Shown here: positions 1 through 64,000 of the stretch, in pieces
How positions within the stretch are numbered: the stretch's first letter is position 1
Layout of the letters: each line of letters opens with the position of its first letter
Origin: Toxoplasma gondii ME49
Taxonomy: Eukaryota > Apicomplexa > Conoidasida > Eucoccidiorida > Sarcocystidae
Length of the DNA stretch: 64,000 nt
NCBI RefSeq assembly: GCF_000006565.2
Contig: NC_031468.1
Coordinates: forward strand, 1,574,747-1,638,746
Reading direction: 5' to 3'
Notes under the pieces: generated by a model
Database searches by the model: none
Seen by the model: the letters and a program-made list of their open reading frames with translations, nothing else
Told to the model about the DNA's origin: nothing
Program-made: the position numbers and the translations under genes

Positions 1-3000
1 CTCGGGATACTCAGACACGCGCCGCGAAACAGAACACGAGCAAAAGGAGGGAGGGACGGGCTGGAGCTGCAGTACCCAGCGGTGGTGGAAGAAAACGCGA
101 GCACCCGATCGACAGTCACGCAGAAGAAAAACAGAAACACTGGGCCACAGAAAGCAGGCAGGTACGGAAAAGAAGCTGAGAGACAGAGTGGCCAGACCCG
201 GAAAAGAAAAGAGAGTGCGGCCGCGAGAGAGGACAGAAAGTTGCACACGCGCTATATGTGTATATATACAGGTGCGGGCGGGTGGAGACTGCGCTGCTGT
301 TCCCCTGCTCGTCCAGCCACGAGACTTTCACGTTTCTGCTGCGAAAGGGACCGGGGAAACGGGAAACATGGACAAAACCGCGTCGAGGAGTGCAAGGGGC
401 TGTCGAGAGAGGAAAAAAACAACCGAAAAGGGCCAAGAAAAGAGAAAACGGTCGGGATTCCGCCGTGTGGAAACAGTTCAGATCCACGCACGCAGGAAGC
501 CCAGAACTAGCGGGTGTTCTGCTCAAGTGTAGGTACACCTCAAAGCAAAGTAACAGTGTCAAAAATCGAAAAATGCCACCTCCATTTCGGATTTGGTTTC
601 TCTCTTAGGCGTGCACAAAGAACAAAGTCTTTCTCACCTATTTCTTATCCTCACCGAGACACAAGGCGTATGCACTGAAAACGCGCCTGCCGCTACGAAA
701 GATACATACATGTAACTGTATGTATGTCCATGTGCGTTTTTTATGGATGCAGATATGTCTATATGAGCACATTCCTTTTCATGCATGTACCTGCAAATAT
801 AGAGGACCACGAGGATGTAGAGAGGAGGACTTTTGTGAGGGAAAGAGGCCTCAGGAAGCACACCCAGAAATAGGGGTTACGTCAGTTGCGCCTGGACTTT
901 CGTTCCCTGCGTGTTTCTGTATCTCTGTTGTGAATCCAAAGTTTCACGAAGACGCATCACGAAAAATTCCTAGCAAAAACAGCTCTTCTCTGAAGAGACA
1001 AATGCCCCGGCGTAAGTGCCTTTGCTCCTTCAGTGCCGGACGAGCTCTCAGCCGAGGCTCTTTCGTGTGCAAGATGGTATGTCATTTAAAGACAGGGCGC
1101 AGAGAAAGCCGGACTTCTGCTTTCCATCTTGCGTGGGTCTTTGTTCGTCGGATCCCAGTTCTCTCTTGCTTTCATGGCCATGTTAAGCGCAGCGAGAACT
1201 ACCGTGGCGCATTGACCATGAATTCGTCATAGCTCTTTGAGAAAGTGACCCCTGCAACACGTACATACAAAGAGACATGCGGCACCACTAACACATGCCC
1301 ATTCGTGATATAAAAATATATTTATATATATTGAGACCTGCACATGCACCTGGTCGGCTGCATGTGTGTATGTTGCGGGTATGTTTGTACTTTGACGTGC
1401 ACATGATTTCGACGCTTTCAAACGTTTTTTCACGTCCAGAAAAGATGTGCAGGACTGCTTTCTTCTGTTCCATAAAGGTGGCTAGTTTTTCGACGCCAAA
1501 AAAGAACGCGCTTGCTTGTTTCATGTCACCTTCAATGAAATATTGATTTCCCTCTGTTCTGTTTGTGCCTTCCGCGGCGAGTGGCTTTGTCACACAGGCA
1601 CCGTTAGCCTTCGCTTTTTCGTGTCTTTCCCTGATTTCAAGACGGCGAACAGTTTAAAGCGGTGAGGACCTCTGCGCGTGGTTCTGTTTCTCAACCGACA
1701 TCGGACCAGCAGTCTCGGATGTATCAACTTGGACTCGCGAATTCTACACACTTGAGGAGGGAACACAGGTGCCGACAGATCGATACATACTTCCACACTC
1801 TAGACCAGTCTTCCGTCCACAGAAAACTCCCCCGCCGCGCTCAGCCGCGTCTCGCGGAACAGACACCACCTTAGGATTCGCCAAAGTGCGCAACGCACCA
1901 GTTGATTCTGCGTTCTTCTGCGGAAACAGCGACAGAACCTGCGACTGGAAGGACACAGCCACGCGACCCGACACCTTCGCAGCACTGAACCGACGGTTCT
2001 CGTGTACACGATTCCCTCTCCCGGGAAACGGTACACTTCTTGCTGTGTGTGAGTGCGTGTGGGTGTGAGTCAGTGTAGATCGCTGTTGAACTCCAGTTGA
2101 GAGATGCGGACAACGAAGTTCTCCACAGTTGCTGGGCACCACCACCCCACTACTGTACTGAAAAGACAGCGAAAAGTCTGAATTTCAACGTGCAACCACG
2201 TCCAGGTTTCCCCAAATTGTCTCCATGTTCTAGGCATGGAGGGGATCTCGTCTGAAGCACGCGATCCTCGTCTTTTTGCCTGCCAGTCTCGTGTAAGAGG
2301 CGTTCGCTGTTTCTCTCGACATTTTAACAAGCACATGTGGGGCGCGGAAAGGGAGTTTGCGTGTAGATGCGCTCCACAGAAAGTGTCTGCGGCTTCGGGT
2401 CTGACTTGCATGTTCGGATAAGAGGTTGGGCGGCCCCTGCACGTCGTCCCGGGGGTGCTAACGGGTACCTCGCCTGTCTCCTTTTTTGCGGTTTCTTTTC
2501 GAGGGTGAGAAGCAGCAGGGGCGCAAGTGAGTGGAACGCCGCGAGTCAAAGGCAGCGCGCCCTTTGCAGAGCAAAACGGTAGGTTGGAGGAGAACCGGCG
2601 CGAGACAGAATGGAGAAAGTCGGGCTGCGGTTTTTGACCTCTACCAGGCAGAGCGACGCACAACAGCTACATCTGGAAATAGATGTGCGCGTACCGAAGA
2701 CGCGGGAGCACACAGTCAGGCGCAAGGCTGAAAAGGAGGTGGTGGCTTTTTCCGTCAAAAGAGACTGCAGAAAAAGCACGTTTTTGTACAGATCCCGGGG
2801 GAAGTATCGCCGCCAAGCGTTCTCATCGTTGGGCTGCTTCCGCGCGATCTCGGTTTCTCTGCTACCAGCATCCAAGCTCGCGTAGCCCGAGCCTGCGTTT
2901 TCTGGCAAAAAACTCCTGACCTTTGCGCCTGCTTTTTCGGGAGTATCTGGCGACTCGCCGGTTGCTGAGCACGTTGTCTGCGTTCACGTCTTTCATCTGC

Positions 3001-4006
3001 GACTCCTTTTGCCCACTTTCTGTGAGTGACTTCTTTCTCCGCCTGTGTGCTGCGCTGACATCTGCCGCTGTCCCGTCTCGCGTTGAAGAAACGCGCGCGC
3101 TCAACCTGCAGAACTCGCCTCGAGCGTACCCATTTTCGCCTGCAAGAAACGCTGAAAGCAAGACCCGTCCGTCTTCGACAGAGAGAGAAGGACACCGCCG
3201 ACGGCGGTCCCGAGTTTCAGCTCTCCGGCTGAACAAATACCGGCGATTCTCCGCGGCCACACACCTTTGCAAAGCGCAACTCGGTCTCCGGAAACTCGGC
3301 GTGAACCTGAGATGTACACACACCTGACTTCGTGGCGGCCAGAATGGACTGCCCGGGATTTTCGAAGTCGCACTGATTCCCGAATTTTTCCACACTTTCG
3401 AGGCCGCATTTTTTCCTTGTCCTCTCTCCGACCGCCTCTGTGTCTGCCAAGACATCCGGGAGAAACGCGACGTTTTCCCGGTCCACCCGCCTTACGTCTC
3501 GTCTCCCCGGCAACCCAGGCTCCTTTTCACTGACTCCCCTTGAGAAGCAGCAGGAGAACGTTGAAGCGCGTTTTGTGCGCCTGGAGCTTCTGCTGTCGCC
3601 TCAGACACGAAAGGCACCTCGAGGGCCAAAGCGAAGAAGGATTGCAGCCATCACGCGTGATCGCGAGCTGATATAGAGACTTCGCTTTCGACGTCCCTCT
3701 TCTGTTCGGATTCTCGAGCTGCTTCCTCCTCTGCATGAGGGAGACCCTTCCCACTGTTTGACGACGACGCGGCTGCTCCGCCCGTTTCTCGGTTCCTTCG
3801 TTCTTTTTCTTTGCTTTGTACCCCGCGCTTTTCTCCCGCGAGAAGCGTGAAACCGGACACAAAGACACTTGTGCAGGTCCGTTTTCTCCTCGCATCCGTC
3901 TGCGGACTCCTTCCTTCACAGGCTGTGCCGGTCTCTCTCTGTCTCCGGGTCTCGTTTTTCGTGTCTCTCTCTTTGCTGGTCGCCTACCACTCTGGCGAGA
4001 CTCCCC
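1..4006. other. 5' flank of the branching-enzyme gene, no gene recognised
   Basis: I see no convincing coding exon here. The open frames present are short, lie on both strands and lack recognisable motifs or consistent splice phases. The stretch holds AT-rich microsatellite patches around 250-275, 690-725 and 1310-1332. It presumably carries the promoter and 5' untranslated region of the downstream plus-strand gene, but I could not locate a start site. Confidence 0.5.
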
Positions 4007-7000
4007 ATGGCTCTTCCGACTTCGGAGCTGTCTCCCCCTGGCGGGGTGGCTGAGAGCTCGCACTTGAACGGAGATCCTTTCCAAGAAAGACAGCAGTACA
4101 TCACCAAATGCCCGAGCTGCTCCTTTCTTCGCTTCTCGCCTCCGGACTGCAGCTCAGTGGAAACGGCCTACGCGACAGACGTGACTGTCTTCGAGGTAAA
4201 CGCACCCTGCGAAGCTGCAGAGCGAGTGAAGCCTTTCGCGTCCCACAGTGTCGGAGGTCGATTCGAAATGCACACCAGCGGGGTGTCTCCAGGCGTCTCC
4301 TCTCGCTGTCGACTGCCGCCTTCTCCTGGTGGCTCTCCAGGTGTCTCCGCGGGTATAGGCTATCCCTGCGAGTCCCGTTTTCGTTCCGATAGAATGCATC
4401 GCCGAGATCTGTTCATCTGTCGAGAAGGCCTCGCCAGAGATGCACAGATCCTGCAATTCCAGATGTCTAAATACGCACTTTTGTCCGCAGATCCGTGGTC
4501 TCCGTTTCTCTGCGGATCTGTTTCGTCTATGGATCTGGACGTTTTTACGAATAAACATGTGCCCACACATCCACATGAATTCCCAGCAGAAAAGGACGCA
4601 GGTGTACATACAGGAAATTCTTTTCTCCAGGACAAAACTCGCTTTTAAGCCGACCCTGTTTGTCTTTGTCCCGAACCCCACCACTGAACGACACGTTAGG
4701 GAGCTCCACAGAACTTGATGTTCTGTTTTAACTCCCCGTGGTAAAACGATGTAGAATGGCGGAAGAAAGTTGAAGAGTGAAGCAGTGGGTGGGCGTTAGG
4801 CACCGAGCAGCCAGTATCCTTTCTTCTAGAAAGAACTTTACGAGCACTTTGTTTGAAGCAAAGAAATGGATGAGAGGGCCTGCTTCTCTGGCTGAACCGT
4901 CTGAGATGTAGCGGGTCCGCAGACGCAGTTTCTTTTCGGCTTAACCTTTCTGTTCACTTCTTGCTGTTGGCTTTCGTTGTGAATGCCACCACCTTTATTT
5001 CACTGGTGTCTGTTTCCAGAGAGACCAAGGCATCCTCGTGGAGAGTTTCCTGGAGTTCACGCGCGCCGTCAGAGGAACGCAGTTGCAGCTGCTTCGGGAG
5101 GAGTCGCCTTTGAGTTCCGCTTCCGAGCATCGCCTCTCGGTGCCTTCTTTGTCAACGTCTCTGACGCCAGGCTCCGAGAAAGAAGCGACTCGCTGCCTGT
5201 ATCGCATTGTGGAGGGCGGTTTCCGAGAAACGTTTCCTCCCATCCCTCACAGCCTTCACTATCCAGACAGCGTTTCGCTGTCTTCTCCCAAGAGCGGCAA
5301 GAGCCGCAGCGAGGCTGTCGAGGTGACGGTGTCCACGGCAGTCTCGCCCTCGACTCTCTCGCTGCCTCTCGGCGAAAGTTACAGCGAGAACTTTTCTCCC
5401 CACTCTGCTCTGTCGCACGCAGAAGCCGCCGCTGCGGTCGCGGCCCGCGTCGACGCCGCGAGAAGCTCCGCCGCCGTCGCTCTGCCCGGCCAGCTCAACG
5501 CCCTCGCTTCCCACCTCGAGCACCGGCTGTACAGACATCGGACGGCTGCGCGCCAGACCGACGGGTCCCCGGCTCCGGGGACCTCTCGCTCGGAGGAGCG
5601 GAAGACTGCGCCGCGTCCGTCGGTCTCGCAGGAGGACGAAGAAGACTTTTTCGCGGGAGAAGAAGCGAAGAGAGACGGCAGCGACAACCTAGACGACCGC
5701 GTGCGAAAGTTCCGCGTGCTCGTCGCTGGCGCCCTCCTGCCGGGCGTCCTCGACGGCACTGCGGTGTACGTACAGGAGGCGAGGATCCGCGAAGCCGAGG
5801 GAACGCAGGGAGAGCTGAACTTCGCGGGAGGAGAGAAGAGACAGACGGAGGAGGAAGAGAAGGAAGACGAGGCGAGCGTCGCTTTGGACAACGCAGACTT
5901 TTGCACGAAGCAGGGCCGCAAAAAGACGCAAAATTCGGGAATCACCGCTGAAGCGCTGCTGCAGGATCTTCTCCACGACTTCGCCTACGGAGGCCTCTTC
6001 AGCTGTGTTGGAGGCAGACCAGAGGAGGTACGAGCGGCGACCCGGGAGAGGACTTGAGAGTTGATTTGTAAAAGATTCCCTCTCGGAGGGAGGTGGTGAA
6101 AGCCTCGCAAGCATCAACTTCTTCCCGTTCAGCTTCACCACCCGCGCTTTGCTTTCGCTCGAACACTGTGGACGCCTAGAAGCCTTGACAGACAGCTGTC
6201 TCCTTCCTGGTTCGCTAGTCTCAGGGTCGCAGGACCTTTCTGTTTATATTTGGGACGTCGCCGAGCGAGCTCTCAGAGCGAAAACAACGCATGGATGAGT
6301 CTTTTGCGGGTCGGGACTTTTAAATCTGTTCAAGGAGAAGTGCAGTTGCGTGCAGGACTGTTTCTACATTTCAGTGGAATTCGTTGGAGACAAAAAAGAA
6401 GGAGGAACTCTGGCAAAGACCGTGTTCATCCCGCGTTTGTTGTGCTTGCAGAGAGACGAGACTCAGGCAGAGACGTCTGGGACAGAGAGAACCCAGAAGA
6501 CGGTGGAGGCGAGTGTCGTTGCACTGCTGGAAGCTCCGAAAGAGAAGGACCTGGGTGGACAGTCATCCGAGGGCGAGTCACGCGAAACAACGCCCAAGTT
6601 GTTTCTCTACTTCCACTTCAAAACGTAGGACAAACAGATCGACTCCGTCTCTTTGGCACGACTCTTTGCTTCTTTCTTTTTTTGCCTGTTAGCTCCGACG
6701 AGATGGTGCATGCAGTGGCCAATCCCGACCAATGGCAACCTTCCAGGAGGCGCTGGGTGCCTTCTGTCTTTTTCGGTGCCTCTGTCTAGTGTCCTTTCCA
6801 CTTCCTCTTTCTTCCCCCTCTTCGTCTCCCGTGTTCACCTGTCCACTTCTGTACGCTCCTTTTCTGTGTCGTTTTTTTCAGCTCCGACGAGATGAAGCAT
6901 GCGCTCGAGAGCTCCGAGTGGGCGGGGTTCCAGGCAGCGTTGCAGAGCCTCTGTGTCTCCGGCTCTCTGACGTCGAGGCTTTTCCACGGCGTCGCTCATT

Positions 7001-7117
7001 CGCGCCGTGAGATCACAGGCGCCTGCGCTCCTGCGGTCCTCGACGTTTCTCCTCACTCACAGGAGGTGTGTCTAATCATCCGCACATACACGGACATGTA
7101 TATACATATATACATAC

Positions 7118-7149
<32 letters not shown>

Positions 7150-10100
7150 GTAAATGCACATATGTGTCTGTGCATGTGTAATTCTTTCTATGTGTACCAC
7201 GTCTCTGTGTATACACACGCACGAATGGATGTATACATATATTCATAAATATATATGTATGTATACCGTTGTATATTTTTGTTTGCAAGTCCCTTTTGCG
7301 TTTTGCGCTTCAGCCGACGCCGTTTGTGCCTCCTCAGGAGCAGGCCGCGGGTCCCCGGCGTGACACGTTCGACTGGTCGACGCAGTTGGACGGGAGCGCC
7401 GTCGTTCAGGAGGATCCGCGGCTGCGGGATGTGGTGGACCAGCTGCAGCATCGCTTCGGCCATCTCCGTCGCGTGATTGAAAGCATTACAAGGAAGTTTG
7501 GAAGCCTCGAGACCTTTGCGAGCGGCCACAAGGTCTTTGGATTCCAGAGAGTCGAAGCAGACAGAGGGTACGCGCGGAGGCCCCGTTGGCCACAGTTATT
7601 TACCTCTCCGTTTTTCTTCGAGCGAGGAAGGCCGAGGACTCTGTCCGTTTCGGGGAGGGAGGGGGGCGGGGTCTACGGAAACGACTTGGTTGTTTCTATA
7701 GAGACGTTTGCATGAAAAAAGTGCTCTGGTGGCGGACACCGCCGCGAAGGCAGAGGAAGGAAGAGTCGCCAGTGTCGCAATCTCCACAGGGCACTCACTG
7801 TCCGTGCGTCAACCTTTTCACAGACATACACGCTTGTCCTCACAGGGTCCATGGGGAGGTCCGCGACCCTTCTGTCGACTTAGATCTGTCGTCTGTCTGT
7901 ACACATATACATCTGAATAACGCTTGTATCTATCTACCTATCTGATCCTGTATCGGTGTCTCTCTCTCCGTTTACCTTTGCATTTTTATCTGTGTTTTTT
8001 TTATCTATACGTCGATATTCATCGCCACCTCAGTGTGTCTGTGTGTGTGGCGCCGTGGCGCTGCGTCTGCACATCGGTTGGGGTTGCACCAAAACCGAGA
8101 CGAGCATGCGATTCAGCAGCCAAGTTTACGGAGATCCAAATGTATGCACTTGTGGACATCCTTTTTCTAGGCGCCCTGGAGGCTGGTCCTATCGAGAGTG
8201 GCTGCCGCATGCGTCGCAAGTATTTCTCTTTGGAGATTTCAACGAGTGGAATCGAACGTCGCACCCTCTGCAGCGTGAGCCGCGCGACGCCTCTCCCTTC
8301 TTCTTCGAGACTGAACTTGGGCTCGACTCGGAGGTCGCGACAGAGAGAGGGTCTGCTGAAGGAGACAAACGCACGCAAGAAGGAGGCGTCTGGAGTCTCT
8401 TTATTCCAGACCACGCCGACGGCTCTTGGGCGCTCCCCCATCGGTGAGTTTACACCGTCTGTTCGCACTCTCTCTGACCGCGGAGACACGCGTCACTTCG
8501 GCTTCTGCCCTTGCTTCTCTTCTTCACCCGGCGACAGACGCTCTCCCGTTCTGCTGCGCCTCTTCCGTTTCGCAGTCTGTCGCCTCGTCACTGGAGAGCT
8601 ATTGGTCCGGCCCGCTCTGTCTCTTCCCGTCTCTTCCCCCCCCCCTGCGTTTTTGTCTCCGTCGGACTCTCTATCTTGCTTTTTCGTCTTTCTCTCTGAG
8701 TCGGTGCGCGTTCACGGTGTCTCTCAGCAGGTCTTCTCTCAGGTGCACAGACACCGTCGTTCCGCGACGTTCTCGTTGCTTGCTTCAGATCGCGCGTGCG
8801 AGTTCGAGTGGTTTCTGCGAACGGAGAAGACTTTGACCGTGTGCCTGCCTGGGCGACTGTCACATGGAAAGGCGAGGCGTCCAAGTTATTCAACGCCGTC
8901 ATTTGGAAGCCGCCGCGCGAAGTGAGAGTCTCTGTCGTCGAACGCAGTGTTGCAGAAACGGAGAGGTCGTCTCTGGGTTTTACCTCACATGAAGACTCAA
9001 ACGCTCTTTCAGCGCCGCCCTCTTCTCGTCGGAACAGAGGCACGAATTCGTCTGTTTTTTACGCTTGCGTTTGCGTATTGGTGTAAGGAAGAGTTCTGCT
9101 TCTTCTCAAGCAGTATTCCGTTTCTCTCCCCGTCGTTTTGTTGCGATGTAAAAGACTGGAAACCTGCGTCACTCGCTTCATTTTTGCTTCGGCTGTCGTC
9201 TGCTTCAGAGCCTGAGAGATCCCGGGTGGCCGTGGCGCGGGCAGCAACTTTGTTCTCGCCCTGTCTCCCGCTCGAGTGCAGCTTGTCCGCCTCCGTCTCG
9301 TTTGCGGGCCTTCCTCTCATTGAGGGCAGTAGGAGTTTTCTCTCTGCATGCACCTGAATTTCTTGCCTTCGCAGGAGGAGTACGTCTGCCGCCACCCCAG
9401 CCCCACCGCGGGGACTCTGGAGGCCGCGCCTCGCGTCTACGAAGCCCACATCGGGGCAAGCGACCCCAGCGGAGAGCGACTGGGGACCTACTCCGACTTC
9501 GTCGACGTCGTCCTCCCGCGCATCAAACGACTCGGCTACAACACAGTGCTGGTCAGGAGAAGCGGCAGCGGGAGAGAAGACGCAAGAGGAAAGAGGAAAC
9601 GGAAACAGAGGGCAGAAGAAGGGGAAAAGAAGACAGAGAACGAGGGAGAGGAGAAGAAACAGGAGCGTCAGTGGTGCGTGTTCTTGTCTTCCTTGTTTAT
9701 CGTTAGAGTGTGTGGCTCGCGTCTCCTTTCTTGCCTGTGGCGTCTGGGCTTCGGCGTTCGAGGCGTCGCTTCTCTTTTCTGCACCTCTTGTCGAGGTTTC
9801 CTTTTCCTTCTCTCCCATTTTCAGCTCAACGGCGTCATTGAGCATGCAGACTACGCGTCGTTTGGATTCTACGTGTCCAGCCCGTTCGCGGTGAGCAGCC
9901 GCTTCGGGACTCCCGAGGAGTTTCGCCGCCTCGTCGACTCCGCGCATGCAATCGGTCTGAGAGTTCTGCTCTCCATTTACCACTCACATGTCTCGCGGAA
10001 CGCTCTGGAGGGCCTCGGGAACATGGACGGTTGTGAGTCGACTTACTTTTTGGATGGCGACGCTGGCACCAATGCGGAGTGGCAGGAAGCGAAGTTGTTC

Positions 10101-13100
10101 GACTTTGGAAAAACCGAAGTCCTCAGGTATCTCCTCTCAAACATCAAGTTCTTCGTCGACGTCTACAAGTAAGTCTGGGTCGACAACGCCTCACGGTTTC
10201 GGGGTGGAGGCGCCGGGTCTTGGAGCAGCGTGTCCGGTGAAAAGTCCATAGCGTCGAAAGTCGAGTCTCCGTAGGAACTCATCACGTCATAGCAAAAACT
10301 AGCGGAAAAACGCGACTTCCACCTTTGAGCTGCAGTTTGAAAGGTAGCTCTAAAACTCCCCCGAATGCGAAACGCGCGCCAAAACCCACAGTCGCTGGAA
10401 AGGCGCTTCGACGAAGTCCGAACACTTGCTGGGGACGGTCCAATCACGAGTTCACACATGCATCTTGGCAGGTAGCAGAATCGACATCCCGTCCCGCGCG
10501 CGCCCTTGACGCAGCCGCTATGGACCCGATGAGTTGGAGAGAGACTCGCGTATTCGTTTTACATTTCAAACGTGCCTGACGAGAAACAGTTTCGACCGTG
10601 GGCCAGGGAAACTGGAGAGCGAAAAACGGTCAACTGTCGGGGTCCTCCAGGAGGGAGGTCGAGACCGAGGCGGTCTCTCGACGTTAAGGCGATCTTTTCT
10701 CCAGTGGGGGGAAAGGATTTGAAGACGCGAAGGCGGCAGGAAGAAAGAGACTCTGTCTGATCTGCTGCGTTCCTCTTGTTTTCTCGCGCTTTTCCGTGTG
10801 TACAGCGTGGACGGCTTCCGATTCGAAGGCGTCACCTCGATGCTGTACACGCACCACGGGACAGCTCGACGCTTCGATCCGTTTGACTACGGGGCGTACT
10901 TCGAGCCAGGGTCTCTGCAGGCCTCGTCACTCCTCTACCTCTCCATCGCCAACTCGCTTCTCGCTTCCCTGCTGCCCTCGCCGCGCCGTCTGTCGATCGC
11001 AAACGAATGGTCTGCTTTTCCGACGCTCTGCCGGCGCGTCGACACGGGTGGGCTTGGCTTCGACTTCCGCCACGAAGGCGGCTGGGCGCAGAAACTCCGC
11101 GCGCAACTCCAGCAACTCGGCGGCCGCTCCTGGCGCCTGAACGAACTGGTGTGGACGGTCGCCAGCAAGCCGAACACGGAGAAGGTTCTTGCTGCATTCG
11201 AGGATGCAGACACAACGCGACGGTGCAAACGGTAACGACCTCCACTTGCTCGAACGTTCCGGACTCTCCGCGCTTCTTCTTTCTCTTCTTCTTTTTCTTC
11301 TTCTTTCTCTTCCTCTTTCTCTTCTTCTTTCTCTTCTCCTCTGTCGTCTTTTGCTTCTTCTTCGTCTTCTCTGTCTGGTTCTCTCTTGTGTTTGGGGGTT
11401 CTGAAGGTTCGTCGTGGTGCGTTTCTGCGTTTCAGGCCTTTGTCGGTGGCTCTGTTTTCATGGGAGTCGCTGCACACGCATGCAGTTGGAGGCGTCGCGC
11501 CGCATGTGACGGAGTTGGCGGCGGGGTTGGCGCGTCAGGGCCATGAGGTGCATATTTTTGTCCGCGCGACCGGCATGGAGGCGGTGACGACAGTCCACTT
11601 CGACGTCACATATCACCAGTGCACCTTCAACCTCGACAGAGACTTCGTGAAGGAAATGGGGAACATGTGCGACAGCTTCGTCCAAAGGCTCCTCCAAGTC
11701 GAGGCCTCCAGAGGCGAAACCTTCGACATCTGCCATGCACACGATTGGCTCGCTGCCCGCGCAATGGTTCGAGCCAAACAGCTGGTGAGCCGACCACAGC
11801 GAGCAAAGAGAAACCAGAGAAACCGAGAGGAAACGGGGAGAAGAGAGGCGACAGGAAGAAGTGAAGAAGAAGAAGAAGGTGGGGAACAGGGAGGAACAAC
11901 GAGCAGGAAGACGGAGCGTGAGATTCGGCTGCAGGCGCCAAACCGAGTGTAATATGCATATCTTTTTATCTGCACTCCAGCTAAACAGGTATCCGTTTCG
12001 CGTTTCAGACAAATGAGTATCAGCGTGCACAGAGGCCTCCTCGCGGAATCAGGAATTTCGAGGAGGTCGCGTTCAGTCCAAGGGCAAGTCGTGATTTAGC
12101 TTGTAAATGTCCGGAGCACTTGCTCCGTTTTTGCGGGACGTTTGCCTTCGAGAACGTCGTGGGTTCTCTCTCGACCACGAGAGAGGGTGTGGCGAAGCGC
12201 GAGGAAGGGGCGCAGAGAGGAAAGCTCTTCCGGGCAGGCTTGTGTTTCATCGGCGCGCTCTCGATTCGGTTTTCCTCCAGTTTCAGTCGTTTCAGTTGCA
12301 GCGACTTGAAAAGAAAGAGCGGGGTCGACTCCCCGTGCTGAGGCGAAAACGAGAGAGCTCCCTGAGATCGAGAACATGTTTTACACAATTTGCATGCGGT
12401 CTCTCTCCACCAGGGCAGGACGGCAGTCATGACAATGCACTCGACAGAATTCGGACGCTGCGGAAACAACGCTTACGGCGGAGTTTCGAAGAGCATTCGC
12501 GACATCGAAGGTGGGGAAACCACACACGAGAACGTCACAAAAAGATAGATTAGACAGAAAAGAGAGAACATCTGCAAGATGAGAAAGACGGGGGCGGAAG
12601 AGAGTGGAACAAATGTAGAAAGGAAGAGTCGAGCACGCAGAAACAGACACCCACACATGGAGAGATTCGACAAGTCGACATCTCTCGATCCGCATTTGCT
12701 GATGCTTCCCTTCTTGAACGCGTGAGCCTGGGTCGCGTGGAAACTCCTGAACGCGTTGCTTTCCTTTCCTCTTTTGTGGGTTCTCATTCGACTTTTTTCG
12801 TTCGTTTTCTTCTACCGCCCTTCTCTCTCTCTCTCTGCCGCGCGCGGTCTCTCCTCTTGTGCTGGTCTCTCTTCTTGTGCTGGTCTTTTTTCCTCGGTCA
12901 CGCCTTTTTCTTCCTTCTCGCGTTTCTTCGCCGACCGTTCTCTCTCTTGTATGCCTTTCATTCGTCTTCCACTTTTCGCTTTCTCCGCTTCATCCTGTCC
13001 ACCCGCTTCTTCTCCTCTTTCGCGCCTGCGCGCGTTTCCGCCTCTCTCCGCAGCTGAGGCATGTCACATGGCCGACCGCGTCATCTGCGTCAGCGGCGTG

Positions 13101-16100
13101 CTCGCACAGGAAGTGCAGACTCAGTACGGGATCCACCCGGAGAAAATCAAAGTGATTTACAACGGCATTCAGTGCGAGCGATTCGACGGCGAGGTGGACG
13201 CGGGCGAAGTCAAGGCGCAGTACGGCATCCCTGCGATGGACCCCACCTTCCTGTTCGTCGGTGAGACTTGTTCGCTCGCGTGTCTGCGGCCTGAGATGAC
13301 TCGTGAGACTCGGGTCTCGACTCGGATGGGAGTGCAGCTCTTTTTTTCTGCTGGGCGGTTCTCTCTGCGAAACATATCCGCTTGGATGTGCAGGAACGAC
13401 TGTCGTGGATGGACGTTTCAAGGAACGCCAGAACATGGGAGGGAAACCGCCGCACCACTCCCTCCATCCTCGCGGGGGCTTGACAGACACTCGACGGCGC
13501 TCCCTGGGGAGTTTGGCAGGGCCTCTTGTGGTTGATGTCGTTCACCCCTCTGTGTACACTGGATCTAGGTTTCCTCTCTGTTCCCTCTCTCGTTCTGACC
13601 GTTGCAAAGATCCTCACGTTGACCATGTCCTGGAGAAGTGACAGGAACTTCCACGCTTCGATTCTGGCGAGTAGAGACCACGAGAGAGACTCCTTGCGCA
13701 GCTCGCGTCTCGCCATACCTCTTTGAATTCAAGCGGCCTGCGTCTTTTTCCGTGGAGATACCCCTCTCGCGTTTAGTGAACCGCTTGGCATCCGTCGTCT
13801 TTGTCGAACGGCTGCAGGCGAGTGTCCGATGCAGGAGACATGGTATTGCGTCGTGTCTCCGCTCTTCCGGCGCTTCTTTGATCTTCTTTTTTCAATTCTC
13901 TTGCGTCTCCCACCGTCAGGCCGGATGGTGGTCCAGAAGGGTCCCGACCTTCTTCTGGAGGCGATTCCGTTCATCCTGAAATTCCGCAGCGACGCGAAGT
14001 TCGTCTTTGTTGGAGACGGCCATATGATGGGACAACTGGTCCAGCGGTGTAAACAGCTCAACGTCGGCCACGCAGGTCTGCTTGCAGAGACACAAACACT
14101 CCTCTCAGAGTCCCGAAGGGGGTGACCTTTGCTCGCCAGTTGGCTCTTCTTGCTCTCTCTCTGGTTGCCTTTTCAGGAATGCTTTTCCGTCGTTCAATCT
14201 GTCTCTCTTCTTCTGTTCCTTTGTCTATGTCTGCGTCTGTGTCCTTCTCCCGGTCCTTCTCCGCTCCGGCTGTGTCTCGCGTCTCTTCCCCTCCGTCGCT
14301 CTGCGTCCTTTGTTCGATTCTCTCTCTTCTCCATTCTCTCTGCTCTCTCCTTCTCTCTGCCGCCGTCGTGGCATGCCTGGCGCTGGCGCGAATGCCTGAG
14401 AACCGTCCGTTGTCTTTTTCTCTCCAGTGCGCTTCGTGGGCCAGAGAGGAGGAGCGGTGCTGCATGCGCTTTTCAAGTCCTGCGACGCCGTCGTGGTTCC
14501 GTCGAGGAACGAACCGTTCGGCATCGTGGTCCTCGAAGCGTGGAGCTCTGGGAAGCCAGTCGTCGCCACCAACAGCGGAGGCCCTCGCGACTTCGTCAAT
14601 CCACACCACACTGGCTACTTGGTGGTGAGAGTCGAGAGACTTCCTGAGTTCGCGTGCATCTCTTCTCAACTCTCTACACACGTCTCTCTATCTACCGCTA
14701 CATATATCTATCTCTCTGTCTACATCTATCTCTTTCTATCTCTCAAAATACCTAGCTCCATGTATATCTACCATTCTGTATCTATCTCCATCTCTCTGTC
14801 TATGTGCGGATCTCTCAATCTGTATGTTTACAACTACATACATATACATACATATATATATCTATCTATATATATATGTATATCGCTGTATCTCTGCTCA
14901 TATGTATCTCTCTATTTTTTTGTGTATACCTCTGTCTGTACATAGAATGGTGTTTTCCATTTTCGATTTCGCGTCTCGGAGCTGTGTCGGAGTCTCTGTC
15001 TGTCGACTTTGAGCGTTGTCTGGGAACTTCACTTCGGTGCAGGATCCAGAGCCGGGGAGCATTGCATGGGGCTGCTGCGAGATTCTGAAGAACTTTGAGC
15101 ACTCGCGGTGGATGGGGTCTCGAGGCCGTGTGACGGCGGCGTTCAGTTTCAGCTGGGATTCCATCGCCACACAAACGGCCGAGATCTACTGCGAGCAGAC
15201 TTGTCGTCACGACTTGCCGCCGAACTGCACGAACGCGCGAAAGGGTGACACAACGATGGCTCTCGCTCTCGTCGGACCGGTGAGCAAGACGAGGGAACGC
15301 AGCTTCCGGGTGTCTCCACAGACACACACACACACATGCGGAGAAGAAGACGTCGCGGCCTTCTTCGGGGCGGGCAACGACGACCTGCGAACGCAAGGCG
15401 CCTGCGCTGAGTTCCCCAGTTGGAGGATGCGACGTCTTCCGGGTGCCGCCCTCTTGTGAGAAGGCGAGAAGAGACGCCCAGCCGAAGAGAGAAGAAAACT
15501 CTCGGCGCTCCTCCGCAGTTGACGATAGCTCCTTCCTGGCGGTGACATGCGAGCAAACGCGGGAACGCTTGAACGCTTGAACGCTTGAACGCTTGGTCTG
15601 TGATCGGGAAAGTCATTTTCCTTTCGTAGTTGCAGCCATCTCTTCTCTTTTCAAAGGAAACGTACACGCGCCGCTTCCCAGCTCTTCGATTTCGAACGTT
15701 CAACACCAAAGTGAAGAACTCGCAGAACTGCAGACTTTCATTCCAAAGCTCCTCCGTGGCGTCACTTGTCTAACGAAATGGGAAATCGTTATTTCCGCAT
15801 GTGCAAACTGCGCGTATGCCAACCCTCTCGAATCTCCCCTGTCTTCTTCGCTTGCCGTCGCATCCAAAAAATGCTGCCATCTTCTTTCTTCCTCGCCTCT
15901 GTCTCTCCTCTGTATTCTCTCTCTTCTCTGTCTTCTTCTCTCATGTGTCTTCTTCTCTCTGTCTTCTTCTCTCATGTGTCTTCTTCTCTCTGTCTTCTGT
16001 GTCATCGCGTCGCTGTGTCGCGAGACCGCGTTGCCTTTCCTTGACATTCGGAGTTTTCGCTTTGTGTGAACCGCTGGCCAGGCCTTGCATGCGCATATGG

Positions 16101-18135
16101 CCGTCTTCGACGACGATCCGAACGTAGCGAATGGCTTGGCCCTCTGGCGCACCCTGCGCCTCCTTCTCTTCGTCGTGGCTGACGGCTGGCTGAGCTTCAT
16201 GGGCAACGAATTCGCTCATCCCGACGAAGTGGACTTGCCGCGTCCCGCAAACCATTTCTCCTTAGCGAAGAACTTCCGCCGGTGGAACCTTGCAGACGAC
16301 GTCCACCTCAAGTTCAAGCACTGCGAGGTGGGCACGCTGAGTAGACCTCGTGTACAAATGACAACGCATGCATGCACATCTGCGAGTTACGAATTCCAGG
16401 GTATTTGCATGTAAAGGATTGTTCAAATCCGCTCGCCGTTGACACCGACGTGTACGAAAACAGTGTGTGCTTCATTGGCAGCAAGTCTCTGTCTGTGGCC
16501 ACTGCGTAAGTTGAGATTCTTTGTCTAGCCATGACGGGTGTCTACCTTCCTCTTTCTCTGCACATCGCACCATAGTTTCTCCCATGCTTCTGTCTGTGTG
16601 CAACTCTGTATTCGCTTCTCCGTCTGTTTCCGCGTTTTATGCTCACACACATATGCATATATATATATGTTTATACATATATATATATATATATATATAT
16701 GAATTTATGTGTATCTATCGTTAATTGGATGTGCATGTACAACTGACTTGTGAGTGCATAGAAGTTGTCGCTTCTTTTTCGGAGGGCCTGTGCGTCTGGA
16801 GACTCGCCGCAGCTTTCCCTGCTGTTTTTTCAGTTTTTCGAGGCCTTCTTGAGCCACTGGGAAAACGTCTTTGGCTCCCAGAGCGCGCGTCACCTGTTCG
16901 TCGTCACATGCAGCGAGGAAGAACAAGTCGTCGTCCTCGAACGCGGCGACTGCCTCGTGGCGATCAACCTCCATCCGACGCAAGTGAGGCGCTTCTCTTC
17001 TGTCTCTGCGGACTCCTGGTCCCGCGTCTGCCGCTTTCCTTCTGCATCCTTTTGTCTCCAGCTGTCTCCAGCTGCGCCTCTCTCTGGGCCTCTCTTCCCC
17101 GTGTCGACGTCGCACTCTTCGCGACGTCCCTTTGCCGCTGCTCTTCCTTTTCTTCTCTTCTCTTTTCTCTGCCTCTGTCCCCTTTTCTTCTCTTCTCTTT
17201 TCTCTTCCTTTCGTCTCATTCTGTCCGTTCGGTTCTCTGTGCGTCGTCTTCACAGTCTGTCTTGCGTTTTGTCTCTTGGGTGTCAGAGCTACGAAGGCTT
17301 CCACACCGGCTGTATGTACAGCGGCCCCGAGATGCAGCTTCTTTTCGACACGGACGAGGAGCGTTTCGGTGGCTTCGGACGGCTCACGGCCAGAAGCTTG
17401 CATCCAGTTCTCTCCGGCAAAGACAGCAGACCGCATTCAGTCAAGCTTTATCTCCCCTCGCGTACGGGCGCTGTCTATGTGTCAAGTCACCTCTTCGACC
17501 AACGCTACGCAGCACGATGGGACGCCGATCCTGTGAGTGCATGCAAAACACGGTCAAATCGTAGCTGGAGTGCATGCATGCATGTCTCTGCGGTGCCTGC
17601 GTCGACGTCGAGATCGAGATGTACACACATATATGTGGGGATCAATGCGGACGTCGTCTCCATGTGACTCCGATATCTATCTTCCTCGATCTCTCAGTCT
17701 CTCTCTATTTCTTTCTGGAGCTGCTTCCGTCTATCTCCATTCTGTATCTGTCTATATCTCTATCTATCTATATCTGTCTATATCTATATCTCTATCTATA
17801 TGTATCCACAGCTAGCTGGCTAGCTACAAGAGGAACTGTCTTCCAGTATTTGTGTTTGCATGCGTTTGCATGCGTCTGTTTGTGTGGAGAGAGACTGAAC
17901 GTGTGGCTGTCTCTTTAGACTGATCTACACATGGAAGTCTGCTTGTTCTTGTACGCGGGGGAGATGTGAGGAGAGTGATAGGTCTCTAAGTTTCCTCGCA
18001 GTCGCAGTCTGAAGCGTTTCAACGCGGACGAGGGTCACCAAATGCTTTTTTTTTCAGGTGATGCATTTCACAGCCGATGACTTCGTGGCGCATCTCGCAA
18101 CCGTCAAAGCGGAGTGCATGCAAGCCATCTCGTGA
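4007..18135 (+). CDS. Glycogen/amylopectin branching enzyme-like protein with an inserted GT-B glycosyltransferase (20 exons)
   Basis: Proposed exons, all with matching phases: 4007-4195, 5020-6027, 6452-6624, 6882-7065, 7314-7567, 8171-8443, 8789-8921, 9375-9551, 9825-10168, 10806-11231, 11436-11784, 12414-12510, 13054-13260, 13920-14075, 14428-14624, 15043-15279, 16082-16327, 16834-16983, 17287-17532, 18058-18135. They sum to 5,124 nt, about 1,707 residues. Residues 1-518 are not recognised. A CBM48 segment (GDFNEW) lies near 604-738. The GH13 barrel runs about 745-1053 and resumes about 1463-1560 (FMGNEFAHP). A beta domain follows to about 1690. A GT4/GT5-like domain sits between at about 1055-1455. 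In known branching enzymes this fold transfers alpha-1,4 chains to alpha-1,6 positions. Here the nucleophile Asp is Glu919, the acid/base Glu is Asn978, and the regions I and IV catalytic-site residues are Ser847 and Ala1046, so branching activity is doubtful. Start chosen as the first ATG giving an open exon 1; upstream exons are possible. Confidence 0.87.
6693..6756 (+). other. Diverged duplicate of exon 4 (possible mutually exclusive exon or relic)
   Basis: About 190 bases before the real exon 4 (6882-7065) there is a second acceptor followed by the same first 13 bases (ctccgacgagatg) and further interrupted similarity for about 80 bases, including ttccagg. Read from this acceptor it gives SDEM.HA...W, like exon 4. 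A GT donor after 6756 would leave the same phases as exon 4 (in 2, out 0), so it could replace exon 4 but not sit beside it. It is much shorter than exon 4 and could equally be a dead duplicate. Confidence 0.45.
7099..7150. repeat. TATA/CATA microsatellite in an intron
   Basis: Alternating TA and TACATA units fill the start of intron 4 of the branching-enzyme gene and continue in looser form to about 7262. No coding role. Confidence 0.85.
11274..11342. repeat. CTT/CTTT polypyrimidine tract in an intron
   Basis: A near-perfect pyrimidine run (TTC, TTTC, TTCC units) in intron 10 of the branching-enzyme gene, between the region IV exon and the first glycosyltransferase exon. The reverse strand gives spurious Glu/Lys-rich open frames here. 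Confidence 0.85.
11436..15279 (+). other. Inserted GT-B (GT4/GT5-like) glycosyltransferase domain within the branching-enzyme gene
   Basis: Exons 11-16 of the preceding gene encode a full retaining glycosyltransferase of GT-B fold. The N-terminal lobe has a GGVAPH sugar-nucleotide loop followed by GHEVHIF and a HAHDW segment. Next come an EFGRCGN segment, VICVSG, VIYNGI, GRMVVQKGPDLLL (Arg and Lys typical of diphosphate binding) and FVGDGHM. The EX7E motif is NEPFGIVVLE (Glu1352 and Glu1360), followed by the GGP loop. The closing helix lies in exon 16. All the motifs expected of a glycogen/starch-synthase-like or sucrose-synthase-like enzyme are present, so this half of the protein looks active. 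Donor and acceptor are not shown by the sequence; UDP-glucose is a guess from the fusion partner. Confidence 0.82.
14838..14885. repeat. TATA/TCTA microsatellite in an intron
   Basis: ATACATA and TATCTA units in intron 15 of the branching-enzyme gene, within a longer TCTATCTC-rich stretch starting near 14690. Confidence 0.75.
15564..15595. repeat. Eight-base tandem repeat (gcttgaac)
   Basis: Four consecutive copies, the last partial, of an 8-base unit inside intron 16 of the branching-enzyme gene. No known function. Confidence 0.85.
15929..15998. repeat. About 31-base pyrimidine-rich tandem repeat
   Basis: The unit tgtcttcttctctcatg recurs roughly two to three times near the 3' end of intron 16, just before the exon that resumes the branching-enzyme barrel. 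It lengthens the polypyrimidine region in front of the acceptor at 16081. Confidence 0.75.
16651..16700. repeat. TATA microsatellite in an intron
   Basis: A run of TA dinucleotides with one internal interruption in intron 17 of the branching-enzyme gene. Confidence 0.85.
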
Positions 18136-21120
18136 TCAAACTTCCACCACACAGGAGACGCCTTCGCCGAAGAAAACAGACCAAGTGCACATACGTTTCT
18201 GCATGCCTAGAGATATTCATGTCTACATGCATGCATGCGTCTGCTCGCAAGTGTACCTGCATTGCCACAGGCGCATATTTAGACATCTGCATGTGCGTCT
18301 GTCTGTAAGCATTCACAACCGCCAAGTTGTGTGCGCCGTTCTCCAGATGCGCAGACCTGCATCGTTTTAAGAGTGGAGGACTCTGCCTTTCAGAAGACAA
18401 CAGGCTCGAGAGAGAAAAAGCAGATGCTGTGTGGCTGACGCTTCTTCTTTTCCCCCTTTGAATGACTTCCCGTGTCTGCCGAAGACCAGCGAGACGCCGG
18501 CGATGAGAGAGGATCCACTCGTCTCTCTTCTTCCGCCCTCTGAAGTGAGGCAGAGGGCCTTCTGTTTGTCGGGTGTACGTCCACCGCAGCTGCGACTTGG
18601 CCAGGCCACGGCGCGGAGGCCGGCGAGTGCCGCGCATGCAGCGCATCGTTTTTTGTGGCGTTTCTTGTGCGTCGCCGTTCTCTCTGTGCGCCGCCCGCCG
18701 CGTCGACCTTTTGTTCAGGCGAACGCCCTTCCGTTTTTCCGACTCGTTTTTCTCCGCGCACACTGCGAAAGAGGAAACGAACTGTTTCTTCGCATGCACA
18801 GGGGCCGATGCGCGTTTCGCGATCTTCGCACCCATAGTGGCTCCCTCGTCGCGGCTTCTTCTCTTCTCCCGTAGTCTGCGTCTTCTCCCCCGAAGACATT
18901 TGACAGAACGGGGAGAGGGGAAAGAAGCTGAACGTATAGGGCGGTGCATATAAGGGCAAGTCCTCTCCTAGAGACCGAAAACGACGCAGCCGCCCAGTCG
19001 TTCCACTGTGTTTCACCCTTCTTTGGGGGAAACGCCAGACAACAAAAGACAAAGCGAGAGCGACTATCGCCCAGAGTACTCAGGTGCATCTGCGTCTTAA
19101 TCCCGCGCGCTTCAGAAACGCTGCTGTTCACTGCTGCTCGTACACTTGCACGCGTTTTGAAACGCCGTCTTTTGTGTGCCTCTGCATGCTTCTCGTTAGA
19201 CACACCTCCTCTGTCTCTGTTCCACTTTTCCGATGTCGTCCCCCCCCTTTTTGCCTCGTCGCATGCAGCGAGGGGCATGCAGTTTTCCTCTGAAACTCTG
19301 TCACAGCGAGATGGTGCCGTGGTTCGACTCTCGCTGAAAACTCTGGAATGTTTTTTGGAAGACGAACCAGCGTTCTCGAGGAGGGGGTGAGCTGCAGTGA
19401 CACCGGAAACTCGCGCAGTGCCCGGTGGCCACCAACAGACACAACTGCATGCTCCACTCTTCTTTCTTCGAGCATTGCATGCACTTGTCAAAACAGAGAC
19501 ACTCTGCACCTCAGAAACACGTTCCCAGAAATCATGTGATTACAGAGACACAAATTAATGAGAAATCTATCTGAACATATATATATATATATATGTATAT
19601 ATATCCATGTGTAGTTACAGGTGCAGATGGCAGATGCACCACATGTGCATGGATAGTATCTCTATACACGTATACATATGCATATATATATATATTTATA
19701 CACTTATATTCGGGCGCCTTAGATTCTTCACCGTTTGCTGGATCCTCTATAAAACTGTGCACAGAAGAAAATACTGTGTATTCCGAGAGCATTTACTCAT
19801 CTACAATATATATATATATATATACATGCTGAATGAGTTGTGAAAGCTTCTGGGAAGACGCGTGACGTTGAGACGAGTTGTTCTGGCGACATGCAGAAGT
19901 ATCTGTTTCGAGCGTTTCTCGCTTTTCAGTTCGTGAGGTCCCTGAGAGAGATTTGAACCTTTTCCTAACCAGCAGGGCCTTTTTCCAGAAGGCAGAGAAT
20001 TTTCAGAAGTTCATGGCATGAACAACTTCAAAACGGTTTCTATGCCTCTCCTCACACTTCTTTCCGTCCGCTGCTGTCTCTCTTTCAGCTCCGTCCTCGC
20101 CGACGGGGGCTCGGGGCCTCTCTCCGGTCTCGACACGAGCGCTCTGAAAACGCGACTTTCAGAGACCGGGCTGCGGTGCGGCGACAAACGGAGACGGAAG
20201 AGACCCGATTGTTTTTCTCGCGGTTTCTGCTGTCGCTGTTTCCCTTTTTCGTGGAGGACCTTAGAGCTGCTGCTCAATTTCGAGCACAAGAAACGCGACG
20301 GGGAAACGTGGAGACCGCCTTTTGTGCATGCAATCGGATGTGCAGAGTTCAAGCGCAAAGACACAGTGTGCAACCGCGCCCAGGAAGAGAGAAAGAGAAA
20401 GAGAAAGAGAGACGAGAGGGTGTTTTTTGGAGGGTGAAATTCGTTAGAATCCTGGATGGAAAGCGACTTTTCGTTCTCGGTTGTCTCCTTCTGGATTTCG
20501 GCTTCCAGGATTGACCCTGGCGCGCGAGAGGGGAAGAGATGACGAGACAGAGAAGAATTCCTGGAGGGTGAAGACGCAAGAGCTCGTGTGCTGGCGGTCG
20601 TTCTTTGTTCTCCCCACCGGTCTTTTCCTATGGTTTCTGTCCGTTCTTCGCCTTTCTTTTCGACAGGTTGGCTTGCGGGCAGGCCGGTCAGAGGACGAAG
20701 CTTGTGGCCTCTCTCAGGTGCAAAGAAAGCGAAAAGGGTACATAAGACAAGGGAGAGGGAAGAGAGACGCCAAGAGGTCTCACCTTTCCTCTCTCGTTTC
20801 TCTTTCTTCTTTCTTCTTTTGCCCTCTTTTATTTCTAGTCTCTCTGTCTCCTTTGCCTCTCTGTGCTTGCTTCTTCAGCCTCACCAGGGTGGCTCCTGCT
20901 CTCCTCTCGCACGCAGCTGCCATGTAGTAGTGTGCCGTTGTGCGGCTTCGAGTGTTTCCGCCTTTCTGTTCCTTCTCTTCTTTCTCTTCTTATCTTCCTC
21001 TTTTCTTTCCTCTCTTTCTTTGCCTCTGATGCGCGGGCCATTTCTCTTCCTTCATCTCTTTTCTCCCTCCGTTCGTTTCCGGTGGCCGCCTCCTTTGCCG
21101 GGCTCCTCTCTGTCTCCAAG
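18136..21120. other. Spacer between the branching-enzyme fusion and GCP4
   Basis: This stretch follows the stop codon at 18133-18135 and precedes the GCP4 start. I see no exon chain on either strand. It contains TGCATGC-rich sequence just after the stop, several TATA microsatellites (19577-19604, near 19680-19700 and near 19808-19822), and one TGAGACG heptamer at about 19869-19875 that resembles a cis-element described in Toxoplasma promoters. It probably holds the 3' untranslated region of the first gene and the promoter of the second. Confidence 0.55.
19577..19604. repeat. TATA microsatellite
   Basis: An uninterrupted TA run followed by GTATATATA in the spacer before GCP4; similar shorter runs follow near 19680 and 19808. 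Confidence 0.8.
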
Positions 21121-24100
21121 ATGATGCACGACGTTCTCTTGGCTTTGGCGGGATTCCCCGGCGACGTCTTCGTCTACGCGCCTCCCGGCTCCTCTGCAGA
21201 CGCTTCTTTTTCCAGTTCTCAACTGTCCGCGTCAGAGTCTCCCGAGGCTGCGACGCGAACCGGAGGCTTGCTGCTCAGTCCGAAGCTCGCGAGTTTCTTC
21301 ACTCCTGCAGAAGAGGAACTTCTAAACAGAATCGTCGTCTCCGGCTTCCACCTCATTCAAATTCGTGACTTCGTCTCCTCTGTCGAAACAGACGTCCCTG
21401 CCGTCTCCCTCGCCAGCGCCAGCTCTCTCTTTTCTCTCTCTTCCAGTGGCCAGGAGGTGAAACGCAGCGCGAAGGAGAAACATGCGGGGGAAGAAAGCGA
21501 CGGGGACCAAGTCGGCTTCAAAGGCCTCTATGTCTCCGCTCTCGCACGGGCGATGGATGCAGAAGTTCAGGAGTACCTGACAAAGATAGTGGAAATTGAG
21601 GCGCAGGTGCTACTCCAGCCCCTCCTCCCCCTTTCTGCTGTCTACGTACTCCTCGCCACAGAGAGACAGAAACTCGCAACTCTCTACGAAATCGTCACCA
21701 AGGTAGTCACAGACACAAGAGAAAAAGAAACGTCGAGCGCGGCAAACGCAGGAAACGTCGACTGGTCGCCTAGCTTTTTTCCTGAGCTTTTTTCCTGAGC
21801 TTTTTTCCTGAGCTTTTTTCCTGAGCTTTTTTTCCTGAGCTTTTTTCCTGCCGCGCGCCTTTGCTGTTCGCCGGTCTCCGTTTGGATTCTCAAACGTTTT
21901 TCCTCCCTCTTTCTCTTTGGTCCTTCAGTCTCCTTTCCCGCTTCCCCCGTTCATTTTCCCTCGTGCTGCTCTCTTCTTTGCGGTCTTCTATCGGTCGGTC
22001 ACCTCTCTCTGGCAATCGCGTCGCTCTCTGCGTGTGACCTCTCTCCATATTTTCACTCTTCCCTCTCTGTGGCTTCTGAGTCTCTCTTTCCCTCTCCGGA
22101 CTCTTCGCTGTGTCGACGTGCAGATCCGCAGCCTCGCGCTGATGTACAGAGACCCGTCTCCCGCTCTGTCGCCTTCGGCCTTCGTCGTCACCGCGTCTTC
22201 ACTTCTTCCTCACAGCGCGCGGCATCATGTTTTCCAAGATTCAAAGACCGAGCGAGGCATGACGCCCAGGCGTGTGTCTCTGCCCTGCGGCCCTCTGCTC
22301 GACCTCCTCTGGGCAGGCACCCGCAGCGGAAACTCTCTCGTTCAGCAGGTGTACAGGCAGGTGCTCGATGCATGCGTCCACGTCTTCATTTTCCAGGTAA
22401 CTGCCCAGTCGCGGAACGCGCAGAACAGGGAGACGCGCCTGTCTGTGACTGGCGACCTGCACTCTTCTTCTGCAGTGTCTGGAGTTGCGGCGTTGCCAGA
22501 GGAACTCACGCGTTTGTGCGGCAGGTCGTTATGGGCGAGGCCAGAGCGTGGATCGTTCAATGCGCGAGAACCGCGTTGGACCAATCCTCTTCTCAGTCGA
22601 TCGCCTAGTTGACGCGCCCGAGTATTCCCCATCATCTGGACAGAAGAAGAATTGTTGGAAACATGGATTTGACGACTTTCTTCTCCCGCCTGCTCTGCTG
22701 TTGAGTCCGACGAAGAGACGAAGCACATCCTTGAACTGAGGATAGAACGAAACAGACTGAGAGTTCCGCGAAAATTCAAGAATGCGCAGCCGCGTCTGTC
22801 CACCTCTAGTTGCAGATGTTTTTGCAGCTTAACTCCACACACGAATCTCCACTTTCTTGTTCTCTGTTTGTCCCTAAAGAGATAGATGTTTGTTTGCATG
22901 CATGCTTCTCGGGAAACACCTGGGCGCAGTTTTTGACGTGGATCGCCTCGCGTTCGGTGTCTTTCGTGGCGAAAGATGCTTCCTGTTTTCGACAAGCGTT
23001 TCTGCGTCCGGCCTTCTCGTTTTCAAAACTCTAAACTACTAGGCTGTGTGGACCTCTCTCGCCGTAGCTTCGCGTCCGCCTTCCGTCTGCCTCGCCACGA
23101 CCCGCTCAACGTTTTTCTCTCGCCGCTCTGCGTCTTGCCTCTCGTCTCTGTTCAGCTGTCTTCGTGGCTCTTCGCGGGGCAGCTGCACGATCCGTTCGGC
23201 GAGTTTTTCCTTTCGCGTCGCTCGTCGCTTGTCCCCGCTTCTTCTTCCTCCTCCTCGTCTTCTTCCTCGATCTTCGCGAATCTCGCCGTCAAACAGCAGA
23301 ACGCGAAACATGTCGCGCCCCGCGGAGAAAACGCCTCGCAGGCGATTGCGCTCTCTCTTTCTTCTTCGCACGGTCCTGCTCCGTCCTCTCCTTCTTCTCC
23401 TTCTCCTCTCTCTCCTTCCTCTCCTCCCTCTCCTTCCTCTCTTTCGTCGGATTCGCTGTTCGTGTACGAGAACCTCACGCAACCGTTGTCCCCGTCGCAG
23501 CTCTGCTTCGAGTGGGAAAGTGCATTTTCTCTCGTCGCCTTCCGTCTGCCATCGTGCTGCTTCCCTTCGCCAAAACTCGCGTCTCCCTCGGCCTCGGGGG
23601 CTTCTCTGTGTTCGGCGACAAAGTCCGAACAACACCCGCATGCGTCGCTGGTGCCCTCGCCAGCTGCCGCCGGTACAGCGCTCTTCGTTGGGAGGGCCGT
23701 TCGAATCCTGACGCGGAGTGGACTCTGGGGAGAAGCTCAAGTGCAGCAGTTGAAGCCGCTAGTTGCGCGAATGGTGAGGTCGAAGAAGAACTGCAGGAAA
23801 CGAGACGGGGAACGAAACAGAGAACGAGAGCAAAGCAAACACAAGAGATTGAAGTGAAGGAGACAGACATGCGTCTTTGAAAACGATGTGATGTCTGGGT
23901 GTCCACGCGAGACGCAAAGGCAGGGCGAAAGAGGTGGAAGATGCGAAAGGCAGAGAGACAGAGAAAAAGTGAAGGGAAGAACATCGAGACACGAAGAGAG
24001 CAATGAAGAGGACGAAACAAGAGAAGAGAGACAGAAAAGAAGGCATGGAGAGGAACAAAAGAAACGAGAAAGGAACGAAAGACAAGGAAATGCAGAGCGG

Positions 24101-27100
24101 GGAAAAATTCAAGTAGGAAAAAAGAAGAGATGGGCCTCTGTTCTGTCAGAACTTCTCCATGGAAACAGCTCTCAACTTTCTTGTCTTACTCTGCAAATTT
24201 GTTTCGTCTCTTCAGCGCCGCGCGTTCCGGCATCCGTCGTCGCCTGCTTCTGTTCTTCTTCCTTGTCTCGAAATTCTTCGACGAATCGTAAGTTCGACTT
24301 CTCGGTCGCTCGTTTTTCCTCTTCAGCTGCTTCAGTTTTTCTTCTCTTCACTCGCTCCTCTCTGTCCATGGCTTTCTCTCTTGCCCGTTGTCCTCTCCCT
24401 TTTTTCTCTTATTCTTTGTCCTCGTTGTGTCCTCATTTGCTTCTCTGCAGGTAGGGCGTCTGCTGTGGGAGTTGATTTCTGAAGAGGCCGCGCTGGAAGA
24501 TCAACTTGTGCTCCTCCACGACTTCTTCCTTCTCGGCCACGGTACGCTCTTTCTTTCTAAAGGGTCGTCTGCAGATAGGAAGCTCATGAATCCGTTTTTG
24601 CCTCCTTATAGGTTCTCAGAAGTTCTTTTCAGCTCCTTTTTTCAGCGGTTCTCTCACCCTGCATTGGCTGTCTCCCCTCTCGAAGTCCGGCTACTCCAGA
24701 AAACGACGAAACGCATCGCGGGGGAGTTGAGGCACAACTCTCCGTTCCACCCACATGATTTTTCCAAGGAGAGATCCAGAGACAGAGAGACAGCGAGACA
24801 GTTCAGGAGAGATTGAGCAGAAGCCAGAGTTAGGGAGACCTTTCGGAAAGGCATCAGAAGAAGAGAGAACTTGGGGGCAGTGTTTCGAGGTCCCTTGCTA
24901 ACTTCGAGGTTCAGTGAGAAAAAAAAGCGCAGTGGGCAGCGTTTCCTTTCTTCCGCAGGTCACTTCTTCCAAGTATTCCTCGACGCAGCAACCCGGTGCA
25001 CACGGCGCCATCTTTCCTCTTCGTTTGCCTCGGCTGCTTCTCTCGCGCTCATGTCCTCCACGTCGCGACAGGCAACCACCTTCGAGCTTCAGCTGCGACG
25101 CTCGTGGCAACAAGCCATCAGCGAAACTGCGTTTTCCTCCGGTTCGTTGTCTTCTTCGCTGAATCGAACGCCGAACGCGAAGGAGACGGGCGTCGACGAC
25201 GTTCCCTCTCGGTCTACTACGCCAGTCTCGGGAGTGACAGGAGGCAGCGTGCAGAGAGAAGAACGCAGCGGAGACGGAGGAGACACAGGCCGAGATGGAG
25301 AGGACAGCACAGCGCAGATGGAAGACAGCGCCGCCCACCCAGGACAGCGTCCCGCAGGGTTGCCAACGTCTTCGACTTCTTGCATTTCGCCTCGGTTTTC
25401 AGCTTCGCCGAGAGCAGTTTCCCTCGTCGGCTCCCGGCCTCCCACTCCGAAATCTGCTAGGGCGAATCCGCAGTCGGCCTGCCGCCGCTCGTCTTCTTCT
25501 CCTTCATCCTCCTCTCCCTCATCTTCTTCCTCATCTTCTTCCTCATCTTCTTTCTCTTCTTCCTCATCGTCTTCTTCTTCTTCCTCATTTTCTTCCTCTT
25601 CTTGCACGGCTTCGGTGAACAGGAGGTCACTTTCGTGTGATTCGGTTGCGGTTCGAGGGCCTGTGGTGGCGCAGCGTGTGAAGAGAAAAAATACATTTTT
25701 CATTGAACGAAGAAAGGTCGCATGCGCCGAACAGGGGAAGGAAGAGTGGACTGACGCCATCCATCGTTCCTTCCGCCTTCGCGTTCTAGGTCGCGGCTTC
25801 GAAGTCACAGACTTCTGTGCAGAGAGCAGGCGCGCGGCGCTCGTGAGGCACACCGAGGCGCGGAGGGCGTCCAAGGCGAGAGGCTGCCTGAACGAAGACC
25901 TATGCGGCTTCAGGACGCGGGATTCTCCCCTGCAAGTCGGCTCTCAGTTTCTGCTAAGAGGACTCGCCAGGTGCGGTGGTCGCGAGCTGTGAAGCTGTAA
26001 AACAAGGGAGAAACAGAGAAATCCCGAAACGTCCATGACTGACATGCATGTGCAGGTGTAGCTGGACTGGCAAAGCAGCCAGCCTCTCATGTTTCTGTTG
26101 TGTTTGTACGTCCTTCCCTCTACACACAAATCTACAGCGCCCTCGGGACGTTGAAGCACACATGCGTTTTTTGCTGAAAACTCTGTCTCTTTGACAACTG
26201 CGTATCAGCGGCGAAGTGCCACTCGAACATGCAAATTCCTCCTTCTTCATGATACGTATTTGAATGAAAATGCATAGATATATGTATATACATACATTTA
26301 TATATATATATATATATAATATATATATGTTTGTATATGTATGTATTTGTTGGTGTTTGTGAGTGTTGATGGGTGTCTGGTGTGTAGAGGTTTTAGTGGT
26401 TCGGAGGTTTTTTCCATATGTTCTTCTGCGACTGCAACAGAGTGCTTGAAAGCGGTGTCTTGGTCCTGGGAGAAGGTGGAGAGCGGCTTCGGCAAATAGA
26501 TGAGAAAGGAACAGAGGCGGACGGAGTCGAAGACGAACGCGCGCCGATTTGCCCCCTCAGTGCTTGTCTGCATGCAGACAAGCAGAGCATCACTCACGGC
26601 TTCAAAGTATGGAGAGAGAAATGCGAAGCAGAGAACGAGAACCACACACAGACGGCAGAGGCGAGACAGAACGAATTCCGTAGTCGAGAAGATGTCTTCC
26701 TTAAACACAGTTCTTCCACTACTTGTGCTCCTCCACTTTCTCCTTCTCTTTCAGCTTTCCTCCCTTTCCTCTGCTTCGCTTTTTCTCTCTGCTTCGTCTT
26801 TTCTCTTTGCTTCGCCTTCTCTCTCTGCCTCTCCTCCTTTCCTTCCGTCGTGTGTCTTCCTCGTTAAGTCCCTACATGTTAGGATCTAGCGTTCATTGTC
26901 TGCGCTTGTCTGCAGCACTCGATTCAGTTTCGAGTCTCGGCTCTGTCGTCCCTGCCGTCGCCGACAACTGAAGCCTCTCGCTGGCTGGACTCGCCAGGCT
27001 CTTCGCCTGACGCTTTGCAAGATCCGCTGGGTGGCGGCTTCGCTGTCGTTTTCCAGAGCTCGAAGACGCCTGCGTCTTTCCGACCTCTTTCTGCTCGCGG

Positions 27101-30100
27101 GTCTCCAAAGAAAACAGAGACAGCTCTCGTCTGCGCTCCAGGATGCCCTCTGTTTTGGCCGGCAGCGGGTACGCTTCGCGCGAGAAGGGAAGGCGCGAGA
27201 AGGAGAAAAAATTGGCTGCCAGTCGGTCACTCGATCTCTGCAGTGTCCGTTTGTGCTCGATTCGATCTCTGCCTCGTTTTTTTTCTCCTCTGCTGCGGCG
27301 CGTCCTCTCTCTGTTGTGTCTTTTTTCCTCTGACTTCTTCGCGCCGGGCTCCCCTCTATCTTCACCCTGCACTTTGTTGTGCTCTTCGGCTTCCACGTCG
27401 CTGCCTTTACCGATCTTCTTGCTCTTGCCCTCGCTGCCTCTCCTCTCGGATATCCCGTGCTCCGACAAGTCTCGAAGTATCCTTGGTTTTCCAAACTTCC
27501 TGGGTGCACCTGGCTTCTTGGCCTGTTGAGCAGGTGAAGACTCCACTTGAATAGTCGCTCTATCCGCTTCGCAGCTCCTACGCTGGTTCCTTCCTCATCC
27601 ACTTTACCCGGTGCCCCTCTCGACCGCGCGGTTCCGGCTCTTTTCCCTCTGCAGCCTCGGTGGTGTCTCCCTTCTGTTCCGCAGGAGACTGCGTAGCTGT
27701 GGAGGTACGGGTCGCCAAGGTGTCTCGGAGCGTCTTTCGAAAAACACTGGACGGGGGCGAAGAAGGAGAGAAGGAAGACTTCTCTGAGTCTCTGCGCACG
27801 CTGCAGCTCGACGACGAGGCCGTTCTTGTCGCGGAACTCGCTGTCTTCCTCGGTGAGTCGTCGGCGAAGAAAACCGGCCAGAGAGGCCGAGAAGAGCCGA
27901 GTGCTGGAGAGACGCGACCAGAGAGTGCCGGCGACGAGAGGGCAAAAGGGAGAGAACGAAGGAAATGAAGGAAAGCGACAGAGGAGGCACCAGCTGTTCC
28001 AGCGGCAGCGGCCGAGAGATGCAGAGGAAGTGACGAGCAAACGTAGGGGTGGAAGGTTTTTCTGCTGCCTCCATGCGCTTTGTTATGCCGTGCGCGCCGT
28101 GGTGTTGCGCTTTGCTCCTCAGGAGGGAAAAACGCAAAGAACGCCTTCCAGCAGGGATCAAGTTCCGACTATGCGCCGGATGGACTCTTCTCCTCTTTCG
28201 CGAATTCCAGCGTGGCTTCCGCTGCTCCTCAGACTGTCTGTACGTCCCAAGCCAAGCCTTCGACTGACGTCTACATGCTTCAGAGAGCACAGCGAGTCTG
28301 GCGGCTCCACGCTTGCGAGGACCTGGGAGAGGAGCTGTTCACGCTCAAGTAAGGAAGCGGAGGAGAGTGAAGGCACATGCAAACGGATGCTGTTTTCGAG
28401 GTCGGAGGTTCGACTGAAGCTGAACGGCTTCTCCACCGATACGCTTTCCACTGAAAGCCGCCGGATTTCTGGATTTCCGCGTCCTCCCTTCTCTGGCGTC
28501 TTCCTTCAAACTACATCTTCTGACAAAACTGCTTTCTTCATTTTCTCGTCGTTTTTTTTGACATCGCTACTATGCGCTGTGTGTTCGGCAACCCTCTCTC
28601 CTCGTTGTTCCTCACCAGCCGCCGTCTCTTCTCCTCCTCTCCTTCCTTCTCTCCCTACTCTCTTTTCTCGCTCCCGTGTTCGTCTTTCGCTCTCCTCTCT
28701 TCTCCCTCTTGTTCTCCATCGTGTTCTCTCCCGTGCTCCCTCTTCTCGTTTCTCGCTCTTGTTCTTCCTGTTGTTCTCCCTCTTGTGCTTCCTGTTGTTC
28801 TCGTCTTTGTTCCCTCTCTTGCTCACTCGCGGTTTCGTTCTGTCTGTGTCTGTCTGCGTGTGTCGCGTCGTGGGTTCTTCCTCATTTGTTCTGTCTTGCG
28901 TCGTCGCGCGTTTCGTCTCTTCCTTCATGCTTCCTCTTCGATCTCGGTTTTCACCTCTGTTGGAGCGATTGTCCGGCGTCGGAGTTGCCTTCGCCTCGCT
29001 CGACTGTGCTGGGATTTCTGCGCATGAGTGTGTCGGCAGGCTGCATTATCTGGCGGAACACCACGAGCTGCGTGTGTACATCCAGCGAGCTGCCGACTCC
29101 GGGGCGGGGCAGACGCGAGCGCGACTGACCGAGAACGAGAAGAAGTACCAGCAGCCGTCGCTTCGGGAGCGGCTGCAGGAATCTCCCCTTCTGCGCGTCT
29201 CTCTGTTCGACGTGAGCGTCTCTCCTTCGCGCTTGGTTTCCTCTCCGCGTGACGGGGTACTTCTTTTTCTCCCTTCTGTCCCTGTCGAACTTTGTGCCGC
29301 GGTCTTTGCGTCTGCTTCTTCTACATGCGACCTCAGGACGACCCGCAGAGGAAACGATTTTTCAGCATTCATTTGTTCAGTTCACTCTCATTTCCCTTTG
29401 CCGCGTCGGCTTCTATCCCGGCTCCCCGCTTCGCCCCCGTGCGAGCGGAACAGAGAACCTGTGTATGTACTGAGCTCGTTTCGCTGGGGTCCTCTCGTCA
29501 CGCATATTCGTGTGCGCTCTTTGATTTCTCTGTTCCGTCTGGACTGTTCGCTCCTCCCCGCTGTCTGGATGGAGCAGGAGCGTTTGTCTCCAACTTTCCT
29601 CGCTGGCACTCTCGGCGTATAACTCGAGAAATATCTCCGCGGAGTCCACAGGCACCTAGCACCCGTCCGCTCTTCTCTATGAGCTTTGTCTCTCTTTTGA
29701 CCATGTGCTACAGCTCTCTCAGGCTATGACCACGGAGCAAGGCGCGGCTTTTGTTGGGTAATCGACGATCTCTTTTCGACCTCTTCGTCTCCGTTTGCCC
29801 TCGCTCTCCGTCCCTGTCCTCTCTGCCTCTGCTTCACCCCGCGCGCCCTCAGTCTGCGTCGCGCGAGTCTTCTCTCCTCGCCGAGTCGCCTCAAACACAG
29901 AGGAGACAACTGGATAGGAGACACACCAGCGAGGCGCGGGCACCGTGGAGCACCGAGACTCCTAGTCTCGTTCGCCAGCTTCCCACTTGCATTTGCGCGG
30001 AGGCGCCGCACCTCTGGAGAGCGCGGGGAGGCGACTTGTTTTTTTTTGAACTTGAGAGAAACAGGGACCATGGAAGTTCTGCGTCCCCGTGCAGTCCTTG

Positions 30101-33013
30101 TTTCTGCGCTCTGCATGAGACGCAACAGTCAACAGAGACGCAGGCCGCAGGCCAAAACCGCGGACAGGAGAAGCATGCAGACACGCGTGTGACCTTCTGC
30201 TTTTCTCCTTCAGGCTCTTCAGTGTGCCTCTCCTTCACCGTCACCGCATTTCGCCGCCGTCGTTCTTCCGCGCCACACAGGGAGAAACGGGCAGAGGAAG
30301 AGGACGGGGGCTGGTGGAGTTACCTTCCTCCTGTGTCGCCATGAGCCTGAGTGACTGGTGAGGTCTGGGATAGGGAGAGCCCAGAAGTACTCACGTCAGC
30401 GGAAACAGGATTCTGTGAAGACGCATCCCGGGGAAAGGGGGGGGACCTGACGCGGCGGCGGCCTGCCCTGTACTCGTTCTCATGGAGAGAAATGCGTCCT
30501 GAGGGTCGCGGGAATGTGAAAGGCGTCGTCTTGTTTTTCTTGCACATGCGCCTGACAAGGCTGGCGAGCTCTCACCCTGCAAAACGCGGGCTGTCTGGCA
30601 GAAAACGCCGGTTTCGGAACTCAGGGATGATGTCCTTGTCTCGATCGCGCTTCCGATTTCCGGAGTGCGTTTCTAGATGTGCCTCGTTCTGTCTCCTCTG
30701 TTCCTCTCGAGACGCCATCTGTGCTGTGTCCGTCGCCATTCCTTCCTTCTTCCCCCAGTACGTGCTGTTTGCTCCTCTCTCCCTGCTTTCTCCGCCAGTC
30801 CCGTCATCATCCAAGAGTGGAGTCACGAAGCTCATCCCGCGCCTCTGCAGCTTCCCTCGCTTCTCTTCGAGTCTTCCACGTCTACGAGTGCCTCCTCTGC
30901 TCCTTGCGCTTCTGCTTCGCCGCCGTCCAGCTGGGAAACGCGAAATGATGGAGACGGTGGAAACAGCGCCCTTGCGGCTTGTCTGCGGGGGAAACCTCGG
31001 ACGCATGCAGAGCTCTGGCAGCAGCTTCAGCTGCTCTTCCTTCCTCGCTGGCCGACCCCGCTTTTGATTTCGACACGCAACTTGGACTGCTACAACGCCC
31101 TTTTCCAGTTTCTTCTCGAGCAGAGGTAGACAGACGTCGAACTTGGCTTCGGGAAGCGTCTCCGGATTTAGAACTGTCAAGCGAGTCCTGGGTGGCACGT
31201 CTCACTCCATTCAGGACTGCTCGTTTAGATCTCGAAACTCTTCTTCCCAAACTCAGGACTCCCGCGCTTCTAACCGGTGATTCTCTTCCGGGAGCGTCGA
31301 AGCGTGATTCGTCTCACTCCCCTCCAAGATCTCCCGGGGGTTACCGCGGGAAGCGCAGAAACCGTATCTGTTGTCTTTTCAAACTGGAGAAGAAGAAGCA
31401 TGACGAGGCGCGGAGGACCTCGTATGTCGGGTCATCGCCTTTCCGTCAGCTTTCCTTCGCTGTCGAAACGCATGTCACTTGACGGAGTCGCACCGCGGGA
31501 CACCGCCTGCTACCGTCGTTTCTTGCAGAAGATCTGGAGCGCTTGAAAGCTGCCAAAGTGAATGGCGAGATTCGTGTACACACGCCGGTTTAAAAACTGG
31601 AACTTCTGTCAAGAGTTCCACTGTGCTAGCCGAGCACAGTAAAGACGACAACGGTTGTCGAAGTAGAAAATGCTGTGACGTTAAGGCGCATAAGACACAC
31701 TCGCGCTTCTCTTGTTTGTCGCTGTCCGGAATGCTTCTTCACGCCCAAGCCGGCATTAAACAGAAGGTCATAGGTAGACTATGTGGTACTGGACGGCTTT
31801 CGCGTACTGGGGCGTTTTCAGTCGTGCGTGGGTCCTTCTGGCTTTCTGAAGTTTCCTCGCGCGCCCTTGCTGTTTCACTCCTGTTCTCTCTGCCGTCTGT
31901 ACAGACATCTCCAGTTCGAGTTGCAGCGCCTGTGGCTGGACGCGGGCTTCATTCAGAAAAGGTGAGAGCAGACTTTGTTGCGGCGGCTGATTCCCAGCCG
32001 ACGGCTCCGCAGACGTTGCCTTCACCTCTCTTTCCCCTATCGTTCCTCTCTGCTGCACATCTTTTCTGAGCACAGGTGGTATCTCGCTTCTCTTTGCATC
32101 CCGGCAAGTGCGTTCAAGGCCGCGAACACTACTCTTCTGCCTCCGACTGTTCTCACGATTCTTGCGTCTTCAGACTGTGGCGGCCGCGCCGCAGAGCTGG
32201 CAACAGAAAACCGGTCTCTCCTCGAGCTTCCTCCCCGTGCTTCCTCGCCGAAGAAGACCGAGACGACGAAGCGACCGCCTGCTGGGATGGGCTCTGGACG
32301 CTCAGAGCCCGCATGGCCTTCCTTCTCAACCACGTCTTGCACCACCTCCTCACGGTTGTCGTCCAGGTGTGGAGACTCGGGGCAGTGAAGGAAAACAGCA
32401 ACGAAACGAAGAGACCGAGTGAGGGGGCCAAGAGGAGAGCACGGAAGAGAGTGCAAGGGGGAGACAGAGCAAGAGGAAGAGCAAGAGGAAGAGCAAGAGC
32501 GCTTTGTCTGGTTCTGTGCGCGGGATTCCATCACGCCTGAAGGACGCTGTTGTGGGCGTGTTGGGTATCTTGTCCACTTCAAAAGAGATCCGTTTTTTCA
32601 TTGCTGTTTCTTGCTGTCTGTGATCATGAAACATAGCTGAACTGTTGTCTGTTTTTGTAGCCGGCATTTCGACAACTTCAGAGCGTCGTCCGCGACAGCG
32701 AGGACTTCGAGCTCGTCAAGTGCAGCCATGATTCGTTTCTTCTTCAGCTCGCCTCGTACGTTGTGGTGGGCTGTTCCAAAGAAAGGACTTCAGTAGCTGT
32801 TTTTCCACGTCGTTTTTGCCCCGCACTTCGGTGTGTCTCGCGCGCGGGTTGTGGGCAGACGACAGGCGCTCACTCACTGCCTGCCTTTCGTTTCAAGCCT
32901 CTCTTCAAGCCTTACCGAGCTGAAAATGTGCCTGGACATATCTATACGTGTATAGGTACATACTTAACGATACTTGTATAGATGCAACCGTTTTGATAGA
33001 TATAGGCATGTAG

Positions 33014-33056
<43 letters not shown>

Positions 33057-36000
33057 CATATAGCTGTAAATAGACATAGAGATGTATATAGATATATAGA
33101 GGTGTGGATGCATATAGATATATGTATTTCTGCGGACACGTATTTGCATAGATCTATAGGTAGATACACATACATATAGGTAAATAAATGGCAGAGGAGG
33201 ACCCGGTCCTTTCGTTGAAACCCAATGTTTGAACGCCCTCTTTACGGACACAGCCGGTTTCTTTTGCGACTGAGACGCAGAACATGTCGAGTGTTTTTCT
33301 CCGTATGTTCAGAAAGTGCTGGCTCCGGCTTTCTTCGCTTCTTCGGCCCTTCCTCCATTCGCTACAGAGTGTGCGTCGCTTCATCGACATGTTTGCGCTC
33401 CTCGTCGATCGTCACACAGCAGCTGCTGCCGGGACCACGCACAGAGGAGAGCGGAAGAGCTGGAGGCGCACCGCGGGAGACACGCGAGGAAGCCAGGGTG
33501 AAAAGAGCGACCTGGATCTCTCGGCAAACTCGGTGAGTCGGGTCGCGGGCGTTGGGAAGAAGAGACGAGAACGGCTCGGGGTGGTTTTCGGAGAAGCGAG
33601 AGGGGCGAGAGAGAAGCAGCAAATGAGAAAGAAGGCGACTCGTCTGGGAAGTTTCACGGGATCGGCCGATTGTCAAGAGACGAGAGAAAAAAGTCGCCGA
33701 CCGATTCGAGGAAAGCAAGGCACGGCTGCGTCAGGATCGAAAGCACGCGTCGTGGATGCGACCGCCTCTCTCTTCTTGCAGGTCTCCGGGTCTCTCTGTT
33801 TTGAGACAGTCATGAGCACTTCGGAATGGCGAGTTGTGCGACAAAAGCTGCGCGTGATTCGGTGAGGTCTCTTCAGATCGCTGGACACATCTGTCAAGGC
33901 TGTCTGGCGTTTCGAGACTTCGTTCGCCTCACTTTGCCCCTCACTGGCTGTCCGCATCTGCTCCTTCGTGGCGCCTGCTTCGTGTCCTCTCGCTCCTCTC
34001 CACGCCTTCTGTCAATGTCTGTTTTGTGTCTTTCTTTGCATTCTCGCACTTCACGCTCTCCGTCCAAAGGGGTTCGCCTCGCGTGCGTCCTCCTTCCAGT
34101 GTCTCTTCCCAGCTGTCTCGTCTCCTCGTCGCGTGATGTCTCTCCGCGCTCCTCTCTCTCTGTCGCGTTGTCGGGCCTGTCCGCACCGTCATCGGTCGCC
34201 AGCATTCGGCGCCCCTCTTTTTGCGAGCTCGGTGCTCCCGTCTCTCTTCTGCGTCTGACCTTGGCCGCCGTGTTCCTGTTCACTTTTCGAGTGTTTGCTC
34301 TTTTCTGCTGCGCCGATTTCTTTGCTCGGTTTCCAGAGACGACCTCCACCGGAGCCTGTCGGCGTTTTTCGCAGAACTCGCAGCCCTTCGACAGAACCCG
34401 CTGCATGCGCAGCTCGACGCTCTCATGGTCGAGTACGGCGAGCCACCTGTCTCCAGGATGAAGGCTCCAGTCGCGAGTCGCGAAGAGGGGAGACGCGAGA
34501 CGAAAGGGAAAGGGGAGATACGCCCTAAGGAAAGGCGATAGGTTATGGGCGGAGTCCTAGACTTTTGGAGAGCCGTGCATCGGCTTGCAGACCGACAGTC
34601 ATCGTGTGATGCGGGCAAACTCGAGAACCTAGAAGAGAGTTGCAGCCCCGGTGATAGAATCACAGGTTGACTACCGAAGACCGCTCGACATGCATACATA
34701 CAGTTTGAGAGTGTAAACTGTGCCCAGGGGTAGTTCAGTGAAGTGATCATGCACAGCAGTTATAAAGAACTTGGTTCTTGCGCCTCGTGAGTGGACTCCT
34801 ATTCCGTATTGCAAGTACTGGAGGATGCTCCTGAGTATTGGATTTTGAGTTCCACAATTTCGGATCGTCGGTCACCTGGACAAAGACAAGGTAGCCTGAT
34901 AATTAGAAGACAGGTTCTAGAGATGTCCGTTTTGTTCTCCATGCTGGTCCCTGTGTGTTTAGACTGCATCTGAGGAAGCAAAATGGGAAGTGCCTGACGC
35001 GCCCAGTCGGGGCTGGTAACTATTTTTTTCATCTACGGAAGTTTTCTCTCGTGCGCCCGCTCGATGGCCGGCACGTCGCGGCTTCGGCCTTCTACCCGCT
35101 TGCATTCCTCTCACGCTTTTTGCGTGGCTGTTGCATGCGTGTTGCTTTGTCAGCTTTGACTTCAACGGCTTTTTCTCCAATCTCACGGGGAGAGGCAAAC
35201 TCGGCGACCCCCTCTCAACCCCTTCGCCGCAGCCGCCTCTTGCGGTCGGCGCTTCACGCGTAGACCCGACCAGAGGAGCGTCGGGCTTGGCGGCATCAGC
35301 TGCCGCTCTGAGTTTCTTCGGTGGTAACCGGAGTTCGTCGCGTGCTGTGAGAGAACAAAGACGACCCGGCGAACGCCGGCCGGGGACTCCGCGGCGTGGA
35401 GAGCCAAGACAGGTGCAAGGCGAAGACGACGAAGAGGAAGAAGAAAGGTTAGATGAAGTGGAGATAGAAGACGGAGGAGAGGGAAATTATGAAGAAAAGG
35501 GAGAAGGTGAAGAGGAGCGAGAACGCACGATGTGTTCGCATTCTTTTCGGCAAGAAGCTGACTCTGAAAGAGAGGCGAGGAGAAGGATGCCGGAGCAGTT
35601 TTCTGGAGCAGCGCGAGACTCCGGCGTACGAGGCCAAGCAGCAGCCATCTCTCGCGGGCTCACCACTTCAGCGTATTCCTCGTCTGGACACCCGCGTGCA
35701 CATTCCGTGGTTCACAAGCCTTTCCCTTTGCAGCGTGCGGCTGCTTCGCCAGTTCGGGGTCAACCTTTCACCATGGCGTCATGCCAGCTTCCCACCTCAG
35801 ATCCTTCGGATCCTGTCTGTTCTGCGCCTTCTCGGTCTGCGAGGTTGGTAACGCCCCCTTTGCCTGCTCCACTGTTTGCTTCTTTTCCGGAGTGTGGTGA
35901 AGACCATGGACAGAAAGTGAGCTGTCAAGAGGGCGTGGGGTTCGATGAAGATCCAATGCGTTTTCGAGGCCGAACAGCCAGTGTTCTGCGGCAAGCTTCT

Positions 36001-36324
36001 CCGTCGCGTTTTTTTGCGAGTGAAGCGAGACAGACAGAAGAGCGCTGGTCTGCGTATTCAGCGGAAGAAGGAAGACTCCGCATGCGGAGTGCCGGAGAGC
36101 AAGAGGACTCCGAGGACCTGCCAAACCGTCCCTTTAATTCCTCTCTTGACACAGCCACAAATGTGGGCATGTCGCAGGAAGGGGAAGTAAGGGAGACAGA
36201 CGGAACCCGAGATGCGTTCTATACAGACTTGCAAGCACGAGCAAGAGCTGCTCTGAGAGAAGCACGCGAGCGGGCCGCTCGACGGAGGCTTCTCCAGTAT
36301 CAGCATGACTACTGTTTGCCTTAA
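21121..36324 (+). CDS. GCP4: Gamma-tubulin complex component, GCP4 type (about 19 exons)
   Basis: GCP4 is a subunit of the gamma-tubulin ring complex that nucleates microtubules. The start MMHDVLLALAGFPGD matches the GCP4 N-terminus. Exons with consistent phases: 21121-21702, 22124-22396, 23156-23773, 24216-24287, 24451-24541, 24959 to 25716 or 25935, 26916-27168, 27685-27852, 28123-28348, 29040-29211, 29337-29462 (end uncertain), 30851-31125 (start uncertain), 31905-31961, 32174-32366, 32661-32755, 33313-33532, 33782-33861, 34337-34432, 35154-36324. Landmarks: ALEDQLVLLHDFFLLGHG with HFFQ (grip1), RWPTPLLIS, LRARMAFLLNHVL, DSEDFELVKCSHDSFL and VDFDFNGFF (grip2 end). Length is roughly 1,850-1,900 residues against about 670 in human GCP4. 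The excess is Ser-rich and charged insertions in exons 3 and 6-12, and a tail of about 390 residues. Middle exons 6, 11 and 12 are least certain. Confidence 0.88.
21771..21850. repeat. 13-14-base tandem repeat (cctgagctttttt) in GCP4 intron 1
   Basis: Five to six copies of a 13-14-base unit follow each other with single-T length changes. They lie about 70 bases after the exon 1 donor. The unit is pyrimidine-rich apart from GAG. Confidence 0.9.
25490..25604 (+). repeat. Coding TCT/TCC/TCA repeat giving a poly-serine tract in GCP4 exon 6
   Basis: A run of serine codons with a few Pro and Phe codons inside exon 6. It keeps the reading frame open and separates the grip1 part from the grip2 part of GCP4. 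Variable TCN codon use suggests it is an old, slippage-prone tract rather than a pure trinucleotide expansion. Confidence 0.75.
26273..26345. repeat. TATA microsatellite in a GCP4 intron
   Basis: TA and TATG units in the intron between exons 6 and 7 of GCP4, followed by a TGTTTGTG-rich stretch. Confidence 0.85.
28700..28825. repeat. Degenerate TGTTCTCCCTCT tandem repeat in a GCP4 intron
   Basis: Imperfect 12-15-base units (ttgttctccctct, ttgtgcttcctg) repeat across the intron between exons 9 and 10. The stretch is strongly pyrimidine-biased on the coding strand. Confidence 0.7.
33014..33056. repeat. Compound TA/GA microsatellite in a GCP4 intron
   Basis: A TA run passes directly into a GA run in the intron between exons 15 and 16; TAGATA-rich sequence continues to about 33185. 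Confidence 0.85.
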
Positions 36325-38023
36325 TGCGGTTTGTGGTTTTCCTGTTTGCTTGTTTCCAGTGAAAAAGGTATATGCCGACTGCTTCCAGCCTTCGGTGGCT
36401 CGAGACAAGAACATGCAACGGGGTATCGGCTTTCCTCTTTCCCCGTTCTTTTTGTCTCCCGGGTGTCGGTTTCCTAGCCACAGGATCGTCACTCGAATCA
36501 CTTCGGCAAGTGAGCCGCAACCAGCCATTCCTCCGTTTTCTCATATTTGATGCTACGTCGCTGTGGGGGCTTCTGAAAGCCACAGTGTGCCGGCGATGTT
36601 GCTGACGAATGATACTGAATGGAAGACGCGAAATGTTAAGGGTTGATTGTTACCCAGACGAATGCACATGAAGTTTAAACACACACGGAGGCAGACGTTT
36701 CAGTGACTGTAGGTGCAGCACTCACGCCGTGGGCAAAAAGAAATGATGTCAATCTTACTTAAAGGCCGCCTCATGTTCCTGTCTAGTCTCTTGGATTTAC
36801 CAGCAATCACGAAACGTCCAGATAGAATTAAAAAAAAAGTTATCCCCTCTCTCCATTTGGCGATGACACAGCCAGCCGCTTCCAGCTGTCCTCCGGCATT
36901 CACCATCTGCCCAGATATCGATCCGCTCGTTCCTGCTCACGGGCTCGTGGACCTACATCAACAGGTTCTACAGCGTGTGGATGGTGAAACACCCTCTCAA
37001 GTCGAAGCCGTTCCTACAACTCGATATGTGGCGGACTCCCATGAAAATACAACTGATCATAGCGTCTAGAAACTGTTCTGCGCCACTGATTATACAAACG
37101 AGTGCGGCAATCCAGCTACTTTCTAAGAGTGTGGAGATGCATTCACCGGCAGAGGGAAGGATTCCGACACGCCTCGCCCACTTCAGCGGAGTGGAGAGCC
37201 ACTGAAAAAACAGGAGCGTCAATACAAGGCAGCACGCGTGTTTGTCTCCTGTGAGGTGGTCTCTGGTTCTGAAGGGGAGCTGAGCACTCGTCGTCCTCAC
37301 GTCCGCTGGATGGCTGCCAACTACTGTCCTTTGTGCGTGTCTATGCGGAGGGGCGCCGTGAGGCCTTCCACTAAAGCGACAGCGGTTCACGATCTGTTCA
37401 CGGACCATCTTTTGCCGTTGCGGACATGTTTCATCGTAGGATCGAGGCAGGAAGAGGCAGCTACAGTTCGATTCCCTGCTAGCTACGGGGTCCACAAGGA
37501 CCTCCGCAGATATTGGAGAAAACGTTTCACGGAGGTGTTCAGTTGCAAGTTAGGAAGCGCACGCACGCAGCAAGTACGAATGCGGCGTCAAAATCTCATT
37601 GTGTCCCTTTACGTACCGAATGTGCTCCCGGCTCGTTATGAATCAATCCATCCCTCTAGAAGCTTAGAGTCAGGGAACGACCAAACAGGGAAAAACGATT
37701 CACGAACAAAATCCTGTGTCTAACACAGAACTGCGTGTAGTAAGATCTAGCAGAGAAAAAGGTACACTAGCTGACAACAATGGCACGGCTGATTCTAGCA
37801 GGACAGCACCTGCATAGCATTTGCTACAGCGCGAGACCGCAACAGTGAACCGTCGTGATGCCCACATATTTCCTTCAAGTGCTCCGCTTCAGAAACTGGC
37901 TCTCGGACTGAATGGATGTCGACAAGGTCCCCGCGAGAGTGCTGATGTCCGATCACACTGGCACCATCCCGCGCTGCCGATCTGCTTTGTACAAACTGTC
38001 CCACCAACACCGCAGTTCACGCG
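36325..38023. other. Convergent spacer between GCP4 and the ROP array
   Basis: It lies between the GCP4 stop (plus strand) and the stop of the first pseudokinase gene (minus strand), so it should hold both 3' untranslated regions. From about 37060 to 37580 it matches the segment that follows the other ROP copies. 36325-37059 shows no gene or repeat that I recognise. Confidence 0.6.
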
Positions 38024-39739
38024 TTACAATTGGGTTTCACCATTCCCTTGAACGGTCTCCTGAAGCAACTGCATGGTGCGGCGGAAATTGGCATCGCGCA
38101 GAGCAGCTTGTGGCACCAGGCGGGTCCAACGTCTTCGAGTCAGGAACTTGCGAATGAGGGTTTTCACAGATTCCGGCATGTCACTCGGGCAGACATCGAA
38201 GGACAGACGCTGATCCAAGTTGCGAACGGTTTGATACAAGGTCGCAGGGTGTGAGTTCTCGAGTTTCTCTGAAGAATCGACTCCGGGTGTCCCCAGATCG
38301 AACGGCAGCCTTCCGCACCATAACTCGAAAAGGATAATTCCGAGAGAATACCCGTCCCGGGAATACGTGTACGGTGTCTCGGGGTGCTCCAAAACCTCAG
38401 GCGCACCGTACCTACTCGGACGGGATGTCGTGAACCTCTCCCCGTGGCGACGTGCTCTGCCGAGGTCGGAGAGGTAGAGAAGGCCATGACTGAAGAGCAG
38501 AACGCTTTTGGGTTCCAGCTTTCCGTGCACTACTTTTCGCGTGTGCAGTGCTGCCAGAAGTTGGATCAGCTGCACAGTCGCGCCCAGGAGGACAATTTTC
38601 TTCGCTCGATCATCGAATGCTGAGGCATCACCTGAGCGCAGAAAATTGATGACATCCACCAGCGAGGACGAGGCCTTGGGAACCAGGACAACCGGCCTGC
38701 CTTCGCTCTGATCGGCAGAATCACCATCTCCTCGGTAAACCAGTGTCTCGATGGGAGCCAAGAGACGAAGTCGATGCATTGCGTCCACCGGGTCCTTCAG
38801 CGACACGATTTTCAGGATTCTAGCCTCTGTCTCGGCAACTGACATCGACTCTGTAGTCTTCCCGAGAAACGCCTTCACAGCGAGTTCAGAATCAATGCCA
38901 GAGATGAATCCGCTGAAAACTGCCGTATACTCTCCAATTCCGAGTGGTGCTCTGAGAGATACCGTCACTTGTTCACCAGTTGTAGCGGACACAAGGTTGA
39001 TAGAGGCCCCAGACCGCAGCCCCGCCTCACGCGCAACCTCCAACGCTTCGCCTTCGGGGGCCGTAACTGTCATGGACGAGGCAAGCGATGCGAGTTCTGA
39101 TTGTCCGACCGCCTCCTCGTTGCGGAATTCGAAGCTGCTTCGTAGAGCAAGTCGTCCTCTAACACGGTCAGTGACTCCCGCCATACCCGTGGTGAACCGC
39201 CTCCAACCGCGTCCAACAAACCGTCGGGCACCTCCGAAGAAGCGGCCCACGCGACCAAACATGTCTCTGGCTCGTTGTCTCGGGGATCTAGTGGGTGCTT
39301 TCGGCTCCGGCTCCCCAGGCGGGACATCGCCTGACTGAACCGTCTCCCATCCTTCAGGAGTAGAATCTGTCCCACTAGGGATGGGCTGTGAGGGTCCTGG
39401 GACGGCCCCCTGTTCATCGGTTCGTGGACGCCGGATTGCGTTCCGAGCAGATGTAAACCAGGACATCACACGTTGACCAAACGATCGCCCGGACGATTGT
39501 GTTTGTGGAGGAACCCCTGTCGTGGCTACCTCAGTGATGCCTTCTTCATCGATGTTGCCTCTTGAATCTGGCAGAGAATCCGCACCTCGAGCGACTTGAA
39601 GAACAACAGGTTCACCCGCAGTATCTGCGACGTCCGGGCCCAAAGTCCCTTGCACTGGCGCAGCCAGAGAGACCTGGGGTGCGCAGACCAGGCTGATGCC
39701 GCCTGCCGCCGCAAAAAAAAGGGCAACAGACGTCCTCAT
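38024..39739 (-). CDS. ROP2-superfamily secreted pseudokinase, intact copy 1
   Basis: A single open exon of 571 residues. ATG at 39739 is chosen because all four copies share MRTSVALFFAA from this point. Residues 1-27 form a signal peptide. About 28-150 is variable and acidic/Pro-rich. Residues 153-200 are an Arg-rich amphipathic stretch of the type that binds ROP2-family proteins to the vacuole membrane. The kinase fold follows: glycine loop GIGEYTAV (267-274), AVK Lys289, HGK in place of HRD (405-407, so the catalytic Asp is Lys, and the later Asn is Ser), DLG (425-427) and APE (446-448). Loss of the catalytic Asp predicts a pseudokinase. ROP5 is the best-known tandem pseudokinase of this superfamily, but the C-lobe here differs enough that I do not assign a ROP number. 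The gene converges on GCP4. Confidence 0.9.
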   Translation of the reverse strand: MRTSVALFFAAAGGISLVCAPQVSLAAPVQGTLGPDVADTAGEPVVLQVARGADSLPDSRGNIDEEGITEVATTGVPPQTQSSGRSFGQRVMSWFTSARNAIRRPRTDEQGAVPGPSQPIPSGTDSTPEGWETVQSGDVPPGEPEPKAPTRSPRQRARDMFGRVGRFFGGARRFVGRGWRRFTTGMAGVTDRVRGRLALRSSFEFRNEEAVGQSELASLASSMTVTAPEGEALEVAREAGLRSGASINLVSATTGEQVTVSLRAPLGIGEYTAVFSGFISGIDSELAVKAFLGKTTESMSVAETEARILKIVSLKDPVDAMHRLRLLAPIETLVYRGDGDSADQSEGRPVVLVPKASSSLVDVINFLRSGDASAFDDRAKKIVLLGATVQLIQLLAALHTRKVVHGKLEPKSVLLFSHGLLYLSDLGRARRHGERFTTSRPSRYGAPEVLEHPETPYTYSRDGYSLGIILFELWCGRLPFDLGTPGVDSSEKLENSHPATLYQTVRNLDQRLSFDVCPSDMPESVKTLIRKFLTRRRWTRLVPQAALRDANFRRTMQLLQETVQGNGETQL

Positions 39740-40861
39740 TTTGATGGACACAACCTTCAGTCTTAGCTGGGTGAGGTCGGCTTCTAGACAAAACCCGGAA
39801 TCTCGTGCAGAACACCCGGGACTTGCTAAATAATTGCGTGCTCAACAGTGTCCGTCGCGTAGCACTGCAGTTGAATGGTCTCGCGTTTTCCAACCTTTAA
39901 AAGTTCTGGTGATTTGTTGGCTAGCAGTTTAACAGGCTGTAGCTAGAAATTGATGAGACGTTAGCCAGAAATCAGTGAGGCGTGAAGACGCTCCCCCTGT
40001 CTTCCGCTTGTGTCTTTCTCGACCTCGTTGACGGCTCTCCGAATTCGCGGAGCTAGCGCGGCACCCGGTGGTGATCGTGCTAGCGCTGCCGTACGAAAAT
40101 GAAAGGACACCGACAAAGCCCTCGAATTACATTCGCCACTTCTATGTTCGGAGACAGAGGGACGACCATTTGTTCTGCTGCCTCAGTTATCCTGTTTCCA
40201 GCTAACTAGTTTCCACCCAAAATGTGGTGCGTGTCTTGAATGGGGATGCACCTTGTTGCTGCACGACTTGGCCCGTCGCTCGAGATACACCATGGCTGGG
40301 GCCGCCCGTCGCTCATAGAGTGAAGCGCGGTAGTCGACCGCAGTCGCTTCATATTCACCAAGTCAACCGTCGCACAACAATACTACCTCAATTTCCTCGT
40401 ACAATATCGAGGAGCAAGACGATGCCGTCACCTCTGCTCCGATGAGATCTCACTGAAGAACCGTGTTCCTTCGCGACCTACAAGCAGCCGCCGTAGGGCC
40501 AGTAGTTATGGGGAAGAATCACACCTAGTTCACGCCCGGTTTTTGTTGAAGTGTAATTCACTTGATTTTGCTGTAGGACGCCCGGTCGACTCGAAAGCCT
40601 TCTGGAAAATATACATCCGCTAGCTTGGACATGGCGGAGTGACAGGACGACAGAAGTGCTAATTCTCGTGTCTGGAAACAATTCTGCACTGCTGATAATA
40701 CAAACGAGTGCGGCAATCCAGCTACTTTCGAAGAGTGTGGAGATGCATTCACCGGCAGAGGGAAGGATTCCGACACGCCTCGCCCACTTCAGCGGAGTGG
40801 AGAGCCACTGAAAAAACAGGAGCGTCATACAGGGCAGCACGCGTGTTGTCGCCCCTGTGAA
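39740..40861. other. 5' flank of ROP copy 1 and spacer with Y and X repeat segments
   Basis: The first 160 bases match the 5' flanks of the other copies. 39900-40140 is diverged, then segment Y starts near 40145 and passes into segment X near 40600 before the first N run. No separate gene is evident. Confidence 0.6.
39954..39960. promoter_or_regulatory. TGAGACG heptamer upstream of ROP copy 1
   Basis: WGAGACG elements are a known Toxoplasma promoter motif that works in either orientation. One lies 215 bases upstream of the copy 1 ATG. At the aligned place the other copies read TGAGGCT (42823-42829 and about 47339-47345), so only the intact gene keeps the motif. A 7-base match can arise by chance. 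Confidence 0.35.
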
Positions 40862-41271
40862 NNNNNNNNNNNNNNNNNNNNNNNNNNNNNNNNNNNNNNN
40901 NNNNNNNNNNNNNNNNNNNNNNNNNNNNNNNNNNNNNNNNNNNNNNNNNNNNNNNNNNNNNNNNNNNNNNNNNNNNNNNNNNNNNNNNNNNNNNNNNNNN
41001 NNNNNNNNNNNNNNNNNNNNNNNNNNNNNNNNNNNNNNNNNNNNNNNNNNNNNNNNNNNNNNNNNNNNNNNNNNNNNNNNNNNNNNNNNNNNNNNNNNNN
41101 NNNNNNNNNNNNNNNNNNNNNNNNNNNNNNNNNNNNNNNNNNNNNNNNNNNNNNNNNNNNNNNNNNNNNNNNNNNNNNNNNNNNNNNNNNNNNNNNNNNN
41201 NNNNNNNNNNNNNNNNNNNNNNNNNNNNNNNNNNNNNNNNNNNNNNNNNNNNNNNNNNNNNNNNNNNNNNN
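40862..41271. other. Assembly gap in ROP copy 2
   Basis: A run of N replaces the C-terminal coding end of copy 2 (from just after APE) and the adjoining part of segment X. The size is probably an estimate. Confidence 0.98.
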
Positions 41272-42646
41272 AAAACCTCAGGTGCACCGTACCTACTCGG
41301 ACGGAATGTCGTGAACCTCTCCCCGTGGCGACGTGCTCTGCCGAGGTCGGAGAGGTAGAGAAGGCCATGACTGAAGAGCAGAACGCTTTTGGGTTCCAGC
41401 TTTCCGTGCACTACTTTTCGCGTGTGCAGTGCTGCCAGAAGTTGGATCAGCTGCACAGTCGCGCCCAGGCGGACAATTTTCTTCGCTCGATCATCGAATG
41501 CTGAGGCATCACCTGAGCGCAGAAAATTGATGACATCCACCAGCGAGGACGAGGCCTTGGGAACCAGGACACCGGCCTGCCTTCGCTCTGATCGGCAGAA
41601 TCACCATCTCTTCGGTAAGCCAGTGTCTCGATGGGAGCCAAGAGACGAAGTCGACGCATTGCGTCCACCGGGTCCTTCAGCGACACGATTTTCAGGATAC
41701 TGGCCTCTGTCTCGGCAACTGACATCGACTCTGTAGTCTTCCCGAGAAACGCCTTCACAGCGAGTTCAGAATCAATGCCAGAGATGAATCCGCTGAAAAC
41801 TGCCGTATACTCTCCAATTCCGAGTGGTGCGCTGAGAGATACCGTCACTTGTTCACCAGTTGTAGCGGACACAAGGTTGATAGAGGCCCCAGACCGCAGC
41901 CCCGCCTCACGCGCAACCTCCAACGCTTCGCCTTCGGGGGCCGTAACTGTCATGGACGAGGCAAGCGATGCGAGTTCTGATTGTCCGACCGCCTCCTCGT
42001 TGCGGAATTCGAAGCTGCTTCGTAGAGCAAGTCGTCCTCTAACACGGTCAGTGACTCCCGCCATACCCGTGGTGAACCGCCGCCAACCGCGTCCAACAGC
42101 CCGTCGGGCACCTCCAACGAAGCGGCCCATGCGACCAAACATGTCTCTGGCTCGTTGTGCTTGTTGTCTCGGGGATCTAGTGGCCCAGTTTCTCATCCTG
42201 GTACCAACTCCGGGAGCTTTCGGCCCCGGGCCCCCAGGCGGCACATCCTCGGGCTGTACGATCTTCAAATCGTCAGATGGAGAACCACCCTCGTCATTGG
42301 CAACGTTTTCAGGCCCTGTGACGATACTCTCTCCTCCTCTGCGGATAGACGAACTCGAATGGCTGGGCATCGACTCGACTAGACGTCGACGGGGAGGCTT
42401 TGGGGGCGGTTGTCTCCATTCCTGTGGCAGGGGTCCCTCCACGGCGCCCTCCTGAGTGCTCCCGCCTTCGGCCCCTCGCAGTGGAACATCACTGGAAGAG
42501 GACGAAAGAACAGGAGGCTCACCGGTGTTTTCTGGCACATCCGGGCCCAACGTTCCTTGCATTGGCGCAGCTAGGGAGACATGGAGCGTGCAGGGCAGGC
42601 TGATACTGCCTAGCGCCGCGAAAAACAGGGCAACAGACGTCCTCAT
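41272..42646 (-). pseudogene. ROP2-superfamily pseudokinase copy 2, frameshifted and truncated by a gap
   Basis: The start at 42646 opens a frame with the signal peptide, a Pro-rich variable region (PPPKPPRRR), the Arg-rich amphipathic stretch and the first half of the kinase fold. Near 41571 one A is missing in a stretch where the other copies read ggacaaccgg. After this the original frame runs on in unrelated residues to a stop near 41447, while the true frame resumes and reads HGK and DLG up to the N run. The rest of the C-lobe lies in the gap. The frameshift could be real or an assembly or base-calling error, because it is a single base in an unresolved array. Confidence 0.8.
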
Positions 42647-43419
42647 TTTGATGCACGCAACCTTCAGGCTTCGCTCGGTGAGGTCGGCTTCTAGACAAAA
42701 CCCCGAGATTCGTGAAGAACACCCGGGACTTGCTAAGTAATTGCGTGCTCAACAATATCCGACACGCGGAAATGAAGGTGTAGTTGAATGGCCTCTTGGT
42801 TTTTCACCCCGAGAAATTATGATGAGGCTTCAGCCATAAATTGGCCAGGCGCAACGCTGCTCTCCGTGTCTTCCCTTTCGGTCTCGCTCGACCACACGGA
42901 CCACTCTGTCATTCCGCTGGAGCTAGCGCGTGCCCGGTGGTGTCACCAATGGACTAGCAATGTGGAACCCTATTCTGGAGAGAGAGGGAGACGGACCAGA
43001 GACTCGGATTGAACTCGCCACTTATATTTTCGGAGACAGAGGGACGACCATTTGTTCTGCTGCCTCAGTTATTCTGTTTCCAGCTAACTAGTTTCCACCC
43101 AAAATGTGGTGCGTGTCTTGAATGGGGATGCACCTTGTTGCTGCACGACTTGGCCCGTCGCTCGAGATACACCATGGCTGGGGCCGCCCGTCGCTCATGG
43201 AGTGAAGCGGGGGAGGTCGAGCGCGGCCGCTTCATATTCACTAAGTCCACCATCGCACACCCGTACTTCCTCAATTTCCTCGTACAATATGGAGGGGCAA
43301 TACGTTGCCGTCACCTCTGCTCCGCTGCGAACTCACTGAAGAACCGTTTTCCTTCGCGACCTACATGCAGCTATTATGTGGCCAGTAGTGGGTGGATAAG
43401 TGAAAAACGTGCTAAACGG
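42647..43419. other. 5' flank of ROP copy 2 with Y segment
   Basis: This stretch is almost identical to the flank of copy 3 (47163-47900) over its full length, including the TGAGGCT variant and segment Y. The similarity ends at about 43395-43420, where the unit-specific piece begins. Confidence 0.65.
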
Positions 43420-44530
43420 AGCTGATACACGGAATGTGCCGCATTGGCGCCAAATCCTGGTGAAGCAGCCCTGAAGCGTACGTGTTTATAATGATTGCGT
43501 TCAGCAGTCATGCTTTTTTGCGATTAAATAGAGAAGTCTATTTGACTGGTCCTTGGTAGGCCACCGTCCCCGTGGCTTCCGAAGTAGACACCGTTGCCAG
43601 GGAGTTGCCACAGCAGCACTGTGGCTGCCTAGAAGCAGGCAGCCTTTTCAAAGGCGTCAAAGGTGGGGGACGTGGACAGCAGAACACAGCTCAGAAATCA
43701 ACTACAAATGACAAGTTAGGTCAGTCAGTACGAAAGCAACTGCAAGTACAAATCAAATGGACTTCTCTAGCACAAGGTAGGAATGGGTCATCAGTGCGTG
43801 ACGCTCAAGCGTAGTGTTACCACCATTGCAGTTACTTCTGCCAAAGTGGACTCCTCACTGGTAGCCTGCCGAATAATATCTGAACAGAGGGGATGGACGG
43901 TTCCGTGATAGCGGGGACAGTACCCTGTTGCGCGATTATGTACGGGAATGCGTTCGGATTCCACCCTACACCGGAGATCCGACCAGCCATGGAGAAGCAG
44001 CCACCACAGTGTAGAAAAATGCCTGGCCGCTGCACAAAGGCATCAACGCACGGAAGGGCGGACATTTCAGTGTTTTGGTTGCCCAGTCTTTCATGCCTCT
44101 TCTAGTATCCTAGAAACAGCACAACTGTGTTTCCATGCCGTGCCTGCTGACGGTAGACAGGGGCCCGCGTACCGATCGCCCCAGCACGGATGTGAAGCCG
44201 GAGTTTCCGGCGCATTTGCTTTTTGAGACGTTTGAAACGATTGTTGCATCAGGGTGGCGTCTCCGCGCGTTGCTTCTTTCGCTGTGGACGGCCCCAGTGT
44301 CTCACAAAACGCGCAAACTACGTACTCGGCGCCTTCCCTTGCTTTGGGCGTGGCAACTGTTTCTGCCAGATGTTCAGCAGCCTGATGTGCACCAACCGCC
44401 TTATGCCAGTACTTCCCTACCACGTGTGCCCACCCGAAGTCGCAGCCACACGACGTGGTCCTCCCCAGGGCGATTTTCATGACTTGCAATTTTATTAATA
44501 GCAGATATGGTTGACTCTTTCTGCTGAAAT
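43420..44530. other. Unit-specific 1.1-kb piece between Y of unit 2 and X of unit 3
   Basis: This stretch has no counterpart between the other Y and X segments, which join directly there. It carries several Cys- and His-containing open frames on both strands (for example near 44135-44500 plus and 44091-44594 minus), but none has a clear start, splice pattern or known motif. I see no terminal inverted repeats, target-site duplication or transposase signature. It may be ancestral spacer lost from other units, or an insertion. Confidence 0.55.
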
Positions 44531-45339
44531 CTAATTCACGTGAGCTGACGGTGAGACGCCCGGTCGACTCGAAAGCCTTCTGGAAAATATACATCCGCTA
44601 GCTTGGACATGGCGGAGTGACAGGACGACAGAAGTGCTAATTCCCGTGTCTGGAAACAATTCTGCACTGCTGATAATACAAACGAGTGCGGCAATCCAGC
44701 TACTTTCGAAGAGTGTGGAGATGCATTCACCGGCAGAGGGAAGGATTCCGACACGCCTCGCCCACTTAAGCGGAGTGGAGAGCCACTGAAAAAACAGGAG
44801 CGTCAATACAAGGCAGCACGCGTGTTTGTCTCCTGTGAGGTGGTCTCTGGTTCTGAAGGGGAGCTGAGCACTCGTCATCCTCACGTCCGCTGGATGGCTG
44901 CCAACTACTGTCCTTTGTGCGTGTCTATGCGGAGGGGCGCCATGAGGCTTTCCACCAAAGCGACAGCGGTTCACGATCTGTTCACGGACCATCTTTTGCC
45001 GTTGCGGACATGTTTCATCGTAGGATCGAGGCAGGAAGAGGCAGCTACAGTTCGATTCCCTGCTAGCTACGGGGACCACAAGGACCTCCGTAGATATTGG
45101 AGAAAACGTTTCACGGAGGTGTTCAGTTGCGAGTTAGGAAGCGCACACACGCAGCAAGTGCGATGGCGGCGTTAAAATTTCAACTGCCTCTGTTACGCAC
45201 CAGGTGTTCAGTAGAACCATCATGCGTCAATCCACCTGCTCCAAGAGCGTACCAGGAATCCTGCCCCCCAAGAGAGAGAAACAGTTAAAAGAGATCACAC
45301 AGATGATGCAACATATGGGTGCGGTGACGCCCCAGTAAA

Positions 45340-45621
45340 NNNNNNNNNNNNNNNNNNNNNNNNNNNNNNNNNNNNNNNNNNNNNNNNNNNNNNNNNNNNN
45401 NNNNNNNNNNNNNNNNNNNNNNNNNNNNNNNNNNNNNNNNNNNNNNNNNNNNNNNNNNNNNNNNNNNNNNNNNNNNNNNNNNNNNNNNNNNNNNNNNNNN
45501 NNNNNNNNNNNNNNNNNNNNNNNNNNNNNNNNNNNNNNNNNNNNNNNNNNNNNNNNNNNNNNNNNNNNNNNNNNNNNNNNNNNNNNNNNNNNNNNNNNNN
45601 NNNNNNNNNNNNNNNNNNNNN
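45340..45621. other. Assembly gap in ROP copy 3
   Basis: N run at the same place in the repeat unit as the copy 2 gap. The C-terminal coding end of copy 3 is missing. Confidence 0.98.
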
Positions 45622-47162
45622 AAAACCTCAGGTGCACCGTACCTACTCGGACGGAATGTCGTGAACCTCTCCCCGTGGCGACGTGCTCTGCCGAGGTCGG
45701 AGAGGTAGAGAAGGCCATGACTGAAGAGCAGAACGCTTTTGGGTTCCAGCTTTCCGTGCACTACTTTTCGCGTGTGCAGTGCTGCCAGAAGTTGGATCAG
45801 CTGCACAGTCGCGCCCAGGCGGACAATTTTCTTCGCTCGATCATCGAATGCTGAGGCATCACCTGAGCGCAGAAAATTGATGACATCCACCAGCGAGGAC
45901 GAGGCCTTGGGAACCAGGACAACCGGCCTGCCTTCGCTCTGATCGGCAGAATCACCGTCTCTTCGGTAAACCAGTGTCTCGATGGGAGCCAAGAGACGAA
46001 GTCGACGCATTGCGTCCGCCGGGTCTCTCAGCGACACGATTTTCAGGATTCTAGCCTCTGTCTCGGCAACTGACATCGACTCTGTAGTCTTCCCGAGAAA
46101 CGCCTTCACAGCGAGTTCAGAATCAATGCCAGAGATGAATCCGCTGAAAACTGCCGTATACTCTCCAATTCCGAGTGGTGCTCTGAGAGATACCGTCACT
46201 TGTTCACCAGTTGTAGCGGACACAAGGTTGATAGAGGCCCCAGACCGCAGCCCCGCCTCACGCGCAACCTCCAACGCTTCGCCTTCGGGGGCCACAACTG
46301 TTAACGATGGGGCCAGCGATGCGAGTTACGATTGTCCGACCGCCTCCTCGTTGCGGAATCCGAAGCTCTTTCGTGCAGCAAGTCGTCCTCTAACACGGTC
46401 AGTGACTCCCGCCATACCCGTGGTGAACCGCCGCCAACCGCGTCCAACAGCCCGTCGGGCACCTCCGACGAAGCGGCCCATGCGACCAACCACCTGCCTG
46501 GGTGGTTGCAGTTCTATATTTGGCACTCTCATGACCCAGTTTCTCATCCTGGTACCAACTCCGGGAGCTTTCGGCCCCGGGCCCCCAGGCGGCACATCCT
46601 CGGGCTGTACGATCTTCAAATCGTCAGATGGAGAACCACCCTCGTCATTGGCAACGTTTTCAGGCCCTGGGACGATACTCTCTCCTCCTCTGCGGATAGA
46701 CGAACTCGAATTGCTGCGCATCGCCTCGACCAGACGTCGACGGGGAGGCTTTGGGGGCGGTTGTCTCCATTCCTGTGGCAGGGGTCCCTCCACGGCGCCC
46801 TCCTGAGTGCTCCCGCCTTCGGCCTCAGGCAGTAGAACATTACTGTCGCCTCCTCGGCGGATAGACGAACTCGAATGGCTGGGCATCGACTCGACTAGAC
46901 GTCGACGGGGAGGCTTTGGGGGCGGTTGTCTCCATTCCTGTGGCAGGGGTCCCTCCACGGCGCCCTCCTGAGTGCTCCCGCCTTCGGCCCCTCGCAGTGG
47001 AACATCACTGGAAGAGGACGGAAGAACAGGAGGCTCACCGATGTTTTCTGGCACATCCGGGCCCAACGTTCCTTGCATTGGCGCAGCTAGGGAGACATGG
47101 AGCGTGCAGGGCAGGCTGATACTGCCTAGCGCCGCGAAAAACAGGGCAACAGACGTCCTCAT
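45622..47162 (-). pseudogene. ROP2-superfamily pseudokinase copy 3, nonsense codon before the kinase domain
   Basis: From ATG 47162 the frame encodes 278 residues: signal peptide, a Pro-rich variable region present as two tandem copies, and the Arg-rich amphipathic stretch. It ends at TAA 46326-46328, where the intact copy has a Glu codon (its residue 215). Beyond the stop the same frame is open and nearly identical to copy 1 up to the gap, with HGK and DLG. The product as written would be a secreted, membrane-binding fragment without the pseudokinase fold. The C-terminus is not assembled. The Ser/Pro-rich N-terminus closely resembles copies 2 and 4 but not copy 1. Confidence 0.82.
46690..46990 (-). 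repeat. Internal tandem duplication of a Pro-rich module in ROP copy 3
   Basis: About 150 bases, encoding AEGGSTQEGAVEGPLPQEW followed by RQPPPKPPRRRL and a SSSSIRRGG end, occur twice in direct order. Copies 2 and 4 have one unit. The two units differ at only a few residues, so the duplication is recent. Confidence 0.88.
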
Positions 47163-48920
47163 TTTGATGCACGCAACCTTCAGGCTTCGCTCGGTGAGGT
47201 CGGCTTCTAGACAAAACCCCGAGATTCGTGAAGAACACCCGGGACTTGCTAAGTAATTGCGTGCTCAACAATATCCGACACGCGGAAATGAAGGTGTAGT
47301 TGAATGGCCTCTTGGTTTTTCACCCCGAGAAATTATGATGAGGCTTCAGCCATAAATTGGCCAGGCGCAACGCTGCTCTCCGTGTCTTCCCTTTCGGTCT
47401 CGCTCGACCACACGGACCACTCTGTCATTCCGCTGGAGCTAGCGCGTGCCCGGTGGTGTCACCAATGGACTAGCAATGTGGAACCCTATTCTGGAGAGAG
47501 AGGGAGACGGACCAGAGACTCGGATTGAACTCGCCACTTATATTTTCGGAGACAGAGGGACGACCATTTGTTCTGCTGCCTCAGTTATCCTGTTTCCAGC
47601 TAACTAGTTTCCACCCAAAATGTGGTGCGTGTCTTGAATGGGGATGCACCTTGTTGCTGCACGACTTGGCCCGTCGCTCGAGATACACCATGGCTGGGGC
47701 CGCCCGTCGCTCATAGAGTGAAGCGCGGTAGTCGACCGCAGTCGCTTCATATTCACTAAGTCCACCATCGCACACCCGTACTTCCTCAATTTCCTCGTAC
47801 AATATGGAGGAGCAATACGTTGCCGTCACCTCTGCTCCGATGCGATCTCACTGAAGAACCGTGTTCCTTCGCGACCTACACGCAGCCGCCGTAGGGCCAG
47901 TAGTTATGGGGAAGAATCACACCTAGTTCACGCCCGGTTTTTGTTGAAGTGTAATTCACTTGATTTTGCGGTAGGACACCCGGTCGAGGAAAGCCGTCTG
48001 GAAAACATACATCCGCTAGCTTGGACATAGCGGAGTGACAGGACGACAGAAGTGCTAATTCTCGTGTCTGGAAACAATTCTGCACTGCTGATAATACAAA
48101 CGAGTGCGGCAATCCAGCTACTTTCTAAGAGTGTGGAGATGCATTCACCGGCAGAGGGAAGGATTCCGACACGCCTCGCCCACTTCAGCGGAGTGGAGAG
48201 CCACTGAAAAAACAGGAGCGTCAATACAAGGCAGCACGCGTGTTTGTCGCCTGTGAGGTGGTCTCTGGTTCTGAAGGGGAGCTGAGCACTCGTCATCCTC
48301 ACGTCCGCTGGATGGCTGCCAACTACTGTCCTTTGTGCGTGTCTATGCGGAGGGGCGCCATGAGGCTTTCCACTAAAGCGACAGCGGTTCATGATCTGTT
48401 CACGGACCATCTTTTGCCGTTGCGGACATGTTTCATCGTAGGATCGAGGCAGGAAGAGGCAGCTACAGTTCGATTCCCTGCTAGCTACTGGGACCACAAG
48501 GACCTCCGTAGATATTGGAGAAAACAACGTTTCACGGAGGTGTTCAGTTGCGAGTTAGGAAGCGCACACACGCAGCAAGTGCGATGGCGGCGTTAAAATT
48601 TCAACTGCCTCTGTTACGCACCAGGTGTTCAGTAGAACCATCATGCGTCAATCCACCTGCTCCAAGAGCGTACCAGGAATCCTGCCCCCCAAGAGAGAGA
48701 AACAGTTAAAAGAGATCACACAGATGATGCAACATATGGGTGCGGTGACGCCCAGTAAATTGATAGAGATATGCAAGGTAGAACACAGAAAGCAAATCAC
48801 TCAAGTACCAGTCCCAGAACAGCAAGCGCCAGAAGTGGATCACCCTAGCAATAAACGGTCATGGTGTCCACACAATCTCATGCGATCCGCTTCGGCAGCC
48901 GGCAGGCGAACTGAATGGAT

Positions 48921-48944
48921 NNNNNNNNNNNNNNNNNNNNNNNN
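48921..48944. other. Assembly gap in ROP copy 4
   Basis: Only 24 N, but by comparison with copy 1 roughly 450 bases of the unit are missing between the flanking sequences, so the stated size is not real. Confidence 0.9.
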
Positions 48945-50341
48945 ACGGTGTCTCGGGGGTGCTCCAAAACCTCAGGTGCACCGTACCTACTCGGACGGGA
49001 TGTCGTGAACCTCTCCCCGTGGCGACGTGCTCTGCCGAGGTCGGAGAGGTAGAGAAGGCCATGACTGAAGAGCAGAACGCTTTTGGGTTCCAGCATTCTG
49101 TGCACTACTTTTCGCGTGTGCAGTGCTGCCAGAAGTTGGATCAGCTGCACAGTCGCGCCCAGGCGGACAATTTTCTTCGCTTGATCATCGAATGCTGAGG
49201 CATCACCTGAGCGCAGAAAATTGATGACATCCACCAGCGAGGACGAGGCCTTGGGAACCAGGACAACCGGCCTGCCTTCGCTCTGATCGGCAGAATCACC
49301 GTCTCTTCGGTAAACCAGTGTCTCGATGGGAGCCAAGAGACGAAGTCGACGCATTGCGTCCGCCGGGTCTCTCAGCGACACGATTTTCAGGATTCTAGCC
49401 TCTGTCTCGGCAACTGACATCGACTCTGTAGTCTTCCCGAGAAACGCCTTCACAGCGAGTTCAGAATCAACGCCAGAGATGAATCCGCTGAAAACTGCCG
49501 TATACTCTCCAATTCCGAGTGGTGCTCTGAGAGATACCGTCACTTGTTCACCAGTTGTAACGGACACAAGGTTGATAGAGGCCCCAGACCGCAGCCCCGC
49601 CTCACGCGCAACCTCCAACGCTTCGCCTTCGGGGGCCACAACTGTTAACGATGGGGCCAGCGATGCGAGTTACGATTGTCCGACCGCCTCCTCGTTGCGG
49701 AATCCGAAGCTCTTTCGTGCAGCAAGTCGTCCTCTAACACGGTCAGTGACTCCCGCCATACCCGTGGTGAACCGCCGCCAACCGCGTCCAACAGCCCGTC
49801 GGGCACCTCCGACGAAGCGGCCCATGCGACCAACCACCTGCCTGGGTGGTTGCAGTTCTATATTTGGCACTCTCATGACCCAGTTTCTCATCCTGGTACC
49901 AACTCCGGGAGCTTTCGGCCCCGGGCCCCCAGGCGGCACATCCTCGGGCTGTACGATCTTCAAATCGTCAGATGGAGAACCACCCTCGTCATTGGCAACG
50001 TTTTCAGGCCCTGTGACGATACTCTCTCCTCCTCTGCGGATAGACGAACTCGAATGGCTGGGCATCGACTCGACCAGACGTCGACGGGGAGGCTTTGGGG
50101 GCGGTTGTCTCCATTCCTGTGGCAGGGGTCCCTCCACGGCGCCCTCCTGAGTGCTCCCGCCTTCGGCCCCTCGCAGTGGAACATCACTGGAAGAGGACGG
50201 AAGAACAGGAGGCTCACCGATGTTTTCTGGCACATCCGGGCCCAACGTTCCTTGCATTGGCGCAGCTAGGGAGACATGGAGCGTGCAGGGCAGGCTGATA
50301 CTGCCTAGCGCCGCGAAAAACAGGGCAACAGACGTCCTCAT
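48945..50341 (-). pseudogene. ROP2-superfamily pseudokinase copy 4, same nonsense codon as copy 3
   Basis: ATG 50341 opens a 223-residue frame with signal peptide, one Pro-rich module and the Arg-rich amphipathic stretch, ending at TAA 49670-49672, the same codon as in copy 3. The kinase-domain frame continues beyond it with HRM in place of HGK, DLG retained, and an open frame to the gap. Shared stop and shared neighbouring substitutions show that copies 3 and 4 descend from one already mutated copy, or exchanged sequence by gene conversion. The C-terminus is not assembled. Confidence 0.82.
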
Positions 50342-50518
50342 TTTGATGCACGCAACCTTCAGGCTTCGCTCGGTGAGGTCGGCTTCTAGACAAAACCCCG
50401 AGATTCGTGAAGAACACCCGGGACTTGCTAAGTAATTGCGTGCTCAACAATATCCGACACGCGGAAATGAAGGTGTAGTTGAATGGCCTCTTGGTTTTTC
50501 ACCCCGAGAAATTATGAT

Positions 50519-52636
50519 GAGGCGTTAGGCGGAACCTGATGAGGCAAGTCAATCACTGATGGTGCAACGGGGTCACCCAAGCAATGGGGGGGCGAATGGC
50601 AAAGGCCCCCTGCTGTGGAGGCTGAGTCACTTGCACTCAGCCTAGCAGCGGCGGAAAGATTTGAGCAGAGCAGAGACTTGCGAGGGATACGAGGAGGCAA
50701 CAAAGAAGCAAAAACACAAAAAACAGGTCCTGAACGGTCCGCCCAGTGCACTGCCGACCGCGTTTTGTGTTTTGTCCCCGGCAAGAGTCAAGGGCCCAGA
50801 AAATTCGGGAACAACCGGTTTTTGTCGAGCGGCCCTCCTGTTAACTCCTACGTTTTTTTCGCAGCAGTGCTTGGACTCATCACCAGTACCTCTCCGGAGC
50901 ACTGAGACCGCCAGACCCTTTGGCACTGTATGTGCATCCTTCTGTTCACTCCCGCACGCCACGGCGTATAAATGCTCGGGGTTCTCGTAGCCATCGCCTC
51001 CTTCGATACTATGTTATTTCTAGCTCAGTTACTACATACTCTGATGCACAATAAATCCCCAGGTGGTAACTATGAAATCAACCTGAACTGTGAATCGACC
51101 AGTACTTTCCCAGGCTCTTGATAAACGACTCAAACACGTAGACGGGAGCCAGCAATCGCCCACCGCCCGCCCTCCTTGCGAAAGTGATTCGCTGGAAGTT
51201 GGCATTAACTGCAACAGCTCAGTGGGACAATAATGGCACGGCTTCCTTACTCTCCTCTCCACCCACAGCAATCAAGAGACCATCGGAAATCCAGTGTCAA
51301 TCGAACTATATATACACTAGACCGTACATCCCGTGCGGAGGAATTCCCCGAGACCAAGCCAGACGCCTGTGTAAATAAGCCCGCGGATCCTCGTATTGTG
51401 AGATAAATGCACTTGCGTTTATTTCTAGTACAAATCGAAACAAACTACACACACACAGCCCAGACGGTTGAGAGGTTGCCACACTGTGAAAGAGAGGGAA
51501 AAAGGAGGGAAGCCGCAAGAGGACGAAGATTAAAAGCACCTCTGGCTTGACTCTCCTATATCGCCACATTGTCCACTACGCGGCCGTTAGCTGCTCTTTG
51601 TCTTGGAAGGTCATGCATCGTCATCACTATCTAATCACTGTCGCGCGAATTTCCCACCTTATCTGTGTTCATGAAAGATAGCTACTAGAGAAGACCTGAT
51701 CTAGACAAAAAACACAGGCTGTCACGACTGAGACAGCGCGAAGGGAAAGGACTGAAATGGCGAAGCGAGGAGGAAGAGGTGAGATTGCCGGGGACGGGAG
51801 CCAGTCAGCTTTTGCCCTGGGGAGAGCAGAAGCGTACTATGTAAAACGGTAATGAGGTTTATTTCTGTCAAAAGGATCATTGAAGCAAGGGAATAGAGAG
51901 TAAATTGAGGTCAAAATAACCTAAAAACGGAAACCACGCAGTCGGCAGACACGCTGCGAAAGACAGAGATAAAGAATGTGTACCAGGCGCCACGTTTTTC
52001 GAGTGACACAGTGGAATTCTACAAAGCAGCTGTTCGACGTGACTAGCAAAGATCGGCAGCCACTTCCAACGGCACATGCCCTGCGAGGCTCGTGCGCACG
52101 ACATCCACTCCTGCTTTCTTTTCCCGTCCCCCTTTTCACTCTGTGCACAGAGAATATAAAAGAAACAACGCCCAAGAAATTCTGGGCGGGTTGCGTCGGG
52201 AGAACGCGGGAACGCCGCCATGCGTGCTTAACCTCTTGCCTTAGTGTCTGGACAGTTCGGGCGCCGTCTGTTTTCGCTTCTTGTGAACCTGACCTTCTTT
52301 CTAGATGTGCAAGCGCGCCTCGGAGCCACGCGCCGCAAACCAGTTATGACAAGTGTTCGATAGACGCATACCGATCTACGAACCGCTATTTTCTTTGTCC
52401 GTTCTATTTCTTCACTTCTCTGCGCGTGTATGATGAGCGCCACGAACCGACACTCACACGAACACATGCCTACATACGCTCATGCTTAGATATGCAGACA
52501 TTTGTGTAGCTCTTGCGGGGAGGGGAGGCGGGCGGACCGTCCCCACGGACGCGCCCCGCGTTTGACGGGTACCGCAGAGCGGCGGTATGGCTCACGCAGC
52601 TGAGATGCAACTGACTGGCATGTGTCGTCTTTATTT
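50519..52636. other. Spacer between the ROP array and the Cys-rich protein gene
   Basis: From the array edge to the stop codon of the next minus-strand gene I see no exon chain or known motif. It should hold the promoter of ROP copy 4 beyond the repeat edge and the 3' untranslated region of the Cys-rich gene. Confidence 0.5.
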
Positions 52637-55600
52637 CTACAAATCACCGAATTCAAAGTCATCAAAGTGCTCGACTCGTGCACTTGCTCCCAGCTCTCCG
52701 TTTTCCGCCACTCGCCCGGCCCTCGGCACGCGAGAAGGGACGCCAGGGAGCGCAGAACTCTCTTCTGCTTCTTCTTGACCTTCTTCGCTGCGCCTGTGTG
52801 GGCTTCGGCGCGTCTCCCGGGGGAAGTAATCAGATGAAGAAGAGAGAGAAGACAGAGGAATGAACTGCGGACTCGGCGTGGAAGCCTGAAAAATCGAAAA
52901 CTCCGGCATCCACGAAGAAGGTGCCGAAGACGAAGGCTCGTCAAAAGACGTGTATGCATGGCGCTTTGACGTCATGGCTTGCAGCTTGGACAGATAAAAA
53001 TGCCTTAGGGCGCCGAACTGAAGAGCGAAACACCAAAAGAGAGAGACAGTTCAGAAAATAGCGTACAGTGATTTGAATGTTGAGATAAATGATTTTCAAC
53101 TTTATTTGTTATCGATGAAGGACGAAAACGTACGCAGAACATTTCGTGTTTTTCAATTTTTAGTTCAGTACTCAAGAGACTCCACATACATATTTCCTTG
53201 TCACTTCAGGGCGCGAGCAGACCAGACCAACCTTTGAAACCTCGAATAAGTATTCATTGTTTCGTTTTGAAGAAAATACTCAAGATAAGAGGAGAGGAAA
53301 ACTGTGAGAGCTGTTCGTCAACCCTCGTGCTCTCTTGACTGTTCATGCGCCCATTTAAATATGTAGTTCATTTGGACCGAACCACCCGTACAGAATGGTC
53401 CAAAGAAGTTCCCGGATCCTTCTTGGCACAACGTTGAAACCTAGTACGGGTCGAAGCGGGAGTGAACCGAATCAAACTGGAGGGTATCTTTCCATCTTTC
53501 CATACGCGAGTCCGACACAGAAAAACATACTTTCCTTCTTTTTTTCCTTCGCACACGGCTCTTCTCCATCTTGCTATGCCTTTCTTCGATCGGTTCTACG
53601 CCTACAGGAATTACAATCTAGAAACTGTATGCTTTGCTAAGACAACATAACTTGGGTCTGGCAAACAGAGGCCACCTTCTCGTGCGATGTTCTTCCTCCT
53701 TTTTGCTTCTCTCCCCTCGCCGTTCGCCGTGTCTGCGTCGTCGCCCCTCGTCGCTGTCTTCGCTTTTTATTTCTAACTAGTTCTCTGTCTCCCGGTGTCA
53801 CGTGGCGTGTCTGCTGCGCCCGTACGGTCACCTACCAGGTCGTGGTTTGCACTCGTCCCCAAATTTCTTTAGTAGATACGCGTTTCCCATTTCTGCCTGT
53901 TGCCCTGCATGCCGTTCTCTCGTCCGAGTTCCTCCAACTTCCCCTCTCCTCCCTGTGTTCCCTGCTTCGCCCTCTCACTGGTAGATTGGACTTCATCAAT
54001 CCTAGGACTCTAAACATTTGAACTCGTATTGAAACAGAGTTAATAAAACTATCCAAGAGACCCTGGCCTCGCCTCGCCCCCACCTGCTCCTCTTTGCGGC
54101 TGCTCACTCTGTGGACACCTCCCACACCGTTTGTATCTCGAATTCGTCTGCAGTATCCCCCCTCTTCCCCCCAACCCTCTGTTTAGTTCCGTTTCCCCGT
54201 TGCACTGTCCATCTCTTCAGGGGGGTTCATTCGATTTTTCTCTCACCCCCAAGAATGCGGTCTGGATCAGCTGGGACAGCGAAGGGAGCAGCGCGACGCT
54301 GATGGGCAGATGCAGAACGACGAGACGATGCAACACCGTGTAGAGGTAGAGAAGCAAGAGAAGCAGAAGAGCCCTGAAATGCAAACACCGTTTCAAGAAG
54401 CAAACGAAAGCAGCAACGCCGTCTACGAATAGATGATCCACAGAGACACCGTGAACGACGGTCACTCCCAGAGCGGGAGAACACGTTTTCTCGCTCCTGT
54501 CTGCCGTCGTTTTTCTCGTTAATCTGACACACTCAGGAGAGCGTTTGTGCACCAAAGGCGAAGAGGGCCACCTCGCTGACAATCCCAGGCACAAGCAGCC
54601 GCCAGGGTTAACAGAGTAACTCAAATCGCAAACGCAGAACACACGACCTAAGAGTCTTTAATCGTTTGACCGTTCCTCCGGGACCCGGGGCTGCCCAACT
54701 TGCGAACACTCAGTTTTCCGTGAAATATGTTGCGAAGAAGGCGCCTGAAGCTTGTCCAGATCCTCAGAGGTGATTCGTCCGTGAAAACGCGGGTGCACGG
54801 GCACAAAAGCCAAAGTCCTTGACGGTTGCGAGAGACGGCAGGAACGCCGAAAAAAGACGAAAGACCCGTATGTGAACGACGAATAGGAGAAGGCATCCGT
54901 GAAGGTGATTTCTCTGGAGGCGACTGGTGTTTCCCCGTCACGACAGCGACACATAAGAAAACTAAGAGGGCAACTCGCTTTCATTCCGTGTTGATTGCCC
55001 TCGAGGCGCTCTTTCATTACCCGCAAAGTGACAGCCAGAAGGCAAAGAAGACAAACTGAAGAAGCGAAGAGACAAAGAAAGACGGCCCTCGAGCCTGCTG
55101 GGACACTTGCAGCGCCGAAGGCGCATGTACAACTGCATCGTCGTTTAAGGCTGAAAACACAACGCAGATTCCTCCGTCTATCTCAGTAAACAAAAGCCAG
55201 TCCACATACACACACAAACACTCGAGCTCTGCACACAAAAACATACCGATATATATATATATATATATGTATGAGTGGACATGGTCACACATATCTGAGG
55301 ACACTTCGAAACGGTGTATACACGTATAGGTTGTTCGAATCAGGGGTAGCTGCACACATTTGAGATTGCACAGACTGCTTCGTTTCTGTATTGCTCTTGA
55401 TTCTTTGCCGGTCGCTGCACACACTACACAACAAGGCTAGCGGGAGAGACCTGCCAAGCCCCCCCGGACCGAAGTCGCGGTCTCCGCGCATTTGCGAAAT
55501 GGAGTGCACGTACAGCGAAGGACGCAAGGGGGAGCGTTGAAAGCACACATGCGTCGCCGGGCGTGAATATAAGTCACGCAGCATTCGTCGACGGATCCTA

Positions 55601-58600
55601 CAAAAACAGTGGAGCCAAAGGGTGATACGCGCATGGAGTCTCACCGTGAATCCGAAACTCCCGTCTCGCTAGAAAAAGTTCAGAACAGGGAACTGTTTGC
55701 GGCATTCGCCGTCCCGTGAACGCGCCTTCGTACCTGGACGCTCGTGACACTGGTCGCCACCACACACTCCGCATTTGCTCGCACAGCATGCAGTCCCATC
55801 CGGGCTCGCGACACCCGTGGCGCACACTGGATCCTTGAGGGCGGTTTCAACTGTGGCTGAGAAAGGTCGAGGCAAAACACACGAAGCGAGGTGAATCAAA
55901 AACGCAAAAGACGAAAAGAGACACGGTGGTGACATGTTTCAGGACGGAAGCATTTTACCTTGGAAGAGATGCACGTGTCCACGGCCTTCTCTCTGCCACA
56001 CGAGGTATCTGCAGAGAGTCAGATTTAGACAGTCACCCGCATTTACGGACCCTTTTATGCATGCGGAAATAGACACAGATAGACGTGAATCTCTGAATTC
56101 ACGTTGAGTGTGTTTCTCGACGGTTGAGCTGCGACAAGGAGGGGAGCTCCTGCGGCGGCGACCCTAAGTCGAAAAGCAGCGAACGCCTGGCTCGCGGTAC
56201 TACGAAACACCTCACGGGAAAGGCTGTTTTCAGATCTGAATCTCACCTTCACAGTGTTTCCGAATGAAGACTTGGATTGCCTGCAGAAAAACGGAAAAGA
56301 AAGAACTATGCACCACACGAAGGGGAACAGGGCTACATCAGGCGCCAGCAGGGAACGAGTGCCGCCTCGCTTACTTTGAATCCGTGGAGCAGGAACTCGA
56401 GAGCGACGATGGAGTCTCCTAGAATCGACATCAGAGAAACGCGTTTTGGCCATCATTTTGGTTGCCGCATTTGGAGACACAGACACCATGCAGACTCGCG
56501 AAACTTATATGGTTACCACAACGACATGGGTGCACCGCGGCAAGCGAGTGGGACGAGAAATCTTAGGTGCAACACCAAAATGAAAATTGGAAATTCGTTT
56601 TTCTTTGAAACGTTGATAAACGAATACACACTCGTGCAAAATAACTGTGGCCAAGTCGTGACAAAGGAGCTGTACTGAAAGGAGCTGCTGGCTCAGCTGC
56701 AGCTGCACAACGTTCAAGCTTTACAATGGATACGTTTGACTGGAACGTCTGCCAGCCCACGAGAGCGAAGACACTCTACCACGCGCTCCACCCATGGAAT
56801 TGAAAAGAGCCACCGAAGACAGAGGCACCAACTGCTTGTTCTCTGTCGCGTTTCCCGGCTTCGCGAGGCGGTGGACACATCCTGGAGGCCGCATCGCCCC
56901 ACCTTCAGCTTTGCAGTTGAAATCGATTCGGAAATGGTGGACGTCTCTGTCTTCTTGGCCTTCCTTTACATCCACCACAGTGACATGTGAGGGGGAAATG
57001 ATGCCGGGCGTGCTGGCGTCTCGGTCTCGCTCCTCTCGCGAATTCACCGAGTGGAAGTGGTGAACAACGGGGTACATGACGTCCAAGTCTGCCGCTGAAA
57101 AGAGAGAAACCAGCAGGGACGTCTCAAGCAGTCCAGAAGGGTGCTCGTGTGCACCATCCTCAATCAGTTGGTTTAGATGGCGACCCTGCACCTTCTAGAT
57201 ATCGCGTGCTCTCTCTCACGTCACTCTTTACTCGTGTTCACAGCGAGAGGAAAGGCCTACTCGGGCGGTGCTAGTAGGATCAGCGCCATCGTGTTGGGCG
57301 TCTTCGATCGAAGGAAAGCGGCAGTTCTTCACTGATTCAGAGACCCTCCTTTTAGGGATGCATGTATACCGCGAAAACACGGCCAACGGGACAATTCTGG
57401 GTGAGAAGACTGGCTCTCCTCGGCATATGGAATGCACGGAAGTACAGGGTGAAGGAGAGGCCTCGCCGGCCAAAAAATCTCTCGAAATCAAGTCAGGATC
57501 CAAAGAAGGACCCATGCAAACGCCGGCACCTAAAGACCTCTGCTTCTACGCTCATGCCCGCCCGGAGAGAAATCTGGACAAACTGAGAAGAAGAGTGGAG
57601 AGAAGATGAATTTCAGCTAAAACTGAGGACCCGCAAAAAGCACATACCGATACTTGGGAGTTGCAGCGTGACGTGGCCGGAGTCACACTTTTTACACCAG
57701 ACGAAGAAGTCCATAGACGTTTTCTGGGGAAACAAAAGGACAGCCTGTTTCGCCGTGAAATCTGTTTCGTCGCGCGTTTCTCTTTCTTGAAAAGCTGCAT
57801 CGTCTTCTTTCCGAAGCAGTGCTCTCTTTTTTCTCCTCAGCATTTTCTCTCCTCTGATGGCTTCCCGCTTCCTCGCTGTTCTCTCTTTCTCGCCTGCTTC
57901 CTTCTGGTCCTTCCTCACGCCGTTGCCTCTCGACCTGTGCGATGATTCTTCTCTCCGCACCACGCGAGCAGTCGTTCTTTGTCTCTCTCTCTCTCTCGGC
58001 CACTCGATTCTCTCCTTTATTCCCCTTGCCTCTTCAGGGTCTGCTTGCATCTTCCCTCCTTTTTCTCTCCTTTCCTCGCAGAGCTGTCTCTCCTCCCTGC
58101 TTCCTTCTTTTCCTTTTCCTCTCCACTTCTCCCTATTTCTTATCTCCCATCTCCACCACTCTCTCGAGTTCACCTCCCACCCTCTGTCACCTCTCATTCT
58201 CTTTCCTTTCACACCTCGCCTCCACTTTTTGTCTCCTTTTCCTTCGTTTTTCGAGGTCCTGTTTCCTCCCTTCCATCTCCGCTCCGCGTTCTCCACTCAC
58301 GTCTCGGGGAATCAACACCTGCGGCCTCCGAACATCTGCACATCCGGGGGTCGACACACCATCCGCCACCAGGTCTCCCTCCAGCTGCGTCATGAGCTTC
58401 AGTCTGTGCCGCCGGGCTTCGTCAAGCAACCCAGAAGACGCCCCGTCTCCCGAAGCTGAAACATGAAAGAAAAAAAGCAAAAATAAAGATGCGGATACAT
58501 CCACATATACATATATATATATATCGGGCAGTGACACATACGCAGCTACTAAATATTTAAAAGTAGATGTGGCGATAGAGCGAAATGCGTGATTTGGGAG

Positions 58601-61600
58601 GTGAGTGATGAGAGTCTGACAATCTCGTCTCGCCGAGACGCACTCCCGGCTGATGCAATTGTTTCTCTTGGAAGTGAAGACCTACGAATAACTAGTACCG
58701 GGTTCACGACTTTAAGTACAGACACATAGAAAGATATAGTTGTGTCTGGCTGTGACGAAAAGTCAGAAGAACAAAAGATCTTTCGACTCTTTACCTGTAT
58801 CGTCGAAGTTGCGATCCTGTCCAAGCTTTATCTGGGCTGGACGCGTCGTCCCGATATGCAGGCCGTGCGCCGGAGCTGCGGAAGTGAGAAGAAAAAACGA
58901 AAGACACGAGCACTGGAGGGACGTGAGACCTGGGAACGCCACTGCAGCTGAAGTCAAAGAGGGGAAAGCAGCAGACGCCAGAAGAAATATGTTTTTCTGT
59001 GCTCTCTTCCAGTGCATAGCGTTTGTCTCTTTCTCTGCTTTCTTCTCTTCTTCGCCTGCTTCTCCTTTGCCTGCTGCTGCTTCTTTTCTGCCTGTTCCCC
59101 ATCTGCTGCGTTTCTTCATTCTCTGCTTCCTTCGAGTGGGCGACCCCCTTGTCTGTCTGTGCTCCACTGTTTCTCCTTCGCGTCCGCCTTTTCCGGTCTG
59201 CCTACGTTGGAGGTGGCGGTCGTTCCCGGCGCAGACGACTTTCCAGAAGAAGCTGACAGGGGTGCACGCATGCGTCGAGACTGTCACATTGACCATGAGC
59301 GCGTGCTTTTTCGCCTCATCAAGTCCGACTTCCAGTTCGTCTGCTTGCGGGTCTCGGCACTTGAGGTACTGGATGTCGAGGTCCGCAATCGGTCGGTGCC
59401 TCGGATCGACGTGGCTGTGGAAGATTTCCCTCCCTTCTGCCGCGTTCAAGCGATAGGACAGCGCGACGCCTTCGAAAGCACCGAGAAGACGCGCAGAGAC
59501 ACAGACAAGAAACTCCAAACGGATGCACATGAGGAACACACCGCGTAGAGGGCGAAAGCCCCGCGGCACAAAGGTCGCTCTGAAGCGCGTACCCAGGAAG
59601 TCCACAAAAACACAGCGGCGACAGACAGGCGAGACGCGAAAAGGCCGACGAAACGCGCTCGCGGCAATCGTCGCCAAAGTTCGAATCCGAACAGAAGCTC
59701 CGTCCACCGACCTCGCCTCTGCGTTCCGTCTGCTTCCACGACAGTCGGGGAACAGAACGCGGAGTCTGTCTTTTTCTGGACACCGAGAGAGAAAACCCAG
59801 AGACAAGGAGGAAGACGGCGAGAACGAGAGACGGAACAGAGCGAGAGAAGACAAAGAGCGAGGGACAGGGAGAGATAAAAAGAACAGAGAAAGAGAGAGC
59901 GAGAAGTGTAATGGGGGCGACAGATAGAGGAACGGAGAAAGATAGAAAAGAGGGGAAAGAAGTGAGAACGGGACGCGAAAAAAGGAGAGAGTGTTTTTTC
60001 TGTCTTGGTCTTACTGTAATCTGCATGGATCTCAACGTGCATGACAGGCATTTCGAGAAGAGCAGAGAGCATATCTCCGAGGCCGACGACCGGCGCCGAC
60101 ATGCGGAAGACAGAAGCAGCGCCCTCGGCGATGCGGATGACCGGCAGACCTGAAAATCATAAAATCCACTTATTCTGCAGTTCAGCACAGAGACGTTCTC
60201 GCTTGTGGACCGAGTAAACATGTAAACAGAGCGACACATGGCAGCATCGGCGGCGGAAGAGATTCAGAACGCGCGTCCTAAAGAAAGGACCTCAGTCTCT
60301 GCATGGCGTGGAGTTTTCCGCTGATCCGCATGCACGTGGCCATCGATTCACTTCGTGGGGAGACGGTTATCGCGCAGATTGCTTCTTCGCTGTCTCTGCT
60401 GTCGACCGACACACACCACTCTACGCGCGCCGCAAAAAATAGATGCACGCTCTTATATATGCAAAAAGATCCGGATAGAGATCGAGACGCAGAAGCGAAC
60501 GCAGATACATACATGTAGGTTCTACGAGTTGGGGGCGCCCCAGCGTCTGCAAATTCCTCTACGCATGCGCCTTTCTGTGACCTGAGACGTGAGCCTGTTG
60601 CATGCGTTGGTGGTGCGACTGCTGTCCCGCTGTCTCTCTGTCAGTTGGCTTCGCAACCTCACCTTCTCGGTTCCCCGGCTCTGTCACGTTCCAGAGAGGC
60701 GTCACTTGGGTGTGTTCGACGACGAGTCTGGGATTGGCGGCGACGTCTCTGTCGACTTGGCGGTTGTTCATTTTCTTCTCGACAGCCGCGTTGTCTGGGT
60801 TGTCGCTCGCGGCCTCCTCCTCCAAATGGACGTGGTGGAGAACAGGCAATCCATGGCCTTCAGCGGCCTCGCGAACTGCGAAAGCTGGGTACCGGGCGGC
60901 GAGATCTGTCGGAAGGTTGGAGACGAGAAAGACGTCCAAGCCACTGCATTTCTCCACTTTCAAGTGATGCGACTGTTTGCCCACAAAACCTGGCGCCGCC
61001 GTCAAGGTCGAAGCCGCGAGACTTCGAGGCACCTGGACGGCATGCCCGGGAGAGCGAGGAGAGAAAGGAGAGGGAGGAGAAGAGAGAGAAGAAAGCCGAT
61101 CAGGAAGCGAGGGGGCAGGAGAGGAAAGACGTCCATTTATGTGGGCATAGTTTGCCTTGAAAGCCGACTCAAGAGCCTGTAGCACATCGCTTCCACCGGG
61201 AGGTGGTGGAGCCTCCAGAGGGCCATTTGGAAGATGGTGCTCAGGCAATGGAGACGAAGAGAGAGAAGAAGGAGAAGAGAGAGAAGAAGGAGAAGAGAGA
61301 GAAGAAGGAGAGAGAGAAGAAGGAGAAGAGATAGAAGGAACGGGATGTGGGACAGGAGAAGAAGAAACGGCGGAGCACGACAGTAGAGTCAAGAGACAGA
61401 TGGAGAGCCAGCAGAAGATCGCAGGCAAGCTTCGAGACAACTGACGAGCGTTTTTCAACGGGAGAGACAAAGACCGACGGCAGAGAGACGACCTCGAGCG
61501 AGACTGGGACGATGACGGAAGAGACGACAAAGGGAGGAGCAAGTCAACCTCGGAGGGTCCAGACTCGCGAGAGCGAGGCCGCGTGACACGCAGATGCGAG

Positions 61601-61701
61601 AGATTCTTCCCCCCTGCCTCCATCTTCGGTAGCCGTCGAGGAGAGAGGGAGAGAGGCCAAGAAAAGGAAAAACATGCGTTCGAGACAAGTCGGCTGGACA
61701 A
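52637..61701 (-). CDS. Multi-exon secreted or membrane-anchored protein with a CGxCGG cysteine module; family not recognised
   Basis: Exons in transcription order with matching phases: 61701-60582, 60149-60015, 59469-59206, 58875-58795, 58455-58301, 57723-57648, a short uncertain exon near 57390, 57094-56903, 56418-56375, 56280-56247, 56008-55959, 55833-55734, 55597-55510, 54373-54247 (tentative), 52984-52637. Exon 1 has a hydrophobic signal stretch (FCWLSICLLTLLSC) after a basic N-terminus, then SPSSLS repeats. Exons 2-11 look like a folded ectodomain. Exons 12-13 encode GTACCASKCGVCGGDQCHERPG continuing SVDECC and APPC, the pattern of a CGxCGG disulfide module seen in secreted proteins of many protists and algae. 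The tentative exon 14 is hydrophobic (ALLLLLLYLY), and the last exon is Ser/Pro-rich with an acidic end (FDDFEFGDL), as in a cytoplasmic tail. The start could be the Met at 61623. An extra exon near 54660-54850 is possible. I cannot assign a function. Confidence 0.72.
55248..55268. repeat. Short TATA microsatellite
   Basis: TA run in the intron between the cysteine-module exon 13 and the hydrophobic exon 14 of the Cys-rich gene. Confidence 0.75.
61254..61339 (-). repeat. Coding repeat encoding SPSSLS units
   Basis: A purine-rich plus-strand repeat (gagagaagaaggagaa) reads on the minus strand as repeated Ser-Pro-Ser-Ser-Leu-Ser in exon 1 of the Cys-rich gene, just after the signal stretch. 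It is likely length-variable between strains. Confidence 0.85.
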
Positions 61702-64000
61702 AGAGACCTCCCGGACCTCTCGCGCTCACGCAAGAACGGCGGAGCGCCTCGAAAGCACTCTTGAAGGAAATTTGAGCGGAAACTGAACAGGAGCGAGAGT
61801 CCTGGAAAGCACTGGTGACAAAGACTAAGGCCTAGACCAAGGCGAGGGGGGGAGAAGACACAGGCGAAGAAAGAGAAGCAGGGAAAAGAAAAGAGCGACG
61901 CGGACAGCGAAGAAGACTCGGGGGCGATTGCCGGCGACGCTCTCTCGAAGTCGCATGCCTTTTTGTTCGTGGAAAAACAAACGAGTCTTGAAACCACCTA
62001 TATCTGTTCGCGCGAAGGTCGCAAGGAACGTCCGGGTATCTAAAACCTTCTGGACTAGAAAAAAGAAAGGAGACGAAAAGGAGAAGAGACAAAGAAAAAC
62101 AAAAGCGTCAGCTTCACCATCCTCCCCCCTTGGCGAGTGACCTCGAGAGTAATCACCTTGCAGCGTTTCGGATTTCGCGAGCCCTTGTCAAGTCGAGGCG
62201 ACAAGAAAGCAGTCTAACGAAGCGAACAAAGAGTCCGTTGTTCGTCAAAACTGTGGCGCGCAGCCAAATGCCTAGGATACTTAACTATAGGAAACAAATG
62301 TTCAGCAAAAAGCGACAGCAGAAGCTCCCGATTTTGCGTAGCGCGCGAGGCGATTTTGTTCTGGGGGTTGCGGCGGGCGCGGGCAGACACGCATCCAGAC
62401 ATCTCCACGTAGATCCGCAGCACTTTCGCGATTTTGGAAATAAAAACGGCAAGAACGTCTGCGTTAGCTCTCCGAAAACTCTGCGACATCGTGTGAGAGT
62501 TTTGGCTCGCGTTTGGAAACACAGACGAAAGATCAAAAAGGCGCAGACACCGCCTCAAACCTCATGAGCTTGACACTTTCATCATTCCACAGCGGCAGCA
62601 GTTGGGGCTTGTCCTCATGGGAAGAGGCAGAGCGTTTTCCTCTCTCTTCCTTTTCCAGGTGATTATAGAAACTGAGGAGGGGCGGCAGGAAATTTGGGCT
62701 CTTGCGTCCTGTTTTTCTCTTCGCCGTCAACGGAAACCCATAGTTGACATCTAGATGTAGAACGCATTTTTTTCAGGTAGCTCGCACCGAACAGAAAAAA
62801 CTGTCCTTCCGCCCTCGCCCACGTTCTCCTGTAAATGAGGGCTGGGCTTCCTTCCTCTTTTCGTCTTTGTCTTTTTATTGAGACACGTAAACGAAGACGC
62901 GCCCTTCTACGTCTCACGCTGAGCAGCGTCGCCGCCACTCGTCCTCTACGTCTTCCAGCCAGAGGCAATAATACGTGCTATTTACACCTCTTTCCGGTTG
63001 TCGCCGTACATGGTTCTTCACCCGTGTACATACACATCTGCAGAATTCTCCAATTATACGCTGTAGTGAGGTTTGCCGGCGAATCCTACGCGCGGAATTC
63101 GCAGGAGGGAAGAAAAGTGGCGAACCGGTTCTGGTTGTGGTCTCCGGATGGCTGGGGCCGAGAGTAAAGAGGTCTTTTCTCCCCACCGGATAATCATTGT
63201 AAAGGCGATAAATTCGGAACCTGAGACGCCTCGTGCTGTTTTCAAGGGAGGCACTGCCCTGCCGCTCCATGCTCCTTGTCGAGAGCGGATGGGGTATGGA
63301 AATGGGAGATACCTTCAAAATAGAAACAGAAATGTGATGTCTGTAATTTACAGGGTACAAAGGTCCTTGCAGCCTGAAAGGCAAATCCTATGAGATCCCG
63401 GACTGCCTCGCTGCTGAAGAGCCCCGTCAAAAAACGGGAAGCGCTGGTGTAACACAACCAGGAGGGAAAAGCAGCCGGGAGAAACCAAGCAGACAAAAGG
63501 GTGAGCAGGAACTCACCTTTCCCTGTTTCCGCTTGTCGCGAGTGTCTGAGCGAAGAAGTAAAACCAATAGACTGCCTACTTCTTTGTCCCCGCACACACA
63601 AAACACCTCCTAGGATGTAAGAGTTCACTGCTCGCATTTGAAATCGTGCTCGCGAGTCTCGCTGTTTAGATCTCGCTACATTCGGGAATTGTAGATTCCC
63701 GATACTGAAGGTGTTTAGCCGCGTGTGTCACTCCTAGTGTTGGGGTTTCCACCAGGAAAGGGCACCAAGTTCTGTGAGCGAATTTTTCGTCCGGCGCGCA
63801 AGCTCCAGAGTCTGCAACAAAAATGCCGTCCCTATGTTTTTTGGGAACGCGTCTTTGCGATTAGGGTTCGACGTTCTGTTTTTCGACACAGATCGCGGTG
63901 CAAACTCCTCTTTCCGTCTTGTCGGCTTTTCTGCGTGGAAGGTCGTCCCATCTACCACGACCTTGAAACCATGGAAACACCACAGAAGCTGGATCCGGTA
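61702..64000. other. 5' flank of the Cys-rich gene, no further gene recognised
   Basis: Open frames on both strands are short and without motifs. The longest plus-strand one (62130-62567) is basic and unlike any family I know. I find no splice-compatible chain running off the right edge. This stretch presumably contains the promoter of the minus-strand gene. Confidence 0.5.

Follow-up and report, generated by a model that had tools for sequence, protein, structure and literature searches.

Within a 64,000-nucleotide stretch of the Toxoplasma gondii ME49 genome (the window), a single gene on the + strand encodes what the gene model and alignments identify as a branching enzyme with a whole glycosyltransferase (GT) inserted in its region IV loop, not fused to it end to end. 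The host barrel is apparently a catalytically dead pseudo-branching-enzyme. We consider it likely that the fused protein is an amylopectin synthase, in which a GT4/GT5-type alpha-1,4-glucan synthase would act on a dead branching-enzyme scaffold.

The gene (5020-18135) was rebuilt from the window alone as 19 modelled exons in one open frame, with all 18 introns of GT-AG type and a terminal stop codon (Table 1). The modelled protein comprises 1644 aa, without the true N-terminus. Its Pfam domains follow the order CBM48, Alpha-amylase, Glyco_transf_4, Glycos_transf_1 and Alpha-amylase_C, with the glycosyltransferase domains falling in exons 10-15 (11436-15279). The N-terminal extension gave no convincing Pfam match, the best listed Pfam stretches beginning at residue 530, and a PDB search of it returned one match (E = 0.56) that we take as chance. 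At gathering cut-offs, Rfam had no match in the window. Downstream of the fused gene lie an open reading frame with a gamma-tubulin complex component N-terminal domain (20839-21795, + strand) and two Pfam Kinase-like frames on the minus strand (38027-39841 and 45288-46325), which we take to resemble rhoptry kinases.

Table 1. Features of the fused gene, in window coordinates
Feature	Position	Strand	Basis
N-terminal extension, exons 1-4, codons 1-536 (~536 residues)	5020..7556	+	open spliced frame
Branching-enzyme part 1, CBM48 and GH13 barrel to region IV, exons 5-9, codons 541-984	8172..11211	+	
GH13 region I, SIYHSH, Asp270 to Ser	9972..9989	+	alignment, hand-counted numbering
GH13 region II, DGFRFEG, nucleophile Asp344 to Glu	10810..10830	+	alignment
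GH13 region III, SIANEWSA, acid/base Glu399 to Asn	10993..11016	+	alignment
GH13 region IV, EDAD replacing ESHD, His467 to Ala, Asp468 retained; 5' edge of insertion	11200..11211	+	
GT4-type glycosyltransferase insert, codons 991-1379, from the last bases of exon 9 through exons 10-14 and most of exon 15	11230..15201	+	
GT motif NEPFGIVVLE (E-x7-E)	14508..14537	+	
Exon 15: GT C-terminus, linker CRHDLPPNCTNAR and first resumed branching-enzyme residues, one open frame	15043..15279	+	
Branching-enzyme part 2, remaining barrel and C-terminal beta domain, exons 15-19, codons 1393-1644	15241..18132	+	

By its alignments, the host body is a branching enzyme of eukaryotic type. A structure search matched 146 distinct sequences, and the best of the 60 listed were branching enzymes (3vu2 at 2.1e-125, then 3amk, 3aml, 7ml5, 7p43, 5clt and 4bzy), some so named by their depositors and others recognized by us as such; for 3amk and 3aml the listing names just the product of a rice locus, and their matches resemble that of 3vu2. 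Bacterial GlgB entries among the matches listed were much weaker (1.8e-31 at best). In phmmer alignments the rice enzyme 3vu2 is matched in two collinear pieces, query residues 71-444 to rice 100-468 (domain i-Evalue 3.8e-88) and query residues 853-1061 to rice 472-690 (i-Evalue 2.3e-31). Pfam recovers the CBM_48 (3.6e-13), Alpha-amylase (8e-6) and Alpha-amylase_C (6e-11) domains, so that CBM48, GH13 barrel and C-terminal all-beta domain stand in the order of a branching enzyme around a barrel that is discontinuous in sequence.

The barrel has lost key residues of its active site. GH13 catalytic columns were counted by hand on the phmmer alignments in rice numbering, at eight rice catalytic-site positions that include the nucleophile Asp344 and the acid/base Glu399. 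Five of the eight are altered (Tyr235 to Phe, Asp270 to Ser, Asp344 to Glu, Glu399 to Asn, His467 to Ala) and three are retained (His275, Arg342, Asp468). At the columns where a nucleophilic Asp and an acid/base Glu were looked for, the protein has Glu and Asn. Because these residues are lost, the old enzyme is probably now a holder for the new one.

The interruption follows directly after the residue aligned with rice Asp468, the last of the region IV ESHD motif. The query then carries 408 extra residues, three rice residues are skipped, and the match resumes at rice position 472. The best stretch ends at query residue 444 in the top 7 of the 60 listed structure matches (146 in total), six of which are branching enzymes by depositor name or recognition and the remaining one the same rice protein, and it restarts at query residues 851-853 in all five printed alignments. 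Model exon 9 (10806-11231), which is exon 10 in the earlier sequence-only reading of this DNA, has the final residues ...VLAAFEDADTTRRCK. The 5' join crosses one inferred intron, whose donor lies about 7 codons past the branching-enzyme edge and whose exon 10 acceptor lies at most 2 codons from the residue aligned with the start of the bacterial GT described below. At the 3' end, exon 15 reads ...AEIYCEQTCRHDLPPNCTNARKGDTTMALALVGP with no stop, and since it is open across both the GT end and the branching-enzyme restart, the two are joined in the DNA itself. Third-position GC content (GC3) is 0.725 in branching-enzyme part 1, 0.748 in the GT and 0.73 in part 2; being close to its flanks, the insert is unremarkable in composition.

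These junctions bear out the central proposal of the sequence-only reading, that a whole GT sits in region IV of a branching enzyme, since collinear phmmer pieces flank the insert and the break follows Asp468. Its preference for insertion over end-to-end fusion agrees with the gene model, the alignments and the junction reading alike, and translated Pfam searches place Glyco_transf_4 and Glycos_transf_1 between Alpha-amylase and Alpha-amylase_C. Two details needed correction. The gap, put at about 415 codons, measures 408 residues, and the 3' anchor, which equated LALVGP with ALVGD, is a few residues out of register: the branching enzyme restarts at KGDTTMALALVGP, opposite VGDKTIAFLLMDK (GDTTMALAL aligned with GDKTIAFLL), and we rejected the earlier register for that reason.

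The guest has two GT domains, Glyco_transf_4 (9.7e-30) and Glycos_transf_1 (4.8e-38), together with a weaker Glyco_transf_5 match (7e-14). Both are complete, PF13439 being covered from 1 to 170 of 170 (residues 1008-1182) and PF00534 from 4 to 170 of 172 (residues 1191-1355). As had been claimed, the insert has motifs of its own (HAVGG, CHAHDW, VGRMVVQKG and NEPFGIVVLE), all of them kept; we presume that the E-x7-E, Lys/Arg and GG-loop motifs have their customary meaning for a glycosyltransferase. The GT passes the cut-off of PF08323, the starch synthase catalytic domain (52.6 versus 22.7 bits), with PF00534 and PF13439 scoring higher. It misses the cut-off of the NCBIfam model glgA_Coryne (160.5 versus 302.4 bits), although this is its best-scoring NCBIfam model, and the MshA and BshA models reach 151 and 121.7 bits. 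Because the glgA_Coryne cut-off is missed and MshA scores nearly as well, sequence does not fix the acceptor and product of the GT.

A close bacterial relative of the guest was found by scanning bacterial and archaeal genomes with just six short peptides drawn from the fused region. The scan gave nine stretches and confirmed one locus, which lies in Methylacidiphilum sp. Yel (Verrucomicrobiota), and because so few short peptides were used, a single locus says nothing on absence elsewhere. The relative is a free-standing 385-aa GT4 and not a fusion; it too falls below the glgA_Coryne cut-off (142.4 bits). BLAST aligns residues 3-385 of the window GT with residues 1-381 of the bacterial one, the two being 54-55% identical, and a three-way alignment reaches the ends of the bacterial proteins, so the description of the insert as a complete GT holds over the entire free-standing enzyme. 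Matches at E <= 1e-50 and 55-56% identity occur in 4 of 288 Verrucomicrobiota genomes, an even draw from a larger group with the Methylacidiphilum genome itself included, and the three further GTs are 92-99% identical to the first. In all four bacterial loci read, the GT4 gene adjoins a GH57-like gene (Pfam-confirmed as GH57 in Methylacidiphilum sp. Yel only). At that locus a GH13 gene follows the GT4/GH57 pair (L006:5028-8459), a possible alpha-glucan cluster. Because of its GH57 and GH13 neighbors, the bacterial homologue points to alpha-glucan.

Twelve other GT matches in the same Methylacidiphilum genome have 25-36% identity over partial lengths; seven of these loci were rechecked, six giving 25-31% and the seventh (L015) a 10-residue match for which the choice of reading frame was probably wrong. 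Scans of the viral collections gave no confirmed relative. The phage collection had 45 matching records, the five listed at 22.6-28.7% identity, and the plasmid collection 1307, all below 60%, with 31.3% the best of the 20 listed. The GT resembles one bacterial enzyme far more than it does any other GT4 compared, and since the other listed GTs are much less identical, we place the insert in a narrow subfamily common to it and these bacteria. Because the bacterial gene is patchy too, this likeness does not prove which way a transfer went. AlphaFold2 prediction of the bacterial GT alone, from four near-identical rows, was unusable (mean pLDDT 33.9).

Searches of the whole genome (65.28 Mb in 1959 contigs, the window coming from a 1.95-Mb contig) place the fused gene among other glucan-enzyme candidates. 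When the 1104-aa protein was searched against the genome, all 15 matches fell inside the window gene (13 first-look candidates scored), and exon-wise searches found no second copy. PF00534 gave two matches, the other one weak and below the cut-off, and PF05693, searched exon-wise, gave none. PF08323 has one short match elsewhere (G000:C3:1221541-1221708; 26 bits, just above the cut-off, with one internal stop), which could be a second GT5-like gene. The PF00128 search returned nothing although the window gene carries that domain; because this gene was missed, presumably through exon-by-exon searching, the negative family searches are weak, that for PF05693 above all. By these exon-wise searches, no GT4/GT5 synthase candidate found in the genome is stronger than the window gene. 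Alpha-amylase_C also led to a GlgB-type gene on the minus strand of another contig (G000:C13:5364881-5370577), which, read frame by frame, has four intact GH13 motifs (LDFVPAHF, GLRIDAV, MAEESTSW and LSHDE). A GH13-type region on a third contig (G000:C14:2930099-2941099) combines an Alpha-amylase_C match (2937591-2937842) with DGLRLD and GSHDQ motifs that may or may not share one gene with it.

Several other explanations of this arrangement were weighed. The GT could be an independent gene nested inside the branching-enzyme gene, for which the proximity of the exon 10 acceptor to the bacterial start equivalent speaks. However, the GT frame upstream of model exon 10 has no ATG back to the stop at 11233, which also answers the earlier concern about a start or stop between the two exons that flank the 5' join; the first in-frame Met stands 46 residues into the GT, past the GG loop. 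The GT C-terminus and the restarted branching enzyme moreover share one open exon, and a GT-free branching-enzyme transcript could presumably arise only by leaving out exons 10-14 together with part of exon 15. With its start missing and exon 15 shared, a separate gene was rejected as very improbable. High identity to a bacterial protein might also betray an assembly chimera or bacterial contamination, but the insert contains in-frame GT-AG introns, its GC3 is close to that of both flanks and the contig extends over 1.95 Mb, and on these grounds we dismissed an artifact as having a negligible chance of being correct.

The remaining two alternatives accept the insertion and concern what the protein does. 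A bifunctional enzyme, whose barrel still branches with the region II Glu and a neighboring region III Glu in place of the lost residues, would explain why the sequence is conserved overall and why the equivalents of His275, Arg342 and Asp468 persist. Against it, D344E, E399N, D270S, H467A and Y235F fall, by hand count, at columns with conserved flanks, the catalytic loop is occupied by the GT, and the intact-motif GlgB-type gene lies elsewhere in the genome. Given the changed nucleophile and acid/base, the filled loop and that gene, we rejected an active branching enzyme and judge bifunctionality quite unlikely. Alternatively, the GT may act on an acceptor other than glucan, be it a protein, a lipid or an inositol sugar, in which case the gene would be no glucan synthase. 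The MshA and BshA scores, not far behind that of the glycogen synthase model, speak for such a role, but fusion to an alpha-glucan enzyme body, the alpha-glucan surroundings of the bacterial homologue and the fact that no stronger glucan synthase candidate was found in the genome make it unlikely.

We therefore return to the amylopectin-synthase reading, which is moderately supported because the genome searches found no stronger candidate, the bacterial homologue has alpha-glucan neighbors and the best NCBIfam model is a glycogen synthase, although the score is well below its cut-off. A starch or glycogen synthase gene has been annotated and studied in Toxoplasma. In our model, a retaining GT of bacterial type, GT4/GT5-like and probably UDP-glucose-using, would have entered the beta7-alpha7 (region IV) loop as a complete unit and would most likely elongate the alpha-1,4 chains of storage amylopectin, an activity, donor and substrate that we infer. 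The region IV insertion loop lies on the catalytic face of the GH13 barrel fold, and the GT would therefore cover the old active site. The CBM48, barrel groove and C domain of the dead body would most likely bind glucan and keep chain ends near the GT, coupling glucan binding to chain elongation. The sequence-only reading had already proposed a glucan-binding scaffold, an idea that the lost catalytic residues of the barrel, not mentioned there, now support. More tentatively, we speculate that this is the storage-glucan synthase of the lineage: a bacterial-type GT may have landed in the loop of a host branching enzyme, killed branching and made the barrel an integral primer holder that places growing chains under the GT, so that geometry, and not separate synthases, helps to set the chain order of semi-crystalline amylopectin. 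That extension is possible, but we hold it to be on balance doubtful. The gene offers a clear case of how insertion can build a new multidomain synthase, one in which the host seems to be inactive and the guest active. It suggests how a pseudoenzyme can persist as a scaffold, and provides the strongest candidate found in this organism for chain elongation of its storage polysaccharide.

Compared with known systems, the host shares with the rice enzyme (3amk, 3vu2) and with 4bzy, 7p43 and 5clt the same collinear barrel and C domain, the CBM48 region being matched too; it differs from these branching enzymes in the GT within its region IV loop and in its altered key catalytic residues. The GT4 proteins of Methylacidiphilum sp. 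Yel and three other Verrucomicrobiota genomes have the same ends and the same motifs as the insert, whereas theirs is a separate protein inserted in nothing. The GT4/GT5 glycogen synthases (glgA_Coryne; GlgA in PDB 3fro/2bis) are similar over the whole domain or the greater part of it and presumably have the E-x7-E motif in common with the insert, but the Toxoplasma GT scores below the curated family cut-off and is nested in a host enzyme. Fungal alpha-1,3-glucan synthase likewise combines GH13 and GT5 domains in one protein; there the domains are arranged in tandem, whereas here one lies inside the other.
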